From Spiribacter salilacus (lineage in GTDB: Bacteria > Pseudomonadota > Gammaproteobacteria > Nitrococcales > Nitrococcaceae): 64,000 nt of DNA. The notes beneath the pieces were generated by a model. The model was given only the letters and a program-made list of their open reading frames with translations, searched no databases and was not told the DNA's origin. The stretch lies in the NCBI RefSeq assembly GCF_009649225.1, contig NZ_WJPP01000005.1, forward strand, positions 72,001 through 136,000. Reading direction: 5' to 3'. The translations under genes were made by a program, and so were the position numbers. Positions 1 through 64,000 of this stretch are shown here, piece by piece (position 1 is the first letter of the stretch; each line of letters begins with the position of its first letter).

Positions 1-125
1 TCAGGGGGGCTTTGCCAAGGGTCTAACAGGTGCTCAGTTACCCGGTCGCCTAGCTGTTTTTGTGCCAATACCAACCGCACAATACGTGCGTATGGCGATG
101 TAGGTGATGCGTATAATTTCATCAT
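1..125 (-). CDS. Glutathione S-transferase family protein, N-terminal fragment (cut by window edge)
   Basis: Reading leftward from an ATG at 125-123 (a second ATG follows directly) gives about 41 residues beginning MMKLYASPTSPYARIVRLVL. This is the start of a thioredoxin-fold GST N-domain: the first beta strand, the S-P-Y-A-R catalytic-loop region and helix 1. The gene continues beyond base 1. Its ATG overlaps the TGA of the upstream RND pump gene (ATGA), so it is the last visible gene of the ribA-adaptor-pump operon. Enzymatic substrate cannot be told from this fragment; GSTs conjugate or reduce electrophiles with glutathione. The N-terminal family call is fairly secure, but length and C-domain are unseen. 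Confidence 0.72.
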   Translation of the reverse strand, partial: MMKLYASPTSPYARIVRLVLAQKQLGDRVTEHLLDPWQSPP

Positions 126-3100
126 TTAACCGTTTCTCCCCCTGCCATTGCCCTTATTTTCTGTGCCGTATTATGCCCGATCATGAGTAGGCACGGTGTT
201 AAAATTAATGTTAGCACTGTGGCAAAGGCCAAGCCGCCGGCAATGGTGGCAGACAGCTGGGTCCACCACTGTGTTGAAGGTGCATTAAATTCAATGGTGC
301 GGCCCAGCAGATCGACATTCAGCTTTAGCACCATCGGCATCAAACCTAAAATGGTGGTCAGCGAAGTGAGCAGCACCGGCCGCATACGCTGAACCGCCGT
401 GCGAACAATTGCCTCAGTCACTGGCATCCCGTCGCGGCGCAAGGTGTTATAGGTATCAATCAACACGATGTTGTTGTTCACCACAATGCCGGCCAGCGCA
501 ATCATGCCCACACCACCCATTACAATGCCAAAGGGCCGCTGCGTAATCATTAACCCAAGCAACACTCCGGCACTAGAAAGCGCAATGGCAGAGAGCACTA
601 ATATTGCCTGATACACGCTGTTAAATTGCGTGACCAAAATAATCCCCATCAGCGCGATGGCAATTAAAAATGCCCCCATCAAAAAGGACTGCGCCTCGCG
701 TTGATCTTCATCTTCACCACGAAACTCAATGCTAACGCCCTGCGGCAATGGGTCTTCTTGCAGGGCTGCACGCAACGCCGAAACCCGCTCATCGGCCAAC
801 TCGCCCGCGGCTACATCGGCGCTAATGGTTAATACGCGTTTGCTATCGACCCGCTCCAGCGTGCCCGTTCGCGGCACCGGCACAAAATCAACAAAATTAG
901 CCACAGGCACCTGCCCGTAGCGCGTGGGCACCCGCAACTGGCCTAAATGATCCAAGCTGCGCTGCTCCACCGGAAAGCGCACCCGAATATCAACCTCATC
1001 ATCCGCGTTATCGGGGCGATAATCGGCAATAAGCACACCATTGGTGACGAGCTGCACGGCATTACCCACCAGCTGCACATCCGCACCATAACGGGCTGCC
1101 CGCTCACGATTGACCTGCAAAGACCACTCAATGCCCGGCAATGGGCGATTGTCTTCAACATCAGCAAAGCCGCCAAGGCGCTCCATGCGCTCGCGAACCA
1201 TCGCCACACCCTCATTAAGCTGGTCTGCAGGCCCGCCAAGCTGCAATTCAATGGGTTTTGCCTGCCCAGGCCCCTGCTGCTGCTCGGTAATTTGAATTTG
1301 AATGCCAGGCACCTCGGCCACGGCCTGACGAATATCTTCAATAATCACCGCGGCGGGGCGGCGCTTTTGCCAGTCCACAAAATCTAGCTGTACGATGCCA
1401 ATCGCATCGCGCGCGAGTGACTGCCCCCCCATGCGAGCGGGGTCAGCAAACGTACGCGCATAGGCATAGCCCACTTCATCAAACTCGGCCACCTTGGCCT
1501 CGACCGCGCGCACTAGCTGGTCTTTTTCATACACCGACAAATCGCCCCGCGCCTGCACCTGCACCCGGGCATATTCAGGTTCGGTACTCGGGAAAAACGT
1601 AACCCCTGCGCCAAACTGCCCATAGGCACCGTATATGGCCACCACAATGGCAATCATCAAAATAAATACACTACCGGGGGCCTTAAGCGCGCCATTCAGA
1701 AAACGCACATACGCCCCGCTAAAGCCATCGAGCGTTTGTAAATCTCCCCGCTCAGCAATCTCTACCCGGCGATCATGCCGCGCGCGATTGCTATCAGCCC
1801 GCCCCAACTTACCGCCTAATACCGGAATAAAAATGAGCGCCATCACTAATGAGGCGGTGAGTGTGAAAATAACGGTAATAGGCAGGTATTTCATAAACTG
1901 CCCCACAATGCCGCTCCAAAACAGCAATGGCACAAACACCGCTAAGGTTGTTAGCGTAGCGGCCGTAATGGGCCAGCTCATTCGCTTTGCACCATACTGA
2001 TAGGCGTCTTTGGCACTCCAGCCCTCAGCCAATCTACGCTCGGCAAGCTCCACCACCACAATGGCAGCATCCACCAACAATCCCACCACCAAAATCAAGC
2101 TAAACAGCACCACAATATTGAGCGTGTAGCCCATGGCATTCACGGCCAAAATGCCACTTAAAAACGCACCAGGTATCGATAGCCCCACCAGCAGGGCCGG
2201 GCGCCAGCCAATGGCGGCGATGACCACAATCATTACCAACAACACCGCGGTAACCACATTATTTTGCAGATCCCGCAGCATCGTACGGATATCTTCTGAG
2301 CGATCCTGCAGATAGGTCACGTGCAGGCCATCTGGCCACTGCTCACTGGCCGCCTCAACAATGGCGCGGGTTTGATCGTTTACCTCGATGATGTTGGCCC
2401 CAACGCGTTTCGAGACCTCTAGGGTGACGGCCGGCTCACCATTAATGCGCGCAAACTCACTCGGGTCTTTGTACGTTCGGCGCACTTGGGCCACATCAGC
2501 AAACGTGACCACCTGATCGCCATCCACCTTTACCGGCAGGCTTAAGACATCTTCCATGTCTTCAATAACCCCAGGCACCTTAACGGACAGCCGCCCAGCA
2601 CCAGTATCCAGCGCACCGGCCGCAATTAGACGATTATTGCGGTTAACTAAAGAAAACAGCTCGTCGTAAGAGACGTTGTAGGTCTGCATCACCCGGTCAT
2701 CAACCGCTACCTCGAGTAGCTCTTCACGGTTGCCACCGATGTCGACTTCTAACACACCCGATAAGGCTTCAATTTCATCTTTAAGCTGCTCGGCAGTTTG
2801 CACCAAAGCCCGCTCTGGCACCGCCCCTGAAAGCGCTACCGTGAGCACCGGGAATAAGGCCACATTCACCTCATTAACCCGCGGCTCCTCAGCGCCCTGT
2901 GGTAAATCAGACTTGGCGATATCTACGCCTTCACGCACATCACTCAATGCCTGATCTGGGTCAAACCCCGCATCAAATTCGAGTAATACCGAAGCAAAAC
3001 CCTCGGCCGCCGTGCCCTTAATTTGCTGCAACCCCTCAATGGAAGACAGCTCGCGCTCCATCGGCCGCACAAGCAGCCGCTCCGCATCTTCAGGCGAAAT

Positions 3101-3262
3101 GCCCTCATACGCCATGGAGACATAAATAATGGGGATGTTGACGTCGGGCTCGGCCTCTTTAGGGATGTCGATGTAAGCCACCGTTCCCATACCGATAATG
3201 ATCAGCAGGACCAACGTGACGGTCCGGCTGCGGCTAAATGCGGCGTTAATTAACCAATGCAT
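122..3262 (-). CDS. RND (HAE family) inner-membrane efflux pump
   Basis: A 1046-residue AcrB-type transporter with an N-terminal TM1, two large periplasmic loops and two blocks of five to six membrane helices. It should export hydrophobic compounds by proton antiport together with the adaptor encoded just upstream. The start is placed at ATG 3262, whose product begins MHWLINAAF. The reading frame is open 32 codons further, but that extension lies over the adaptor gene and is not RND-like. The TM4 relay reads L-V-Asp398-Ala399 where AcrB has Asp-Asp, and TM10 reads V-Asn929-Asn930-Asn931 where AcrB has a Lys. These substitutions mark it as a divergent subfamily, different from the second RND pump at 13371. 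It overlaps the adaptor stop by 17 bases. Substrate unknown. Confidence 0.93.
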   Translation of the reverse strand: MHWLINAAFSRSRTVTLVLLIIIGMGTVAYIDIPKEAEPDVNIPIIYVSMAYEGISPEDAERLLVRPMERELSSIEGLQQIKGTAAEGFASVLLEFDAGFDPDQALSDVREGVDIAKSDLPQGAEEPRVNEVNVALFPVLTVALSGAVPERALVQTAEQLKDEIEALSGVLEVDIGGNREELLEVAVDDRVMQTYNVSYDELFSLVNRNNRLIAAGALDTGAGRLSVKVPGVIEDMEDVLSLPVKVDGDQVVTFADVAQVRRTYKDPSEFARINGEPAVTLEVSKRVGANIIEVNDQTRAIVEAASEQWPDGLHVTYLQDRSEDIRTMLRDLQNNVVTAVLLVMIVVIAAIGWRPALLVGLSIPGAFLSGILAVNAMGYTLNIVVLFSLILVVGLLVDAAIVVVELAERRLAEGWSAKDAYQYGAKRMSWPITAATLTTLAVFVPLLFWSGIVGQFMKYLPITVIFTLTASLVMALIFIPVLGGKLGRADSNRARHDRRVEIAERGDLQTLDGFSGAYVRFLNGALKAPGSVFILMIAIVVAIYGAYGQFGAGVTFFPSTEPEYARVQVQARGDLSVYEKDQLVRAVEAKVAEFDEVGYAYARTFADPARMGGQSLARDAIGIVQLDFVDWQKRRPAAVIIEDIRQAVAEVPGIQIQITEQQQGPGQAKPIELQLGGPADQLNEGVAMVRERMERLGGFADVEDNRPLPGIEWSLQVNRERAARYGADVQLVGNAVQLVTNGVLIADYRPDNADDEVDIRVRFPVEQRSLDHLGQLRVPTRYGQVPVANFVDFVPVPRTGTLERVDSKRVLTISADVAAGELADERVSALRAALQEDPLPQGVSIEFRGEDEDQREAQSFLMGAFLIAIALMGIILVTQFNSVYQAILVLSAIALSSAGVLLGLMITQRPFGIVMGGVGMIALAGIVVNNNIVLIDTYNTLRRDGMPVTEAIVRTAVQRMRPVLLTSLTTILGLMPMVLKLNVDLLGRTIEFNAPSTQWWTQLSATIAGGLAFATVLTLILTPCLLMIGHNTAQKIRAMAGGETVK

Positions 3263-4325
3263 GCGACACCGGCTCCGCCGGAATAGGATTGACCTGCTCG
3301 CCCATTTGCACAAACCCCTGGCCAACCACAACCACCCGCAGATTTGACGGCAAGCCACTTACCCAAAGCCCGCCACGTTCTGCGCGAACAATTTCTACCG
3401 GATAAAACATGACCCGGTTATCACTATCCAAGCCCTTAATGCCAATTTCGCCATCATCGGCAAGCGACAACCAAGCCGGGCTAAGCCGATGGGCTTCTAC
3501 CTCACCTAATGGCACGCGTAGGGTAGCGCTCATGCCAACCGGCAGCCGATCAGGGTTGGCCGCTTCCACCTCTACCCGAAATGTTCTGGCCCCATCGCTG
3601 GCGGCAGAGCCAATAAAGCGCACACGCCCTTCAAGCTGATCTCCCGTTGCCAACTCAACTTGCGCCATCCGCCCGGGCTTAACCTGCTGAATGTTCTGCT
3701 GGGCGATATTGGCAGAGACAATCAGCGGATCGGCATCAATCACCCGCGCCACCGTATCGCCCACTCCCACATAATCGCCCACACTCACCGGTAGCACCTC
3801 AAGATGCCCACTAATCGGCGCGCGAATTTGGGTATGCCGAATTTGCTCTTCAATGGCAGCCAGCTGCGCGCGGGCGGCGGCTAGTTCGGCGCGCGCTTGT
3901 GCCACTGCAACCTCAGACTGAAATCCCTCATCGCCTAAACGCTCTGCGGCTAAAAAATCCGCCTCACGTTGCATCACGCGCGCCTCAGCCTCGGCCTGCC
4001 GAGAGGCACGATCACCCATGGCAATCTCAACCAACAGCTGGCCCTGGCTTACCGAATCACCCTCAGCCGCCTCTATCGCCATTACCTGACCGGCCACTTC
4101 AGCACGCAACTGAATATCGGCCTCGGCCTCGGTTTGGCCCTGCACCTCAAGCTCTCGGAGTACCGGCTCGCTGGTTAGCTCACGCACCTGCACACTCATT
4201 AACGATGCCGGCGTCTGATCGGCCGTATCGTCAGTGCTCTGATCTTGGCCAAACAGCCCCGTTAACATCCATACGCTTAATAAAAGCAAAAGGGCTGCGG
4301 CTAACAGATACGATTTTAGGTTCAT
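3246..4325 (-). CDS. RND efflux periplasmic adaptor (membrane fusion protein)
   Basis: A 359-residue HlyD/AcrA-type adaptor. It has an N-terminal signal anchor (hydrophobic residues about 8-24), a first half-lipoyl segment with AEVAGQV, an alpha-helical hairpin rich in Ala, Gln and Glu (about 100-165), and a second half-lipoyl segment with IRAPISGHLEVLPVSVGDYV. A beta-barrel follows. It would bridge the RND pump encoded downstream to an outer-membrane channel. ATG 4325 shares bases with the ribA TGA (TGATG), so the two are translationally coupled; a GTG three bases upstream is an alternative start. No outer-membrane TolC gene is adjacent, so a channel encoded elsewhere is probably used. Confidence 0.9.
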   Translation of the reverse strand: MNLKSYLLAAALLLLLSVWMLTGLFGQDQSTDDTADQTPASLMSVQVRELTSEPVLRELEVQGQTEAEADIQLRAEVAGQVMAIEAAEGDSVSQGQLLVEIAMGDRASRQAEAEARVMQREADFLAAERLGDEGFQSEVAVAQARAELAAARAQLAAIEEQIRHTQIRAPISGHLEVLPVSVGDYVGVGDTVARVIDADPLIVSANIAQQNIQQVKPGRMAQVELATGDQLEGRVRFIGSAASDGARTFRVEVEAANPDRLPVGMSATLRVPLGEVEAHRLSPAWLSLADDGEIGIKGLDSDNRVMFYPVEIVRAERGGLWVSGLPSNLRVVVVGQGFVQMGEQVNPIPAEPVSHALVN

Positions 4326-4921
4326 CACTCAGCCTTTAGCTGGTGTCCAAATTTAGCGGCCTTTGTTTCTAGGTAAGCATGGTTATGCGGATTACGCCCC
4401 GCCAAAATTGGCAGCCGCGCTAATACCTGCAAACCGGCTTGCTCAAGGCCCGCCACCTTTTCCGGATTATTCGTCAATAACCGAAAACTCAAAACGCCTA
4501 AGATGCGCAGCATATCAGCCGCTACACCATAATCTCGAGCATCTGGGGCAAAACCGAGCGCCTCGTTAGCCTCAACCGTATCGGCCCCTTCACGATCTTG
4601 CAGCCCGTAGGCGCGAATCTTATTTAACAGCCCAATACCCCGCCCTTCTTGGCGAAGATAAATAATGACCCCGGTGCCGGCCTCGCCAATCCGCTGCATT
4701 GCCGCTTCTAATTGCGGCCCGCAATCACAACGCTGGCTAAATAGCGCATCACCCGTCAGGCACTCTGAGTGCACTCGCACTAAAGGGGCCTCGGCCTGAT
4801 CTGGCTGCCCCATCACCAGTGCCACATGCTCTTTATCGGGCGCTTCGGCAAAACCATAAATGGTAAAGTCGCCCCAAGCGGTGGGAAGACGGGCGCTACC
4901 CGTTAATTTGACACTCGACAT
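4325..4921 (-). CDS. ribA: GTP cyclohydrolase II
   Basis: This cytoplasmic enzyme opens GTP to 2,5-diamino-6-ribosylamino-4-pyrimidinone 5'-phosphate, formate and pyrophosphate, the first step of riboflavin synthesis. The 198-residue length matches stand-alone E. coli RibA. The zinc site is visible as Cys54, Cys65 and Cys67 in [18 protein letters not shown], and the GTP-binding/catalytic loop as RQEGRGIGL. The end carries TNNPEKV and N-P-H-N, also typical. It is the first gene of a leftward operon with an RND adaptor and pump. That pairing is odd, because riboflavin genes are not usually coupled to efflux, so the link may be only positional. Confidence 0.95.
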
Positions 4922-4936
4922 AATAGGAAAAGGGTA

Positions 4937-5896
4937 TCACGCCCCTCGCTCGTGCGGTGCATCAAAATCCAAAATTGGCCCCGCAGGAATGACGCCCGTC
5001 GGGTTAATCATAGGATGGCTGGTGTAATAATGCCGTTTAATATGATCAATGCTGACCGTTTCGGCAATTTTGGGCTGCTGATACAACTCACGCAGATAGC
5101 CCGACAGGTTGGGATAATCGGCAATGCGGCGCAGATTGCATTTAAAATGCCCCACGTACACGGCATCAAACCGAATCAATGTGGTAAATAAACGCCAGTC
5201 GGCTTCCGTAATCACATCACCCACCAAATACCGATGCGTGCTCAACCGGTCTTCCAGCCAATCTAGGCTTTCAAACAAGGCATGAACTTCGGTTTCATAG
5301 GCTTCCTGCGACGTAGCAAACCCCGATTTATAGACCCCGTTGTTGACCGTGTCATAAATGCGCGCATTGAGCGTATCGATCGTATTGGCATGCTCGGCAG
5401 GGTACAAATCAATCTCACGATTAACGCCCGGCAAGTCGTTAAACGCCTGATTCAACATGCGCAGCAAATCGGCCGACTCATTATTGACGATGGTTTCGCG
5501 CTCACGATCCCACAGCACCGGCACGGTCACGCGCCCGGTGTATTGCGGGTCGGCCTTTTGGTAAAGCTGATGCAAAAACTGACTGCCATACAGCGCATCA
5601 GCCGTTGCGCCGGGGTAATCATCTGCAAAATGCCAGCCGCCATTGCCCATGTAAGGATGAACCACCGACACATCGATGAGCGATTCTAAATTCTTTAACG
5701 CCCGCACAATTAAAATACGATGCGCCCAGGGGCAGGCCAGCGAAACATACAAATGGTAGCGATTGGCCTGCGGCGGAAAATCACCCGCCGGATCAAGCGT
5801 ACGACGAAACACGGTTTCTGGCCGCTCAAACCGCCCACCGGTAGACTCCGTGTCGTACCACTGATCGTGCCAAACCCCATCTACTAATAAACCCAT
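4937..5896 (-). CDS. Glutathionyl-hydroquinone reductase (YqjG/ECM4 family, Xi-class GST)
   Basis: The 319-residue product has the Xi-class GST layout. An N-terminal thioredoxin fold contains Y-V-S-L-A-Cys55-P-W-A-H-R, where Cys55 is the catalytic cysteine that takes glutathione from S-glutathionyl-hydroquinones. The fold ends with V-P-V-L-W-D and N-N-E-S-A-D (glutathione binding), and an all-helical C-domain follows with the family's [12 protein letters not shown]. The ATG at 5896 is preceded by a strong AAGGGGG ribosome site five bases away. A TTG one codon earlier is less likely. It is transcribed away from folE. The role is recycling of quinone-glutathione adducts in the cytoplasm. Confidence 0.9.
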
Positions 5897-5905
5897 CAAT
5901 CCCCC

Positions 5906-5935
5906 TTAACGCTTTTTTCACAGTCGTGTAATAAT
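5906..5935 (+). promoter_or_regulatory. Candidate sigma-70 promoter for folE-folX
   Basis: TTAACG (5906-5911) and AATAAT (5930-5935) are separated by 18 bases and lie about 40 bases before the folE start. The match to TTGACA/TATAAT is moderate (4/6 and 5/6). Read from sequence only. Confidence 0.35.
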
Positions 5936-5977
5936 GGTCGATCGTATCGCGGTAACCCTGGCAATTGGAGATCGGTA

Positions 5978-6532
5978 ATGAATCCCGACCTGGACCACCA
6001 CTTTGAGCAAATCATTCGCGGCATTGGTGAAAACGTAGACCGCGAAGGGCTCGTTAAAACACCTTACCGCGCCGCCCGTGCAATGGAATATCTCACGCAG
6101 GGCTACCAACAATCGTTAGACGACTTGGTGAACGACGCCCTATTTGAATCCGACAGCGATGAAATGGTGATCGTTCGCAACATCGAATTCTACTCGCTTT
6201 GCGAGCACCATGTATTGCCCTTCATTGGCCGTGCGCAAGTGGGCTACATCCCCAATGGCAAGGTGATTGGGCTATCCAAAATTGCCCGCATTGTGGATAT
6301 GTACGCCCGGCGCCTGCAGATTCAAGAAAAACTCACCCGCGATGTGGCTGAAGCGGTGCAAAGTGCCACCGATGCCAAAGGCGTTGCGGTGCAAATGGAA
6401 GCCAAGCACCTGTGCATGATGATGCGCGGTGTTAACAAGCAAAACTCAGAAATGAGCTCTTCAGTGATGCTTGGCACCTTCCGTACCTCGCAATCCACGC
6501 GTAACGAGTTCTTGCAGCTCATTAGCCGGTAA
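5978..6532 (+). CDS. folE: GTP cyclohydrolase I
   Basis: Converts GTP to 7,8-dihydroneopterin triphosphate and formate, the entry to folate and pterin synthesis. The 184 residues form the compact FolE core; E. coli FolE has 222, with a longer N-terminus. The zinc ligands are visible: Cys75 and His78 in [10 protein letters not shown], and Cys146 in the LCMMMRGV segment. The signature V-I-G-L-S-K-I-A-R is also present. The start ATG has a GGAG ribosome site (tggagatcggtaATG). It is followed after 11 bases by folX, so the two are probably co-transcribed and act on consecutive intermediates. Presence of the zinc cysteines marks it as the canonical zinc-dependent type IA enzyme. Confidence 0.96.
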
Positions 6533-6543
6533 ACCGTATATCT

Positions 6544-6900
6544 ATGGCACGTATTCACATTAAAAACCTGCGCCTACGCACCTTTATCGGCTTTAACGAT
6601 GAAGAGCGCCGCAAGCGCCAAGATGTGGTGGTTAACGTGTGGATTGAATACGATGCTGGCCCTGCGGCCCAAGGGGATTTGGTGGACGAAGCGCTTGATT
6701 ACAAGCGCATCACCAAAGAGATTATCGCGCATGTTGAAGACAACCGCTTTTTACTGCTCGAAAAGCTCGTCAACGATCTTGTTGACATCGTCATGGCCCA
6801 TCGCCCCGCTCAACAAGCCACCGTGGAAGTCGACAAACCGCATGCCCTGCGGTTTTCCGACTCGGTGTCGCTAACGTTGTCTAAGAGTCGGGAAGATTAA
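6544..6900 (+). CDS. folX: Dihydroneopterin triphosphate 2'-epimerase
   Basis: A 118-residue T-fold protein of the FolB/FolX group. IKNLRLRTFIGF near the N-terminus and the segment E-D-N-R-F-L-L-L-E-K-L, with D-K-P-H-A-L-R later, closely follow E. coli FolX rather than FolB. FolX epimerises dihydroneopterin triphosphate, the product of the gene just upstream, to the monapterin form. It probably assembles as an octamer in the cytoplasm. The last eight codons lie inside a sequence that is repeated 1.63 kb downstream at the end of fic (see repeat entries). FolB-like aldolase activity cannot be excluded by eye. Confidence 0.9.
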   Translation: MARIHIKNLRLRTFIGFNDEERRKRQDVVVNVWIEYDAGPAAQGDLVDEALDYKRITKEIIAHVEDNRFLLLEKLVNDLVDIVMAHRPAQQATVEVDKPHALRFSDSVSLTLSKSRED

Positions 6901-6924
6901 CGACTAAAAATCGACACAATAAGC
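6877..6924 (+). repeat. Direct repeat copy 1 (folX 3' end plus downstream flank)
   Basis: The first 23 bases (6877-6899) are identical to 8508-8530. The following 25 bases match 8531-8553 with a few substitutions and a 2-base gap. This copy encodes the genuine end of folX (...LSKSRED, stop) and runs into the first iterated site upstream of fic. The pair of copies brackets the fic gene exactly. Confidence 0.85.
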
Positions 6925-6975
6925 GAACCGTGCTACAACACAATAAGCGAATATTGAAACAGCACGATAGGCGAA
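6915..6975 (+). promoter_or_regulatory. Three iterated 13-bp sites, 24-bp period, upstream of fic (probable operator)
   Basis: CACAATAAGCGAA occurs at 6915-6927 and 6939-6951, and a variant CACGATAGGCGAA at 6963-6975, each exactly 24 bases apart. The last site ends ten bases before the fic ATG. Within the array GTGCTAC (6930-6936) and GTAGCAC (6978-6984) form a long-range inverted repeat. Even spacing and position suggest binding sites for the winged-helix N-terminal domain of the Fic protein itself (autoregulation); that is inference. A partial site, ACAATAAGC, recurs after fic at about 8545-8553. Confidence 0.6.
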
Positions 6976-6984
6976 CGGTAGCAC

Positions 6985-8538
6985 ATGGCGAGCCCTTCCG
7001 AAAAACTGGCGGACTCCCTTGCCGTCCTGAAAAAATTGCAGGATGGTGGCGCAGTAGCCATACGTTCGAAAGACCTGACCCGCACCCACCGGGAACGGCT
7101 GGTCCGTAACGGCTTTTTACAGGAAGTCATCAAAGGCTGGTACGTACCACACCGTCCGGACGATCAGGCCGGTGACAGTACGGCCTGGTATTCCTCCTTC
7201 TGGCAGTTTTGCGCTTCTTACCTTGAAAGCCGCTTTAGCGGAGAATGGTGTTTGTCACCAGAACAGTCAGTCATTCTCCATGCCGGAAACTGGACCGTGC
7301 CGGGTCAACTCCTGGTAAGGGCAAAACGGACACGCAACAACATCACCACCTTGCCGCATGGCACCTCTCTGCTCGACATCCGGGCCGAGCTGCCCGGCAC
7401 AAAGGATCGGGTCACCATCGAAGGGTTGCAGCTCTACAGCCTTCCGGCGGCACTGATTGCCTGTGCGCCAGGAACCTACAAACAACACCCGACAGAAATG
7501 AGAACAGCCCTGTCACTAATCGGGGATGCCTCCGAACTTCTGGACCAGCTCCTGGACGGCGGCCGCAGCACGATTGCCGGACGGCTTGCTGGAGCTTTCC
7601 GTAACATAGGCCGCAAGCGGGTTGCCGACGACCTTCTCAAGACCATGAAAGCAGCGGGCTACGATGTCAGAGAAAGCGACCCGTTCCAATCACAAAGTCC
7701 GATGTCCTTTACCAGACGAGAGAGCTCTCCCTATGTCAGCCGTATCCGGCTCATGTGGCAGGAAATGCGGGGGCCTGTTCTTGACCTGTTTCCCGCCCCT
7801 CCAGGCATTCCGTCTGATACCGCGTTGTACCTTAAGCAGGTAGAAGACGTTTATACATCGGATGCCTATCATTCGCTTTCGATTGAAGGTTATCAGGTCA
7901 GTCATGAATTAATCGAGAAGGTAAAATCAGGCTCATGGAACCCGGACACCGACGAGCAGGACCGTAACCATCGCAACGCCCTTGCGGCGAGAGGTTACTG
8001 GCAAGCCTTTCAAGCAGTAAAAGACAGCATCGAGAAAGTCCTGAAGGGCCAAAATGCCGGTCAAACAGCAGAGAAAGACCATAGTGCATGGTATCGGGAA
8101 CTCTTTGGCCCCAGTGTAACAACAGGTATCCTAAAACCGTCCGATCTGGCCGGGTACAGAAATGGCCCTGTCTATATCCGGAAATCCATGCATGTCCCGC
8201 CCAACAGGGAGGCCGTACGGGATTTGATGCCTGCATTCTTCGATCTACTTGCGGAAGAACAGGCCGCCCAAGTGCGTGCTGTACTCGGACATTTTGTATT
8301 TGTACATATTCATCCGTATATGGATGGAAACGGTAGAATCGGTCGCTTTCTCATGAACATCATGATGGCATCAGGGGGATACCCTTGGACCATTATTCCG
8401 GTCGAAAAGAGAAATGAGTATATGGCCGCCCTTGAAGCCGCCAGTGTTGACCAGGACATCAGAGCATTCACAAAATTTCTAGCCCTCTTCAGCCCAGCAC
8501 CTCCCAATTGTCTAAGAGTCGGGAAGATTAGTGCCTAA
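6985..8538 (+). CDS. Fic-domain protein with N-terminal AbiEi-like winged helix
   Basis: A 517-residue protein. Residues 1-60 (SEKLADSLAVLKKLQDGGAVAIRSKDL and on) look like the winged-helix start of AbiEi-type antitoxin/regulator proteins. The C-terminal half carries the Fic core HPYMDGNGRIGR beginning at His443, the catalytic motif for AMP or other nucleotide transfer to a hydroxyl. The auto-inhibitory motif S/T-x-x-x-E-G is present as Ser297...Glu301-Gly302, N-terminal to the Fic core, so this is a class II (self-inhibited) Fic. Its last nine residues are read out of the duplicated folX end in another frame, so the natural C-terminus may be lost. Target unknown. Lack of a partner gene fits a self-contained regulator/toxin-like switch. 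Confidence 0.9.
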   Translation: MASPSEKLADSLAVLKKLQDGGAVAIRSKDLTRTHRERLVRNGFLQEVIKGWYVPHRPDDQAGDSTAWYSSFWQFCASYLESRFSGEWCLSPEQSVILHAGNWTVPGQLLVRAKRTRNNITTLPHGTSLLDIRAELPGTKDRVTIEGLQLYSLPAALIACAPGTYKQHPTEMRTALSLIGDASELLDQLLDGGRSTIAGRLAGAFRNIGRKRVADDLLKTMKAAGYDVRESDPFQSQSPMSFTRRESSPYVSRIRLMWQEMRGPVLDLFPAPPGIPSDTALYLKQVEDVYTSDAYHSLSIEGYQVSHELIEKVKSGSWNPDTDEQDRNHRNALAARGYWQAFQAVKDSIEKVLKGQNAGQTAEKDHSAWYRELFGPSVTTGILKPSDLAGYRNGPVYIRKSMHVPPNREAVRDLMPAFFDLLAEEQAAQVRAVLGHFVFVHIHPYMDGNGRIGRFLMNIMMASGGYPWTIIPVEKRNEYMAALEAASVDQDIRAFTKFLALFSPAPPNCLRVGKISA

Positions 8539-8553
8539 AAATTGACAATAAGC
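8508..8553 (+). repeat. Direct repeat copy 2 (second copy of folX 3' end, at end of fic)
   Basis: Positions 8508-8530 are identical to 6877-6899, and similarity continues to 8553. Here the sequence is read in a different frame and supplies the final codons and the flank of fic. A 1631-base unit separates equivalent points of the two copies. This is what is expected if a fic-bearing segment inserted at, or was duplicated from, the folX 3' end. No integrase or transposase is present inside the unit. Confidence 0.85.
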
Positions 8554-8641
8554 AGCGCGAGCTTTAAAACCCCCGGTAGATTCCCAGCGAGTTAAATAGG
8601 TCCATGGAATGGGTCCAGTGCCTGCAGATCAAGGAAACTTA

Positions 8642-9616
8642 ATGACCGCCGTGGTTATACCTTGTTACAAGGTCAGAGAGACGATTCTTCAGGTAATCAC
8701 GGATATTGGGCCTGAAGTCGATTTAATCGTATTGGTCGATGACGCCTGCCCAGATGGCACCGCAGCATACGTTGAATCACACTGCCGTGACCCACGCGTC
8801 CAAATAATTCGCCATGACCGCAATCGTGGTGTTGGTGGCGCCGTAATAACGGGCTACCGCGCGGGAATAAAGGCTGGGGCAGACATACTGGTTAAAGTCG
8901 ATGGCGATGGCCAAATGGATACCTCACTTATCCCTTTGCTCATTCGACCCATCAAAAATGGCGTTGCTGATTACACAAAAGGCAATCGATTCTTCTTTTT
9001 AGAAACGCTGGCGTGCATGCCAAAGAAAAGACTAATCGGCAATGCCATCCTGTCATTTATGAACAAATTTTCCTCGGGTTACTGGAAGATCTTTGACCCT
9101 ACCAATGGCTACACCGCCATCCATGCGTCAATTGCAGCGCGCTTGCCGCTTGAAAAGATCTCTGAGCGTTACTTTTTTGAGTCTGACATGCTTTTTCGGT
9201 TAAACACACTGCGCGCTGTGGTCATTGATATTCCAATGCATGCCCGATATGGCGATGAGGTGAGTAACCTTGTAATTCGCGACATCATCGGTGAGTTCTT
9301 TGGTAAACATATTCGTAATACCTTCAAGCGGTTTTTCTATAATTATTATCTGCGAGGCATGTCAGTTGCCTCAGTTGAGCTGCCTTTAGGCGCGCTACTG
9401 TTCGTTTTTGGCTGTATATTCGGGCTTTATCATTGGGTTATTTCAATCTCTAGTGGCGCGCCCGCCACGGCAGGAACCGTGATGATCGCAGGGCTTTCAA
9501 TTCTTACCGGTTTACAACTGCTACTCTCTTTTATCGGTACTGACATGGCTTCTGAGCCAATACATGCTGCCCACCTCACTAGTCTTGGTGTTACCCACAA
9601 AAAGGACTCCATCTAA
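8642..9616 (+). CDS. GtrB/DPM1-like family 2 glycosyltransferase
   Basis: A 324-residue protein with an N-terminal GT2 domain: AVVIPCYK, the nucleotide-binding V-D-D-A, D-G-D-G-Q-M-D as the DXD region, and TNGYTAI. Two C-terminal membrane helices follow (about 240-265 and 280-305), as in enzymes that move a sugar from an NDP donor onto polyprenyl phosphate. ATG 8642 has a clear AAGGA six bases upstream; the open frame extends 11 codons further to 8609 without a ribosome site. It overlaps the next gene by one base (TAATG). With the small flippase-like protein and the DUF2142 protein it forms a complete lipid-linked sugar transfer cassette. Sugar unknown. Confidence 0.88.
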   Translation: MTAVVIPCYKVRETILQVITDIGPEVDLIVLVDDACPDGTAAYVESHCRDPRVQIIRHDRNRGVGGAVITGYRAGIKAGADILVKVDGDGQMDTSLIPLLIRPIKNGVADYTKGNRFFFLETLACMPKKRLIGNAILSFMNKFSSGYWKIFDPTNGYTAIHASIAARLPLEKISERYFFESDMLFRLNTLRAVVIDIPMHARYGDEVSNLVIRDIIGEFFGKHIRNTFKRFFYNYYLRGMSVASVELPLGALLFVFGCIFGLYHWVISISSGAPATAGTVMIAGLSILTGLQLLLSFIGTDMASEPIHAAHLTSLGVTHKKDSI

Positions 9617-9960
9617 TGGTTCATGCCGTCGCTCTAGCTTGTGTTTGCGGAATCGCTATTGGTCAGATCCTTTTTAAGATGAGCGCAACATCACTGCAAA
9701 CAACAGGCTCATACTTTGCTGAGCCAACAGTTTGGATCATTCTGACAGCGCTTGCCCTTTACGGCGTGACAACTTTTGTTTGGATTTGGGTATTGCAGTT
9801 TGCTCATTTGGGTCGCCTCTACCCCCTAATGGCGCTGGCGTTTGTGCTCGTTCCCATTGGCAGTCACTTCATCTTTGGCGAACAATTCTCGCTTAGCTAC
9901 TTTATCGGCGTACTGCTCATCGCAGCAGGCATATTTTTGACTGTGTTTCATTCGGCCTAA
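9616..9960 (+). CDS. EmrE/ArnE-like small four-helix membrane protein (putative lipid-linked sugar flippase subunit)
   Basis: The 114 residues form four hydrophobic helices with the small-multidrug-resistance/EamA pattern: G-Q-I-L-F-K-M-S in helix 1, YPLMALAFV and GVLLIAAGIFL in helices 3-4. In known cassettes such as ArnE/ArnF, proteins of this type turn polyprenyl-phosphate sugars across the inner membrane. Its position between a GtrB-like enzyme and a periplasm-facing GT-C-like protein supports that role rather than drug efflux. The start overlaps the upstream stop by one base, so it is translationally coupled. Specific function is inferred. Confidence 0.75.
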   Translation: MVHAVALACVCGIAIGQILFKMSATSLQTTGSYFAEPTVWIILTALALYGVTTFVWIWVLQFAHLGRLYPLMALAFVLVPIGSHFIFGEQFSLSYFIGVLLIAAGIFLTVFHSA

Positions 9961-9964
9961 CCCA

Positions 9965-11311
9965 ATGGTTCTGCCATGGCGCTTATTGTTAATTGGCTGG
10001 CTATTTGTAGGGCTGAGCGTACTTTTAGTTACGCCACCCTTACAGTCGCCAGACGAACCCCATCATTTACAACGCGCTTACATGCTCAGCCAAGGCCAAT
10101 GGCTTCTTGCCGCCCCGCCGGAGCAAAGCTCTGGCGGCTATGTTGATCGGGCGTTAGTCACTTTTTATCACGCAGCCCATGGGATAATCGCCGGCGAACG
10201 CCTTACCAAGGATAAAAAGGATCAAATCACCGAGATATCCTGGGCGGGCCAAGAACACTTTGTGAGCGCACCCGGTACCGGCTATTACTTCCCGCTTATT
10301 TACGGGCCGCAAGCCCTGGGCTTAGTGATTGGCGAACAATTAGACTGGACGGTTTATGATAGCTATCAACTATCGCGATTTTTAACTCTATCCGTTTGTT
10401 TCGTCATACTTTTTTTTGCATTTCTGCTAGCACCGCCTAACCCGTTAGTCTTAGCAATCATTATGCTACCTGTGGTGCTTTTCCAAGCTACCTCAACTAA
10501 TTTGGATGGGCTGATTGTAGCGTTGATCGTCTTAGCATTGAGCGCGTTTCAAAAACTCGCCAACTCCAACGAAAACCAAAATGGCAGGTTGCTAGCCGTA
10601 TTTACTGTGGTGCTACTGACCGTACTTACTGCCCGGGTTAATTTATTCCCGCTGCTACTGCTACCGGCCGCTTTGTGGTGGAAACACCGCTCCGCTCGTT
10701 TTCTCTTAGCAACGGCAGCCATTGGGGTGCTGGTAGCGGCATGGACGCTAACAGCGGCCATGTCTGTTGTTGACCTGCGAACAGACGCAACCCAAGTATC
10801 CTTAGTTGATCGGTTGATCACTCTCATTGATGCGCCAACCCTTTTCTTTGAGTCGTTTTGGGTAACCGTTTCTGATGCCCAATATCTAAGGCTTTACTTA
10901 GCGGGGTTTATCGGGATTTTAGGATGGTTGAATATTACCTTTGATCAACAAAACTATGAGATTTGGTATGCATTCCTTGGACTGAGCGCTTTCCTATCGC
11001 TATGGATGAGATCCTCTGTCGACACGGTGCCAGCCGCACGTGGTTTACTAATAACAAGCGCTCTACTCTCTGCCTTTGCTGTCTTTTTTCTGATGTGGCT
11101 GACCTGGACCCCGCCAGATCACACCCATATCATCGGCGTTCAGGGTCGATATTTTTTGCCCATGGCAACATTGCTCGCCTATGCCTTTGGAACAGGCGCC
11201 TCACGCTGGCCAATTGCCGCTACGGTCACGCTCATAACCATGCTGATCTATACGCAGGCCATGATGCTCACGACATTGCTTGATCGCTACTACATAACGG
11301 GGCTTATGTAA
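9965..11311 (+). CDS. DUF2142 family multi-pass membrane protein (probable GT-C type transferase)
   Basis: A 448-residue protein with about ten membrane helices. The first periplasmic loop begins with the DUF2142 signature LQSPDEPHHLQRAYML, whose acidic and His residues resemble the catalytic loop of GT-C enzymes. A late loop before the last helices contains GVQGRYFLPMA, also typical. It would take the flipped polyprenyl-linked sugar made by the two preceding genes and attach it to a surface glycan. It starts five bases after the previous stop. Biochemical activity of DUF2142 proteins is largely inferred. Confidence 0.82.
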   Translation: MVLPWRLLLIGWLFVGLSVLLVTPPLQSPDEPHHLQRAYMLSQGQWLLAAPPEQSSGGYVDRALVTFYHAAHGIIAGERLTKDKKDQITEISWAGQEHFVSAPGTGYYFPLIYGPQALGLVIGEQLDWTVYDSYQLSRFLTLSVCFVILFFAFLLAPPNPLVLAIIMLPVVLFQATSTNLDGLIVALIVLALSAFQKLANSNENQNGRLLAVFTVVLLTVLTARVNLFPLLLLPAALWWKHRSARFLLATAAIGVLVAAWTLTAAMSVVDLRTDATQVSLVDRLITLIDAPTLFFESFWVTVSDAQYLRLYLAGFIGILGWLNITFDQQNYEIWYAFLGLSAFLSLWMRSSVDTVPAARGLLITSALLSAFAVFFLMWLTWTPPDHTHIIGVQGRYFLPMATLLAYAFGTGASRWPIAATVTLITMLIYTQAMMLTTLLDRYYITGLM

Positions 11312-11352
11312 CGGCGTAATCAAAAATCCTTTTTCTATTTAATTAGTAACTA

Positions 11353-12171
11353 TTAGTGCGACAACAACACCGGCAGCGTCATCTCGCTTAAGATGCGCCG
11401 GGTGGTACCCCCCAAAATCATTTCACGCAGGCGTGAGCGGCCATAGGCGCCCATGACCAGCAAATCGGCGTTGCGATCGGCCGCGGTAGAAAGCAGCGTA
11501 TCGGCCACCGCAATGCCCGAGTCTGCCAAGGCAACGGCCTCGGCCTGCACGTCATGGCGGGCCAAATAAGCCGCAATATCCGCACCGGGCAAATCACCTT
11601 CACCAACCACCAGCACGGCAACCTCTTGCGCTGCCTTAAGTAACGGCATGGCATCGGCAATAGCACGGGCAGACTCACGCCCGCCATCCCAACCAACCAC
11701 CACGCGCTGGCCAATTGGCGTTGGCTGCCAGGCATAGGGCAGGGCTAGCACGGGCCGGCCAGCCAATAGCGCCACCTGACCCGGCAGATCGGCAGGCACC
11801 AAATCGGCGGGGCGATCGGGGTCTACCTGCCCCACCACCGCAATATCAGCGTAATGGGCGTGCATCGCAATGATATCCACCGCGGCGCGATCAATGCGCA
11901 GATCTTCTACGGCACGCCATTCGGTGGCGATGTCATAGGCTGCCGTGCCATCGTTAAAAACCTGGCCTAAACGGGCATTACGTGCCTCCCACGCCTCGCG
12001 ATAGCGATCAAGTGCATCTGGCGGCAGATACTCTGCATGGGCGGCCAGCGGCTCAGCCACCGCCAGCCCAGTCAGACGTGCACCCCATGCTGCCGCCATT
12101 TCCGCGGTAATCGCGGTGTGCTCAGCCTCATGCCCATCATCTTTTAAATACAGCAAAATATCTTTAAACAT
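11353..12171 (-). CDS. Tandem universal stress protein (two UspA domains)
   Basis: A 272-residue cytoplasmic protein. Residues 1-145 form one UspA-like Rossmann domain (MFKDILLYL, then MAAAWGARLTGLAV). The C-terminal half is a second, better conserved one beginning V-V-V-G-W-D-G-G and ending in the ATP-binding signature VMGAYGRSRLREMILGGTTR. Tandem Usp proteins bind ATP and act in stress resistance. The start is ATG 12171, eight bases after a GGAG; the frame is open 25 codons further upstream without a ribosome site. It is divergent from the RND adaptor gene with 93 bases between them, so they may share a control region. Confidence 0.9.
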   Translation of the reverse strand: MFKDILLYLKDDGHEAEHTAITAEMAAAWGARLTGLAVAEPLAAHAEYLPPDALDRYREAWEARNARLGQVFNDGTAAYDIATEWRAVEDLRIDRAAVDIIAMHAHYADIAVVGQVDPDRPADLVPADLPGQVALLAGRPVLALPYAWQPTPIGQRVVVGWDGGRESARAIADAMPLLKAAQEVAVLVVGEGDLPGADIAAYLARHDVQAEAVALADSGIAVADTLLSTAADRNADLLVMGAYGRSRLREMILGGTTRRILSEMTLPVLLSH

Positions 12172-12231
12172 GCATATTCTCCGCAACTTTCTGCGTATTT
12201 CGACATCATACTCGCAACTTACCTTGTTACA

Positions 12232-12249
12232 CTGGTCGGTGAACACCAG
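12232..12249. promoter_or_regulatory. Inverted repeat CTGGT-N8-ACCAG upstream of RND operon
   Basis: CTGGT at 12232-12236 and ACCAG at 12245-12249 are separated by eight bases, in the 93-base divergent space between the usp gene and the RND adaptor gene, 15 bases before the adaptor ATG. It could be an operator or an mRNA hairpin; no dedicated repressor gene lies next to it. Short arms make it only suggestive. Confidence 0.3.
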
Positions 12250-12264
12250 CCCGGAGCTTTTTAA

Positions 12265-13374
12265 ATGAAACTCGTTGTCCGATTTGTGCTTGCCTTACTG
12301 CTGCTTGGCGTCATTTTTGGCGGCATCTTTGGTTATCAGTTCTACAGCATGATGCAGGCAGGCGGCCCTCCGGGCGGGCAACCACCGGTTAATGTGATGG
12401 CCACTGAGGTCAGCGAGCAAGACTGGCAGGGCGTGCGCAACGCCGTTGGCAGCCTAACCGCCGTTGATCGAGTTTCTATTAGCACCGAGGTGGCGGGCAC
12501 CATCGAGCAACTGGCGTTTGATTCGGGCGATACCGTTAGTGCCGGCGATGTTTTGGTTATTTTGGATGACGAGGTAGATCAGGCGCAGCTCGATGGGCTG
12601 CGAGCCGAGGCTGAACTGGCGCGTATTGAATTTGAGCGAGCCGAAGAGCTTCGCCCCCGTCAGGCCATTTCACAATCGGAATTTGATGAATCACGCGCGC
12701 GGCTCGATAGCGCCATCGCCGCGGTCCAAACTCAAGAGGCCAGAACCCGGCAAAAAACCATTCGCGCGCCCTTTGACGGCGTACTCGGATTACGCCGCGT
12801 GAGTGTGGGGCAATTTTTAGCCCCCGGCAGCGACATTGTTGAGTTACGCCAACTTGACCCGCTGTTTGTTGACTTCACCCTGCCAGAGCGTTTTCTGCCA
12901 GACATTAGCGTTGGCCAAGCCCTGCGCATTGAAGTGAGCGCTTATCCCGATACCACATTTAATGCCGAAATCAGCGCCATTGAGCCTGGCATTAGCGAAC
13001 AAACCCGTTCGGTTAGTATTCGCGGCACAGTCGACAATGCCAATGGTCAGCTGCGCTCAGGCATGTTTGCCCGGGTAGCCGTTCAAGACCCCAGCAGCCG
13101 TCAAGTATTAGCCATTCCCGAAACCGCCATTAGCTTTAACACGTATGGTGATTTTGCCTTTCGTATTAACGAAACAGACGAGGGGTTAGTCACCGAGCGG
13201 GTGCAGTTACAAACCGGTGAGCGCCGCAACGGCCTTGTTGAGGTGGTTGATGGCTTGGCGGCTGGCGACCAAATCGTGGCCGCTGGCCTGCTTCGAGTGC
13301 GCCCGGGCCAATCAGTTACCATTGATGAGGAAAATGCCTCTAACCTCGATCCGGCCGAGGTAACTGAGCAATGA
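12265..13374 (+). CDS. RND efflux periplasmic adaptor (MexH/AcrA-like)
   Basis: A 369-residue membrane fusion protein. It has an uncleaved anchor or signal helix at about 5-25, a Gly/Pro-rich linker, a lipoyl half (TEVAGTIEQLAFDSGDTV) and a short helical hairpin (about 110-155). The second lipoyl half IRAPFDGVLGLRRVSVGQFL and beta-barrel/membrane-proximal domains follow. It links the pump encoded by the next gene (overlap ATGA) to an outer-membrane channel. No outer-membrane component is encoded in the same operon. Substrate specificity cannot be read from sequence. Confidence 0.93.
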   Translation: MKLVVRFVLALLLLGVIFGGIFGYQFYSMMQAGGPPGGQPPVNVMATEVSEQDWQGVRNAVGSLTAVDRVSISTEVAGTIEQLAFDSGDTVSAGDVLVILDDEVDQAQLDGLRAEAELARIEFERAEELRPRQAISQSEFDESRARLDSAIAAVQTQEARTRQKTIRAPFDGVLGLRRVSVGQFLAPGSDIVELRQLDPLFVDFTLPERFLPDISVGQALRIEVSAYPDTTFNAEISAIEPGISEQTRSVSIRGTVDNANGQLRSGMFARVAVQDPSSRQVLAIPETAISFNTYGDFAFRINETDEGLVTERVQLQTGERRNGLVEVVDGLAAGDQIVAAGLLRVRPGQSVTIDEENASNLDPAEVTEQ

Positions 13375-16300
13375 AGTTTACGGATATCTTTATTAACCGG
13401 CCGGTGCTGGCCACAGTGGTCAGCTTGCTGATCCTGCTGGCCGGCGTTCGCTCGCTTGATCTGCTTGAGGTACGGCAGTACCCCTCCACCGAAAATACGG
13501 TGGTCAGCGTAACCACCGCCTACCCAGGTGCCGACAGCCAACTAGTGCAGGGCTTTATCACCCAGCCGCTGCAGCAGGCCATTGCCGAGGCAAACGGCAT
13601 CGACTACATCACCTCCGAAAGCCGCCAGGGCCTATCGACCATCGAGGTCAATATGGAGCTCAACTACGATGCCAACGCGGCCGTGGCGGAGATCCAAGCC
13701 AAGGTAGCCAGTCAGCGCAACGTGCTGCCCGCTGATGCGCAGGACCCGGTGATTGAATCGAGCACGGGTGATCAAACCGCATTAATGTATATGGCCATTT
13801 ACAGCGACACGGTGGCCGTACCGCAGATTACCGATTTTGTAGACCGTGTGCTGCAGCCTCAGGTGCAGGCACTGCCAGGCGTTGCCAAAGCACGTGTATT
13901 TGGCCGTGCGCCCGCCATGCGCGTTTGGCTTGATCCTGAGCGGATGACCGCACTTAATGTAACAGCCGCAGAAGTCGCCCAAATCCTCCGTGCAAACAAC
14001 TTTCAGGCCGGCATTGGCAGCACGAAGGGCGCGTTTGTGCAAACCAACCTATCGGTTACAACCAACGTGAGCGACCCCGCTGCATTCAACCGACTGGTGG
14101 TTCGTGAAGATAACGGCACCGTTGTGCGCCTTGAAGACATCGCCGAAATCGAATTTGGCGCCGAAACCTACGACTCGGCTGCCTGGTACAAAGGCCAGCC
14201 CTCGGTTTTTATTGCGGTAGAACAAGCCCCGGGCGCCAACCCGCTGGATGTGGCCGACTCAGTGCGCGATCGTATTCCTGATCTAGAGCGCCAACTGCCC
14301 GATAGCGTCAGCCTTGCGCTGCCTTACGATGCCAGCCAATTTATTGCTGATTCGATTGATGAGGTCTTCGTAACCATTGCCGAAGCCGTGCTCATTGTGC
14401 TTTCGATCATCTTTTTAACGATCGGTAGCCTGCGGGCAGCAATCGTACCTTCTGTGGCTGTGCCGCTATCTTTGGTTGGCGCGGCCACCCTCATGCTAGC
14501 GCTGGGCTACTCGATTAATTTGCTTACCCTCCTGGCGCTGGTGTTGGCGATTGGGCTGGTGGTGGATGACGCCATAATCGTGGTGGAAAACATTCAACGG
14601 CATATTGAAGATGGCATGGAGCGTAAAGCCGCCGCCATCACCGGCGCGCGCGAACTGGCTGTGCCCATTATCGCCATGACGACCACCTTGCTGGCAGTGT
14701 ATGCGCCAATTGGCTTTATGGGCGGGCTCGTGGGCACGCTATTTAGTGAATTTGCCTTTACGCTGGCCGGGGCCGTGCTGATCTCTGGCATCGTCGCGCT
14801 TACCTTCTCACCCATGGTGTCGGCGCGTGTTCTTAAACCCGCGGGCGATCATGGCCGCTTTGAAGCGTATGTGGCCGGCGCATTTAGAAAGCTAGCAAGT
14901 GGCTACAAACGCAGCCTGCACAACTTGCTCGATACCAAAAGCGTGTTGGTCTTCTTTGGGTTGGTGGTGCTGGCATCGAACTACTTCATGTTTACCATGA
15001 GTGAAGATGAGCTGGCCCCCACCGAAGATCAAAGCATTCTGCTGTACCTTGGCTCCGCCCCACGCACGGCCACCTTTGACTATTTGGCCGAATTTGGCGA
15101 GCGCTATCAATCTGAGGCCGAGCAGGTTGCCGAGTATGAACGCACCTTTATGATTTTGGGCGGTTTTTCTCCCGATACGATTTTTGGCGGCATTGCCCTT
15201 TCGCCAGTTGATGAGCGAGAGCGCAGCCAATCTGAGGTACAACAAGATCTCTCGGCACGTTTTTCCAGCAACCCCGGGTTGGATACGGCTGTATTTCCGC
15301 GGCCTAGCCTGCCGGGCTCTGGCGGCGGGCTACCCGTGCAGTTTGTGTTAACTACCTCTGATGATTACGCCACGCTTGATGCGCGCGCCACCGAACTGGC
15401 TCAGGTGGCACAGCAAAGCGGCAACTTCATGTTTTTACGCAAATCCGTAGAATTCGACCGACCCATGACCACCCTCGAGGTTGATCGTGATCAGGCGGCT
15501 GATTTGGGCATCAGCATGGAAAATCTGGGGCGTACCCTTGGGGGCATGCTGGGCGGGGGCGATGTTAATCGCTTTAACCTCGATGGCCGCAGTTACAAAG
15601 TCATCCCTCAAGTAGATCGCAACTTCCGGCTTACCGCCGAGATGCTGCAGGATTACACCATCGATACCGCCAGCGGCCAGCAGGTGCCGTTATCCAGCAT
15701 CATTACACTGCAAGAGTCGGTAGAACCGGGCTCTAGAAACACCTTCCAGCAGCTCAACTCCTTAACGCTGGAGGGCATTATGATGCCCTGGGTACCGCTG
15801 GGCGAAGCGCTAAACTACCTAGAAACCGAGGCAACCAACCTCTTGCCGGCCAACTACGGCTTTGACTACACGGGGCAGTCTCGGCAGTTTGCTAATCAAG
15901 GCGATGCGCTGGTAATTACCTTTTTCCTGTCTATTTTGGTGATCTACTTGGTGCTGGCCGCGCAGTTTGAAAGCTGGCGTGATCCCGCCATCATTTTGGT
16001 CTCGGTGCCGCTGAGTATTGCCGGTGCACTGGCCTTTATTGTGCTGGGCTTTGCCACCATCAATATTTACACGCAGGTGGGGCTAATCACCCTAATTGGC
16101 GTGGTTGCCAAAAATGGCATATTGATTGTGGAATTTGCCAATAAACTGCAATTAGAAAAAGGCATGAGCAAGCGAGACGCGGTTGAAGAAGCCGCCGCCA
16201 TTCGCCTGCGCCCCATTATCATGACCTCGCTGGCTCTGATTGTGGCGATGGTGCCGCTGCTGCTGGCCACCGGCCCCGGCGCGGTTAGCCGATTCCACAT

Positions 16301-16403
16301 CGGCCTGACCATTGCCACGGGCCTTGGCATTGGCACGTTATTTACGCTGTTTGTGCTGCCGGCGTTTTATCTGCTGTTAGCGCGGGATCATCATGCCCAA
16401 TAA
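13371..16403 (+). CDS. RND (HAE family) multidrug efflux pump
   Basis: A 1010-residue AcrB/MexI-type proton antiporter: short cytoplasmic start (MKFTDIFINRPVLATVVSLL), two periplasmic porter loops and twelve expected helices. Proton-relay residues are intact, with Asp399-Asp400 in TM4 (GLVVDDAIIVVEN) and Lys914 in TM10 (VAKNGILIVEF). This contrasts with the pump at 122-3262, so it is the canonical one of the two. Its ATG overlaps the adaptor TGA, and its own stop overlaps the start of the following ABC gene by 11 bases, so adaptor, pump and ABC exporter are probably co-transcribed. Confidence 0.95.
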   Translation: MKFTDIFINRPVLATVVSLLILLAGVRSLDLLEVRQYPSTENTVVSVTTAYPGADSQLVQGFITQPLQQAIAEANGIDYITSESRQGLSTIEVNMELNYDANAAVAEIQAKVASQRNVLPADAQDPVIESSTGDQTALMYMAIYSDTVAVPQITDFVDRVLQPQVQALPGVAKARVFGRAPAMRVWLDPERMTALNVTAAEVAQILRANNFQAGIGSTKGAFVQTNLSVTTNVSDPAAFNRLVVREDNGTVVRLEDIAEIEFGAETYDSAAWYKGQPSVFIAVEQAPGANPLDVADSVRDRIPDLERQLPDSVSLALPYDASQFIADSIDEVFVTIAEAVLIVLSIIFLTIGSLRAAIVPSVAVPLSLVGAATLMLALGYSINLLTLLALVLAIGLVVDDAIIVVENIQRHIEDGMERKAAAITGARELAVPIIAMTTTLLAVYAPIGFMGGLVGTLFSEFAFTLAGAVLISGIVALTFSPMVSARVLKPAGDHGRFEAYVAGAFRKLASGYKRSLHNLLDTKSVLVFFGLVVLASNYFMFTMSEDELAPTEDQSILLYLGSAPRTATFDYLAEFGERYQSEAEQVAEYERTFMILGGFSPDTIFGGIALSPVDERERSQSEVQQDLSARFSSNPGLDTAVFPRPSLPGSGGGLPVQFVLTTSDDYATLDARATELAQVAQQSGNFMFLRKSVEFDRPMTTLEVDRDQAADLGISMENLGRTLGGMLGGGDVNRFNLDGRSYKVIPQVDRNFRLTAEMLQDYTIDTASGQQVPLSSIITLQESVEPGSRNTFQQLNSLTLEGIMMPWVPLGEALNYLETEATNLLPANYGFDYTGQSRQFANQGDALVITFFLSILVIYLVLAAQFESWRDPAIILVSVPLSIAGALAFIVLGFATINIYTQVGLITLIGVVAKNGILIVEFANKLQLEKGMSKRDAVEEAAAIRLRPIIMTSLALIVAMVPLLLATGPGAVSRFHIGLTIATGLGIGTLFTLFVLPAFYLLLARDHHAQ

Positions 16404-17322
16404 TGCCGTGCTAACGCAGGGCTTAACCCGGCGTTATGGTAATCACAATGTGGTGGATGGGGTTGATCTAACAATCCAGCAGGGCGAGTGCTTTGCCCTG
16501 CTTGGCCCCAATGGCGCCGGTAAAACCACCACGCTGCGCATGCTTTTGGGTTTAACTCCACCCAGCAGCGGGCAGATCGAGGTGCTCGGCGAGCCCATTC
16601 CCGCACGCGCCCGCGAAATGCGGCAGCGCGCCGGCATCGTGCCACAGTTTGATAATCTCGACCCTGATTTTAGCGTGAGCGAAAACCTGATTACCTACGG
16701 CGCCTACTACGGTGTCTCACGCAAACTCATGAAAGCGCGCCTGCCAAAGTTGCTGGAGTTTGCCGAGCTCACCACGCGTGCGGATGACAACATCGGCGGG
16801 CTATCAGGCGGCATGAAGCGTCGGCTGACCCTTGCCCGCGCACTGGTGAATGACCCCGAGCTGCTGGCTCTCGATGAACCCAGCACCGGCCTTGACCCAC
16901 AGGCCCGTCAACATATTTGGGAGCGACTGCATACCCTGCGCCGTGCCGGTAAGACGCTGCTACTGACCACTCATTACATGGAAGAAGCCGAGCGGCTATG
17001 CGACCGGGCGGCTATTATTGATCATGGCCGCATTGTGGCCTGCGATTCGCCACAAGCACTGATTGCCGAGCACATCGAGCCGCATGTGGTGGAGCTACGT
17101 GGTGATCTTGCCCTGCACTGGCAACAACACATTGGCACGGCCGCTCAGCTTCAGGGCGTACGCACCGAGGCCGTCGGCGAGACCTTGCTCATTTATAGCA
17201 ACACGCGCGACACCCTCCTTAATGCCGTAGAAGCCGATATTGGCACTCGCTACCTCTACCGGCCCGCGGGGCTTGAAGATGTCTTTTTACGCCTTACCGG
17301 TCGGGAGCTGCGCGACGGATGA
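16393..17322 (+). CDS. ABC transporter ATP-binding protein (NodI/DrrA-like)
   Basis: A 309-residue ATPase with Walker A G-P-N-G-A-G-K-T-T, signature GGLSGGMKRRLTLARAL, Walker B ELLALDEPSTGLDP and the switch His in LLLTTHYMEEAE. The extra C-terminal segment of about 80 residues resembles NodI/DrrA exporters of lipids, oligosaccharides or antibiotics. It pairs with the ABC-2 permease in the next gene (ATGA overlap). NodI itself exports lipo-chitooligosaccharides, but no nodulation genes occur here, so the cargo is unknown. Confidence 0.93.
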   Translation: MPNNAVLTQGLTRRYGNHNVVDGVDLTIQQGECFALLGPNGAGKTTTLRMLLGLTPPSSGQIEVLGEPIPARAREMRQRAGIVPQFDNLDPDFSVSENLITYGAYYGVSRKLMKARLPKLLEFAELTTRADDNIGGLSGGMKRRLTLARALVNDPELLALDEPSTGLDPQARQHIWERLHTLRRAGKTLLLTTHYMEEAERLCDRAAIIDHGRIVACDSPQALIAEHIEPHVVELRGDLALHWQQHIGTAAQLQGVRTEAVGETLLIYSNTRDTLLNAVEADIGTRYLYRPAGLEDVFLRLTGRELRDG

Positions 17323-18104
17323 TCGAACACCTTCGCCAAGCCCCCATCCCCAGTTTGCGCTTTGCGGCCGTTTGGCTACGCAACCTTAAAGTGTGGCGCA
17401 AGCTCATGCTGCCCTCCATGCTCGGAAATTTTGGCGAACCGCTGCTCTACCTGCTGGCGCTTGGTTTTGGGCTAGGGCAATTTATTGGCGAAATCGATGG
17501 CATGACTTACATGGTCTTTTTGGCCAGCGGTATTGTGTGTTCGGCCGCGATGACCGGCGCCACGTTTGAGGCGCTGTACTCCGCTTACACCCGGCTCACC
17601 ATGCAACAAACCTGGGCGGCCATGCTTGCTGCCCCCATGACCGTGGATGATGTAGTGTTGGGCGAAATTGTTTGGGCCGGCACCAAAGCGTTGATTAATG
17701 CCAGCGCCATTGTGCTGGTGGCCGCACTCCTCGGCCTGGTGGCTGGGCCCGAAGCCATTCTGGTGTTACCCGTAATTGCGCTGGCTGGGCTTTGCTTTGC
17801 CAGCATCGCCATGGTCGTAACGGCCTTATCACCGAGCTACGACTTCTTTTTGTATTACTTCACTTTGGTGATGACGCCGATGTTGCTGCTCTCTGGCGTG
17901 TTCTTTCCCCTCTCAGGCCTACCTGATGCGATTGCCTTAGGCGCGCAATTTCTGCCGCTGGCCCATGTCGTGATGCTCGTCAGACCCTTAATGACGGGCG
18001 GCAGCATTGATGCCCCACTCCTGCATCTTGCCGTGATTTTGGCCTATACCTTCGTGGGTTACTGGATAAGCGCGGCCATTGCCCGGCGCCGGCTTATTCG
18101 ATAA
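17319..18104 (+). CDS. ABC-2 type permease (NodJ/DrrB-like)
   Basis: A 261-residue inner-membrane permease with six predicted helices and the ABC-2/NodJ pattern: [13 protein letters not shown] near the start, and the late motif [17 protein letters not shown] before helix 6. It forms the exporter with the ATPase encoded immediately upstream. Its 3' end overlaps the convergent apt gene by 11 bases (18094-18104), leaving no room for a classical terminator between them. Confidence 0.9.
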
Positions 18105-18642
18105 TAATCAGCGATTGCACTGGGGCGTCGGCCATTTGCTGGCGGCCATTTAAAAACGCCAACTCAATCAAAAACGCATAGCCCAGCAAATCCGCGCCCA
18201 GCCGGCGTAAAAGCTCTCCTGTGGCGCGGGCCGTGCCACCAGTGGCCAGCAGATCATCCACAATTAGCGTGCGAGCACCGTGCTGCAGTGCATCGCGATG
18301 CACCTCAACCGCGTCGGTGCCATATTCCAAATCATATTCACAAGAATGCACCGCTGCCGGCAGCTTGCCCGGCTTGCGCACCGGAATAAATCCCGCCCCC
18401 AGCTCATAGGCTAGCGCCGCGCCAAAAATAAACCCGCGTGACTCGGTGCCCACAATATATTCCGGCTTTAAATGGCCCAAATCAGCCGCCATTAGGTCGA
18501 TGGCAAGCGCAAAGCCCTTCGCATCGCCCAACAACGGCGTGATGTCTTTAAAGATAATGCCTGGCTTAGGAAAGTCGGGCACATCCCGTATCAACCCCTC
18601 TATTTGCGCCAATGCGGCGCTTCTATCGGATATTTTGCTCAT
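18094..18642 (-). CDS. apt: Adenine phosphoribosyltransferase
   Basis: Salvages adenine with PRPP to give AMP in the cytoplasm. The 182-residue product has the type I PRTase fold: [15 protein letters not shown] near the N-terminus, [19 protein letters not shown] in the flexible loop, and the PRPP-binding motif [14 protein letters not shown]. The ATG overlaps the TGA of the FadR-type regulator gene by four bases, so the two are translationally coupled. That regulator may or may not control purine salvage; the coupling does not prove it. Confidence 0.96.
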
Positions 18643-19355
18643 TCTGCAATCACTCCCTGTCGGACATAACGCAAATGCACTTCGGCCGCCTGCTCGGCCG
18701 CCGCGGGGTTTTGCTGGCGTATTGCTGCTACTAGGGCTCGATGCTGATCCCGCAACGCCTGATCGCCACTGGCATTCACCAGCATAGCCGCTCGGGTGCG
18801 GCGCACATGCTCACGCATGACCGTAAACAACCCGCGCATCACGGTTACCACCGCCACATTATGGCTGGCCTCTGCCACCGCCAAATGCAGCCGCGCATCC
18901 CATGTGGCAGCCGCTTCGGCGTCTCCCGCCTGCTGCGCCTGCTCCATCTGCTCAATGGCCTCGGCAATGGCGCCCTGATCGGCCTCGGTGGCTCGCTCGG
19001 CCGCAAAGCGCGCCGCCAGCGTTTCTACGCCCTGACGCAACTCCAGCACATCCGCCACCGCTTTGGGCTGAGTCTGCATTAATCGCAATAACGGATCGGT
19101 TAGGCTGGGCGCCGTGACCGCCGCTACGGTATAGCCAGCATTGCGCCGCACCGTGAGCAGCTCGCGTGACACCAAGCGCAGCAAAGCCTCACGCAGCGAC
19201 GCGCGCGAAACCTGCATAATGCGCGCCAACTCACGCTCTGCCGGCAGCGCGTCACCCGCTTTTAACTGCCCCGCTACTATTTGTTGTTCAATCTGCTCGG
19301 CAATCGTATCGGCCAGACGCCCCTCAGTTGGCTCAACCGGCGCAAACGCGCTCAT
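18639..19355 (-). CDS. GntR-family transcriptional regulator, FadR subfamily (FCD domain)
   Basis: A 238-residue DNA-binding regulator. An N-terminal winged helix (residues about 10-75) holds [20 protein letters not shown], the GntR recognition-helix region. A helical FCD ligand domain follows, with L-E-L-R-Q-G-V-E and later metal/ligand-pocket His residues, for example in the [13 protein letters not shown] segment and Q-H-R-A-L. PdhR, LldR and FadR belong to this group and sense organic acids or acyl-CoA. The start at ATG 19355 shares one base with the stop of the DUF1289 gene (TAATG). Effector unknown. Confidence 0.9.
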
Positions 19356-19570
19356 TAGCCACGCCCTACTGGCGTGGCTGGCGTGCCGAAGGCGTCTGCA
19401 GCAAACCATCCACCATTTGCCGCTTCATGCTCCAACCGCGCCATAATTTCGAGGCGCTCTGTTTCGCTTAAATCGCGCCACACTTCGATTTCCTGCTCCG
19501 TACGGCCACAGCCAATACACCGGCCGTTTTCTTTCTCACAAATGCTCACACAAGGCGAAGAAATGGACAT
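19355..19570 (-). CDS. DUF1289 family small cysteine protein
   Basis: A 71-residue protein starting MSISSPC, with a strong GGAGG five bases before ATG 19570; the frame is open 11 codons further. It holds the DUF1289 signature S-P-C-V-S-I-C and C-I-G-C-G-R-T, four cysteines that look like a metal or iron-sulfur binding knot, then E-V-W and a helical tail. The function of the family is not established. It heads a three-gene leftward unit with the FadR-type regulator and apt. Confidence 0.85.
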   Translation of the reverse strand: MSISSPCVSICEKENGRCIGCGRTEQEIEVWRDLSETERLEIMARLEHEAANGGWFAADAFGTPATPVGRG

Positions 19571-19646
19571 CGGTTCCTCCAGATTATTGATCATCGGTAT
19601 CATGCCATACAGACGAAGTTTTCGTGGTAGTCATGACTTCGCCACC

Positions 19647-21158
19647 TTAGCTCAAAAACAAGGCGTAGGCCGGGTTGTTGGATTCGTCCCGGTACGGGTA
19701 GCCGAGTTTATCGAGGCTGGCTTTGAAGTCGGCGCGCTCGGCGGGGGGTACTTGTACGCCAACCAGCACGCGGCCGTAGTCGGCGCCGTGGTTGCGGTAG
19801 TGGAATAACGAGATGTTCCAGCGTTTGCCGAGGCGCTTTAAAAAATTTAGCAGGGCGCCGGGGCGCTCAGGAAAGCGCACGTGGTAGAGAACCTCGTCAG
19901 CCACTTGCTGGGCATGCCCGCCAACCATGTGCCGCACATGCACCTTAGACATTTCATCGTCGGTTAGATCGAGCACCGGGTAGCCCTTTTCCTCTAGCGC
20001 GGCAACCACTTCGTCACGGTCGTCTAGCCCATTAACTAGGCCAATGCCGGCAAAAACATGCGCTTCATCAGCAGACGCATACCGATAATTGAATTCGGTG
20101 ATGGGTCGGTTGCCGATGGTTTCGCAAAAGTCTTTAAAACTGCCGGGGCGCTCGGGAATTGTCACCGCCAGCACCGCTTCACGATGCTCGCCCAGCTCGG
20201 CGCGCTCGGCCACATGCGCCAGGCGCGAGAAGTTCATATTGGCGCCACAGTTAATGCCGATGAGCGTGGCATCGGTAATGCCGGTTTGGGCGATGTACTT
20301 TTTAATGCCAGCCACGGCCAGTGCGCCTGCGGGCTCCATCACCGTGCGGGTATCTTCAAAGATATCTTTAATACCGGCGCAAATTTCATCGGTACTAACC
20401 AGTAAGCACTCATCAACCAGCTCTCGGGCAATGCGAAAGGGTTCTTTGCCGATTTGTTTTACGGCCACGCCGTCGGCAAAAATGCCCACCTCATCGAGTG
20501 TTACGCGCCGCCCGGCGGCCATGGCGCGCTCAAGCGTAGGCGCATCTTCAGGCTCTACGCTAATAATCCGAATATCAGGGCGCAGCTGCTTAATGTAAGC
20601 GGCAATGCCGGCAATTAGCCCGCCACCGCCGGTGGGCACAAACACCGCATGAATGGGCCCGGGGTGCTGGCTGAGAATTTCCATGCCAACCGTGCCCTGC
20701 CCGGCAATCACATCGGGGTGATCAAACGGGGGAATGGGAGTTAATCCGCGCTCTTCGGTGAGCTTTTCGGCATGCGCTTTGGCGGCATCATAATTATCGC
20801 CATGCAGCACGACACGGCCGCCCCACTGACGCACGGCATCCACCTTAATGGCCGGCGTGGTGCGCGGCATCACAATGGTCGCTTTAATACCGAGCTTTTG
20901 CGCGGATAGCGCCACGCCCTGCGCATGGTTGCCGGCCGATGAGCAAATCACTCCGCGTGCTTTCTCGGCATCGGATAATTTGGCCATGCAGTTATACGCG
21001 CCGCGTAATTTAAAGGAGAATACGGGCTGCATATCTTCGCGCTTTAATAAAATGCGATTATTGAACCGACGCGACAGATTGCTAGCCAGCGTAAGTGGCG
21101 TTTGATTAGCCACATCGTAAACGCTAGCCGTTAGAATGCGTTGCAGATAGTTTTTCAT
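19647..21158 (-). CDS. ilvA: Threonine dehydratase, biosynthetic (two ACT domains)
   Basis: Deaminates L-threonine to 2-oxobutanoate, the first step of isoleucine synthesis. The 503-residue length matches E. coli IlvA (514). The PLP lysine lies in [10 protein letters not shown], the substrate loop is [11 protein letters not shown], and the phosphate-binding glycines are G-G-G-G-L-I-A-G. Two C-terminal ACT-like domains (about 325-400 and 420-495, each with P-E-R-P-G) are where isoleucine inhibits the family. The start is ATG 21158; the frame is open 29 codons further, but those overlap the divergent rpiA leader. Confidence 0.96.
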
Positions 21159-21185
21159 AGATCCGCAGTTTACAGGAGCCAACTC

Positions 21186-21860
21186 GTGAGCACACCGAAT
21201 CCGCAAGATGAGCAAAAACGCGCCGTTGCCGAGGCCGCCGCGCAACGGGTTGAAGCCGGCAGCATTATCGGCGTGGGCAGCGGTTCTACCGTTAATTATT
21301 TTATTGATGCCCTGGCTAAAAGTGCCGACCCCATTCGCGCGGCCGTAGCTGCCTCAGAGGCCAGTGCCGAGCGCCTGCGTCAGCATGGCATTTTGGTGGA
21401 AGATGCCAACGCCGTAGATGGGCTTGCCCTGTACGTGGATGGCGCTGATGAAATTAATCGCCACTGCCAAATGATAAAAGGCGGCGGCGGCGCTTTAACG
21501 CGCGAGAAAATTATCGCCGCAATGAGCCGAGAGTTTGTGTGCATTGTAGATGAGAGCAAATCGGTGACCGCGCTGGGCGATTTTCCCCTGCCCGTTGAGG
21601 TAATCCCCATGGCGCGCTCTTATGTGGCCCGAGAGATCGTTAAGCTTGGCGGGCGGCCAGAGCTACGGCGCGAGTTTACTACCGACAATGGCAACGTCAT
21701 TTTAGATGTGCACGATCTTAACTTGGGCGAGCCCATTGCCATGGAACGGCAGCTCAACGACCTAGCCGGCGTGGTGTGCAACGGGTTATTTGCGCTGCGC
21801 CCGGCCGATGTATTGCTGATTGGAACGGCAGACGGGGTAAAAACCGCTCACCCTGCATAG
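21186..21860 (+). CDS. rpiA: Ribose-5-phosphate isomerase A
   Basis: Interconverts ribose 5-phosphate and ribulose 5-phosphate in the pentose phosphate pathway. The 224-residue protein starts at GTG 21186, seven bases after an AGGAG ribosome site; the frame is open 15 codons upstream, over the ilvA start. Active-site motifs are clear: [14 protein letters not shown] with the catalytic Asp, and [12 protein letters not shown]. It is divergent from ilvA with only 27 bases between start codons, and its end overlaps the convergent galE by 13 bases. Confidence 0.96.
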
Positions 21861-22864
21861 CCGTGCGGGTTTTGCTGCTGCCAGTGCCAGGCATCACCCA
21901 GCATGGTGGGTAGGTCGTGCTCGGCCTGCCAACCCAGCTCTGTGGCCGCTTTGCTGGCATCGGCATAACAGGTGGCAATATCGCCCGCGCGCCGCGGGCA
22001 CAGGTTCACCGGAATGGTTTGTTCGCTGACCTGCTCATAAGTGGCCACCACCTCGCGCACCGAATAGCCACGACCCGTGCCTAGGTTCCAAATCGGGCAG
22101 CCGGTGTGGGTGGTTAAATACTTCAATGCGGCGATATGCCCACGCACCAAATCCATCACATGAATATAATCCCGCACACCGGTGCCATCGGGGGTGGGAT
22201 AATCGTCACCAAAGATCTGTAAGGCAGGCCGCCGGCCCACCGCCACTTGGCTGATGTAGGGCACCAGGTTATTGGGCACGCCGCGGGGGTCTTCGCCCAG
22301 CATGCCGCTGGGGTGTGCGCCCACCGGATTAAAATAGCGCAACAAGCCGATTGCCCACTCGGGTTCGGCGGCAGCAAGGTCTTGGCAGATCTGTTCAATC
22401 ATGCGCTTGCAGCGGCCGTAAGGGTTGGCGGGTTGATCGGCGGAAGCAGATTCGGGAATGGGCACGACAGCCGGGTTGCCATACACCGTGGCCGATGAGC
22501 TAAACACCAACCGATGCACGCCCACTTCCTGCATTACCTCAAGCAGGTTCAGCGCGCCGGCCACATTGGCTTGGTAATAGCTTAGCGGCTGCTCAGCACT
22601 CTCACCCACCGCTTTTAAACCGGCAAAATGCATAACCGCATCAATCGAATGCTCGGCAAAAATGGCTCGTAGCGCCGCTTGGTTGCGCACATCGGCATGA
22701 ACAAACGGCACCGGGGCGCCGGTCAGCATACCCACCCGATCGAGTGCTTTTTGGGAGCTATTAATGAGGCTATCCAGCGCAACTACGGAATAGCCGGCCT
22801 GATGCAGTGCCACCAAGGCATGCGAGCCAATATAGCCGGCCGCGCCGGTGACCAGTATTTTCAC
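21848..22864 (-). CDS. galE: UDP-glucose 4-epimerase
   Basis: A 338-residue short-chain dehydrogenase that interconverts UDP-glucose and UDP-galactose (or the N-acetyl forms). It has the NAD motif [11 protein letters not shown], the catalytic SSSATVYG and Y-G-R-C-K pair, [12 protein letters not shown], and the C-terminal R-R-A-G-D-I-A. It is the last gene of the leftward rfb operon and overlaps rfaH by four bases. Supply of UDP-galactose fits the UDP-galactopyranose-mutase-like gene at 53133. Confidence 0.94.
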
Positions 22865-23358
22865 GCGCGGGTTAGGGCAGCCTCGGGAAAGGGTACCCGC
22901 TGCTCTTGTTTCATAACCTCCAGCAACAGCATGATGCGATCGTCGCTGCGGCGGGAGTAGAAAACGCCTTCCAAACCGGCAAAAGGCCCCTCAAGAATGC
23001 GCAATTTATCACCCGGCTGGTAGCCCACCGGCGGGGTAGGAATACACCCGGCACTATCGAGATTTTGCTGCAGACAATCCACCACATAGTCAGGCACATG
23101 AGGAATACTCGAACCCCAGCGCACTAGGCCCGCTACCCCACGAGTGGAACGAATGGGTGCCCAGTTTTCGGCAATATCATCTAAATGAATAAACAAATAC
23201 CGAGGGAATAACGAGTCCACCACCGTGCACATGCCGTTGCTGCGCCGCCGGCGCACCCGATGCTTGGGCCGAAACACCTCGTATTCCTGCCGGTCTAAAT
23301 TAAACTCAGCGCGCTCGTCTTCTTTAGGTTTGCAGTAAATGGCATACCAGCGCTTCAA
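22861..23358 (-). CDS. rfaH: RfaH-type transcription antiterminator (NusG paralogue)
   Basis: A 165-residue protein with a NusG N-domain (KRWYAIYCKPKEDERAE, then F-P-R-Y-L-F-I) and a C-terminal KOW domain (PGDKLRILEGPFAGLEGVF). The F-P-R-Y-L-F-I region and sequence length match specialised RfaH paralogues that hold RNA polymerase on long surface-polysaccharide operons, rather than housekeeping NusG. The start codon is TTG at 23358, seven bases after an AAGGAG ribosome site; there is no nearby in-frame ATG. The rare start may keep expression low. It sits inside the dTDP-rhamnose operon, between the FlaA1-like gene and galE. No perfect ops element was found by eye. Confidence 0.88.
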   Translation of the reverse strand: MKRWYAIYCKPKEDERAEFNLDRQEYEVFRPKHRVRRRRSNGMCTVVDSLFPRYLFIHLDDIAENWAPIRSTRGVAGLVRWGSSIPHVPDYVVDCLQQNLDSAGCIPTPPVGYQPGDKLRILEGPFAGLEGVFYSRRSDDRIMLLLEVMKQEQRVPFPEAALTRA

Positions 23359-23380
23359 AATCCGTCTCCTTGCCGCCGTA

Positions 23381-25345
23381 TTAGTGCGGGCGTTGCGGTG
23401 GTTGCATCTCTAGTAGGCTCGACTCTAAACGCTGAGCCAGCCGATCATAGGCCACGCTATCCATGCTTGAGCTTCGAATAGCCTCGCAAAGCAAGCGCGT
23501 GGCCTGGCCATAATCAAAGGCATCAACCGCCAACTGTAACGCATCGAGCTGCGTCTGCAAGGCGGGCCAGGCCACCGAGGGCTCGACCGTTTGCATAATC
23601 ATGGGGTGAGCCGTGGAGCGAATTTCTTCGCCATAAAACAGATCTTCATGCAGCTTTTCGCCCGGGCGCAGGCCAATAAAATCAATGGCAATATCACCAT
23701 CTGGATTGGCCTCGTCGCGCACCGAAAAGCCCGACAAACGAATCATACGCCGCGCCAGCTCAACAATTTGCACCGGCTCGCCCATGTCTAGCACAAACAC
23801 CTCGCCACCCTCGGCCATCGCGCCGGCCTGAATAACTAGCGCTGAGGCCTCGCGAATGCTCATAAAATACCGGGTGACTTCAGGGTCGGTAACCGTAACC
23901 GGGCCACCATGGCGAATTTGATCTCTAAAGAGCGGCACCACCGAGCCCGAAGAATTTAATACATTGCCAAAACGCACAATCGCAAAGCGGGTGGGGCCGC
24001 GGCGGGCATTGGCTAAAGACTGTAGGCTGAGCTCAGCCAAACGCTTGGTCGCGCCCATCACATTATGTGGGTGGACTGCCTTGTCGGTAGACACGAGCAC
24101 CATGTCGCGCACGCCCGCATTACAGGCCGCCTCGGCCACACAGCGAGTAGCCAGCGCATTGTTGCGAATGCCCTCCAGTGCATTGGTCTCTACCAAGGGC
24201 ACATGTTTGTAGGCGGCGGCGTGATACAGCACCTCTACATCATAGGCGCGGAAAACCGCCTCCATACGGCGTTGATCGGTTACCGAGCCAAGCAGGGCCA
24301 CAATTTCGACATCCTGCTCGGCAATGGCCGCAGCTTTGCGCAGCTCTCGATCGATGCGATAGAGCAAAAATTCTGAGTGATCAAATAACACCAGCCGCGC
24401 GGGTTCACGCGCCATGGCTTGGCGGGCCAGCTCTGAGCCAATCGACCCACCCGCCCCGGTAATCATGACCGAGCGACCGGTTAGCGCGGCATTAATCAGC
24501 TCATCATCTGAGGCAACGGTACCGCGACCCAGCAGATCGTCTACATCAATATCCTGAATTTGCTCCACTCGCGCCCGGCCAGAGACGATATCGGCCATAT
24601 CCGGCAGTGTTTTCACATGCACAGCCAATGACTCGAGCGATTTCACAATGGCTTGGCGGCGTGCACGCGGCACCGAGGGCATGGCCAGGAGTACGTGGCG
24701 GAGTTCGCAGCGGGTGATTAGCGCGGGAAGATCATCGGGCGCATACACCTTAAGCCCGCCAATCACTTGGCCTTGCAAACGGGGGTCATCATCAATAAAT
24801 AAATGTGCATGAAACTCGCCGTCTGCCACCAGCGTGTTAGCGAGCTGTGCCCCGGCACGGCCAGCGCCATAAATTGCCACGGGCTGCCGGCCCCGGGGTT
24901 TGCTTAAGAAAGACTGAAACCAGCTGCGCGCCAGCAGCCGCATGCCGCCATTAAGCAAAAATACGACGCCAAGAAAAATGGCATACACACTGCGGGGGAA
25001 GGGCTCTAAGCGCATAATCTCAACCACCGCCACAAAGGCTAGCGTGGTGAGTGCGGCGGCACGAAAAACATCATAAATGGCACGCGGGCCAATGTAGCGG
25101 GCCACCATATTGTAGAGGCCGCTAACGGCAAAACATGCAATACCGATTGGTGGAATGGCCAACACCAGCCACCAATGGATGGTAAAAAACAGGTGCAGGG
25201 GCTCGCCTAAGCGCAAATAAAACGCCAGCCACACGGCAAGCGGCAGCACCATCATGTCGGCAAACATGGTGATTGCCCGCTTTTGACCGCGGGATAAATC
25301 CAGCAACCGCTGCCGCAAACGTTCCGTATGCTGTTTTAACCCCAT
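23381..25345 (-). CDS. FlaA1/WbpM-like membrane nucleotide-sugar 4,6-dehydratase
   Basis: The 654 residues start with about four membrane helices (about 25-140), then a degenerate Rossmann domain (IYGAGRAGAQLANTL) and a full SDR domain (ITGAGGSIGSELARQ). The catalytic region reads STDKAVHPHNVMGATK, with Met in place of the usual SDR Tyr, as in WbpM and PglF. These enzymes dehydrate UDP-GlcNAc to the 4-keto-6-deoxy sugar, from which QuiNAc, FucNAc or bacillosamine are built. That fits the WbpL/WbpV-like genes at 45.7-47.6 kb, which typically use such sugars. It is nine bases downstream of rfbC. Confidence 0.92.
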   Translation of the reverse strand: MGLKQHTERLRQRLLDLSRGQKRAITMFADMMVLPLAVWLAFYLRLGEPLHLFFTIHWWLVLAIPPIGIACFAVSGLYNMVARYIGPRAIYDVFRAAALTTLAFVAVVEIMRLEPFPRSVYAIFLGVVFLLNGGMRLLARSWFQSFLSKPRGRQPVAIYGAGRAGAQLANTLVADGEFHAHLFIDDDPRLQGQVIGGLKVYAPDDLPALITRCELRHVLLAMPSVPRARRQAIVKSLESLAVHVKTLPDMADIVSGRARVEQIQDIDVDDLLGRGTVASDDELINAALTGRSVMITGAGGSIGSELARQAMAREPARLVLFDHSEFLLYRIDRELRKAAAIAEQDVEIVALLGSVTDQRRMEAVFRAYDVEVLYHAAAYKHVPLVETNALEGIRNNALATRCVAEAACNAGVRDMVLVSTDKAVHPHNVMGATKRLAELSLQSLANARRGPTRFAIVRFGNVLNSSGSVVPLFRDQIRHGGPVTVTDPEVTRYFMSIREASALVIQAGAMAEGGEVFVLDMGEPVQIVELARRMIRLSGFSVRDEANPDGDIAIDFIGLRPGEKLHEDLFYGEEIRSTAHPMIMQTVEPSVAWPALQTQLDALQLAVDAFDYGQATRLLCEAIRSSSMDSVAYDRLAQRLESSLLEMQPPQRPH

Positions 25346-25354
25346 ATCAACAGC

Positions 25355-25897
25355 TTAGCCCAAATCGGCGTCCGCCAGCAAAACAGCCGCCGCATCTTTT
25401 TCAGACAACAGTGGCTCAACGTGGGTCGGCCATTCAATACCGATGGCCGGGTCGTTCCATAAAATCGAGCGTTCATGCTGCGGGGCGTAGTAGTCGGTGG
25501 TCTTGTACAGCACCTCTGCTGTTTCGCTGACCACGACAAAGCCATGGGCAAAGCCGGCCGGCACCCACAGCTGGTGTTTGTTCTCCGCCGTGAGCGCAGC
25601 GCCCACCCATTGCCCAAAGGTAGGAGAGCCGCGGCGAATATCCACCGCCACATCAAAAATCTCGCCCACCACCGCGCGCACCAGCTTGCCCTGCGCTTGT
25701 TGCACCTGATAGTGCAGGCCGCGCAACACGCCTTGGCTGGAGCGGGAGTGGTTGTCTTGCACAAAGGTTTCCTGGCAGCCGGTGGCGTCAGCAAAAGCCC
25801 GGGCGTTAAAGCTTTCAAAGAAAAAGCCGCGATGATCTCCAAATACCCGCGGCTCGATCAGCATGACATCAGGAATGGCCAAGGGGGTTAGATTCAT
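25355..25897 (-). CDS. rfbC: dTDP-4-dehydrorhamnose 3,5-epimerase
   Basis: Third step of dTDP-L-rhamnose synthesis. The 180-residue cupin has [15 protein letters not shown] near the start, the catalytic His in R-G-L-H-Y-Q, and P-A-G-F-A-H-G-F in the beta-barrel. Length and motifs match E. coli RfbC. It overlaps rfbA by four bases (ATGA). Confidence 0.96.
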
Positions 25898-26787
25898 CGC
25901 AGATCTCCGGTTTCTTTTAAGACTTGCAGTAAATACTGCCCATAGCCGTTTTTAGCCAGCGGCTGGGCCAGGGTTTGTAAAGCCTCTGCCGTAATCCAGC
26001 CTTGCCGATAGGCAATTTCCTCAGGGCAGGCCACTTTCAGCCCCTGCCGCCGCTCTAATGTGGCAATAAACTGCCCCGCCTCAATCAGACTGTCATGCGT
26101 ACCGGTGTCCAACCAGGCATGCCCGCGTCCCATTAATGAGACATGCAAATCATCGGCATCCAGATAACATTGATTGAGATCGGTAATTTCCAGCTCGCCA
26201 CGGGGCGAAGGCTGCAGGCTTTTGGCAAAATCCACTGCACGGTCATCGTAAAAATATAAACCCGTTACCGCATAAGCGCTTTTGGGCTGGCTGGGCTTTT
26301 CTTCTAAGCTCAATACCCGGCCATTGGCATCAAACTCCGCCACCCCGTAGCGCTCTGGGTCATGCACCCGATAGGCAAACACCGAGGCACCCGATCGGGC
26401 ATTGGCCTCATCCAGCAACTCGACCATGTCATGCCCATAAAAAATGTTATCGCCCAAAATTAGCGTTGAGGGATCGCCATTAAGGAACGACTCGGCAATG
26501 GTAAGCGCCTGCGCCAACCCGTCAGGGCTAGGCTGCACGGCATATTGCAGGTTCATGCCCCACTGGCTGCCATCGCCGAGTAGCTCGGTAAAGCGTGGGG
26601 TATCTTCTGGGGTGGAAATCACCAGCACATCGCGCAGCCCGGCCAGCATGAGGGTGGCCAGCGGATAATAGATCATGGGTTTGTCATACACCGGCAGTAA
26701 CTGCTTGCTCATCGCCCGCGTAACCGGATACAGCCGGGTGCCCGAGCCGCCGGCTAAAATAATGCCCTTGCGTTGGCGATGGGTCAT
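25894..26787 (-). CDS. rfbA: Glucose-1-phosphate thymidylyltransferase
   Basis: Makes dTDP-glucose from dTTP and glucose 1-phosphate, the first committed step of rhamnose synthesis. The 297 residues carry the nucleotidyltransferase signature [13 protein letters not shown], the [12 protein letters not shown] loop, LGDNIFYG with the metal-binding Asp, and S-L-E-E-K-P. Start and stop overlap neighbours by four bases each (ATGA), consistent with tight co-translation. Confidence 0.96.
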
Positions 26788-27686
26788 AAAATCTGCTCCA
26801 AAGTGTGGTCAAGCGCAACGCGCCAGTCTGGCAGCGTCAGGCCAAATGTGTTCTCAAGTTTGGTTGTGCTTAAGCGCGAATCGGCGGGCCGCGGCGCCGG
26901 CGTGGGGAATTGCGCGGTGGTAATGGCCGCAATCTGATCGGGCGTAACCTTAAGGGTGTGCCCAGCGGCCAGCGCTTTTGTAATCACATGGCAGGCCAAG
27001 CCATGCCAGCTGGTATGGCCTGCTGCGGTTAGATGATAAACCCCATTCGGCCCGGCCGCTGCCCCCTGCTGCAAACGCTGATGCAGCGCCTGCGCGGTAA
27101 CATCGGCAATGAGTGCGGCGGTGGTGGGTGTGCCCACCTGATCGCTGACCACCTGCAGGCTATCTCGCTCGGCCGCTAAGCGCAGCATTGTGCGTGCAAA
27201 ATTATGCCCGCGCGCACCAATCACCCAAGCGGTGCGGAATATCCAATAATCCGCGCCCGTTGCCGCTAATGCCTGCTCTCCGGCCCACTTGGTTTGACCG
27301 TAGACGCTTTGCGGATGGGTGGTGTCAGTTTCTTGGTAGGGCTTAGCCAGCGCGCCATCAAACACGTAATCGGTAGAGTAATGCACCACCAGCGCGCCTA
27401 ACGCCGCGGCTACCTCACCCATCACTGCTGGAGCGGTCGCATTAATGGCTTTAGCCAGCTCCGGCTCAGATTCTGCTTTATCTACCGCGGTATAGGCCGC
27501 CGGGTTCACAATCACGCTTGGCGCGATGGCCCGCAGGGCAGCTTTTAATGCCGTCGCATCGCTTAAATCGGCTTGTGCACGATCAAGCACAATCACTTCA
27601 CCCAGCGGCGCTAGGGCACGCCGTAGCTCAAAGCCTACCTGCCCTGTCGCCCCGGTCAGGGCAATGCGCACCGTCGGCTGGCTCAA
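26784..27686 (-). CDS. rfbD: dTDP-4-dehydrorhamnose reductase
   Basis: Final reduction to dTDP-L-rhamnose. It has the NAD(P) motif [16 protein letters not shown], the STDYVFDG segment and the catalytic Y-G-Q-T-K. About 300 residues, normal for the family. The best start is TTG 27686-27684, which forms a TTGA overlap with the rfbB stop, parallel to the ATGA junctions elsewhere in the operon. A GTG five codons later is possible. The frame stays open 22 codons upstream, but those lie within rfbB and are not RfbD-like. Confidence 0.93.
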
Positions 27687-28744
27687 GGCACCACCCCGTA
27701 TTGCTGCTCTACCCAGTCGCGATAGGCGCCGCTGGCCACCCGCTCTACCCATTCGGTGTTGGCCAGATACCAGGCAATGGTGCGCTCAATGCCGGTGGCA
27801 AAGTTCTCGGCCGGTTGCCAGCCAAGCTCTTGGCGCAGGCGTGTGGCATCTATCGCATAGCGCCGATCATGCCCGGGGCGATCAGTCACAAACGTAATCA
27901 GCCGGTCATACGAACCCGCGGGATCGGGCTTAACCGCATCAAGCCGCGCGCAAATATGCCGCACGATATCGATGTTGGTCCACTCATTTTCGCCACCAAT
28001 ATTGTAGACCTCACCCGGCTTACCGGCCTCAAGCACCCGGCGAATGCCGCTGCAATGATCGCCCACATACAGCCAGTCACGCACATTGCTGCCATCGCCA
28101 TAAATGGGCAGCTCACGGCCAGCCAGCGCGTTATGAATAATCAGCGGAATCAACTTTTCAGGAAACTGATACGGCCCATAATTATTGGAGCAATTGGTGG
28201 TTAGCGTGGGCAGGCCATAGGTGTGGTGATAGGCCCGCACCAAATGATCTGCGCCGGCTTTGCTAGCGGAATACGGCGAATTGGGCTGGTAGGGGTGAGA
28301 TTCGGTAAAGGCCGGGGCATCTGGGGTTAGCGAGCCATACACCTCGTCTGTGGACACATGCAAAAAGCGAAACTCGGCCTGCGCGGCAGCATTAAGGCCT
28401 GCGTAATAACCGCGCGCGGCCTCTAGCAGCGCAAAGGTGCCCATCACATTGGTGGCAACAAAGGCATCTGGCCCGTGAATGGAGCGATCGACATGGCTTT
28501 CGGCCGCAAAATTAATGATGGCCCGCGGCTGATGCTTGGCCAGCAGCGATTCAACTAACGCCTGATCGCCAATATCGCCCTGCACAAAATGATGCCGCGC
28601 ATCGTCTTTTAGGCTGGCCAGATTTTCTAGGTTGCCCGCGTAGGTCAGCTTATCTAAGTTGATAACCGGCTCGTCATGCGCCGCCAGCCAGTCCAAAACA
28701 AAATTGGCGCCAATAAACCCTGCGCCCCCGGTAACCAAAATCAT
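27683..28744 (-). CDS. rfbB: dTDP-glucose 4,6-dehydratase
   Basis: Converts dTDP-glucose to dTDP-4-keto-6-deoxyglucose, second step of the rhamnose pathway. A 353-residue extended SDR with TGGAGFIGANFV, the STDEVYG catalytic triad region, Y-S-A-S-K and the NNYGPYQFPEKLIP segment. It is the promoter-proximal gene of the leftward rfbBDAC-flaA1like-rfaH-galE operon. Seven genes are spaced by at most 22 bases and mostly overlap. Confidence 0.96.
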   Translation of the reverse strand: MILVTGGAGFIGANFVLDWLAAHDEPVINLDKLTYAGNLENLASLKDDARHHFVQGDIGDQALVESLLAKHQPRAIINFAAESHVDRSIHGPDAFVATNVMGTFALLEAARGYYAGLNAAAQAEFRFLHVSTDEVYGSLTPDAPAFTESHPYQPNSPYSASKAGADHLVRAYHHTYGLPTLTTNCSNNYGPYQFPEKLIPLIIHNALAGRELPIYGDGSNVRDWLYVGDHCSGIRRVLEAGKPGEVYNIGGENEWTNIDIVRHICARLDAVKPDPAGSYDRLITFVTDRPGHDRRYAIDATRLRQELGWQPAENFATGIERTIAWYLANTEWVERVASGAYRDWVEQQYGVVP

Positions 28745-28756
28745 GGCCTTCCCTTA

Positions 28757-28811
28757 TGCAACCCTCTCTAGAACGTTGCAGAGTATAGCGGGAAAGGGGG
28801 GTTGCACCCAA
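28757..28811 (-). promoter_or_regulatory. Candidate promoter and leader hairpin of the rfb operon
   Basis: On the minus strand TTGGGT (28811-28806) and TATACT (28787-28782) are 18 bases apart, about 40 bases before the rfbB ATG. The leader that follows holds a perfect 6-bp inverted repeat, TGCAAC (28780-28775) and GTTGCA (28762-28757), with a 12-base loop; a further TGCAAC lies upstream at 28806-28801. The hairpin could affect elongation of an operon that itself encodes an RfaH paralogue, but it does not match the known ops sequence. Inferred from sequence only. Confidence 0.35.
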
Positions 28812-28821
28812 AGGTGAGCAA

Positions 28822-29718
28822 TTAGCGCTGGCATACCGAATCATGCACCTGCGCGCCAGAGGGAATTTCCCGCGGCCGATTACCGGCAAACACAAAGCGC
28901 AGTAGCTTGCCGCGCCAAGTCTGCCAGGGTTTATGCATGAGGGCATGCGGGTTGGGCGGCTGCGGGATAACGGGATCAGGTTGCAAGGCCAAGCCCTGCG
29001 CAGCAGCTTCGGCCAACATCCATTGCAGGGTGATTTCTGCCAGCCCACGGCGGGCATAGCCGCCACCTACATCGCCATGCGAACCGGTAAACCAAACTTG
29101 CTTAAGGGTTTGGCGCGCATGCAGCGGCGCGGTACGCCACAGCAGCGGTTCAAATCGTGGGCGGCGCTCATGAATGGCCACTGCATGGCGCGCATGGCTT
29201 ACGGAGGGAGTTAATCGCGCGTTAAAAAAGCGCCGATTAGCATAAAAATAACCGAGTGAAGCCACGGTATCCCAAGCGCCAATAAAATGAATGGGGCAAG
29301 GTTGCGCATAGCGCTTGGCAAAGGCGTTGCGCTCGGCTGGCAGCGCCTTGCGAGTATAAAGATCGCTGGCCATGCTCAATCGATCAGCATGCTCAGGCCG
29401 CAACAAACCCACTTGATCGAGCATGCCCGTGAGCGCACGCATGGCATACGCCCCGCGGCTATAGCCAAACAAAAAGATCTGATCGCCCGGCTGATAATGC
29501 CGAATTAAAAACCGATAGGCGTTTTCAATTTCACGCGTTAAGCCATAACCAAACCATCGCCCCAGTAGCCCTTCCGGGCCAGAACCTAAGCCTGGCGCAT
29601 AGTCGTAAAGTTGGTGAGGGGCGCTGAAATCAAGCCGTTGAACTAAATGATAGACATTAGACGCCGGATCAGCCGCCGTTTGGCCCGTGCCATCACTGCA
29701 GTAAACAAGATTGCGCAT
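28822..29718 (-). CDS. DUF2235 alpha/beta hydrolase (Tle1-like)
   Basis: A 298-residue hydrolase with the DUF2235 start MRNLVYCSDGTGQTA, the nucleophile elbow LFGYSRGAYAMRAL (Ser in G-Y-S-R-G), FIGAWDTVASLG, and a late HGDVGGGY that holds the expected His/Asp region. Some DUF2235 proteins are type VI secretion phospholipase effectors of the Tle1 group. No vgrG, PAAR or immunity gene is adjacent, so an effector role is not supported and a housekeeping or lipid-related hydrolase is as likely. No signal peptide is seen. Confidence 0.85.
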   Translation of the reverse strand: MRNLVYCSDGTGQTAADPASNVYHLVQRLDFSAPHQLYDYAPGLGSGPEGLLGRWFGYGLTREIENAYRFLIRHYQPGDQIFLFGYSRGAYAMRALTGMLDQVGLLRPEHADRLSMASDLYTRKALPAERNAFAKRYAQPCPIHFIGAWDTVASLGYFYANRRFFNARLTPSVSHARHAVAIHERRPRFEPLLWRTAPLHARQTLKQVWFTGSHGDVGGGYARRGLAEITLQWMLAEAAAQGLALQPDPVIPQPPNPHALMHKPWQTWRGKLLRFVFAGNRPREIPSGAQVHDSVCQR

Positions 29719-29763
29719 GCGCGTATTGAAAGCACAGGGCGCGGGGAGATTCTGTGGCTTATT

Positions 29764-30150
29764 TCACCAAACAGAATGGAGATAATGCTGGTGAATTAAA
29801 CGGTCTTTGGTAAGCAAAGCGGCCTGCGAGAGCCGTGCTTGCGCAACGATGAGACGATCAAATGGATCTCTAGTCCAATTTTCTGCCTGAGCCGCATGCA
29901 CAATTGCCCCAAAGGCGGCCTCACACGTTTGAAGCCCAACACGGCCGCTCAAATAATCCAGCACGCGCTCCGGTGATTGTCCGACTCGACCGATTTCCGA
30001 TAGATACTGAAGCTCTAAGCGAACCATCGGAGAGACTTTTAGCGCTTCGGTTGATTGAAGCTGATCGACAACGGGATCAGGCAAACCTGATGTGCCCTTA
30101 CCATAAAGATGCACAACTACATGCGTATCTAGATAAACTACGGCTGCCAT
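29764..30150 (-). CDS. vapC: VapC-type PIN-domain ribonuclease toxin
   Basis: A 128-residue PIN domain. The acidic metal site is complete: Asp8 (VYLDTHV), Glu46 (RLEL), Asp95 and Asp98 (R-D-P-F-D-R). Such toxins cleave tRNA or rRNA when the antitoxin is degraded. It overlaps the antitoxin gene by 13 bases and is translated from within it. An imperfect 7-bp inverted repeat (29749-29755 / 29771-29777) spans its stop but has no U-tract. Confidence 0.9.
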   Translation of the reverse strand: MAAVVYLDTHVVVHLYGKGTSGLPDPVVDQLQSTEALKVSPMVRLELQYLSEIGRVGQSPERVLDYLSGRVGLQTCEAAFGAIVHAAQAENWTRDPFDRLIVAQARLSQAALLTKDRLIHQHYLHSVW

Positions 30151-30362
30151 TCATCCGACCAGTCAATCTCCGCAATCTCATCTGGATCTCCAACCAGATA
30201 TTCAGGATGAGGCTCTAGTACACGTAAGTCTCTTATCGGCTCTGCAGACAGACGTATAACCCGCCCCCGCCGAGAGATTTCCACAACTTCTCCTGTTTCA
30301 ATCACTTGGTCGAGCACCTTATATAAGTTGGCACGTAGCCATGATGGAGTAATGGTTGACAT
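30138..30362 (-). CDS. Phd/YefM-like antitoxin (VapB role)
   Basis: The 74-residue protein has a Phd/YefM DNA-binding N-domain (TPSWLRANLYKVLDQVIETG then V-E-I-S-R-R-G-R-V-I-R-L) and an acidic C-tail ending E-I-D-W-S-D-E-W, which should wrap the toxin. It neutralises the PIN toxin encoded by the overlapping next gene and represses its own promoter. No ribosome site precedes ATG 30362, and the likely -10 ends only eight bases upstream, so the mRNA may be leaderless. Confidence 0.88.
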   Translation of the reverse strand: MSTITPSWLRANLYKVLDQVIETGEVVEISRRGRVIRLSAEPIRDLRVLEPHPEYLVGDPDEIAEIDWSDEWQP

Positions 30363-30397
30363 AAGCGTACGTTATATTAAAAAAGCGTACGTGCCAA
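30363..30397 (-). promoter_or_regulatory. Antitoxin operator/promoter: two AAGCGTACGT boxes 20 bp apart
   Basis: AAGCGTACGT occurs at 30363-30372 and 30383-30392, exactly two helical turns apart; each contains the palindrome CGTACG. On the minus strand a -35-like TTGGCA (30397-30392) abuts one box and a -10-like TATAAC (30376-30371) abuts the other, 15 bases apart. Bound repressor would cover both. This is the expected layout of a Phd/YefM autoregulatory operator. Confidence 0.65.
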
Positions 30398-30426
30398 GTT
30401 TTTGTTGATGCGGTATCATCGCGACA

Positions 30427-32601
30427 GTGAAAATTAACGTGTACTCTTTTCTCGGCTCATGGCAGCGGCGGAGCGTTTTCGTCGGATTGCTCGTCTTTGG
30501 CCTTGTTTTATTGGCTCAAGGCATCTACCGACCAATTATCGTGCAGGTTGAGGCACGCGCCGAGGCAATGGCGCAAGCCGAAGTATTTGTTGCCCCGTTT
30601 CCCGGTGGCCCGTACACCCCTGAAAAAGCACGCCTAGCCAGACTTGAAGCACAAGCCTGGACGCAAGCGACATTCGCCTTTCACGTGGCCTATCCCATTC
30701 AGGAACTGCGAATAGACACAGCAAAACAAGCGATTAACGTCGATATAAGAAACATTCACATCCAAAGCCGCTGGGGGCAGCAAACGCTATCGCCGGGGCA
30801 AATACTGGCAAACATACAACGCGCTCATCAAATTGATGTGCCAGCTCAAGCCGCCGATTCACTTTTAATGGTGGGTACTGGGCGTGATCCGCATTTTGTT
30901 TTGTCGCTTTCACCAGAGCTTTATGCGCCCTCAATTTGGCAACGAATTACCGCTGCACTGGTTCCCACCATCATCGGAATCGTTATTTGGCTGTTGGTCG
31001 AACTTCTCAAGCCTCACCAAACAAGACTGGCGCGCCTACCCGAAAAAATTGGCTATCTCGTTGAAACTCGATCACCCCTTCTCGTTGGTTTGTTAGGTGC
31101 TCTTGGCTTATCGGTATTGCTGGTGCTGCAGTTTGAAATTGCGCGCATCACGCCAATGTATCAAGGGCCGGATGAAGAGGCACAGGTGCCTGTTTCCTTT
31201 GCGGGATTTCACCAAATGGCATTTGGCGGAGACGGCCAATGTACTTTGATATGGGCCGATTTAATTACAGTACGCGACGAAATTATGCCCATCGCCCGTC
31301 GGCTTAGACTGCCCGTTACCCAAGAGCAGGTTTCCTTTTTAAAAGACTTGCGAGAAAACTCACCACCACCCACTGCTGAAACACCACTAATAAAGACCAA
31401 TCGACATACCTGCGGCGCCACGCTAATGCTAACGCATGCCTATAACTGGCTGCCGGTGTTGATCTATAAAACACAACCCAACACCCCCAGCATCGATTAC
31501 TTAAGCTACTTGCGGTACGGCCAAATTTTGTTGGCCTACTTTATTTACGCACTGACTTTTTTTGTGATTGCGCGGGGGCGTTCGTTGTTGGCGCCCGTGC
31601 TCACTCAGGCGGGACAGGCACGGCTTAAGATGGGTTTAGCGCTGTCTTTACTGGTGTACCTCGCCATTCCGCAGATGTTATTTATGACAAGCGTAATCAA
31701 TGACACCGGCTACGCTGCGCCACTTGGCATTTTTACTTTAGTTAGTGTCTTTGTTTTCCACCGCTGGATAACGCCAATCCTGTTATTGATCGCAGTCGCC
31801 ATGTTTGCCAGTGAACTGGTGGCTTATCTTGCTTTCGTTGTGGTGGGTATTCTTTGGTTAATGGGCCAGGCACTTAATGGATGGCACAACGGTTACCGAT
31901 GGCTATGGATTATCGCAAGCCTCATTGCTGCTGGCATTGCAATGGGTCCTCTATTGCTCAACCTGCTCGATGCCAGTCGCCACTTAATTCCTTTATCGAT
32001 CCCATCACCATTAATCGGCGCGGAGCACCCTGAAGTTTTCTACCGACATATATGGCAGACCGCCCAGTTTGTTTATTCATTTGGGTTGCTGGATTACAAC
32101 AGCTTTTTTGGCGTCCTCGGGCAGCTTGATACGGTCTTTCCCGAACGTGGGCCTATCGCCTTTAAGGTTCTTGTTTATGGTCTGGTGGCACTTTTGGTGG
32201 CAAATGGACTAGTTAGCCTGCGTAACGGCCATCGTCCGCTGCAAAATTGGAAGCAAAAGCACACCTTGTTTGCGCTATTCATCCTGATTTTGATTCCACT
32301 GGCCGTGTCCGTGGCCAGCTATGCCACGTTTGACCATTACGCACGGGCCGCTAATGAATGGGGGAGGGAAATTCAAGGCCGTTATTTCCTTCCTCTTTAC
32401 CTGTACCCCTTTAGCTTTCTTGCGATTGCGGTAGTGCTGGCGGCACAATCAAAACGGGCGCTGGGTGTAACACTGCTCGCTACCATTGCATTGATTAGCG
32501 GCGTGGTTTTTTACACGAGCAGCGTCATGCTCGATGTGCTTGCCATGCGCTACTACCCCAACCCTGAGGTGATGGCGGCCTATCGGCAGCTCTTACCCTA
32601 A
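30427..32601 (+). CDS. GT-C/DUF2142-like membrane protein with N-terminal periplasmic domain
   Basis: A 724-residue protein. After TM1 (about 17-35) comes a periplasmic domain of about 130 residues containing I-Q-S-R-W-G-Q-Q-T-L and GTGRDPHFVLSL. Ten or more helices follow. The DUF2142-type motif MYQGPDEEAQV opens the catalytic-loop-like region, and G-R-Y-F-L-P-L-Y-L-Y appears near the end, as in the DUF2142 protein at 9965. The small domain recurs in the unrelated GT-C protein at 59158. It probably transfers a polyprenyl-linked sugar in the periplasm. The start is a GTG without a good ribosome site, 64 bases from the antitoxin start. Confidence 0.75.
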   Translation: MKINVYSFLGSWQRRSVFVGLLVFGLVLLAQGIYRPIIVQVEARAEAMAQAEVFVAPFPGGPYTPEKARLARLEAQAWTQATFAFHVAYPIQELRIDTAKQAINVDIRNIHIQSRWGQQTLSPGQILANIQRAHQIDVPAQAADSLLMVGTGRDPHFVLSLSPELYAPSIWQRITAALVPTIIGIVIWLLVELLKPHQTRLARLPEKIGYLVETRSPLLVGLLGALGLSVLLVLQFEIARITPMYQGPDEEAQVPVSFAGFHQMAFGGDGQCTLIWADLITVRDEIMPIARRLRLPVTQEQVSFLKDLRENSPPPTAETPLIKTNRHTCGATLMLTHAYNWLPVLIYKTQPNTPSIDYLSYLRYGQILLAYFIYALTFFVIARGRSLLAPVLTQAGQARLKMGLALSLLVYLAIPQMLFMTSVINDTGYAAPLGIFTLVSVFVFHRWITPILLLIAVAMFASELVAYLAFVVVGILWLMGQALNGWHNGYRWLWIIASLIAAGIAMGPLLLNLLDASRHLIPLSIPSPLIGAEHPEVFYRHIWQTAQFVYSFGLLDYNSFFGVLGQLDTVFPERGPIAFKVLVYGLVALLVANGLVSLRNGHRPLQNWKQKHTLFALFILILIPLAVSVASYATFDHYARAANEWGREIQGRYFLPLYLYPFSFLAIAVVLAAQSKRALGVTLLATIALISGVVFYTSSVMLDVLAMRYYPNPEVMAAYRQLLP

Positions 32602-32762
32602 CTTGCTAGCAAACGAACAACGAATAGAAAAGCGACCAAAACAAGCAAGGTAATAACCCACCCCTGCCAACTGACGGGCCGTATTCCCCATCCAAACCGT
32701 TTGCGAGCAAACCAAGGTTTACCGTAGCCTTCTTTAGGCGATTGATGGTTTTTGTCTTCCAT
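32598..32762 (-). CDS. Small single-pass membrane protein (54 residues, uncharacterised)
   Basis: An ATG at 32762-32760 opens a 54-residue frame: a basic, aromatic N-part (K-P-W-F-A-R-K-R-F-G-W-G and R-P-V-S-W-Q-G-W), then one hydrophobic helix VITLLVLVAFLFVV and a short tail. The pattern K-R-x-G-x-G-x-R-P-x-S-W-Q-G-W, juxtaposed to a membrane helix, resembles a small conserved proteobacterial membrane protein family of unknown role. Its stop overlaps the convergent stop of the 30427 gene by four bases. A longer open frame over the same bases (32606-32800) lacks these features. Confidence 0.6.
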   Translation of the reverse strand: MEDKNHQSPKEGYGKPWFARKRFGWGIRPVSWQGWVITLLVLVAFLFVVRLLAS

Positions 32763-32776
32763 AGGGGCATTATGCA

Positions 32777-33649
32777 TTGGCAGGTCTTCAGATCCAACAA
32801 CTTAACAAGGAAGACAGCGCCGAGTTCTGTAGCCTGACCTACCCTTCACAACGCTGGTTGCTCCTCAACCCTGGGCAGGAAAAAGTGATAGCAGTTGGCG
32901 TGCGTAGTGGCCAAGATCCGGTTGGGCTGGCGTTGGCGCACGCTAGACCTACGAGCTTTGACGAGCTCGTATCACTGTATATCAATCCTTTATTCGATAG
33001 CCCCGCTGTTCGCAACAAATTACTGGCTCAGATTGAGAAAGAATGCTCGGCCGTCGGGCTAGAGACCCTCCAATTTTTGCCCGTGGTGTGGGAGCCTTCC
33101 ATCCAATCCCTTGAATGGCTGATTGAACACGGATGGACGTATCAGGGGACGCGTCAACTGGTCTGCAAAGCGCCTGTTGATAACCTACTGGCAATTGACT
33201 GGTTACAGCGCCCGCAACTACCCGCCGGCTATCACTGCATACCGTGGTCAGAGGTCAGTGACTCATCACGGCAAACATTAAAAGACAGCCAACCCCACTG
33301 GCCGTCTTTACTTGATCCTTTTTATTTAGAAAAAGATCACTGCGACAGCGTTAGTCAGGCACTACTTGATGAAAAATCCCGTATTCGCGGCTGGCTCATC
33401 ACCCATGGTATTGACGCGCAAATCCTTCGCTGGACGGCATCTTGGGTAGATCCGCAAATCCAATCGATGACCCGCGTGTTTCCACTCTGGCGCAACGCGG
33501 CTGAAGCGCAGAAAGCCGGCAGCAAACACCCCTTAGCGACTTGGACCGTTCCGATTGGATTAGACCGGATGCAGCGTTTCACCCTCCGCCGCATCCGACC
33601 CCATCTAACCGCGCTAGGGTATGCAACCCTTTTTAGTCGGGAGCTCTAA
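32777..33649 (+). CDS. GNAT-like acyltransferase, degenerate (RiPP locus)
   Basis: A 290-residue protein. Residues about 35-130 look like a GNAT core: V-G-L-A-L-A-H, then E-L-V-S-L-Y-I-N-P, a helix with R-N-K-L-L-A-Q-I-E-K-E, and the late strand L-E-T-L-Q-F-L-P-V followed by L-E-W-L-I-E-H-G-W. The usual R/Q-x-x-G-x-G/A acyl-CoA loop is not clear. The second half (150-290) may be another, more degenerate copy. The likely start is TTG 32777, with AGGGG nine bases upstream. Its stop lies one base from the stop of the convergent precursor gene. GNAT proteins lipidate some Nif11/proteusin RiPPs (selidamides), so peptide acylation is a hypothesis. Confidence 0.6.
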   Translation: MAGLQIQQLNKEDSAEFCSLTYPSQRWLLLNPGQEKVIAVGVRSGQDPVGLALAHARPTSFDELVSLYINPLFDSPAVRNKLLAQIEKECSAVGLETLQFLPVVWEPSIQSLEWLIEHGWTYQGTRQLVCKAPVDNLLAIDWLQRPQLPAGYHCIPWSEVSDSSRQTLKDSQPHWPSLLDPFYLEKDHCDSVSQALLDEKSRIRGWLITHGIDAQILRWTASWVDPQIQSMTRVFPLWRNAAEAQKAGSKHPLATWTVPIGLDRMQRFTLRRIRPHLTALGYATLFSREL

Positions 33650-33650
33650 G

Positions 33651-33965
33651 TCACGCTACAGACGCAGCGCACACAATTTCCACCGCAGCTGGGCCACTAG
33701 CGGAGGGCGCACCGCCAGTCACGAGAACAAATTCACCAACACCGCCCTTACCGCCTGCCACTGTATCGAGCTGATCGTCGCTAAGCTCACCTTGAGCATT
33801 TGCTTGGACGTACTGTTGAGCCTCATCAACGGTAATGTCGTAGCCATGCTCTTGAGCAATGGCTACAAGCGATTCAACACCTTCAGAAGCATTCACTGCC
33901 TTTTCACGCAAAAGCTCATTCGAGGCTAAATCGCTAACAAAGCGCTCGATTTCTGCCGCGCTCAT
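33651..33965 (-). CDS. Nif11-type RiPP precursor peptide B
   Basis: A 104-residue precursor. Leader residues 1-72 are Nif11-like (SAAEIERFVSDLASNELLRE, HGYDITVDEA, ELSDDQLDTVAGG) and end in a double-glycine cleavage site. The core of about 32 residues is Gly/Ala/Val-rich: KGGVGEFVLVTGG, then APSASGPAAVE, then IVCAASVA, with one Cys near the end. It is the second of two tandem precursor genes (ATGA overlap with precursor A). It should be modified by the epimerase encoded upstream, cleaved by the C39 transporter and exported. Confidence 0.9.
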   Translation of the reverse strand: MSAAEIERFVSDLASNELLREKAVNASEGVESLVAIAQEHGYDITVDEAQQYVQANAQGELSDDQLDTVAGGKGGVGEFVLVTGGAPSASGPAAVEIVCAASVA

Positions 33966-34279
33966 GTTGCAACTACAGCAACGACGGCCGCAGTCTCAGC
34001 CGCTACCACAGCTGATGTTGCAACCTCAGCGCTTTGAACAACGTTGGTCGCAACGGCAGTCTTACCACCGGCTACAGCGTCAAGCTGATCGTCGCTCAGT
34101 TCACCTTGGGTGTTTGCCTGAATGTAATCACGTGCTTCATCAATATTGATGTCGTAGCCGTGATCTTGCGCAATCGCAACGAGTGACTCAACCCCTTCTG
34201 AGGCATTCACTACCGTTTCACGAAGGCTTTCGTTTGATGCTAAATCGTTCACAAAACGCTCGATTTCTGCCTGACTCAT
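33962..34279 (-). CDS. Nif11-type RiPP precursor peptide A
   Basis: A 105-residue precursor whose leader (1-72) matches precursor B at most positions (AEIERFV-DLASNE-LRE, VNASEGVESLVAIAQ, ELSDDQLDAVAGG). The core differs completely: about 33 residues dominated by Ala, Val and Thr (KTAVATNVV, SAEVATSAVV, AAETAAVVAVVAT), with no Cys. Near-regular small/beta-branched residues are what PoyD-type epimerases act on in polytheonamide-like peptides. AGGAG lies eight to nine bases before the ATG. It is 24 bases downstream of the radical SAM gene. Confidence 0.92.
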   Translation of the reverse strand: MSQAEIERFVNDLASNESLRETVVNASEGVESLVAIAQDHGYDINIDEARDYIQANTQGELSDDQLDAVAGGKTAVATNVVQSAEVATSAVVAAETAAVVAVVAT

Positions 34280-34303
34280 TTTGTTAACTCCTGTACAAAA
34301 AAA

Positions 34304-35818
34304 CTATGATGGATTGCCAGACAGGGCCAATGGCGTCTGTGTGGCGGTTAGAGGTGGATCACAAGCAATGCCGTAAAGCGCTGGATCATCGTTTAATAGA
34401 CCATCATCAAATAACTGCTGAAGCACGCGTTGTACAAAAAATACATCCGCTTTGTCCCGCAGTAGCTTTCGCATAATCTCTCGGCCCGTAAACCGATTTT
34501 CAGCCAGCATTGCACCTAAGGCGCCATCAAACGGCAGTTGATCACGCCAAATTTTATGGGTCCGGGTAGTCAACTCAAACCCATTTTCTATCGGCTGATA
34601 ATTTAAATCTCGCCGAAAGCCCAAAACCGTATCCATGGGTAAACGCATCGGCATGTGCCGAGCAATTAAATCCTCAATAACGGCTCTAAAATCGTCTGCA
34701 TCTGTAAAAAATCGCTCGGCATAAACGCGATAACCCAAAGGCCATAATGAATCGGCTCGAGTTGGCGTAACTAATTGGATGCGCCGGTGCAACAGATTGA
34801 CTAAGAACCCACTAACACAGGCAATCGTGGAATGGTCTTCACCAAAATAATGCTCATTATCCTCACGGCCGGCGGCTTGTCTTCGCAATCGGCGCGTCCG
34901 CGCCCGACCCGCAATGGCCTTAGTGCCAAGCGCTCCCTTTTGCTGATGAACGAGCTCAACCCCCATCAGTTCTTCAGGCGAGAAGGTTTCCATAACCGAC
35001 TTAAATATCTTGGGGGTAATGATAGAAAAACGATTAGTTACGGTGCGATAGCGATCGAATAACGACAACACTTGTTGAGTTAACTCAAGATCACGCAGAG
35101 GGGCGGCGCAAGTGGTTTGCGGCAAGGCTCCCGTTACATGGTAATAGTCTTCAATAAATTTTGGGTAATCGGGATTATCGGCCGGATCGGTAGCCCAATA
35201 ACAAAAACCGGTTTGCGTGGCGTTGCCAAAAAGATCGACCATGTGCGCCAGCATGCCTTGCCATAACTCAGCAACCTCTGGCGTGTAGGGCTGGTAGTCG
35301 CGGTAGCGCTCTGCCGAAATCCCGCAAAACCAGCAGCCAACTGAGCAACCATCTGATAACTCAAATGCAACAATCGGATGCGTGATAGAGTTTGAGGAAG
35401 CCATACCCAGTTCGCTTTCGCAGCGTTTTTGCTGGCGCATCCGCCATGCATCAAAGGCCGGGTTTATTGCTTCGCAACGCCCTAGCTCAGTCAGCATGTC
35501 GCGATGCTTCATCATGTCCGCCAGCCAGTCATCCCATAAAACGACAAGGGGCCACTTTTCTGCCTCAGCTGTGAATCGATACTGGGCATACTCAGAATGC
35601 CACAGCGGCAGTAATTCGGTTGGATCTACGCTAAGGCCGTATTGCTCGACCACAGGGTTAGGGTCGGAATGATTAGCTGTGAGCGCCTCTCGAAAGCCAG
35701 CATCACCACATAAGAACTCCATAAAGCGCTTGACGTGCGCAATTTTATTGAGCGACTCTTCACTCCGGCGTTCAAACATCCCCCGATAAAATCTAATTGC
35801 CTTAGTAATGGTCGCCAC
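34304..35818 (-). CDS. PoyD-like radical SAM peptide epimerase
   Basis: A 504-residue protein. The radical SAM cluster motif C-x3-C-x2-C is Cys158, Cys162 and Cys165 (DGCSVGCWFCGIS). Overall length, the YWATDPADNPDYPKF region and an I-A-C-V-S-G segment with Cys334 match RiPP amino-acid epimerases of the PoyD/OspD type. These abstract an alpha hydrogen with 5'-deoxyadenosyl radical and return it from a Cys thiol, turning L- into D-residues. Cys334 is a candidate donor (inference). The start is GTG with AGGGG eight bases upstream. It is followed by both precursor genes, in the same direction. Confidence 0.88.
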   Translation of the reverse strand: MATITKAIRFYRGMFERRSEESLNKIAHVKRFMEFLCGDAGFREALTANHSDPNPVVEQYGLSVDPTELLPLWHSEYAQYRFTAEAEKWPLVVLWDDWLADMMKHRDMLTELGRCEAINPAFDAWRMRQQKRCESELGMASSNSITHPIVAFELSDGCSVGCWFCGISAERYRDYQPYTPEVAELWQGMLAHMVDLFGNATQTGFCYWATDPADNPDYPKFIEDYYHVTGALPQTTCAAPLRDLELTQQVLSLFDRYRTVTNRFSIITPKIFKSVMETFSPEELMGVELVHQQKGALGTKAIAGRARTRRLRRQAAGREDNEHYFGEDHSTIACVSGFLVNLLHRRIQLVTPTRADSLWPLGYRVYAERFFTDADDFRAVIEDLIARHMPMRLPMDTVLGFRRDLNYQPIENGFELTTRTHKIWRDQLPFDGALGAMLAENRFTGREIMRKLLRDKADVFFVQRVLQQLFDDGLLNDDPALYGIACDPPLTATQTPLALSGNPS

Positions 35819-35830
35819 AACTTTGCCCCT

Positions 35831-35844
35831 ACTAAATTTTTAGT
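35831..35844. promoter_or_regulatory. Near-palindrome in the divergent rSAM/TolC promoter region
   Basis: ACTAAATTTTTAGT has 6-base complementary arms around a central pair. It lies in the 51-base gap between the divergent epimerase and tolC-like genes, 13 bases from the epimerase start. It could be a shared operator or part of an AT-rich promoter. No local regulator gene is recognised in the RiPP locus. Confidence 0.3.
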
Positions 35845-35869
35845 GATGAATTCAAGGTAAACGACGCAC

Positions 35870-37195
35870 ATGACAGTTGCAAGTATTCTTCAGAGCTACT
35901 CAAAAAAAATGACCGTTGTTGTATTCGTCGCGGCGCTAGTGGCTGTAACGGGGGAAGTGCAAGCGCAAACGCTCGCAACGCTGTTGGCGGCAACCGTTGA
36001 GAATAACCCGCGCCTATCGGCCATTCGCGAGCGTCAAACATCCAGCCAAGCGAATGTTGATGCTGCCCGTGGTCAGCGCTGGCCCACCCTGACGGTAACC
36101 GGACAAGAGGGACGACGCCATTTAGATCAGCGCACCGCCGAAGAAACACTAACCGATCGGCAAGTGCGCCTAGAACTTAACCTTGACCTGTGGCGCAGTG
36201 GGCAAATTACGGCCGGCATTGAGAAAGCGAATGCCAGCGCGGCACAAACCGATGCACAGCTTGTGCAAACGTCAATAGACGCGCTCAAAACAGTGACAAC
36301 AAACTGGTTTTCTCTACAAGGAGCACAGCAGGTCATTGCACTGCAGCGCAGTGATATTGCCGAGCGAGAAAACTTTGTTGAGGAATTAAATACGCGCGTT
36401 GAGCGCGGATTAGCCACAGTGGCCGATTTAAGTGCAGCGCAGCTGGCCGTCATTGAACAACAAACCGCGCTCCAACAAACCGAAGAGCAACGCAACCAGG
36501 CAGTGGATACCTTAGAGAACTGGACTGGACTGCGCCCGGAACAAGCCATTGGCACCGCCCGATTACCAAAAATTCCCGCTACGCTGGAGGCAGCATTAAC
36601 TCAAGCGGCACGTCATGCAGCGCAAGTTGAAATTGCCCGTGCCGCCGTTGCACAAGCTGAAGCTGAAGTGGCAGAACGCGAAGGTGCACTTGGGCCGCGA
36701 TTAAGCCTGAACGCGCATCATGGTTACGACTATGATCAAACTATTCATGAGAATGTGCTTGAGGAGCGTGCGGTCTCGCGCGAGCAATCAACCGGCGCCA
36801 TGCTTGAGCTAACCGTACCGCTAACGGATGGCGGCACCGGGCGTGCTCAGGTTCGCGCGTCTACGCACGCGCTAGCCGCCGCCCGACTTCATCAGCGCGC
36901 TGCACAAGAGGACACCGCTGCGGCGGTACGGCATAGCTGGATGAAACGCGCTGCTGCGCAACAGCGCATCACCCTACTTGAGCAGCAGCTCACGGCTGCC
37001 AAAGCACTACAGCAATCGCGCAAGCGAGAGTTTGATCAAGGCCTTAGCGACATTCAGCCACTGCTCGATGCTAACCAAAAACGCAGCAGCACCGAACAGG
37101 ATTTAATTCATGCCCGCACCACACTGCGCCAAAGTGAGGTTCAGCTGCTTGCTGATATGGGTACGCTAACGCCTGAGCGTCTTGGCCTAGAATGA
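35870..37195 (+). CDS. TolC-family outer-membrane channel (RiPP export)
   Basis: A 441-residue outer-membrane efflux protein. It has an N-terminal signal (TVVVFVAALVAVTGEVQAQ with an A-Q-A cleavage context) and two repeats of long coiled-coil helices. N-N-P-R-L occurs in the first repeat, and L-R-Q-S-E-V-Q-L-L follows near the end. It would form a trimeric channel-tunnel. Placed inside the RiPP locus and divergent from the epimerase, it completes a one-step exporter with the HlyD and ABC proteins. Its stop overlaps the MetX-like gene (ATGA). An internal ATG at residue 14 would give a shorter signal. Confidence 0.9.
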   Translation: MTVASILQSYSKKMTVVVFVAALVAVTGEVQAQTLATLLAATVENNPRLSAIRERQTSSQANVDAARGQRWPTLTVTGQEGRRHLDQRTAEETLTDRQVRLELNLDLWRSGQITAGIEKANASAAQTDAQLVQTSIDALKTVTTNWFSLQGAQQVIALQRSDIAERENFVEELNTRVERGLATVADLSAAQLAVIEQQTALQQTEEQRNQAVDTLENWTGLRPEQAIGTARLPKIPATLEAALTQAARHAAQVEIARAAVAQAEAEVAEREGALGPRLSLNAHHGYDYDQTIHENVLEERAVSREQSTGAMLELTVPLTDGGTGRAQVRASTHALAAARLHQRAAQEDTAAAVRHSWMKRAAAQQRITLLEQQLTAAKALQQSRKREFDQGLSDIQPLLDANQKRSSTEQDLIHARTTLRQSEVQLLADMGTLTPERLGLE

Positions 37196-38223
37196 CGATC
37201 ATTCAGCGGCTACCGGATCCCGTCGAACTTGATCACGGCGCACCGCTGGAAAACGTTGATGTGGCCTACTGCCGCTATGGCGAACTCAATGCAAAGCGTG
37301 ACAATGTTATTTGGCTTTGTCATGGGCTCACCAGCAATCAGCATGCTGGCCCCAATGGGTCACGCAAAGGTTGGTGGGAATCACTAATCGGACCAAGCCA
37401 ACCCCTAGATACTGACCAATGGTGCATCATTTGCAGCAATGTGTTGGGGGGAGACAGTGGCAGCACCGGCCCCAACACACCCCACCCGACTGATGCAAAG
37501 CCCTATGCCACTCGCCTACCGATACTCACTATCGCAGATATGGTTCGGGCCCAACGAGCGCTTTTAGACGGCTTGGGTGTCTCACAAATTGCCGTGTTGA
37601 TTGGTGGTTGCATGGGTGGTTTTCAGGGGCTTGAGTGGTTACGCCAGGCACCTGAGCGGGTATCTCGCAGTCTGTTGATTAGTACTACCGCGGCCTCTAG
37701 CCCAATGACCATTGCGATGTGGGCGATGATTCGCCGACTCATCCTGACCGACCGTGACGAGGGTATGGGCTTAGGCGCTGCACTTGGATCGCTTTTTTGG
37801 TTAGGCAAAGAAGGGATGGAAAACCGCTTTGGCCGTGCAGTCATCGCGCCTGATCAGCCGGTAACCTTTAAACCGTATTTTGCCGTAGAGCAGTTTCTTG
37901 AAGATATCATTGCGCGCAAAGCCGGTGGCATGGACCCCAACAGCCTGCTGTACCTGACCCGTGCCATGGATCTATTTGATATGAATAACGCCATAACCCG
38001 CTTAACCGGGCCCGTTGAGCTGGTCAGTTATCAGCGTGACTGGCGGTATCCGCCTGACCAAGTAGAGACCCTGAAAACACAGCTTGAGGCTGCCGGTGCT
38101 GCCGTCAAACATCATGTGCTTGATAGCAAAACCACCCACGGCGCCTATATCTTTGAGCCAGACACCATTGCACCAATCATTAAATCAGCACTCATTAACG
38201 GCACGCCTAACAAATCTTGCTGA
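37192..38223 (+). CDS. MetX-like alpha/beta hydrolase with Cys nucleophile
   Basis: A 343-residue alpha/beta-hydrolase of the homoserine O-acetyltransferase (MetX) group: W-L-C-H-G-L-T-S-N near the oxyanion region, and the elbow I-G-G-Cys140-M-G-G-F-Q. The elbow is GGSMGG in MetX, so the catalytic Ser is replaced by Cys. Asp283 (DWRYPPDQ) and His316 (KTTHGAY) complete a triad with the MetX-like 33-residue Asp-His spacing. A true MetX for methionine synthesis would normally keep Ser. Its place between tolC and the RiPP methyltransferase suggests a tailoring acyl transfer, hydrolysis or ligation on the peptide; substrate unknown. Its 3' end overlaps the convergent methyltransferase gene by 79 bases. 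Confidence 0.85.
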   Translation: MTIIQRLPDPVELDHGAPLENVDVAYCRYGELNAKRDNVIWLCHGLTSNQHAGPNGSRKGWWESLIGPSQPLDTDQWCIICSNVLGGDSGSTGPNTPHPTDAKPYATRLPILTIADMVRAQRALLDGLGVSQIAVLIGGCMGGFQGLEWLRQAPERVSRSLLISTTAASSPMTIAMWAMIRRLILTDRDEGMGLGAALGSLFWLGKEGMENRFGRAVIAPDQPVTFKPYFAVEQFLEDIIARKAGGMDPNSLLYLTRAMDLFDMNNAITRLTGPVELVSYQRDWRYPPDQVETLKTQLEAAGAAVKHHVLDSKTTHGAYIFEPDTIAPIIKSALINGTPNKSC

Positions 38224-39542
38224 AGGTCTTTGATTGATACGGTCGATAATCCGGCCAACTCCGCACACCGGCGATGAAACGCCTGCTCCACCAAATGTTG
38301 CCCCGACAAGGTGTGCGTAATATCGGTGGCCAATAGCGGATGTGAGTCTAGGTTTTTGCCAAGCAGCACCGGATCGATCGCATGCGGCTCAAGCATCACC
38401 CACCCATGACGCTGCACCCAAGGCAGCCAGCGTTGAAATGCCGCCACCAAATCAGCACCCATCTGCCCGGCCGTTAGCTGCTCAAATGCTTGATTAAGAT
38501 GCACCGCACACGACGAATGCACAACCGCATCATCTAGCTCATCAGGCTGGCCCAACACGGCACGATTGTGCATCACCGATTTACTCACATGCAGGCAATC
38601 CTGCATTTCAATATCATGTTCTTTTAAAGCCAGCGCGATGGCCTCGGGATGATTAATATCCCCTGGCAACACCAACCCACCAATAGGATCAAGGCGCGTT
38701 TGGCATAGCCGGCGGGCTGGCGCACTCGGCTCAACAGCTACCAATCGCGGCGGCGTATGGCCTGCCTTAACAAACGCCGAATGCAGCCCCAGCAGCAATG
38801 CCCCATTACCCGCCCCCGTATCCACAATGGCCTGCGGTCTATTCGGCGCTATGTGCATTGCCTCCATGACCAACTCGCAAACCGCATTATGGCAATGGGT
38901 TTCATAAACGACCGCGCTAAACGCGATATCTGCAGCGCGCTCCACGTGCCACTCATCGCCGCTAGCATCAAACCCCGGCTTTCGATGAGCGTGGATTGCA
39001 AACACATCACGCAGACCCGATAGCAACGGCGCATAGCCTGCCACGTAGATACTTTGCGCGGCCATGGGCATACCCGCCCGCCCCGTTTGATTGAGGGCAA
39101 AGCCCTTCGTGCTTTCGGTAACCCAGCCCAAAGGGGCCAGCTGCTGCAGTACCTGCCGCCATATCTGCTCTGTGATGCCGCAACCTGCGGCTAAACGTTG
39201 AACTGCCCCTTGCTCAGCCAACCGCGCCAGGGCAACCAATGCGTTTAATGCAGACCGTCCCTGAGCCGCAGTGATGGTGTTTGGGGTTGTTAACTCCAAC
39301 CCTTCAGCTGAAACACCGCCCCAGCCGAGCACCTCAAACCAGCGCCCAACGCAGGCCAGCAAACCCGCATGCGTGTGATGCCGCTCGGCAAGTACCGCAA
39401 GTGGAATTGGCCCATCCGCCGCGCGTAGCGCATGCCACACGCCATTGTGCTCAAGGGCATCAACCACCGAGCCCATCGCCGCTTGATTAATCGCACAACA
39501 AAGCGATTGCCATGCCCGTTGCTGCGTTTCGGTTAAGCTCAT
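38145..39542 (-). CDS. Class I SAM-dependent methyltransferase (RiPP locus)
   Basis: A 465-residue protein. A helical/winged N-domain (1-190), like those of dimeric O-methyltransferases, is followed by a Rossmann methyltransferase domain with motif I VDTGAGNGALLLGL at about 235 and an acidic residue after the next strand (VAVEPS). The late H-G-W-V-M-L-E-P-H segment resembles post-II motifs. It is the last gene of the leftward export operon (ATGA overlap with the NHLP-type ABC gene). It may methylate the peptide or an attached group. The last 26 codons lie antisense to the end of the MetX-like gene; both frames look genuine. Confidence 0.8.
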   Translation of the reverse strand: MSLTETQQRAWQSLCCAINQAAMGSVVDALEHNGVWHALRAADGPIPLAVLAERHHTHAGLLACVGRWFEVLGWGGVSAEGLELTTPNTITAAQGRSALNALVALARLAEQGAVQRLAAGCGITEQIWRQVLQQLAPLGWVTESTKGFALNQTGRAGMPMAAQSIYVAGYAPLLSGLRDVFAIHAHRKPGFDASGDEWHVERAADIAFSAVVYETHCHNAVCELVMEAMHIAPNRPQAIVDTGAGNGALLLGLHSAFVKAGHTPPRLVAVEPSAPARRLCQTRLDPIGGLVLPGDINHPEAIALALKEHDIEMQDCLHVSKSVMHNRAVLGQPDELDDAVVHSSCAVHLNQAFEQLTAGQMGADLVAAFQRWLPWVQRHGWVMLEPHAIDPVLLGKNLDSHPLLATDITHTLSGQHLVEQAFHRRCAELAGLSTVSIKDLQQDLLGVPLMSADLMIGAMVSGSKI

Positions 39543-42238
39543 GCCAGCTGGCGATTGGCAAGCGCTGCAAACAACCCTTGCTGATCCATCAACGTGGCAA
39601 AGTCACCCACCTCGCCCACGCGCCCGTCTTGCAGCACATAGATACGATCGGCCGCGCGAATGGTACTGAGTCGATGGGCAATGACAATTCGCGTACACGC
39701 CAAAGACGCAACGCTCTCGCTAACAATGGCTTGTGTGCGATTGTCCAATGCCGAGGTTGCCTCGTCAAAAATCACCACGCGCGGTCGGCGCACCAGTGCA
39801 CGAGCAATCATTAAACGCTGCCGCTGCCCGCCAGAAAGGGTAGTTGCCCCTTCGCTAAGAAACGTGTGAAGGCCCATGGGCATCGCCTTGATATCGGCAT
39901 CGAAGCCAGCCATGCGGGCCGCTTCCCACGCGGCATCTTCATCAACATCACTGCCCGCGGCAATATTATGAAAGATGGACCCAGACAATAGCCGCCCCTG
40001 CTGCAACACCACGCCAAACTGATAACGAACCGCGCGTCGGTCCAGCGTTGCCAAGTCCTTATCATCAACAAATACACTCCCGCTCCATGGCTGCTCAAAG
40101 CCAAGCAACAGACGAATCAAGGTTGACTTACCCGCGCCGGATGGCCCAACGATGGCAACAAACTCACCGGGGTCCGCTCGCAACGATAATCCTTTAAGCA
40201 CTGGCGGTGATTGTTCTGAGTAGCCAAAAACCACATCGTGTAAATCAATGGCCCCCTGAATTGGCCCGGGATCTGCCTGATCGGGTGCCTGCTCGGTGGG
40301 TGCTTCAAGGATAGGGCGCACACGCTCGTAAAGGGGGGGCAGGTTGGTGAGCTGAATGGCCACGCTCGTTAAACCAAATACCGCGGCAATAAATTGTCCA
40401 AAGGCCACATGAAAGGCCACAAAATGGCTGGTTGGCATCACCTGTTGGAGCTGACCCGCTGCTGCACGACCTACATCAGGCGACTCAAACACCGCCAACA
40501 GAGCACCACTTTGCAAACCAATCACCGCTAACACGGCCCCCAGCGCCAAGGGGTGGAACCCCGCTTTTAAAACGCTTAACCAATTCTGCAAATTGACATG
40601 CTGAAAATTAAGCCCCATTAAAGTGCCATAAGGCCGCCCCCACTGAGCAAATGCGCTGCGCTCAGCGCCCGCCACACGCAGGCGAGATAGCCCCCCTAGC
40701 AACTGCAACACCAGCCCTTGCAGCTGCCCTTGCAACGCTAATGTTTGCCGATAGATTTTTATTACCTGCTGCCCAATGCCATACGCAATTGCCATATAGA
40801 TCAGGGCAAATAACAGCGCGCCCGCAGACAGTTGCCAGTCGTACCAAACCATCAAGCCAAAGCTAAACAGCCCAATCACCGCATGCGATAACGAACCGAT
40901 TAAAGAGCCGGTGAGTAGCTTACGAATAGAGTTAATGCTCATGGCTCGATTGGCCAAATCGCCTACCGCATATTCTCGGAAAAACGCCGCCTCAAGCTTT
41001 AACAACCGATCCCAGACGGCGGCCTGCACGCGGTAGTCCATCGCCCCTTCCATGCGCAACGACGAAAAAGCGCGCACTAAGCCAAAAGTTGCCATGGCCA
41101 CGGCTAAGGTGATGAGTGCCGCAATTAACACGGTCAGTTGATGCAGCTGAGCTTCGGGGATAACGGGATCCATAATCCAACCGGTGACCACCGGTGTGGC
41201 CAGTGACAGGATGCCAGCCAATAGCAGCATGAGCCCAATCCGCCTGAAATCCTGCGCACAACCGGTCAAACTAAAACGCAACAAATCAGCGGGCCCCGTT
41301 TTACCCTCGGGTAGCGGCATGAAGACATAAAAGGCCTGACGTGCAATGTCGGCAGCCTGCGCCGCCGTGACTACCTGATCACCGGCTTGCGGGGTCCACA
41401 TGCGATAGTGTTGATGGCCATCGGGGATAAGTGCCAGTGGATTATTCGCTTTATCAAAGCCTATTAAAGGACCATGATCATTGTTCCACCAGCCTGTTTG
41501 CAGATGGACTGCACGCTTTTGTAGCCCTGCGCGCGCCGTCATCGCAGACAATGGATCGTGGCTGCTTAAGGCTCTGGTTTCTGCCTCAGGTTTTAAATCG
41601 AGCACACCACCTTGGGCTTTAACGACATGGGCAAGCACCGCGGCAAGATCTCCGCGTGCGGCATCAGCGGCGTCACCCGCTAAGCGGCCTCGCAAACCCT
41701 GCGATAGCGCACCGATGGCATCTCGAAAACCGCGGGATCGATTTTGCGCGGTACGTTCTATGGCGTCTGATCGTGCTTGCTCTGCCTCAACCGCACGCGC
41801 TGTTACAGATTCAATGATGGCGGCCAGCCGCGCGGCAATCTGCTCTGAATCGGGCTGACAAGGCTCCGCTGGCCCGGCAAACGCAGCACAGGCTTCATCC
41901 AAGGCTCGGCATAAAGCAGCCTGCCCAGCAGTATCAGCAGCTGCAAGCACACTTGACCAATCGATCGATACCGTACGGGTTGGCTGTGCAGGTACCGCCA
42001 CCAAGCGCGCGCCCTTTGGCGTTTCTGGCATGCCAGGCAACACCGTGCCTGCCTCACGCGTAAATAAGTAATGACGCTGAGTGATTGGCCCAGGCGGCTC
42101 TAGGAATACATCCAAACACCCGTCAATAATCACCTGCATCGTGCCGACTGCAGGGGTGAGTCGATCACGCCCAGACCATACCTGCTCTGTGCGCTGGGCG
42201 CTGTCTGAAAGCCCTAATTGCGCCAGTAAATCACTCAT
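39539..42238 (-). CDS. NHLP-type bacteriocin ABC transporter (type 2, no peptidase)
   Basis: An 899-residue permease-ATPase. It begins with a degenerate cyclic-nucleotide-binding-like domain (1-110; V-I-I-D-G-C-L-D-V-F and later E-A-G-T-V-L-P), then a long linker, six membrane helices (about 340-630), and an ATPase with G-P-S-G-A-G-K-S-T, LSGGQRQRLMIARAL and VIFDEATSALD. This is the partner that accompanies peptidase-containing exporters in Nif11/NHLP RiPP loci. Start and stop overlap neighbours by ATGA. It probably forms a heterodimer with the C39 transporter. Confidence 0.9.
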   Translation of the reverse strand: MSDLLAQLGLSDSAQRTEQVWSGRDRLTPAVGTMQVIIDGCLDVFLEPPGPITQRHYLFTREAGTVLPGMPETPKGARLVAVPAQPTRTVSIDWSSVLAAADTAGQAALCRALDEACAAFAGPAEPCQPDSEQIAARLAAIIESVTARAVEAEQARSDAIERTAQNRSRGFRDAIGALSQGLRGRLAGDAADAARGDLAAVLAHVVKAQGGVLDLKPEAETRALSSHDPLSAMTARAGLQKRAVHLQTGWWNNDHGPLIGFDKANNPLALIPDGHQHYRMWTPQAGDQVVTAAQAADIARQAFYVFMPLPEGKTGPADLLRFSLTGCAQDFRRIGLMLLLAGILSLATPVVTGWIMDPVIPEAQLHQLTVLIAALITLAVAMATFGLVRAFSSLRMEGAMDYRVQAAVWDRLLKLEAAFFREYAVGDLANRAMSINSIRKLLTGSLIGSLSHAVIGLFSFGLMVWYDWQLSAGALLFALIYMAIAYGIGQQVIKIYRQTLALQGQLQGLVLQLLGGLSRLRVAGAERSAFAQWGRPYGTLMGLNFQHVNLQNWLSVLKAGFHPLALGAVLAVIGLQSGALLAVFESPDVGRAAAGQLQQVMPTSHFVAFHVAFGQFIAAVFGLTSVAIQLTNLPPLYERVRPILEAPTEQAPDQADPGPIQGAIDLHDVVFGYSEQSPPVLKGLSLRADPGEFVAIVGPSGAGKSTLIRLLLGFEQPWSGSVFVDDKDLATLDRRAVRYQFGVVLQQGRLLSGSIFHNIAAGSDVDEDAAWEAARMAGFDADIKAMPMGLHTFLSEGATTLSGGQRQRLMIARALVRRPRVVIFDEATSALDNRTQAIVSESVASLACTRIVIAHRLSTIRAADRIYVLQDGRVGEVGDFATLMDQQGLFAALANRQLA

Positions 42239-44403
42239 GCCTCACCTACCAATGCGGCATAACGTCCGTTAAGCGCAATCAAATCTTCATGGGTGCCCCG
42301 TTCTATGACCTTGCCATGCTCGAGCATGATAATTTCATCCGCGTCCCTAACCGTGCTTAAACGGTGCGCAACTATCACGCAGGTACAGCCACGTCGGCGT
42401 AGTGCCCGATCAATTTGCGCCTCCGTTACCGGATCTAGCGCGGCCGTGGCCTCATCAAGCACCAAAACAGCGGGGTCTCGTATCAGCGCGCGTGCAATCT
42501 CAATCCGCTGGCGCTGTCCGCCGCTAAAGTTGTCACCCCCCTCGCTGACCGCCTCTAAATACCCACCAGGGCGAGAAGCAATCAGCTCATGAATCATCGC
42601 ATCCTGAGTTGCCCGTCGCATTGCCGCATCAGTCACACTGTCATCCCACAGCGTCAGGTTGTCGCGTATTGTGCCGGCAAACAAAATACATTCCTGGTCT
42701 ACTGAGGCAATGTCGCGAGTGGCAAGCCGCCGGGGCAAATCAAATAGCGGCACATCGTCATAAAGCACCGTGCCCGACTGCGGCACCAAAAGCCCGGTCA
42801 TCAACTTCGCCAGCGTTGATTTGCCGCTACCTGAGCCCCCCACCAACGCCACCCGTTGCCCAGGCTTTAGTTTAAGCGAAAACCCCTCAATTAAAGGCGG
42901 CTCTGCCGGGGAGTAGCCAAAAGTAATGTCTTTGAGTTCTACTCGTCCGCTAAGCGGCGTCAATGACGGCTGCGTTTTATCGTCTGGTGGCTCGGTCAGC
43001 AGCGGATCTTGGGGGTTATCGAGCACATCATCTAATCGATCTAAATCGCCCTCAATCTCCTGTAGTTGGGAGCCGAGCCCAACCAAATGCTTGATAGGCG
43101 TGGTGACATGAACGGTAAGCGCCTGAAACGCAATGAGTGCGCCAATCGTGAGCTGACCCTTCATAATTAACAGCGCACCACCGCCTAAGACGAGAGCAGA
43201 CATTAAATGGTCCAAAAAAGACGGTACACCTTCTAGCACAGACGTGGTTGCCGATAGCTGTTGCTGCGTATTGACGGTTCTCGTTTGATAACCCGACCAG
43301 AGTGAAAAGAAATCACTTTCAGTGCCCGAGGCTTTGAGCGTTTCCATTGCTTGTAGGCCAGCCATTGCAGCGCCCTGAGACTTTCCACTGGTGTTAAGCA
43401 GGCTGGCATTTAAATCACGCCGACGGCGTTGGGCAAACTGCAAGGCCGCAATGTTGGTGAACGTAAGGGCAAATACCAACACGGTAAGCTGCCAGCTAAA
43501 CAACAGCATCACTAACCCAAAAAAACCAATCATTAAGGCGTGAATTACCGTGGTTGGTAACGGCCCGGCCAGCAAACTGGCTAACCGATGGCAGGATTGG
43601 ACGCGAGCGGCAACATCCCCAATGTAGCGCTGCGCATAAAAGCTCACCGGCAAACGCAGCGTATGCCAGAAAAACTCGCTGGCAATGGTGACGCCCAATT
43701 TCATTTGCATTTTAAGTAAGTAGCGCTGCTGCACCCAGGTCAGAAAAGCGCTAAATGCCCCACTAAAGATAAGACCGACCACCAGCACAAACACCCAGTT
43801 GCTGTAGCCGCGAATTAAAACATCGTCAATAAACGTTTTTATGAGTGCCGGCTGCACTAAGCCAGGAACTACGAGCAACAAGGTAAATAACATAACAATG
43901 CTGGCTGCGTCCCCCGAACCACGCAAACGGGGAAGCAACTTTGGCAAGAGCTTGGGTCGCTCGCCACCGGGCTCAAACTCTGGGCCCGGCTTAAAGGTAA
44001 GCATGACGCTGCTAAAGCTCTCTTCAAAATCCTCGCGCGATACCTGACGCGGGCCACTACCCGGATCATTCAAATAAACCCGATCGCCCTTAACTCCTTC
44101 CACCACCACAAAATGGCTGACATTCCAAAAGGCAATAAAAGGCTCACCCGCTGTTAACGCCTCGTCGGCCGTTGTGCGAACACCCTTGGTTTCTAACCCA
44201 TAACGCCGTGCGGCCTTAACGATATTGCTTGCCTTTGCCCCGTCGCGCGAGACCGCGCAATCGTTTCGCAGTTGCTCTAGCGGCACGCGGCGGCCATGAA
44301 ACTGCAAAATGCTGGCTAGCGCAGCCGCCCCACATTCCACTGCCTCCATCTGCAACCGGGTTGGAGTGCGGAAACGCCAGTGTGTCTTGCTGCTAGCCGC
44401 CAT
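42235..44403 (-). CDS. Peptidase-containing ABC transporter (C39, NHLP-type)
   Basis: A 722-residue PCAT. The C39 peptidase domain (1-140) has Cys24 (QMEAVECGAAAL), His97 (NVSHFVVV) and Asp113 (LNDPGSG). It cleaves after the double glycine of Nif11 leaders such as those encoded at 33.6-34.3 kb. Six helices follow (about 165-440), then an ATPase with G-G-S-G-S-G-K-S-T, FSGGQRQRIEIARAL and VLVLDEATAALDP. It overlaps the HlyD gene by 11 bases and the second ABC gene by four, so the three are co-expressed. Confidence 0.95.
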   Translation of the reverse strand: MAASSKTHWRFRTPTRLQMEAVECGAAALASILQFHGRRVPLEQLRNDCAVSRDGAKASNIVKAARRYGLETKGVRTTADEALTAGEPFIAFWNVSHFVVVEGVKGDRVYLNDPGSGPRQVSREDFEESFSSVMLTFKPGPEFEPGGERPKLLPKLLPRLRGSGDAASIVMLFTLLLVVPGLVQPALIKTFIDDVLIRGYSNWVFVLVVGLIFSGAFSAFLTWVQQRYLLKMQMKLGVTIASEFFWHTLRLPVSFYAQRYIGDVAARVQSCHRLASLLAGPLPTTVIHALMIGFFGLVMLLFSWQLTVLVFALTFTNIAALQFAQRRRRDLNASLLNTSGKSQGAAMAGLQAMETLKASGTESDFFSLWSGYQTRTVNTQQQLSATTSVLEGVPSFLDHLMSALVLGGGALLIMKGQLTIGALIAFQALTVHVTTPIKHLVGLGSQLQEIEGDLDRLDDVLDNPQDPLLTEPPDDKTQPSLTPLSGRVELKDITFGYSPAEPPLIEGFSLKLKPGQRVALVGGSGSGKSTLAKLMTGLLVPQSGTVLYDDVPLFDLPRRLATRDIASVDQECILFAGTIRDNLTLWDDSVTDAAMRRATQDAMIHELIASRPGGYLEAVSEGGDNFSGGQRQRIEIARALIRDPAVLVLDEATAALDPVTEAQIDRALRRRGCTCVIVAHRLSTVRDADEIIMLEHGKVIERGTHEDLIALNGRYAALVGEA

Positions 44404-45640
44404 TGTGTGGCGAGACCCAGTTTCTCAGCGTAGGAATAAGCAGTTGAATAGGGCTTGCACGGCGGGTAATAACGGCTGCTGTTGCCAGCGACCCGCTTGT
44501 TATCTGCGTTGGCGGGCCAAAGGACGAAGACCAAGCAAGGCCACTGGGTGCGGCTTTATCAGGCAGTAAATCGATATGCACCTCTAACGGCGCGCCTGCC
44601 TTGGTCAGTTCATTAACCAGTTGCTCGTTGCCCAAACGGTTGAGTAATGCAGGTTGCGTTGCCGGAAAGGCACTCACAAATGAGACTTTGCCAATCATTG
44701 CGCCATACACGTCGCGCTCTATATTTTCAGGCGATACCTGCGCGCTCATGCCAGTGGTCACGTTTTTGCCCTGACCCGCGGGAAAATAGCCCACCAGCTG
44801 CAGCTGGCCATCCTGACCCTCAATCACGGCAAATTGATCCCCTGCGTTCACCCGATCGCCACGTTTTTGAGCAATCGCCACCACCACGCCGGCTGCCGGT
44901 GCGCGAACAAACTGCTCCGCGGCTACAGCGGCCAATAATTCTTCTATCTGGTTTTGCTCTCGGGTGAGTGACTCTGTAAGCGATGCCAATTGATCTTGCT
45001 GGCTAGCTTTGAACTGCAAAAGCTCCAACTGGATTTTTGCCATCTGATCACGGCTCTGGCGAATAGACTGCTCAGTTTGATGCAGCTCGCGTCGCGTTGC
45101 CTCGACGCGCTCACGCGTAACAAAACCCGCCGCCAAATCCTCACGCTGATCAGCCAGCAACGCTTGCAGATAATCTCGATGCTCCGCATCGTCATCCACC
45201 TGCTGCTGCAAGGTCATTATCCGCTGATCCGCATTATCTTGGCGCTGTTTTAAAAGCTGAGCCTGACTGGCCTGCAAATCAGATATTCTTGTCTCTAGCT
45301 GATCGACCAGCCGACGTGATGCGGCAATACGCGTTGCCCGCTCTGACTGGCTGATTTTTGCTACCAAGGCGTTGGCTTCTACCTCGTCGCCCACCGAAAC
45401 GGCAATTTCTTCGACCACGCCTGCGCCGGGGGCTGCCACCGAATAAACACTCGCATCAGAATAGAGCAGCACCCCACGCCCCTCAGACCGATAGTCGATT
45501 TGGCCAAAAAACCCCCACGCAATAAACGCGCCCACTAACAACGTGCTAATGGCCGCAATCAGCCAAGTAAATGGACGTGTTAGCTTTAATGCGGTGGACA
45601 GTTGTTCAGGATCACCGCGCGATGGTGACTTAGCCCCCAT
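44393..45640 (-). CDS. HlyD-family NHLP bacteriocin secretion adaptor
   Basis: A 415-residue adaptor. It has one TM helix (about 27-47), then a lipoyl half around V-A-A-P-G-A-G-V-V, long coiled-coil helices (about 105-235, Gln/Arg/Asp-rich) and a second lipoyl half V-R-A-P-A-A-G-V-V. It connects the two ABC proteins to the TolC-like channel encoded at 35870. The ATG has a strong AAGGAG. The upstream wbpL-like gene ends only 30 bases before it on the same strand, so read-through from the polysaccharide operon is possible. Confidence 0.9.
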   Translation of the reverse strand: MGAKSPSRGDPEQLSTALKLTRPFTWLIAAISTLLVGAFIAWGFFGQIDYRSEGRGVLLYSDASVYSVAAPGAGVVEEIAVSVGDEVEANALVAKISQSERATRIAASRRLVDQLETRISDLQASQAQLLKQRQDNADQRIMTLQQQVDDDAEHRDYLQALLADQREDLAAGFVTRERVEATRRELHQTEQSIRQSRDQMAKIQLELLQFKASQQDQLASLTESLTREQNQIEELLAAVAAEQFVRAPAAGVVVAIAQKRGDRVNAGDQFAVIEGQDGQLQLVGYFPAGQGKNVTTGMSAQVSPENIERDVYGAMIGKVSFVSAFPATQPALLNRLGNEQLVNELTKAGAPLEVHIDLLPDKAAPSGLAWSSSFGPPTQITSGSLATAAVITRRASPIQLLIPTLRNWVSPHNGG

Positions 45641-45670
45641 GAATCCGCTCCTTGTTTTTAGGTGTTAACC

Positions 45671-46708
45671 CTAGCACGACTGCCCCGCCCTTCCGCAAAC
45701 CGCCAACAGCGTGAGCAAACCCGTTATTAAAATCACGGTGGGCAGCGCCGGGATTGCACCGGCTGCCAGCAGCCAGGCGGCGGGCAGCAGAAAAACCAGG
45801 TTGATGAGTAACACGAGTAATGTGACACGGGTATGACCCCATTTGGCGGCCGCATGCTGATAGGCATGGCTGCGATGAGCTTCGGTTATACGCTCGCGGC
45901 GGGCGGTGCGCACGAGCAAGGTGGCCGTGGCGTCTATCCAAAAGATGGCAGATAGCACAATGCCGCTCCAAAACAGCAGTGGCGCGGCATGGGCGGCCAG
46001 TAACACCAGCGCGCCAAGCAATAGCCCGAGTAAGCCACTGCCGGCATCGCCCATAAAAATACGCGCGGTGGGAAAGTTCCAGGGCAAAAAGCCCAGCGCA
46101 CCGGCGGCAATCAGGCCGCCCAGCGCTACTACCGCGGGATAAGGGCCCAGCATGAGGGCCATTAATGCCAAGCCGCCGGCCACGGTAAACGCCTCAATAC
46201 CGGCAATGCCGTTAATGCCATCCATAAAGTTAAATAGATTCAGCATCCAAATCAGATACACCCAGGCCAGTGCATGGCCAATCAGGCCAAAATCAACTAG
46301 CTGACCAGCAATCGGGATAGGCGGCAGCCCACCTAATGTAAAAAGCACTATCGCCGCGGCTAGCGCATGCGCCACCAACCGCCAGCGCGCAGGAATATCG
46401 CCCATGCGATCGTCCCACCAGCCTGCGGCCGCCACTATCAAACCCGCTGCCATCAGGCCGATGCCAGGCTTAAGCGGCAAATAACCCCCCAGTAACAGCA
46501 GCGGCAGGCCCAGCAGCACGATTGCCACAATTGCCAGCCCGCCGCCGCGCGGCGTGGGCTCGGTGTGGGAGCGCCGGGCACCGGGCTGATCCAGCATCTG
46601 ACGGCTGGTAGCGTAGCGCCGCACCACACCCACCAAAACCGCCGTAATGCCCACCGCCACCCACAGGGCTGGCGCCAGCCAAATCAGCCCAATATGCCCC
46701 TCAGCCAT
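45671..46708 (-). CDS. WecA/WbpL-like polyprenyl-phosphate sugar-1-P transferase
   Basis: A 345-residue GT4-type integral membrane enzyme with about eleven helices. Motifs of the MraY/WecA superfamily are present: A-A-G-W-W-D-D-R (metal Asp pair), LFNFMDGINGIAG, PTARIFMGDAGSG, and the R-R-E-R-I-T-E-A-H-R-S-H-A-Y-Q-H His-rich loop typical of WbpL. It would start a glycan on undecaprenyl phosphate with a UDP-HexNAc made through the FlaA1/WbpM-like and WbpV-like enzymes. It overlaps the next upstream gene by eight bases. Confidence 0.93.
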   Translation of the reverse strand: MAEGHIGLIWLAPALWVAVGITAVLVGVVRRYATSRQMLDQPGARRSHTEPTPRGGGLAIVAIVLLGLPLLLLGGYLPLKPGIGLMAAGLIVAAAGWWDDRMGDIPARWRLVAHALAAAIVLFTLGGLPPIPIAGQLVDFGLIGHALAWVYLIWMLNLFNFMDGINGIAGIEAFTVAGGLALMALMLGPYPAVVALGGLIAAGALGFLPWNFPTARIFMGDAGSGLLGLLLGALVLLAAHAAPLLFWSGIVLSAIFWIDATATLLVRTARRERITEAHRSHAYQHAAAKWGHTRVTLLVLLINLVFLLPAAWLLAAGAIPALPTVILITGLLTLLAVCGRAGQSC

Positions 46709-47615
46709 CGCCTTTCACCATCTGCTCAATACCCGCCTTAAACGTAAGCGGTGGGCGCCAGCCAAGCACAGCCTCGGTATCGCCAACATCCATACATAAC
46801 GACCCAATCAACCGCTCAACCCGCGATTTTTGACCGCTGATCTGCCCAATCCCGCGAATAATGGGGACAGGCACTTTTATCAGCAAATTTTTTTTGTTCA
46901 TGGCCGTGGCAATTTCGGTGATCAGCTCGGGGGTGCTGGGCATGTGGGCATCGCGCATGAGCCAGACTCGGCCGGGGGCGGTGGGGGCGTTAATGCAGTG
47001 CAAAAGGCCGTCCACTAGATTAGCGCGGCCAATGAGGGAGCGCTGATTGTTGACCGCACCCAAGGGTAAGGGCCACCCGCGGGCCACGGCATTAAGCAGG
47101 CTTGCCAAATTGCCGCCAACGCCCGGGCCGTGCACTAGCGGCGGGCGAACTACAACGCCTTCTAAGTCAGACTGGGCGACCACCTCCCATAACGCCGCTT
47201 CGGCCGCGGCTTTAGAGCGCGCATAGGCATCGGCGGGAGCGGGGGTATCGTCGGCGCGAAAGGGCTGCTCAGCTGAGGCCAACTCGCCATTCACCTTAAT
47301 GCTGGAGAGGAAAATCATCCGCCGCACGCCGGCTGCCGCTGCCGCCTTGGCCAAGCAGGCGGTACCCAGCGCATTCACCCGATGAAACCCAGCCTCATCA
47401 GCCTGGCCAGCCCGATCCATCACATGCACGCGCGCGGCACAGTGAATAAGCGTATCTACGCCATCGAGCCAAGGGCCCCACTGCGTATCCGGCCCTAATT
47501 CGGCCTGCGAGCGAGTTAACGCACGCATCGCAAACCCCCGGCGGGCGCCCTCGGCGCACACCACCCGCCCAATCCAGCCCGATGCGCCGGTTACGGCCAC
47601 GGCCCGGGGCTTCAT
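46701..47615 (-). CDS. WbpV-like NAD-dependent epimerase/reductase (extended SDR)
   Basis: A 304-residue SDR with A-V-T-G-A-S-G-W-I-G-R-V at the start, the LSSIKVNG segment and the catalytic Y-A-R-S-K. Together with an adjacent WbpL-like transferase this is the standard pair in O-antigen loci, where the enzyme reduces a 4-keto-6-deoxy UDP-HexNAc to UDP-FucNAc or QuiNAc. The needed 4,6-dehydratase is encoded at 23381. The exact sugar is inferred. It overlaps the GT2 gene by four bases. Confidence 0.88.
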   Translation of the reverse strand: MKPRAVAVTGASGWIGRVVCAEGARRGFAMRALTRSQAELGPDTQWGPWLDGVDTLIHCAARVHVMDRAGQADEAGFHRVNALGTACLAKAAAAAGVRRMIFLSSIKVNGELASAEQPFRADDTPAPADAYARSKAAAEAALWEVVAQSDLEGVVVRPPLVHGPGVGGNLASLLNAVARGWPLPLGAVNNQRSLIGRANLVDGLLHCINAPTAPGRVWLMRDAHMPSTPELITEIATAMNKKNLLIKVPVPIIRGIGQISGQKSRVERLIGSLCMDVGDTEAVLGWRPPLTFKAGIEQMVKGDG

Positions 47616-48352
47616 GGCAATCGCCCTAGGTGTTTGAAGAAATAGCGAGCGATGCTAAGGGCATGCCAACGCATATAGCCTAAGTTGCGGCGGCTTGTGC
47701 GCTGAGCATCGTGGATTACTTCGGCTTCTGGGACGAGCAGAACTTTCCAGCCTGCACGCCAGAGTCTGGCGCAAATATCAACGTCCTCGTAATACAGATG
47801 GAAGCCCTCATCAAACCCACCAATCGAGGCAAACGCTTCTTGGCGAAAGAGCATGCACATCCCCCCAACCCAGTCTACGGCTTGCGGATCTGTGCCAGAA
47901 ACCGGCGCACGCCCGTCAGCCGCGCCCAGTGCTTTTGCAACGAGATCATGGAATCTTGGGAAATTGCGCGCATTGTCCTCAACCTCACCAGATGGTGAAC
48001 GCACCAAAGGCGCAACGACACCCACATCCGGTTGCTTCAATGCATCAAGCAGGGCAGGAAAGGGATCGGTAGGCATACGCAAATCAGGGTTGATGACACC
48101 AAAAAAAGACGCCTTTGAGCGCTGAAAAACCGCGTTATGATTAGCACCAAACCCTGCTGGCTGAGTGTTTTCAGTCACATCAAGCCACTGATCTAATAAC
48201 AAATGTGCTGGTAAGGAGCCCGGGCAATTGGCCGTAATGCTTATCTGCACGTTTTCAGGCAATTTGCGCAGATCTTGGAGCAAATGCGCTAATAACGCCT
48301 GCTGCCCATGGCTAACAACGGATAACCTTAGGTTGCCTTCACCCTCGCGCAC
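47612..48352 (-). CDS. Family 2 glycosyltransferase (WbbL rhamnosyltransferase-like)
   Basis: A protein of about 246 residues with GT2 features: LRLSVVSHGQQ, G-F-G-A-N-H-N, the I-N-P-D-L-R metal-binding region, V-D-W-V-G-G-M-C-M-L-F-R and the F-D-E-G-F-H-L-Y-Y-E-D-V-D acceptor/base segment. The layout resembles WbbL-type dTDP-rhamnose transferases, in line with the rfb operon. The start is uncertain. GTG 48352 gives a 14-base overlap with the upstream gene; TTG 48367 is an alternative. No ATG is available. Confidence 0.85.
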   Translation of the reverse strand: MREGEGNLRLSVVSHGQQALLAHLLQDLRKLPENVQISITANCPGSLPAHLLLDQWLDVTENTQPAGFGANHNAVFQRSKASFFGVINPDLRMPTDPFPALLDALKQPDVGVVAPLVRSPSGEVEDNARNFPRFHDLVAKALGAADGRAPVSGTDPQAVDWVGGMCMLFRQEAFASIGGFDEGFHLYYEDVDICARLWRAGWKVLLVPEAEVIHDAQRTSRRNLGYMRWHALSIARYFFKHLGRLP

Positions 48353-49259
48353 GAAAAACCAACCCAAGCAAAAATGTCAGCCCGTCACCCAGCGTTGTTA
48401 ACACGCGCGAACTAATACCTAAAGAAACGGCACCGGCAGGGCCTAAAATCGGAGAAAACAAAACGAGTAAAGCGGCTTCTCTGACACCCAACCCTCCCGG
48501 TGCACCGGGCGTTACATAACCCGCTACCCAGGCGGTGGCAAATAACATGATAAACGACAGCAACTCGCCTGCATCAATGGCAAATAAGTACCGCGCCTGA
48601 ACAAATGCGGATGCACCAAGCAGGCAAAAACAAGACAGCAAAATTGCCGCCGTGACCAGCGCCACGAGCGCCTTAGGCCGCGAAATAACTACCCCATTAC
48701 CAAGCCGTCTCGACAGCCCCGGCGAAACGCGATTTAACAGCGCAATTGCCGGCCACGGAGCCAGCGCCAATGCACCAGCCAACCCAAGAACAACCCATTG
48801 CTGATTAAGCACATCAAACGGCCCACGGAGCGGTGTATCTAACAGCAGCAAAAGCGCAATCGCGGCAATCCCCAGCCCCAATGCAAGCGTCCAAATCACT
48901 TCCAGCAGCGTAACGCTGATTACCGGCCCCAAAGGAAGCCCCTGAGCTCTGGCGAGTGCGGCACGGCCCACAAAATGCCCAATATTACCGGGCAAATACT
49001 TGGCCATCTGCGATAGCGCGATAATTTTAAAGGCGGCTGACCAGCGAACAACGACGCCTAAATCATCAAGCAAAATCCGAAACAACAAAGCGAGCAATGC
49101 GGCAGTCATGGGCACAACGATCAAAGAGAATAGACCGGCCGCCAACGCGCTTGGCGTCATCTTAACTCTAGGCATATCGGCAAGGTTAGACACCAAAGCA
49201 AACGCGAAGTAAATCGTCCCGATCGCTACGAGAAAAAAACCGACTCGACGTGCCCACAT
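48339..49259 (-). CDS. UPF0104/YbhN-like membrane protein (copy 1)
   Basis: A protein of about 306 residues with eight or so helices, of the lysylphosphatidylglycerol synthetase transmembrane family. Diagnostic motifs are K-Y-L-P-G-N-I-G-H-F-V-G-R and P-G-A-P-G-G-L-G-V-R-E-A-A. It is a paralogue of the protein at 62320. The start ATG 49259 aligns with that paralogue; the frame is open to a GTG 19 codons upstream. In polysaccharide loci such proteins may act as lipid or sugar-lipid translocases, but activity is unproven. It is divergent from the acyltransferase gene. Confidence 0.83.
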   Translation of the reverse strand: MWARRVGFFLVAIGTIYFAFALVSNLADMPRVKMTPSALAAGLFSLIVVPMTAALLALLFRILLDDLGVVVRWSAAFKIIALSQMAKYLPGNIGHFVGRAALARAQGLPLGPVISVTLLEVIWTLALGLGIAAIALLLLLDTPLRGPFDVLNQQWVVLGLAGALALAPWPAIALLNRVSPGLSRRLGNGVVISRPKALVALVTAAILLSCFCLLGASAFVQARYLFAIDAGELLSFIMLFATAWVAGYVTPGAPGGLGVREAALLVLFSPILGPAGAVSLGISSRVLTTLGDGLTFLLGLVFRARG

Positions 49260-49371
49260 GCGAAAAGATCGCGATTTCTTCCCCAATTTAATGCTCCACT
49301 GCCCTATTGTCTCCACGGGTGCAGCATATCAGCTACCATTCGCTACTAAACGAGCAGAGGATAACCGATTC

Positions 49372-50460
49372 GTGGCAAATCTGATGGATAGCACCGCCGG
49401 CAAACCGCTGGCTCAGTCATCAGCGCGAATCCAATGGATCGACGCAATCAAGGGGCTGGGCATCAGCCTAATCGTTATTGGGCACATTTGGGCGCTTGAT
49501 GATCGATCCCTTTTTTACGAATGGATCTTTGCCTTTCACGTGCCGCTTTTCTTCTTTGCCGCCGGCCTCAATCTTAAACCCAAAATAACCGCACCCTTGG
49601 CGTTTGCTCGTCTTCGCTTTCAGCAGTTAATGACGCCGTACATTATCTTTGCATTGATCGGGTATCTCTTCCACTTAGGCGGATACCTTCTCACAAAGGG
49701 GCAAGCCAACCCCCCTGCCGCCTTTGCCGACGGCCTCTGGATACCCCTGTTTGGAATTCTTGAGGGCAGGGTCGGTGATGGGCGGCTCGTCAATAGCCCA
49801 CTGTGGTTCTTGCCGGCACTGCTCATTGCGCTTGTTGCCTGTCATGCCATTAACCATCGCCTGCAAAACACCGCCGCCCGGCTTGCCATCGTAGCTATGA
49901 TGAGTGGCATTGCGTTATGGGTGGGAGATGGGATGGCACTGCCCTTTAGCATCAATGCCGCACTCATTGGGTTGTTGTTTATACAAGTCGGCTTTGAATA
50001 TCGGCGTGTCGGCTTTCCACTGCCCCACCGCTCAACCGGAGCAATCGGCCTCATGGCGATAGCGTTTGCGATTACGCTGTTTGCGCCACTGAATGCACCC
50101 GTAGACCTTGCCAAGGCCACCGTAAATCAACCGCTGCTGTATTTACTGTTTGCCGGTGCGGGGATTATTTTTTGCTTAGTCGGCACGCGTATTGCGCCAA
50201 GCATTATTCAGAGCTGGCTGGCGCGAATTGGACGGCATAGTTTGGTCATTCTCGTTACCCATATGCTCATTATTAAGGCGGTCAAGGTGGGGCTGTATCT
50301 CATCACGGGCATCTCTATCGATACCATGGAGCATAGTGTGCTGCTTGGTTTAGCAGTGCTGGCCATCACTTGTTTGATCATGCTGCCAACCGGCGCGGTT
50401 ATTATCCGTTGGTTCCCGTGGATGTTGGGGCAGAAAAGTAGGCCGCTAGCACCTCACTAA
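49372..50460 (+). CDS. Acyltransferase family 3 (OafA/WecH-like, copy 1)
   Basis: A protein of about 362 residues with ten helices. The acyltransferase_3 N-terminus is R-I-Q-W-I-D-A-I-K-G-L-G-I, then V-I-G-H, followed by FAFHVPLFFFAAGL and N-S-P-L-W-F-L-P-A. It O-acetylates surface sugars. It is a paralogue of the protein at 61280 (shared segment G-I-L-E-G-R-V-G-D-G-R-L-V-N-S-P). The start is uncertain: GTG 49372 has GAGG upstream, and ATG 49384 follows. Its last 59 bases overlap the convergent wzt-like gene. Confidence 0.85.
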   Translation: MANLMDSTAGKPLAQSSARIQWIDAIKGLGISLIVIGHIWALDDRSLFYEWIFAFHVPLFFFAAGLNLKPKITAPLAFARLRFQQLMTPYIIFALIGYLFHLGGYLLTKGQANPPAAFADGLWIPLFGILEGRVGDGRLVNSPLWFLPALLIALVACHAINHRLQNTAARLAIVAMMSGIALWVGDGMALPFSINAALIGLLFIQVGFEYRRVGFPLPHRSTGAIGLMAIAFAITLFAPLNAPVDLAKATVNQPLLYLLFAGAGIIFCLVGTRIAPSIIQSWLARIGRHSLVILVTHMLIIKAVKVGLYLITGISIDTMEHSVLLGLAVLAITCLIMLPTGAVIIRWFPWMLGQKSRPLAPH

Positions 50461-51190
50461 CCTCACCCTCCATCCGAATGTGGCCATGCTCAAGCCAGAT
50501 CACTCGATTACAAACACTCTCAATCAGCGGCCGACTGTGACTAGCCAGCACTAAGATATCCGTGTTGTTGACCAGCGACTGCATTCGCTGCTCTGCACGC
50601 ACCCGAAAATCTTCATCGCCCGTTGATAACCACTCATCCATCACCAAAATCTGCGGCTGAATAGCAGTCGATACCGCAAAAGCCAAGCGCAACTGCATAC
50701 CGGATGAATAAGTGCGAAAGGGCATATCGATAAAATCGCCTAACCCCGAGAATTCGATAATCTCATCAATCCGGGCCCGGGTTTCCGCTGGGGTGAGCCC
50801 CATCATGGCGGTGCGCAGGCGAATGTTTTCCCGCCCCGTTGCCTCGGGATCGATGCCGAGGCTAATATTGATTAAAGACACACACTCGCCAGAAATATCA
50901 GCGGTGCCTTCAGTAGGATAATAAATCCCAGACAACACGCGCAGCAGCGTGCTCTTGCCCGAGCCATTATGCCCAACAAGACCCAGTCGATCGCCCGGTT
51001 TAAGGTCTAAATCAATGCCTTCTAAACCCCGCACGGTAACTTGCCCGTCGGCTGCACGATTAATGCTGCCACCGGTCATCGAACTGAGCACGCGGTTTTT
51101 TAGCGATAGCGTTGCCGCATTAAAAACGGGAAAGTCGACACAAACGCCATCAAGGGTAATACGCGCGGGTTGTTGTAGATCTTTGTTCAT
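50402..51190 (-). CDS. Wzt-like polysaccharide ABC exporter ATPase
   Basis: The 262-residue ATPase has G-H-N-G-S-G-K-S-T, TYSSGMQLRLAFA and ILVMDEWLSTGDE, the form of the KpsT/Wzt/RfbE group. There is no C-terminal carbohydrate-binding domain, so it is not the chain-terminator-sensing Wzt type. It starts at ATG 51190, overlapping the permease stop (ATGA). It drives export of the lipid-linked polysaccharide. Confidence 0.92.
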   Translation of the reverse strand: MNKDLQQPARITLDGVCVDFPVFNAATLSLKNRVLSSMTGGSINRAADGQVTVRGLEGIDLDLKPGDRLGLVGHNGSGKSTLLRVLSGIYYPTEGTADISGECVSLINISLGIDPEATGRENIRLRTAMMGLTPAETRARIDEIIEFSGLGDFIDMPFRTYSSGMQLRLAFAVSTAIQPQILVMDEWLSTGDEDFRVRAEQRMQSLVNNTDILVLASHSRPLIESVCNRVIWLEHGHIRMEGEVSEVLAAYFSAPTSTGTNG

Positions 51191-51996
51191 AACCAATACG
51201 CCACCCGCCGCCGATAGCGACCAAAAAATGCAATCGCAAAGGCCCAGCCAATCACCGCCATCACCAACGGAATAACCCAGTTCAGCAGGGTCGTTGGCAT
51301 GCCAAGCAAAGGCGAGCGCACAATCGTTAGGAAGTGATAAAACGGGTTAAAATCAAGCACCGGAATATCTACACGGGCTCTTAATAACGCTTCGGTCCAA
51401 ATAATCGGCGTCAGATAAAAGCTGACCTGCAGCACATTGCCCACAATTTCCGTCACATCACGATAGCGCGCACAAACCACAGCCAACACCAAGGCAATCC
51501 AAAGCAAATTGATGGTGAGCAATATCAACCCAGGAATGGCTAGCAACGCATCCCAACCCACCGGCCGCAAAAAGACTAATAAAACCAGCGGAATGATGAG
51601 TAAGTTATGCGCAAGAATCAGCAAGTTACGATAAATTGTAAGCCCAACATGCGTACTGAGCGGCATGCGCACCTGCAAAATCGTGCCGCTTGAATCAATG
51701 AAAGCGGTACAGCCCTCACCCAATGCGGCGGCAATATACGTCCACAAAATAAGCCCAATCGCCAGGTACGGAATGAACTCTGGCATATCGAGCTGAAATA
51801 AATTGCCAAACACCAAACTTAAAGCGGCAATGAGCACCCCTTTATTAATGGTGAGCCAAAAAGGACCAATTCGAGAACGCCGGTAACGGGTGGCAATATC
51901 CTGCCAACCCAGCGTTAATGTGACATGGCCACGGCGTAAGGCCGCGACAATGTCCTCAAAGCCCTCGGCAGCAGCAAGGCGTACGGCTCCAGTCAT
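51187..51996 (-). CDS. Wzm-like polysaccharide ABC exporter permease
   Basis: A 269-residue ABC-2 permease with six helices and the RfbA/KpsM pattern: R-Y-R-R-S-R-I-G-P-F-W at the first helix and A-R-Y-R-D-V-T-E-I-V in the loop. The conserved S-F-Y-L-T-P-I-I-W comes next, and F-N-P-F-Y-H-F-L follows. It forms the exporter with the ATPase gene downstream. It is divergent, with a 51-base gap, from the glycosyltransferase at 52048. Confidence 0.92.
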   Translation of the reverse strand: MTGAVRLAAAEGFEDIVAALRRGHVTLTLGWQDIATRYRRSRIGPFWLTINKGVLIAALSLVFGNLFQLDMPEFIPYLAIGLILWTYIAAALGEGCTAFIDSSGTILQVRMPLSTHVGLTIYRNLLILAHNLLIIPLVLLVFLRPVGWDALLAIPGLILLTINLLWIALVLAVVCARYRDVTEIVGNVLQVSFYLTPIIWTEALLRARVDIPVLDFNPFYHFLTIVRSPLLGMPTTLLNWVIPLVMAVIGWAFAIAFFGRYRRRVAYWL

Positions 51997-52047
51997 GTTA
52001 TGCTATTCAGTTGATTCAAAAAGATAACTCGCCAATATACACGAGAC

Positions 52048-53121
52048 ATGAAAATACTCTATGTTGCCGGCAGGGAGGCCGAATATTCCCGCACCCGTAT
52101 CGTCATCGCGGCTCTGCGTGCCCGTGGGCATGATCTTACGCTGTGCTTACCCCCTGACCGCCGCTTTCGCCACTACCCCAGCTTAGCCTGGCAAGTGTTC
52201 CGCAACGCCGGGCAGTGCGATGTGGTACTCGTTGGCTTCTATGGCCAACTCCTTCTACCCTTGGTATGGCTTGCCACCCGTAAACCGATTGTTTTCGATA
52301 CCTACATTACCACTTACGACACAATGGTATTCGATCGCGCCAAAGCCAAGCCCGGCTCTTTAAAAGCCTGGCTTTATGGCCTTTCAGACCGCCTTTCCTA
52401 TCGGCTGGCGCGCATTAGCATACTCGACAGTCAGCATGTGATCGACCATTTTGGCCGCCTATTTAACTGCTCTACTCACAAGCTACGCCGCCTATTTTTA
52501 GCGGTGGACGACACCGTCCTTCACCCCCGCACGGAAACACCCAGCCCGGCCACCCTACCAACCCCTGAGAAACCGTTGCTCGTGCATTTTCATGGGGAAT
52601 ACACCCCATTTCATGGCGTTTCCACCATTATTCAGGCCGCCAAAATTCTGCAAGACGCCGCTGAGCCGGTGGTTTTTCAAGTGGTTGGCAAAGGCATTAC
52701 CTACGAGCAAGACCGCGCATTAGCCGCTGAGCTTGGCGTAGCCAATATTCGGTTTATTGACCCCGTGCCCTATCCCGATTTGGCCGATTTAATGGACAAA
52801 GCCGACATCTGCTTGGGTATTTTTGGCAATAATCATCGCGCCGAATTGGTTATTACCAATAAAGTGGTTGAGGCTATTGGCATGCGCAAACCGCTCATTA
52901 CGCGAGATAACGCGCCGGTTCGCGAGCTACTCACCCATGATGAAACGGCCTATTTAGTACCACCGGCTAACCCCGAGGCGCTTGCACAGGCTATTCGCAC
53001 CCTAGGCACCGACCCCGCTAAACGCGATGCCATGGCCCAGGCTGGCTATGCACGCTTCCTTGAATATGGAACCATTAGTCAACTTGGCGCGGGGTTCGAC
53101 CGCATACTCAACGACTTATAG
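52048..53121 (+). CDS. Family 4-like glycosyltransferase (GT-B)
   Basis: The 357 residues form a GT-B fold: a Rossmann start MKILYVAGREAEYSRTR, then the donor-binding half with LLVHFHGEYTPFHGVSTII and the late E-A-I-G-M-R-K-P-L-I-T-R region with R-E-L-L-T-H-D-E-T-A-Y-L-V. It should add one sugar to the lipid-linked glycan. It starts a rightward run of six genes (52048-59251). Confidence 0.9.
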   Translation: MKILYVAGREAEYSRTRIVIAALRARGHDLTLCLPPDRRFRHYPSLAWQVFRNAGQCDVVLVGFYGQLLLPLVWLATRKPIVFDTYITTYDTMVFDRAKAKPGSLKAWLYGLSDRLSYRLARISILDSQHVIDHFGRLFNCSTHKLRRLFLAVDDTVLHPRTETPSPATLPTPEKPLLVHFHGEYTPFHGVSTIIQAAKILQDAAEPVVFQVVGKGITYEQDRALAAELGVANIRFIDPVPYPDLADLMDKADICLGIFGNNHRAELVITNKVVEAIGMRKPLITRDNAPVRELLTHDETAYLVPPANPEALAQAIRTLGTDPAKRDAMAQAGYARFLEYGTISQLGAGFDRILNDL

Positions 53122-53132
53122 GATCAGCATTG

Positions 53133-54440
53133 ATGCAACATACTGAAAACGTTGTTCTTGGCGGCGGGCTCACCGGCCTTTCAGCAGCCTATCACCTCAA
53201 CGGCCCCACCACGGTGTATGAAAGAGGCAGCCGCCCCGGTGGCTTAGCGTGCTCTGAAGAGGTTAACGGCTTTTTATTTGACTACGCACCGCACATTCTT
53301 TTTCCTGAAACCGAGTATGCCGCCAAGCTGATTCGGGAACTGCTGGGCGATAACATCAACGTGCAGGGCCGTAAGGCATTTTTGTATCACCTCAAATACG
53401 ATCTTTACTCCAAATTCCCTTTTCAGTCTCATCTGCATGGGCTGCCGGTGGATGTGATTGTTGATTGCGTGGCAGGGCTTGTTGATGTGATGCGACAAAC
53501 AGATCGCCCCGAGCCACAAAACTATCGTGAGTGGATTTATTGGCGCTTTGGCAAGGGCATTGCCGAGCATTTGATGATTCCGTACTCAGAGCGTGTATGG
53601 ACGATTGACCCCAAGCACATGAACTTTGACTGGATTGCACGCCGCGTGCCCGAGCCCGATATTGAAACCGTGCTCCGCGGCGCCCTGCACGATGAAAGTG
53701 CCCAGTCTGGCGCCACCAAAGAATTTTGGTACCCCATCGAAGGCGCGATCGAAGCGCTGCCCAAAGCGCTGGCCGCGCGGGTGTCTGATATTCGGCTCGA
53801 TCACACCGTAACGGCCATCGACCCCACGGCCAAAACCGTAAGCTTTAAAGACGGCAGCCAAACGGGTTATGACAAACTGGTTTACACCCTTCCGCTAGTG
53901 CATTTGCCACAGTTTATTCAAGACGTGCCCAATAGCGTGCGCGCCGCCATTGATGGGCTGCAGCATAACCGCATTGATTGCGTGAACATTGGCATTAACC
54001 GCCCCAACATGAGCCCGCATCATTGGCTGTACTTTTATGAAGATGACTTTATCTTCCATCGCATCAGCTTTCCGCAGAACTTCTCGGCGGCCACCTGCCC
54101 GCCGGGCACCAGCTCGGTTTGCTGCGAAGTGGCCAGCTCTAAGCATCGCCCACCGCGTGTAGAAGGGCGCGACAATCTAATTCAGTCCGTGATTGATGGC
54201 CTAGTTAAAGCCGGCATTATGCGAGAAGACGACGAAGTCTTGGCCGCCGACGTGCTGCCCATTGACCCGGCCTATGTGATTTATGATCTGGATTATCATA
54301 AAAACGTAGGCACCATTCATGAGTGGCTGATTAGTATCGGCATCCACCCCTGCGGGCGGTTTGGTGACTGGGAGTACTACAACATGGATCACTCCATGAT
54401 GAGCGGCAAACGCGTGGCTGATGTGCTAAACGGCGGCTGA
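53133..54440 (+). CDS. UDP-galactopyranose-mutase-like FAD oxidoreductase
   Basis: A 435-residue flavoprotein with the FAD motif V-L-G-G-G-L-T-G-L-S-A-A-Y-H-L, then E-R-G-S-R-P-G-G-L-A and D-Y-A-P-H-I-L-F. The YSERVWTIDPKHMNFDWIA segment and the end D-W-E-Y-Y-N-M-D-H-S recall UGM and protoporphyrinogen-oxidase-like NDP-sugar enzymes. It may contract or oxidise an NDP-sugar used by the neighbouring transferases. The start is ATG 53133; a TTG codon precedes it. A non-UGM activity is possible because the sequence is diverged. Confidence 0.8.
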   Translation: MQHTENVVLGGGLTGLSAAYHLNGPTTVYERGSRPGGLACSEEVNGFLFDYAPHILFPETEYAAKLIRELLGDNINVQGRKAFLYHLKYDLYSKFPFQSHLHGLPVDVIVDCVAGLVDVMRQTDRPEPQNYREWIYWRFGKGIAEHLMIPYSERVWTIDPKHMNFDWIARRVPEPDIETVLRGALHDESAQSGATKEFWYPIEGAIEALPKALAARVSDIRLDHTVTAIDPTAKTVSFKDGSQTGYDKLVYTLPLVHLPQFIQDVPNSVRAAIDGLQHNRIDCVNIGINRPNMSPHHWLYFYEDDFIFHRISFPQNFSAATCPPGTSSVCCEVASSKHRPPRVEGRDNLIQSVIDGLVKAGIMREDDEVLAADVLPIDPAYVIYDLDYHKNVGTIHEWLISIGIHPCGRFGDWEYYNMDHSMMSGKRVADVLNGG

Positions 54441-54446
54441 CCCGTT

Positions 54447-55412
54447 ATGCGAGGGGTGGTCAACCAAATCACTGAGCGCCTCGATAGCCTGCAAGAAACC
54501 TATTGGCCCAGCGATAGGCGCCCCCACCCGGGTAAAACCCAGGTGATCTCGCTGCTTTTTCATCGGCTTTTTGAGCCTGAAGAGCTTAAAGCCGATATTT
54601 ACCGGCATGAACACGTGAGCGTGGATCAGTTTGAGGCCGTTGTGCGGTTTTTTGCAGAACGTGGCTATGAGTTCATCACCGCCTCGGCCTTGCTAGAAGC
54701 CAAAACGTTGGGCAATCGTTGCGTGATGCTCACCTTTGATGATGGCTATCACGACAACCTGCGTGCCCTACCTGTGCTTGAGCGCTATAACGCCAAGGCC
54801 ACGCTTTTTTTAGCGCCGGCACCCATTGCTGAGCAAAGCGTGTTTTGGCCCGATGCGGCGTATGCCGCTGGGCATGGCAACGCAATGAAGGCGCTAATTG
54901 ATTTAGATCCTGCCACGCTTAGCGCACAACTACTCACGGCCAACCCCAATGCGTTTAAACCCACACCACTGACTCGGCCGCTATCTCGTGACGAACTCGA
55001 TACTCTACTGAAATCTGGTCGCATCGAACTGGGCCATCATTCCTACCATCACCTTTCGTTAACACAGCGTAGCGATGCCGTGATTGATGAGGAAATTGAT
55101 CGCTCCAATGCGTTTTTTAAAGACATGCTGGGCCATGAGCCGCGCTGCATGGCTTATCCTAACGGTAATTACTCAGAACAAGTAATTCGGCGCTGCCATG
55201 CCAAAGGTATTGATGTGGGGCTAACCTGCCATGCGCATGCCGATAGCCTACCGGCAATACCGCCACCTAAACAGCTTATGCGGCTCGGGCGATTTATGAT
55301 TGTGGGCAAGCGGCCGCTTCAGCCACAACTAGCCAGCGCAGTATCTCAACGATCTGTAAAGCAAGCCATCTATAAAACCCGCCAAGCGCTGCGCTGGCCC
55401 GGGAGACCATAA
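54447..55412 (+). CDS. NodB-like polysaccharide deacetylase
   Basis: A 321-residue protein with the NodB fold motifs: V-M-L-T-F-D-D-G-Y-H-D (catalytic and metal Asp), then G-H-H-S-Y-H-H-L-S (metal His pair) and M-A-Y-P-N-G-N-Y-S-E. It removes N- or O-acetyl groups from sugars. No signal peptide is seen, so it may act on a lipid-linked precursor in the cytoplasm. The next gene overlaps by one base (TAATG). Confidence 0.9.
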   Translation: MRGVVNQITERLDSLQETYWPSDRRPHPGKTQVISLLFHRLFEPEELKADIYRHEHVSVDQFEAVVRFFAERGYEFITASALLEAKTLGNRCVMLTFDDGYHDNLRALPVLERYNAKATLFLAPAPIAEQSVFWPDAAYAAGHGNAMKALIDLDPATLSAQLLTANPNAFKPTPLTRPLSRDELDTLLKSGRIELGHHSYHHLSLTQRSDAVIDEEIDRSNAFFKDMLGHEPRCMAYPNGNYSEQVIRRCHAKGIDVGLTCHAHADSLPAIPPPKQLMRLGRFMIVGKRPLQPQLASAVSQRSVKQAIYKTRQALRWPGRP

Positions 55413-56404
55413 TGCCCCCGCAGCTCAGCATCATTGTGCCAATTTACAATGCTGCCGATACCCTAAAAGCCTGCATTGAGTCTGTTCTCACGCAGCCGTT
55501 TGAAGATTTTGAACTGATCTTAATTGATGATGGTTCCACCGATCATAGTCATTCTATTTGCCAACAGTTTGCGCAAACAGACAAACGCATTACCGTGCAA
55601 TCGCAACCAAATGCAGGGCCTTCCCAATCTCGTAATAACGGGTTAGAAATAGCACAAGGCCTTTATGTCACCTTCTTAGATAGCGACGATACCGTTGCGC
55701 CGGCGTTTTACCCCAGTGCAATGGCCTACATGCGCAGCAAAGATTGCGATTTATTTGTGGTGGGCATCGATCGTTTTATCAGCGAGCGCGATGCGATTAC
55801 TGTAAACGCAGGCCCTATTGCACTCGAAACGCTCTATCAACTGATATTAGAAACCAATTTTATTGGCCTATCCGCCTGCAATAAAGTCTTTCGCCGCCAG
55901 ATCATCACCACCCATCATATTACATTTCATGATGTTCGATTTGCGGAAGACTTAGTATTTCTCGGTGATTTTCTGCAACACACCGTTACCGCGGCCATCG
56001 ACCCACGGCCGCTGTATCACTATCACGAACAACCAAACTCAATCACCCAAAAAGCTCGCCACAGCAAGCAAATATCACCGCAGGACCTGACCGTCCTTGA
56101 GGCACTGGAGCTAGCGGAAACGCGCTATCTAAAGGCAGGCTCAGGCTCGATTGCAACCACCTTTAAAACACGGGCTTGTCGATCGGCGCTGCGTCTGATG
56201 CTTTTAATGCTGCAGGCTGGCTACGCTGATCGCAACGCCTATACCCACACCCATAAAAGATTACGCCAGGGCTGGACCGCCTTAGCGCGATCTCGGTACC
56301 AATGCTGGACAATTAAAGTAAGCGCCGGCCTGATGGCGCTAATGCCAGTCGAACTATTGCGTTTGGCGGGCCTAGGATGGGGCCGTATCAAAGGGATTAA
56401 ATAG
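55412..56404 (+). CDS. Family 2 glycosyltransferase
   Basis: A 330-residue GT-A enzyme. Donor-binding features are L-S-I-I-V-P-I-Y-N-A, I-L-I-D-D-G-S-T-D, the metal site V-T-F-L-D-S-D-D and R-F-A-E-D-L-V-F-L-G-D as catalytic base region. The C-terminal part is helical without clear membrane segments. Part of the rightward glycan operon; sugar not predictable. A GGGAG ribosome site precedes the ATG. Confidence 0.93.
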   Translation: MPPQLSIIVPIYNAADTLKACIESVLTQPFEDFELILIDDGSTDHSHSICQQFAQTDKRITVQSQPNAGPSQSRNNGLEIAQGLYVTFLDSDDTVAPAFYPSAMAYMRSKDCDLFVVGIDRFISERDAITVNAGPIALETLYQLILETNFIGLSACNKVFRRQIITTHHITFHDVRFAEDLVFLGDFLQHTVTAAIDPRPLYHYHEQPNSITQKARHSKQISPQDLTVLEALELAETRYLKAGSGSIATTFKTRACRSALRLMLLMLQAGYADRNAYTHTHKRLRQGWTALARSRYQCWTIKVSAGLMALMPVELLRLAGLGWGRIKGIK

Positions 56405-56453
56405 TCCGCTATCATGATAACCAGATCAACTCTTGCGCGCGGAGCCTAAATTT

Positions 56454-57428
56454 GTGAAAAAACTGATTATTCAAATTCCCTGCTATAACGAAGCCGAAAC
56501 GCTTGGTATTGCCCTGGCCGCACTGCCGCGAGAGGTAGCCGGCTTTGATGTAGTGGAATGGCTGATCATTGATGATGGCAGCACCGACGACACCGTGGCC
56601 GTCGCACAACAAAATGGCGTGGATCATGTGGTGCGGCATCGGAATAATCAGGGCTTGGCACGCGGGTTTATGACGGGCATACAGGCCTGCCTAGAGCGCG
56701 GCGCCGATGTGATTGTGAACACCGATGCCGACAATCAATACAACGCCGACGACATTCCCGCACTCACCGCCCCCATCGTGGCGGGTGAGGCCGATTTTGT
56801 GATCGGCACCCGGCCCATTAGCACCATCGAGCATTTCAGCCCACTTAAAAAGCTGCTGCAAAAACTCGGCAGCTGGGTGGTGCGTGTGGCCAGCCGCACG
56901 CAGGTGGATGATGCCCCCAGCGGGTTTCGTGCCCTCTCAAGGGATACCGCGCGGCACCTTGTTGTGTTTAGCGAATACACCTACACGCTAGAAACCATCA
57001 TTCAGGCCGGCCAAAAAAATATGGCCATTCGCACCGTGCCCGTGCGTGTAAACGATGACCTTCGCCCTTCACGGCTGATGCACAGCATTCCGTCTTATAT
57101 CAAACGCAGCATTGCCACAATTATTCGCGTACTGGTGATTTACCGGCCCTTTCGGTTTTTTGCCACGCTAGGCGCGATTATTTTTGGCGCCGGGGTACTG
57201 CTTGGTCTTCGATTTGTATATTTAAGCTGGACGGGGCAGGGGCTTGGCAACGTTCAATCCGTAGTGCTTGCCGGGTCTTTGCTAGTCGTGGGTTTTCAGA
57301 CCTTTTTAATTGCCTTTGTGGCCGATCTGCTTGCGGCCAATCGCAAGTTGCTCGAAGAAATACGGTCCCATGCCTTAAGGCTGCGGTTTGACGAGCCCGA
57401 ACAAGGCAAAAAGCACACGCTAAAATGA
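56454..57428 (+). CDS. DPM1-like family 2 glycosyltransferase with C-terminal helices
   Basis: About 324 residues starting at GTG 56454, with GGAG nine bases upstream; a TTG seven codons earlier extends the frame. The GT2 part has I-Q-I-P-C-Y-N-E-A, I-I-D-D-G-S-T-D-D and N-T-D-A-D-N-Q-Y, then P-S-G-F-R-A. Two C-terminal membrane helices (about 230-300) are typical of polyprenyl-phosphate hexose synthases. It could supply a lipid-linked sugar to the GT-C proteins at 30427 or 59158. Confidence 0.9.
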   Translation: MKKLIIQIPCYNEAETLGIALAALPREVAGFDVVEWLIIDDGSTDDTVAVAQQNGVDHVVRHRNNQGLARGFMTGIQACLERGADVIVNTDADNQYNADDIPALTAPIVAGEADFVIGTRPISTIEHFSPLKKLLQKLGSWVVRVASRTQVDDAPSGFRALSRDTARHLVVFSEYTYTLETIIQAGQKNMAIRTVPVRVNDDLRPSRLMHSIPSYIKRSIATIIRVLVIYRPFRFFATLGAIIFGAGVLLGLRFVYLSWTGQGLGNVQSVVLAGSLLVVGFQTFLIAFVADLLAANRKLLEEIRSHALRLRFDEPEQGKKHTLK

Positions 57429-59251
57429 GCATTGCCAAAACCCGGCTATTCCTTGGGTTACTGCGCCGCACCCCATTACGCGGCTGGCCCGCATTTATTC
57501 GTAACCATCTTGGTAAGCCCAGCTATACCCAATGGCTGCGCTTGCACCAACAACACGGCCTAAAAACCGCCAAAACGCTGGGCCCTACGCTGGCAGAAAA
57601 ACCCGATGCACCACGCTTTAGTATTTTGCTGCCCGTGTGTGACCCGCCCCTGCCTTGGCTGAAAGCAGCGGTTGCTTCTGTGCAAAACCAAACGTATCCA
57701 AACTGGGAGCTGTGTATTGCGGATGACGCCTCTGCCTCAGCATCCGTTCGGGATTGGCTAGCGAACCTGGCACAGACAGACACACGAATTAAAGTGCAGT
57801 TTCGTGAAACACGCGGGCATATTTCTGCAGCCAGCAACAGCGCATTAGAACAGGCCTCTGCCGATTGGCTGGTTTTGTTGGATCATGACGACTGCCTCGC
57901 CCGCGATGCCCTGTTTTGGCTTGCCCAAGCCATACAAAAAAACGCTAGCTGGAAAATCTTTTATAGCGACGAAGATCAAATTGATGAAAAGGACAGGCAC
58001 TTTTGCCCTTTTTTCAAACCCGACTGGTCGCCGCATTTGGCTTTAAGCCAGGCCTACTTGGGCCATTTGGTCTGTATAAAACGCGATCTTGTTGGTAACG
58101 GCTTCGATTCAGCGTACAACGGCGCTCAAGATTACCACCTATGGCTTACCGCCAGCCTTCATGCCGGCGATGAGGCGGTCTGCCATATTCCGCGCATTCT
58201 TTATCACTGGCGCGTGCATCAAGGTAGCACCGCGCAGGGCGGTGATGCTAAACCCTATGCCGATGATGCTGGCCTACGAGCCGCAGCGGCTTACTGTGAT
58301 TCACGGTACGCAAATAGCCAGCCAACGCCCAAGGTCATACCCGGCGATTACCCCCTGACCTATCAGCTCGATTTTAGTGAAAGCTGCGCGGCGCAAATGG
58401 CATCCATCATTATTCCCACGCGTAATCAGCGCCAATACCTTGAGCCCTGTATTGAGAGTATTCGCCGCCACACTGGGCCTATTCGTTACGAAATTATTGT
58501 GGTTGATAATGGCTCAACCGAGCCAGATACGCTTGAGTACTTGGAAACGCTCAAACAGTCTTCTGATTGTCAGGTGTGCACTGACCCCCGCCCGTTCAAC
58601 TGGTCGGCAGTTAATAATCTTGGCGCTACACGGGCCCAAGGCTCGGTATTAGTGTTTCTCAATAACGATATTGAGGTTACAACGCCCAACTGGCTCTGCG
58701 CGCTGGCGGGCTATGCGTTATTGCCCGATGTTGGTGTGGCCGGCGCATTACTGAGCTACCCAGATGGCACCATTCAGCATAGTGGCGTGGTGATTGGTAT
58801 GGGCGGATGGGCCGACCATGTGTTTCGTGGCGACGGTGCCGTGCATGCCAACCCGCATAACCCGTTTGTATCCCCCCTACTAACTCGCAATGTCATGGCC
58901 GTTACCGGCGCATGTATGGCGGTGAGCCGCGCACGATTTGATGAACTAAGCGGTTTTAATGACACGGATTTTATTATTTGCGGCAGTGATATCGAATTTG
59001 CACTGCGTGCAAGACAGGCGGCGGGGTTTAATGTGCTCTGTGCACAAGCCCAATTAATTCATCATGAATCTAAGAGCCGGTCACCCGAGATTCCTGAGCA
59101 AGATTTTATTGGCTCGCGCGCGGCGTACGGGGGCTATCGAACAGAGTGGATTGACCCCTACTTCAACCCCAACCTATCGCTTCTATCAACCACCCCGGCT
59201 TTATCGCTTGAGCCGCCTCGCCCCCCAGCGCCCAACGCAGCGGCAATTTGA
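57425..59251 (+). CDS. Bifunctional glycosyltransferase with two GT2 domains
   Basis: A 608-residue protein. The first GT2 domain (about 65-290) has F-S-I-L-L-P-V-C-D, then C-I-A-D-D-A-S and L-L-D-H-D-D. The second (about 335-575) has A-S-I-I-I-P-T-R-N, V-V-D-N-G-S-T and F-L-N-N-D-I-E-V, followed by C-G-S-D-I-E-F. Two-domain GT2 proteins may add two linkages alternately. It overlaps the previous gene by four bases and the convergent GT-C gene by 94 bases, the longest 3' overlap in the window. Confidence 0.93.
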   Translation: MSIAKTRLFLGLLRRTPLRGWPAFIRNHLGKPSYTQWLRLHQQHGLKTAKTLGPTLAEKPDAPRFSILLPVCDPPLPWLKAAVASVQNQTYPNWELCIADDASASASVRDWLANLAQTDTRIKVQFRETRGHISAASNSALEQASADWLVLLDHDDCLARDALFWLAQAIQKNASWKIFYSDEDQIDEKDRHFCPFFKPDWSPHLALSQAYLGHLVCIKRDLVGNGFDSAYNGAQDYHLWLTASLHAGDEAVCHIPRILYHWRVHQGSTAQGGDAKPYADDAGLRAAAAYCDSRYANSQPTPKVIPGDYPLTYQLDFSESCAAQMASIIIPTRNQRQYLEPCIESIRRHTGPIRYEIIVVDNGSTEPDTLEYLETLKQSSDCQVCTDPRPFNWSAVNNLGATRAQGSVLVFLNNDIEVTTPNWLCALAGYALLPDVGVAGALLSYPDGTIQHSGVVIGMGGWADHVFRGDGAVHANPHNPFVSPLLTRNVMAVTGACMAVSRARFDELSGFNDTDFIICGSDIEFALRARQAAGFNVLCAQAQLIHHESKSRSPEIPEQDFIGSRAAYGGYRTEWIDPYFNPNLSLLSTTPALSLEPPRPPAPNAAAI

Positions 59252-61239
59252 GCAAGCAAAACCACTAAGGCAATCAAAATAAGCGGGTGCGCAGGTGATG
59301 TGTAACGCGGCAACCCATGGGTGAGTAGCGCATAGGCCAAAAACATACCAGCGGGCAACAACAGCCATGCCAATTGCGCGGGTTGCCAACGCAGCAACGC
59401 AACCAAAAACAGTGCCCAAAAGGCTAAGCCGGCCGCCAAATTCAGCCACTCACCCAGTGAAACCTGCCGTTGCACCGAAAAGGCGGGCAGCTCGGCACTC
59501 GGCAAGCTCCAAAAGCCGCGCCAAAAAATTGCTCCACTCACTAAAAGGTGCCTGTCCCAATACCGCATAATATCTTGCACCCCCTGGGCCTGCAGCGTGG
59601 CATTCACTGTTAGCTCTGGTGTGGGATGCCCGGCTTGCCGTAGCTCTGCGATACGCCGATTGAACTCGGCGGCAATTTTACGATGAAAGCTAATCGCCTC
59701 TTCAGGCCGCCCCGCCTGTGCGGCGGCCATATCAGCACCCGCAAAACTAGAGTGGTATCGATTCAACCGCTGCCAGCGCCCCCCGCGCTCAAAGTCGTTA
59801 TCGATGGGCGCCCAGTCTGTACCTGCCACCCTAAACTGATAGATTTCTGGGCCATACAGATAAAAGGCCCCTTTCATTTCATCGGCGGTCATCGTGTTCA
59901 TGAGGGAGCGCCCATAAAGCACACCCGAGGCACGAGGGTTTAAGTTGCCCGTTTCGGCTACTAGATGATTCCTCACGCCCCATGGCAGCACCACCGTTAT
60001 CGCAACCAGCACAAAGGCCAAAGCCGGCATCCAGCGTCGATTGCCTGCCTGCGTCACTAAAAATAGTGCTAACAACGGCGCAGCCACCAACCCCACAAAC
60101 AGCATGATCGATTTAGTCAGTGCCAATAACCCCAGTAGCAACCCCGCAGCGGCCGCAGCCCCCACGGTGTGGCGCTGAATCGCACGATAAAATGCCGCGG
60201 CAGCCCACACCATTACCGTGCCGGCATGTAGCTCGGTATAAAACGTATCTAACCGCTCAGGGGCGCCAAAGAAATAAAGATAAGCCAGCAGCGTTGCTGC
60301 CACGGGCGCCCACGTTGTTGACGTGAGCATTGCCGTTAGATACCACACACCCAGCAGCCCCAACGCCACCCAAATTAAGTGGCTTAGCTTAATCCAGCGC
60401 GCCTCTGGCCCATTTTGAAACTCGCCAACGGCCGGCAAAGGCTCCAGCAAAGAGCGCACCCATAAATAACTGCCAGCCACCAGCGGTGGCACGGGCTCCC
60501 GCAGGCTAGAGGGTACTGGCTGTGCACTACCGGCATCTAAAGACAAGGTGCCAGTGTCGGCAAAGCTATAGGCCGTGCGCACGTTATCCATGCCATCGCC
60601 ATAGATGTTGCGCTCGGTAATGTGCCCACTGGCATGCCAGGTTAACGCAGCGCACAGCAACAGCGGCACAGCGGCCCAGGCCGGCAGGCCTGCCTTTTGC
60701 AGACTCCAACCCAGGCCACCGCCAACAACCAGTGCGCCAAGTAGCGCGGCACCCATAAAAATTAAAGGCGGCCATTGCAACTCATGCGGCAACACCAAAT
60801 GGAAGCTCGGATCAGTACCGGTTGCTCGCAACATCACCGCATCACCCTTTACCCCATCAATTTCAACCTGATAAAGGCTTGGGAAAATTTCCTCGCGCAA
60901 TGCTTCACCCGCCCAGGTTTGAGTGCCCCAGCGTGTTTTGATGGTTACCGGCCCAAACGCTATTTGATCGCCCACTTGCTCAGAGGGGTCAAAGCGAATG
61001 CGATCGATCGGCCTTAGCGTTTGAAATTGCAGCGACGGCTCAACGGTATCGCTGCTGCGCTGCGTCCAATTCATACGCCGAGTGGCATGAAAGCCTGCGT
61101 TGCCCGCGCTATAAAATAATTCAGCCCGCGTAAATTGCTCGTTTGTCTGCGTGACTGACACTTCGTGCGTATGACTGAATAGCAACAGTGCGCCGGTTAG
61201 CACCGCGGCGATGGCTCCACCCAGCATAACCGCCCTCAT
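59158..61239 (-). CDS. GT-C (GT39-like) membrane glycosyltransferase with N-terminal periplasmic domain
   Basis: The 693 residues start with TM1, then a periplasmic domain of about 120 residues (I-K-T-R-W-G-T-Q-T-W and T-G-T-D-P-S-F-H-L-V-L), then about twelve helices. I-Y-G-D-G-M-D-N-V lies at the start of the catalytic loop, its acidic residue replacing the usual GT-C D-E. A large soluble segment sits between helices near 440-580. The N-domain is homologous to that of the DUF2142-like protein at 30427, though the membrane cores differ. The last 31 codons are antisense to the GT2-GT2 gene. Confidence 0.78.
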   Translation of the reverse strand: MRAVMLGGAIAAVLTGALLLFSHTHEVSVTQTNEQFTRAELFYSAGNAGFHATRRMNWTQRSSDTVEPSLQFQTLRPIDRIRFDPSEQVGDQIAFGPVTIKTRWGTQTWAGEALREEIFPSLYQVEIDGVKGDAVMLRATGTDPSFHLVLPHELQWPPLIFMGAALLGALVVGGGLGWSLQKAGLPAWAAVPLLLCAALTWHASGHITERNIYGDGMDNVRTAYSFADTGTLSLDAGSAQPVPSSLREPVPPLVAGSYLWVRSLLEPLPAVGEFQNGPEARWIKLSHLIWVALGLLGVWYLTAMLTSTTWAPVAATLLAYLYFFGAPERLDTFYTELHAGTVMVWAAAAFYRAIQRHTVGAAAAAGLLLGLLALTKSIMLFVGLVAAPLLALFLVTQAGNRRWMPALAFVLVAITVVLPWGVRNHLVAETGNLNPRASGVLYGRSLMNTMTADEMKGAFYLYGPEIYQFRVAGTDWAPIDNDFERGGRWQRLNRYHSSFAGADMAAAQAGRPEEAISFHRKIAAEFNRRIAELRQAGHPTPELTVNATLQAQGVQDIMRYWDRHLLVSGAIFWRGFWSLPSAELPAFSVQRQVSLGEWLNLAAGLAFWALFLVALLRWQPAQLAWLLLPAGMFLAYALLTHGLPRYTSPAHPLILIALVVLLAQIAAALGAGGRGGSSDKAGVVDRSDRLGLK

Positions 61240-61279
61240 CGTCTAGCCTCTGGGGTGTGCGTGCTAATATCCATTCGCA

Positions 61280-62323
61280 ATGATGTTAGAAGCACAACAA
61301 ACACGCATCGAGTGGATTGACGCCCTGAAAGGGCTGGGAATCAGCTTGATTGTGCTGGGGCATGTTTGGTCCCTCGAACAGCCGCCTGAGTTTTATGTTT
61401 GGCTCTTTGCTTTCCATGTGCCAGTCTTTTTCTTTGCTTCAGGCCTTACGCTGAGGCCTGATAAAACCGCTTTATTTGGTTTTCTGCGTCGCCGTACCGT
61501 TCAACTAATGCTGCCATACCTCGTCTATGCGTTGCTTGGCTATGTCTTCTATTTAATCGGTTATGGCCTTTCACGCAACCTTAGCGTTGCGCCAGCCGCC
61601 TTTGACTATGGGCTTTTACGCCCACTTATTGGGATTTTAGAGGGCCGCGTGGGCGACGGGCGACTAGTTAATAGCCCGGTATGGTTTCTGCCTGCGCTGC
61701 TGATTGCACTGGGGCTTACCCATGGCATTAATCGGCTTGTGCGCAACCACACCCTACGGCTGAGCCTGATTGTCGGGCTCAGCGGCAGCGCTTTGCTATT
61801 GGCTGAGCGCGTTGTGACTCCACTAGGGCTATCAACCGGCGTTATCGCAATCTTATTTGTGCAGCTTGGCTATGAGTATCGACAACGCGGATACCCCTCC
61901 CCAAATACTGATGCCTACACCATCGCACTTTTAATGGTGACCCTATTGATCTCGCTATTCGCTCGGGCTAATGGCCCGGTTGGGCTGGCGGGCCCTACGG
62001 TTAATAACCCCGCCTTATTCGTGTTATTTGCAATCAATGGGATTGCCGTCTGCGTGATGGCTGTTCGCCTTGCGCCATCTGCTGTGCAGCGTTTACTGGC
62101 TGCCATTGGGCATCATAGTTTAGCCATTCTTGTTACCCACATGCTGATCATTAAAAGCCTCAAAGTGATGCTATCCCTTGCCGGTGGTGTTTCTTTTTAT
62201 GACATTGAACACAGCCTACCCCTTGGGCTAGTTGTGCTAGCCGCAACCGCGGTTTTATCCATCCCCACCGTTTGGTTTATTGAACGTTGGCTGCCATGGT
62301 CGCTGGGTCGATTTTCACGATGA
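61280..62323 (+). CDS. Acyltransferase family 3 (OafA/WecH-like, copy 2)
   Basis: A 347-residue protein with ten helices. I-E-W-I-D-A-L-K-G-L-G-I-S-L-I-V-L-G-H begins the acyltransferase_3 core, and the same F-A-F-H-V-P and N-S-P-V-W-F-L-P-A segments occur as in copy 1 at 49372. It should O-acylate surface glycan. It is directly upstream of, and overlaps by four bases (ATGA), the second UPF0104 copy. Confidence 0.88.
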   Translation: MMLEAQQTRIEWIDALKGLGISLIVLGHVWSLEQPPEFYVWLFAFHVPVFFFASGLTLRPDKTALFGFLRRRTVQLMLPYLVYALLGYVFYLIGYGLSRNLSVAPAAFDYGLLRPLIGILEGRVGDGRLVNSPVWFLPALLIALGLTHGINRLVRNHTLRLSLIVGLSGSALLLAERVVTPLGLSTGVIAILFVQLGYEYRQRGYPSPNTDAYTIALLMVTLLISLFARANGPVGLAGPTVNNPALFVLFAINGIAVCVMAVRLAPSAVQRLLAAIGHHSLAILVTHMLIIKSLKVMLSLAGGVSFYDIEHSLPLGLVVLAATAVLSIPTVWFIERWLPWSLGRFSR

Positions 62324-63276
62324 AATCCATCATCAAAACCATCGGCCTTTGTCTGGTGCTAGTAGCCACGGGTTATTTTGTGTACGCGCTTTACGCGCAA
62401 CGCGCGGTGTTTGCCGAGATTAACTGGTCGGGGGGCGCTGCGCTGGCAATGGTGGGATCCATTGTGGGTATGCTCGCCATCACGCTACTTGGCGGTGTTG
62501 CCTGGCGCATTTTGTTAGCCGACCAGGGCTTCAAACTGCCTTGGCCAACGGCCATACGGCTGGTTGCCCTTTCACAAATTGGTAAATACCTGCCCGGCAA
62601 TGTGGGCCATTTTGTGGGGCAGGTGGCGCTATCGCGTGCGGTGGGTATTCCTGTGGGTGTCTCGGTTGCCGCCTTAGGTATCTCCACGGTTTGGCTGATT
62701 GCCCTAGGCGTGGGCGTGGGTAGCGCCGGGCTCATCGAAGCGGCAGCAACCAGTGGCGTGAGCTGGATGCCTGCCTTTACCCCTGGCCGGCTCATCCCAC
62801 TATTTGTGCTGTTAATCGCATTGCCTTGGATTGGCATTTTTGTGCTCAACCACTTCCTACCTACGTTGTCGGAGGCACTGGGCAAAGGCCAGAAAATCAT
62901 GCCACCCAGCCTGGGCGCAGCCATACTACTGACATCCCTGTTTTTAGGGACTTTTATCATCTTCGGCCTCATGCTCAAAGCGCAGTCCAGCGCATTATTT
63001 GACACGCCAGATGTGGGGGTGATTACATTTACGCTCTTGTTTGCCAGCGCGTGGGTTGCGGGCTACCTAATTCCGGGGGCACCCGGGGGCGTTGGCATAC
63101 GAGAGGCCATGATGCTGTTGTTGTTCACCCCTTTACTCGGGGCAGGGCCGGCTGCGGCAATCGGGCTTAGCATGCGAGTAGCAACAACATTGGGGGACGG
63201 CGCCGCATTTCTTGCTGGGCTGACCATTGGATGGGCGCAAAAAAACAAGGAAATCAACTATGAAAGCCAATCGTAA
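62320..63276 (+). CDS. UPF0104/YbhN-like membrane protein (copy 2)
   Basis: A 318-residue protein. Start ATG 62320 overlaps the acyltransferase stop; the frame is open 11 codons earlier. The eight-helix LPG-synthetase-TM pattern has K-Y-L-P-G-N-V-G-H-F-V-G-Q, and P-G-A-P-G-G-V-G-I-R-E-A-M follows. It is a paralogue of the protein at 48339. It probably moves or protects a lipid or lipid-linked glycan; unproven. Its last codons overlap the lipoprotein start by 17 bases. Confidence 0.83.
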   Translation: MKSIIKTIGLCLVLVATGYFVYALYAQRAVFAEINWSGGAALAMVGSIVGMLAITLLGGVAWRILLADQGFKLPWPTAIRLVALSQIGKYLPGNVGHFVGQVALSRAVGIPVGVSVAALGISTVWLIALGVGVGSAGLIEAAATSGVSWMPAFTPGRLIPLFVLLIALPWIGIFVLNHFLPTLSEALGKGQKIMPPSLGAAILLTSLFLGTFIIFGLMLKAQSSALFDTPDVGVITFTLLFASAWVAGYLIPGAPGGVGIREAMMLLLFTPLLGAGPAAAIGLSMRVATTLGDGAAFLAGLTIGWAQKNKEINYESQS

Positions 63277-64000
63277 AGGTGCCATTTTAAGCACCCTCAG
63301 CTTGGTCGGTGTTTTGGTGGTAAGCGGCTGCTCAAGCAGTGGCGATGGCGTTTCTGCCGTACCCAACCCGTACGTTATTCCCAGCGGCGGGGTGCAAGTG
63401 GCTACCATGCGAACCTTTGGCGATAGCTACTCGGTGCCCGCAGGCTGGGGCGCACCGTGGAATGAAATGCTGGTTGCACAGGGCCGCGTACAAACGCTAG
63501 ATAACTACGCGGTGGGTGGGGCCCAAGCCGCCGTCGGTTTAAGCAATTCGTTTAATGTGCAAATTGATCGGTTTCAAAACACCGGCGTTGGCATTGGCGA
63601 TCGAGACCTCACCATAGCCTATTTTGGCTATAACGATATTGGCCGCGGTGGTAGCGTTGATGGTCTGGGTATTGCCCGTGCCGGCTACCAGCTTGGCGTT
63701 AATCGGTTAATCGACGCGGGCGCCATTGCGGGCGAGCGGCGTTTATTTGTTACCCAAATTCACGACTGGAGCAGCAACCCTCGCGTTAACCCCGCTTTAA
63801 AAGGTGAAGTGGTTGCTTGGAACGACTTTGTAGCCAGTGTTGCCAATCAGTCGCCCAACATTGTGGCGGTTGATCTTTTCACCGTTTTTGAGCGCGTTTA
63901 TCAAGACCCTGCCGCATTTGGGCTAGTAAACGTAACAGACGTCAACCCCAGCCGCAGTAGCGTTGACTTTCTTTACTATGATGGCCTGCACTTTGGCACC
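63260..64000 (+). CDS. SGNH/GDSL esterase lipoprotein, C-terminus cut by window edge
   Basis: At least 247 residues. A lipoprotein signal (L-V-V-S-G-Cys24) places it in the envelope. GDSL blocks are visible: F-G-D-S56-Y-S (nucleophile), Y-F-G-Y-N125-D (oxyanion Asn) and, at the very end, Y-D241-G-L-H244-F-G-T (Asp-His of the triad). The catalytic set is thus complete. The ATG has AAGGA eight bases upstream. It likely deacylates a surface polysaccharide or lipid, possibly reversing the neighbouring acyltransferases; the substrate is not known. Confidence 0.87.
   Translation, partial: MKANRKGAILSTLSLVGVLVVSGCSSSGDGVSAVPNPYVIPSGGVQVATMRTFGDSYSVPAGWGAPWNEMLVAQGRVQTLDNYAVGGAQAAVGLSNSFNVQIDRFQNTGVGIGDRDLTIAYFGYNDIGRGGSVDGLGIARAGYQLGVNRLIDAGAIAGERRLFVTQIHDWSSNPRVNPALKGEVVAWNDFVASVANQSPNIVAVDLFTVFERVYQDPAAFGLVNVTDVNPSRSSVDFLYYDGLHFGT

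What the first reader, a model, noticed from the sequence alone, without database searches (positions are those of the whole stretch)
32777..45640. A complete, apparently undescribed D-amino-acid RiPP system with its own export line
Seen: two Nif11-type precursors ending in VAGG, a PoyD-like radical SAM epimerase, a C39-peptidase ABC transporter, an NHLP type-2 ABC transporter, a HlyD adaptor, a TolC, and extra tailoring candidates (GNAT-like, Cys-nucleophile MetX-like, methyltransferase). Known: Nif11 leaders and PoyD/OspD epimerases make peptides with D-residues, and NHLP exporters cleave at GG. The combination with a MetX-like Cys enzyme and a dedicated TolC is, to my knowledge, not a described type. 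Inferred product: a modified, secreted peptide of about 32-33 residues.
Basis: partly seen in the sequence, partly recalled or inferred. Interest (0 to 1): 0.88.

Follow-up and report, generated by a model that had tools for sequence, protein, structure and literature searches.

The report
Acylated D-peptide cluster with unstudied enzymes
The window holds a gene cluster that probably makes and exports a small peptide with mirror-image amino acids and an attached acyl group, and similar clusters with the same two puzzling extra enzymes turn up in several unrelated bacteria.

Summary
Two Nif11-leader precursors (cores 32 and 33 aa after VAGG) sit with a PoyD-family epimerase (509 bits, cut-off 325), a tandem GNAT, a TolC, a MetX-like protein, a methyltransferase and an NHLP exporter set. 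It is not a one-off: a congener and a gammaproteobacterium of another family keep precursor-epimerase-TolC-MetX-methyltransferase in the same order, and of 50 genomes with a related epimerase 21 carry this methyltransferase and 21 the GNAT. The GNAT is best read as a selidamide-type acyltransferase for core Lys1: in a hand table of 40 epimerase loci, Lys follows GG in 16 of 16 with GNAT and 5 of 24 without, and a published tandem GNAT, NpuN, acylates exactly that Lys (PMC13060382 passages). The methyltransferase is of the AprA MT1/SxtA metal-dependent C-methyltransferase type; the MetX-like protein has Cys for Ser (15 of 15). My paper searches showed neither in a RiPP pathway. The parts are of known kinds; the combination and this pair look new. 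No chemistry was tested.

The parts
32777..33649 (+). Tandem GNAT acyltransferase (290 aa, TTG start uncertain; the open frame begins at 32765), predicted Lys1 N-acyltransferase
   Evidence: 31% identity over 284 aa to the GNAT in the Mesorhizobium epimerase cluster; AF2 pLDDT 89.7, Foldseek best hits are tandem GNATs
33651..33965 (-). Precursor P1, Nif11 leader (33750-33965) and 32-aa core (33654-33749) KGGVGEFVLVTGGAPSASGPAAVEIVCAASVA; atypical core
   Evidence: TIGR03798 45.5 bits, PF07862; core read
33962..34279 (-). Precursor P2, Nif11 leader (34064-34279) and 33-aa core (33965-34063) KTAVATNVVQSAEVATSAVVAAETAAVVAVVAT; typical V/A/T-rich core
   Evidence: TIGR03798 42.1 bits; similar cores in the congener and other families
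34304..35818 (-). PoyD-family radical SAM peptide epimerase, CSVGCWFC motif
   Evidence: TIGR04517 509 bits; the three Cys invariant in the three-sequence alignment
35870..37195 (+). TolC-family outer-membrane channel
   Evidence: PF02321; same position in two other gammaproteobacterial clusters
37192..38223 (+). MetX-like alpha/beta protein with Cys in the nucleophile elbow (Cys140, Asp283, His316)
   Evidence: below all MetX cut-offs listed; Cys in 15 of 15 cluster homologues, Ser in 13 of 14 housekeeping-type loci read, one without a pattern match; separate from housekeeping MetX with 100/100 support
38145..39542 (-). AprA MT1/SxtA-type metal-dependent C-methyltransferase
   Evidence: PF23525 138.6 bits; phmmer to AprA MT1 4.9e-23; Foldseek best SxtA and AprA MT1
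39539..42238 (-). NHLP ABC transporter without peptidase (ABC2)
   Evidence: TIGR03797 799.5 bits, cut-off 709.4
42235..44403 (-). NHLP ABC transporter with C39 peptidase (ABC1), GG leader cleavage
   Evidence: TIGR03796 974 bits, cut-off 853; PF03412
44393..45640 (-). HlyD-type NHLP adaptor
   Evidence: TIGR03794 259 bits, cut-off 156

Best explanation
The cluster makes a secreted, hydrophobic, acylated D-amino-acid peptide. Inferred order: (1) P2 and P1 are translated with a Nif11 leader that recruits the enzymes; (2) the PoyD-family radical SAM enzyme inverts several Val/Ala residues of the core (inferred from family); (3) the tandem GNAT puts an acyl group on the side chain of the first core residue, Lys1 (inferred from co-occurrence and the NpuN precedent); (4) the MetX-like Cys protein and the AprA-type methyltransferase act as a pair on an acyl unit, most likely attached to the C-terminal Thr/Ser hydroxyl and C-methylated (weakest step, my guess at about 0.25); (5) the C39 domain of ABC1 cuts after GG and the peptide leaves through ABC1/ABC2-HlyD-TolC (inferred from families). 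Relatives with a B12 radical SAM C-methyltransferase would add C-methyl groups as well; none was found in this genome. Shown here: the genes, their families, conserved order, and the correlations. Not shown: any chemistry, product or activity.
For: Family scores over curated cut-offs. Conserved order in the congener and in a gammaproteobacterium of another family, whose genome also has the GNAT beside HlyD- and ABC1-type genes on another contig. Overlapping gene sets with Nif11 precursors in Microvirga, Roseibium, Rhodospirillaceae, deltaproteobacterial and Binatia loci. Of 19 distinct epimerase loci with the MetX-like gene (22 hits less two doubled contigs and one housekeeping-like copy in L035), 16 show the methyltransferase on the held stretch; for the other three (L043, L051, L083) it is elsewhere in the genome. 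Lys1 against GNAT: 16 with and 5 without GNAT among Lys1 cores, 0 with and 19 without among others (hand table). NpuN, a tandem GNAT, acylates Lys1 and not Lys3 of a Nif11 precursor (PMC13060382 passages); my GNAT profile finds in Scytonematopsis a GNAT with a LanM and a Nif11 precursor with core KKKCLG..., a nostolysamide-like set. The MT model's best matches are SxtA and AprA MT1, then MrsA, a Streptomyces hygroscopicus methyltransferase (MppJ by recall) and SgvM. Cores in MT-bearing genomes end in T/S in 32 of 35, against 11 of 26 elsewhere (hand table). Mesorhizobium, with the same type of core but no MT, ends in Ile. The PoyD relative EreD epimerises alternating Val/Ala (PMC9259500 passages).
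Against: No product, mass or expression data. P1 has an atypical core ending in Ala. Five Lys1 loci lack a found GNAT (L049 has a fragment, L115 is from a 1.7-Mb MAG, L050/L052/L053 are Bradyrhizobium). Two GNAT loci without epimerase that I met later, L118 and L120 in Scytonematopsis, have precursor-like frames whose cores start SRKRN and ENSRN, not Lys, so Lys1 is not universal for this GNAT family. Four GNAT-bearing loci or genomes (L106, L112, L113, L116) had no precursor I could identify and were left out. In the congener G008 (74% complete) no GNAT was found. The T/S correlation is not corrected for relatedness. AprA and SxtA act on ACP-bound malonyl, and none of the ten cluster proteins scanned has a carrier domain. 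The genome has a second Nif11 system with what reads as its own exporter (by eye).
Confidence: 0.6

Rival explanations
1. The MetX-like and methyltransferase pair does not touch the peptide; it makes a small metabolite or serves self-protection, and merely travels with the cluster.
For: MetX and AprA-type enzymes normally act on small or carrier-bound substrates (titles; passages); the MetX-like gene overlaps TolC and is convergent to the methyltransferase, not in line with the precursors.
Against: The pair accompanies the epimerase in 16 of 19 distinct loci with the MetX-like gene on the held stretch, across several classes of bacteria, and the methyltransferase is in 0 of the 12 rhizobial (Rhizobium-type nodulating genera) genomes among the 50 searched, whose cores often end differently.
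Confidence: 0.25
2. The GNAT acylates the freed N-terminal amine or an unrelated substrate (self-resistance), not the Lys1 side chain.
For: PMC13060382 notes GNATs that serve self-resistance and N-terminal lipidation in microvionin-type peptides (passages); L118 and L120 have GNATs but no Lys1.
Against: Lys1 goes with GNAT in the hand table, whereas an N-terminal amine needs no Lys; the NpuN precedent is side-chain Lys1.
Confidence: 0.2
3. The PoyD-family enzyme does another radical SAM reaction, or is inactive, so no D-residues are made.
For: Family assignment is by sequence; no solved relative was found.
Against: Score far above the curated cut-off of the epimerase model, intact CxxxCxxC, V/A-rich core like the characterised EreA.
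Confidence: 0.1
4. Decaying locus: loss of the B12 methyltransferase marks a cluster on its way out in this small genome.
For: No B12 radical SAM homologue found in the genome (the tool warns that an empty answer without a positive control shows nothing); 12 of 13 congeners searched lack the epimerase.
Against: All ten frames are open in the window; the part seen in G008 (both precursors, one cut off, epimerase at 89% identity, TolC, MetX-like, methyltransferase, end of ABC2) is open too; the same block without the B12 gene occurs in a different family.
Confidence: 0.1

Closest known systems
Nostolysamide (npu) and selidamides
   Same: Nif11 leader, predicted GG cleavage by a C39 exporter, tandem GNAT, Lys at core position 1 (PMC13060382 passages)
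   Different: They are lanthipeptides with LanM; here no LanM is among the cluster proteins, and an epimerase, MetX-like enzyme and AprA-type methyltransferase are added
Polytheonamide, aeronamide, pythonamide (PoyD, AerD, EreD)
   Same: PoyD-family epimerase, long V/A-rich core, AVAGG/VAGG cleavage site (PMC9505594 and PMC9259500 passages; aeronamide by recall)
   Different: NHLP leaders, B12 C-methyltransferase or N-methyltransferase; here a Nif11 leader, no B12 enzyme, GNAT present
AprA MT1 and SxtA methyltransferase domains
   Same: Fold, and His/Gln columns invariant in the cluster family align with His/Gln of AprA; SxtA has Gln at one of them
   Different: Those are polyketide synthase loading domains acting on malonyl-ACP; here a free protein in a peptide cluster without a carrier domain found
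MetX homoserine acyltransferase
   Same: Near full-length homology
   Different: Cys for Ser nucleophile, below all MetX cut-offs listed, separate clade
Rhizobial Nif11-epimerase-B12 radical SAM loci, some with GNAT
   Same: Core and epimerase similar, GNAT homologous in Mesorhizobium
   Different: No AprA-type methyltransferase in the 12 rhizobial genomes searched; several lack GG or a nearby exporter

Membership tests
Nif11-leader RiPP precursors | Nif11 leader over TIGR03798 cut-off, GG before a variable core | tested here: met
   leaders end VAGG
PoyD-type radical SAM peptide epimerase | TIGR04517 over cut-off with CxxxCxxC | tested here: met
PoyD-type radical SAM peptide epimerase | L to D inversion in a core | not testable with these tools
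   needs D2O labelling
Proteusins | nitrile-hydratase-like leader (PMC9505594 passages) | tested here: not met
   no TIGR03793 match for either precursor at E 0.001; a Verrucomicrobial relative, L101, does have the NHLP leader
Selidamides | tandem-type GNAT beside a precursor | tested here: met
   direct comparison with NpuN or PhaN not done, their sequences were not held
Selidamides | acyl-accepting Lys/Orn in the core | tested here: inconclusive
   Lys1 in both cores and correlated with GNAT; acylation not measured
Selidamides | fatty acyl on the side chain | not testable with these tools
   needs mass spectrometry
AprA MT1/SxtA-type C-methyltransferase | fold and sequence | tested here: met
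AprA MT1/SxtA-type C-methyltransferase | metal-site residues | tested here: inconclusive
   H325, H387, H410, Q415 invariant in 14 of 14 and aligned with AprA His/His/His/Gln; SxtA has Gln in the H410 column; their role as ligands is recalled, not from a call
AprA MT1/SxtA-type C-methyltransferase | carrier-bound malonyl substrate | tested here: inconclusive
   no carrier domain in the ten cluster proteins scanned; smaller frames not scanned; one relative, Facilibium, has a C-A-PCP-TE protein in the operon
MetX homoserine acyltransferase | Ser nucleophile and score over a MetX cut-off | tested here: not met
NHLP export system | ABC1, ABC2 and HlyD over cut-offs | tested here: met

The most novel reading that the evidence does not exclude
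Starter-unit chemistry of polyketide synthases has been moved onto ribosomal peptides: the Cys MetX-like enzyme loads an acyl (malonyl-type) group on the C-terminal Thr/Ser of the core and the AprA-type methyltransferase C-methylates it, capping a D-amino-acid peptide that is also acylated at Lys1. The V/A/T core would be a portable modifiable tail: the same kind of tail follows Nif11 leaders, an NHLP leader (L101), and in Methylococcaceae a B-lectin domain without GG (L043, L045, L048), suggesting lectins with an enzymatically remodelled tail.
Probability: 0.2. Interest if true: 0.85.

Novelty: new variant of a known kind. Interest (0 to 1): 0.6.

Why it matters
It would join D-residues and side-chain acylation in one ribosomal peptide type, and it gives a concrete, widely distributed set in which to find out what an AprA-type C-methyltransferase and a Cys MetX-like enzyme do in a peptide pathway. 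A 2024 review of RiPP methyltransferases says that all the C-methyltransferases it describes are radical SAM enzymes (PMC11285071 passages).

Tried and rejected
Rejected: that the cluster is unique to the window; that it is a proteusin by leader; that the MetX-like gene is the housekeeping MetX, since the genome has another with GGSLGG. A B12 methyltransferase elsewhere in the genome was looked for and not found (without a positive control). Led nowhere: viral contigs for the GNAT; plasmid tblastn with the methyltransferase gave three partial matches, one PKS and two unannotated; solved relatives of the epimerase; tandem-repeat scan empty, promoter and terminator scans near the shuffled means; the pdb_via library. 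The AprA and GNAT structure papers were not held.

Rows dropped or unequal in the hand tables; loci without a recognisable GG leader were left out (degenerate rhizobial loci, Methylococcaceae, L084, L087), except L051, kept as 'no Lys1'; the congener L039 (contig ends) was left out, as was the plasmid locus L033 (Lys1 with GNAT); L106, L112, L113, L116 were left out because no precursor was found. GNAT for L073 and L090 was counted from the whole genome, whereas L094 (52.7-bit fragment) and L104 (three GNATs in other loci, L118-L120) were counted as lacking one locally. L052, L053, L060, L086, L095, L102 and L114 were not given to the genome search and were judged on the held stretch. L109's GNAT is weak (43.8 bits, 92.5). 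Short GNAT fragments exist in Bradyrhizobium loci: up to 66 bits by single sequence in L061, L063, L081, L082, L086, but 16 bits or less with the profile in L056, L061, L081, L086; L056 and L086 are in the table as lacking GNAT. The lineage-collapsed tables, also grouped by hand, gave p 2e-5 and 2e-4; cores within one locus (eight from L047) are not independent; left out were one L047 core of another type (ends in Ser), a second L048 tail (Thr), and MT-free cores of L107 (Gly) and L109 (Pro, Arg).
Full report
What is there. On the minus strand HlyD, ABC1, ABC2 and a methyltransferase overlap end to start (44393-45640, 42235-44403, 39539-42238, 38145-39542). On the plus strand TolC (35870-37195) overlaps a MetX-like gene (37192-38223), which overlaps the methyltransferase tail to tail. 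The epimerase (34304-35818, minus) is divergent from TolC and is followed by P2 (33962-34279) and P1 (33651-33965), whose start overlaps the stop of P2. A GNAT gene (32777-33649, plus) meets P1 tail to tail. Flanking genes at 45671-48367 read as polysaccharide genes (my reading, not searched).

Families. Precursors, epimerase and the three exporter genes exceed curated cut-offs; TolC does not exceed its TIGR cut-off but matches Pfam OEP. The GNAT has no Pfam match itself, but aligns at 31% over 284 aa with the GNAT of a Mesorhizobium huakuii locus of Nif11 precursor, epimerase, GNAT and radical SAM protein, and its model (pLDDT 89.7) matches tandem GNATs such as 2wpw. The methyltransferase matches PF23525, AprA MT1 by phmmer (4.9e-23), and its model (pLDDT 85.6) has SxtA and AprA MT1 structures as its seven best hits, followed by MrsA, Streptomyces hygroscopicus methyltransferase entries (MppJ by recall) and SgvM among others. 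A held paper states that SxtA is an iron-dependent C-methyltransferase that methylates malonyl-ACP and that AprA dimethylates (PMC10784701 passages). The MetX-like protein keeps Asp283 and His316 (17 of 17 rows that reach them) and has Cys140: Cys in 18 of 18 in the first alignment (with two doubled contigs) and 15 of 15 in A5. Of 14 housekeeping-type loci read, 13 show GGSLGG, including this genome's own second copy, and one did not match the pattern. The cluster copies separate from the housekeeping ones with 100/100 support (28 rows), although the Facilibium row has a long branch.

Distribution. Of 40 genomes searched, this one and one congener (G008) have the epimerase. Of 59, the same two have a near full-length methyltransferase match and one more has a 25% match inside a 2420-aa frame. 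A single-sequence search for the GNAT found only this genome among 59; G008's assembly is 74% complete. In the class sample 3 of 369 genomes, this one included, have the epimerase. One of them, G115, has precursor, epimerase, TolC, MetX-like with GGCLGG and methyltransferase in the window's order on a 5.9-kb contig. The scan of genome contigs with the epimerase alignment matched 152 stretches, of which 90 encode a relative; the best 80 gave 78 loci. Profile searches of these found MetX-like genes in 19 distinct loci (window included; two doubled contigs and a housekeeping-like copy in L035 set aside): 16 with the methyltransferase and 13 with a B12 radical SAM enzyme on the held stretch. They come from Microvirga, Rhodospirillaceae MAGs, Roseibium, Methylococcaceae, Defluviicoccus, deltaproteobacterial and Binatia MAGs, other alphaproteobacterial MAGs and Facilibium. 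At whole-genome level the methyltransferase is in 21 of 50 and the GNAT in 21 of 50 of these genomes at E 1e-10, some of the weaker GNAT matches being fragments or distant. The B12 enzyme is TIGR03975 (709 and 704 bits in two examples). It is absent from the window cluster and the G008 and G115 contigs, from the held part of L057, L059 (cut at MetX) and L091, and no match was found in this genome.

Cores. Cores with an intact GG in the methyltransferase-bearing loci mostly start with Lys and a short polar or His-rich stretch, then carry repeats such as VQTAEVATTAVEAAEVATT, then a Val-rich end and Thr; those of L067, L071 and L083 start with Gly. P2 and its G008 counterpart are both 33 aa with 20 identical positions. 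P1 is a different core, as are extra precursors in L047 and L115.

GNAT and Lys1. In the hand table, 16 loci have Lys1 and a GNAT, 5 have Lys1 without, none lacks Lys1 with a GNAT, 19 lack both (Fisher 3e-7; collapsed to lineages 2e-5). The unequal rules and dropped rows are told in Tried and rejected. Against: two further GNAT loci without epimerase, L118 and L120, have precursor-like frames without Lys1. Independent support: NpuN of Nostoc punctiforme, a predicted tandem GNAT, acylates Lys1 of the Nif11 precursor NpuA, shown by K1A/K3A variants (PMC13060382, passages only). The GNAT profile found in Scytonematopsis a GNAT with a LanM (969.7 bits) and a Nif11 precursor whose core starts KKKC. 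I did not hold NpuN's sequence, so direct homology to NpuN was not tested.

The methyltransferase/MetX-like pair. In MT-bearing genomes 32 of 35 cores end in Thr or Ser, against 11 of 26 in MT-free ones (p 4e-5, hand table, not corrected for relatedness). The cleanest contrast is Microvirga and Roseibium (AAVLT, with the pair) against Mesorhizobium (AAVLI, without MT). MetX enzymes acylate the hydroxyl of homoserine (established knowledge), so a Thr/Ser hydroxyl is a plausible acceptor, and AprA-type enzymes methylate malonyl units. This is why I propose an acyl cap on the C terminus that is C-methylated. It is a guess: no carrier domain was found in the ten cluster proteins scanned, although the Facilibium operon has a condensation-adenylation-carrier-thioesterase protein between ABC2 and the methyltransferase.

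Unexpected tails. In three Methylococcaceae loci no Nif11 precursor was found; instead proteins with a B-lectin domain (Pfam match in the L043 and L048 copies scanned; L045 by sequence likeness) end in the same kind of V/A/T tail (AETTTTAAAEAEV...AVIVLT) close to the epimerase, with no GG before the tail. In Verrucomicrobial L101 the tail follows an NHLP leader.

Literature. Searches for Nif11 with homoserine O-acetyltransferase (0 papers), for AprA MT1-type enzymes (2 and 4 papers, none on RiPPs by title), for selidamides, and for epimerase, Nif11, proteusin, Microvirga, Roseibium, MetX and lectin combinations showed no description of this cluster in the listings. Only open-licence papers are held, so absence is weak evidence. 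I saw passages of PMC9505594, PMC10127204, PMC10784701, PMC11285071, PMC8120280, PMC9259500 and PMC13060382, and listings otherwise; no paper was read whole.

Verdict. A real, complete and widely conserved RiPP cluster, a new variant that joins the selidamide-type GNAT and PoyD-type epimerase kinds, with a conserved enzyme pair whose function in peptide pathways I found no study of.

Noticed in passing
L043 8344-9273 (lectin) and 9292-9741 (short frame, same tail), L045 8719-9273, L048 2873-3418: B-lectin-type proteins whose C-terminal tail is the same kind of V/A/T-rich core, close to a PoyD-type epimerase, with no Nif11 leader and no GG before the tail.
   Followed up: partly
L091 4601-8455: Facilibium subflavum operon holds an NRPS-like C-A-PCP-TE protein between the NHLP-type exporter and the AprA-type methyltransferase.
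   Followed up: partly
L008 1259-10024 (this genome, contig C1): Second Nif11 system of the same genome: five Nif11 frames, three with NPFKKxFW near the end, beside what read by eye as HlyD, two ABC transporters and an AraC-like regulator; no maturation enzyme seen in the stretch.
   Followed up: no
L035 9071-11948: Sinorhizobium meliloti plasmid with four tandem Nif11 genes of this core type whose GG site is degenerate, next to epimerase and B12 radical SAM enzyme.
   Followed up: no
window 29764-30362: Two small overlapping minus-strand genes that look like a VapBC-type toxin-antitoxin pair just outside the cluster (read by eye, not searched).
   Followed up: no
L044 13550-14770, L047 11604-12914: An OsmC-domain protein of about 400 aa next to the GNAT (Pfam match for L044; L047 similar by eye).
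   Followed up: no
L047 5079-13389: One Rhodospirillaceae locus with nine Nif11 frames of very different cores around one epimerase.
   Followed up: no
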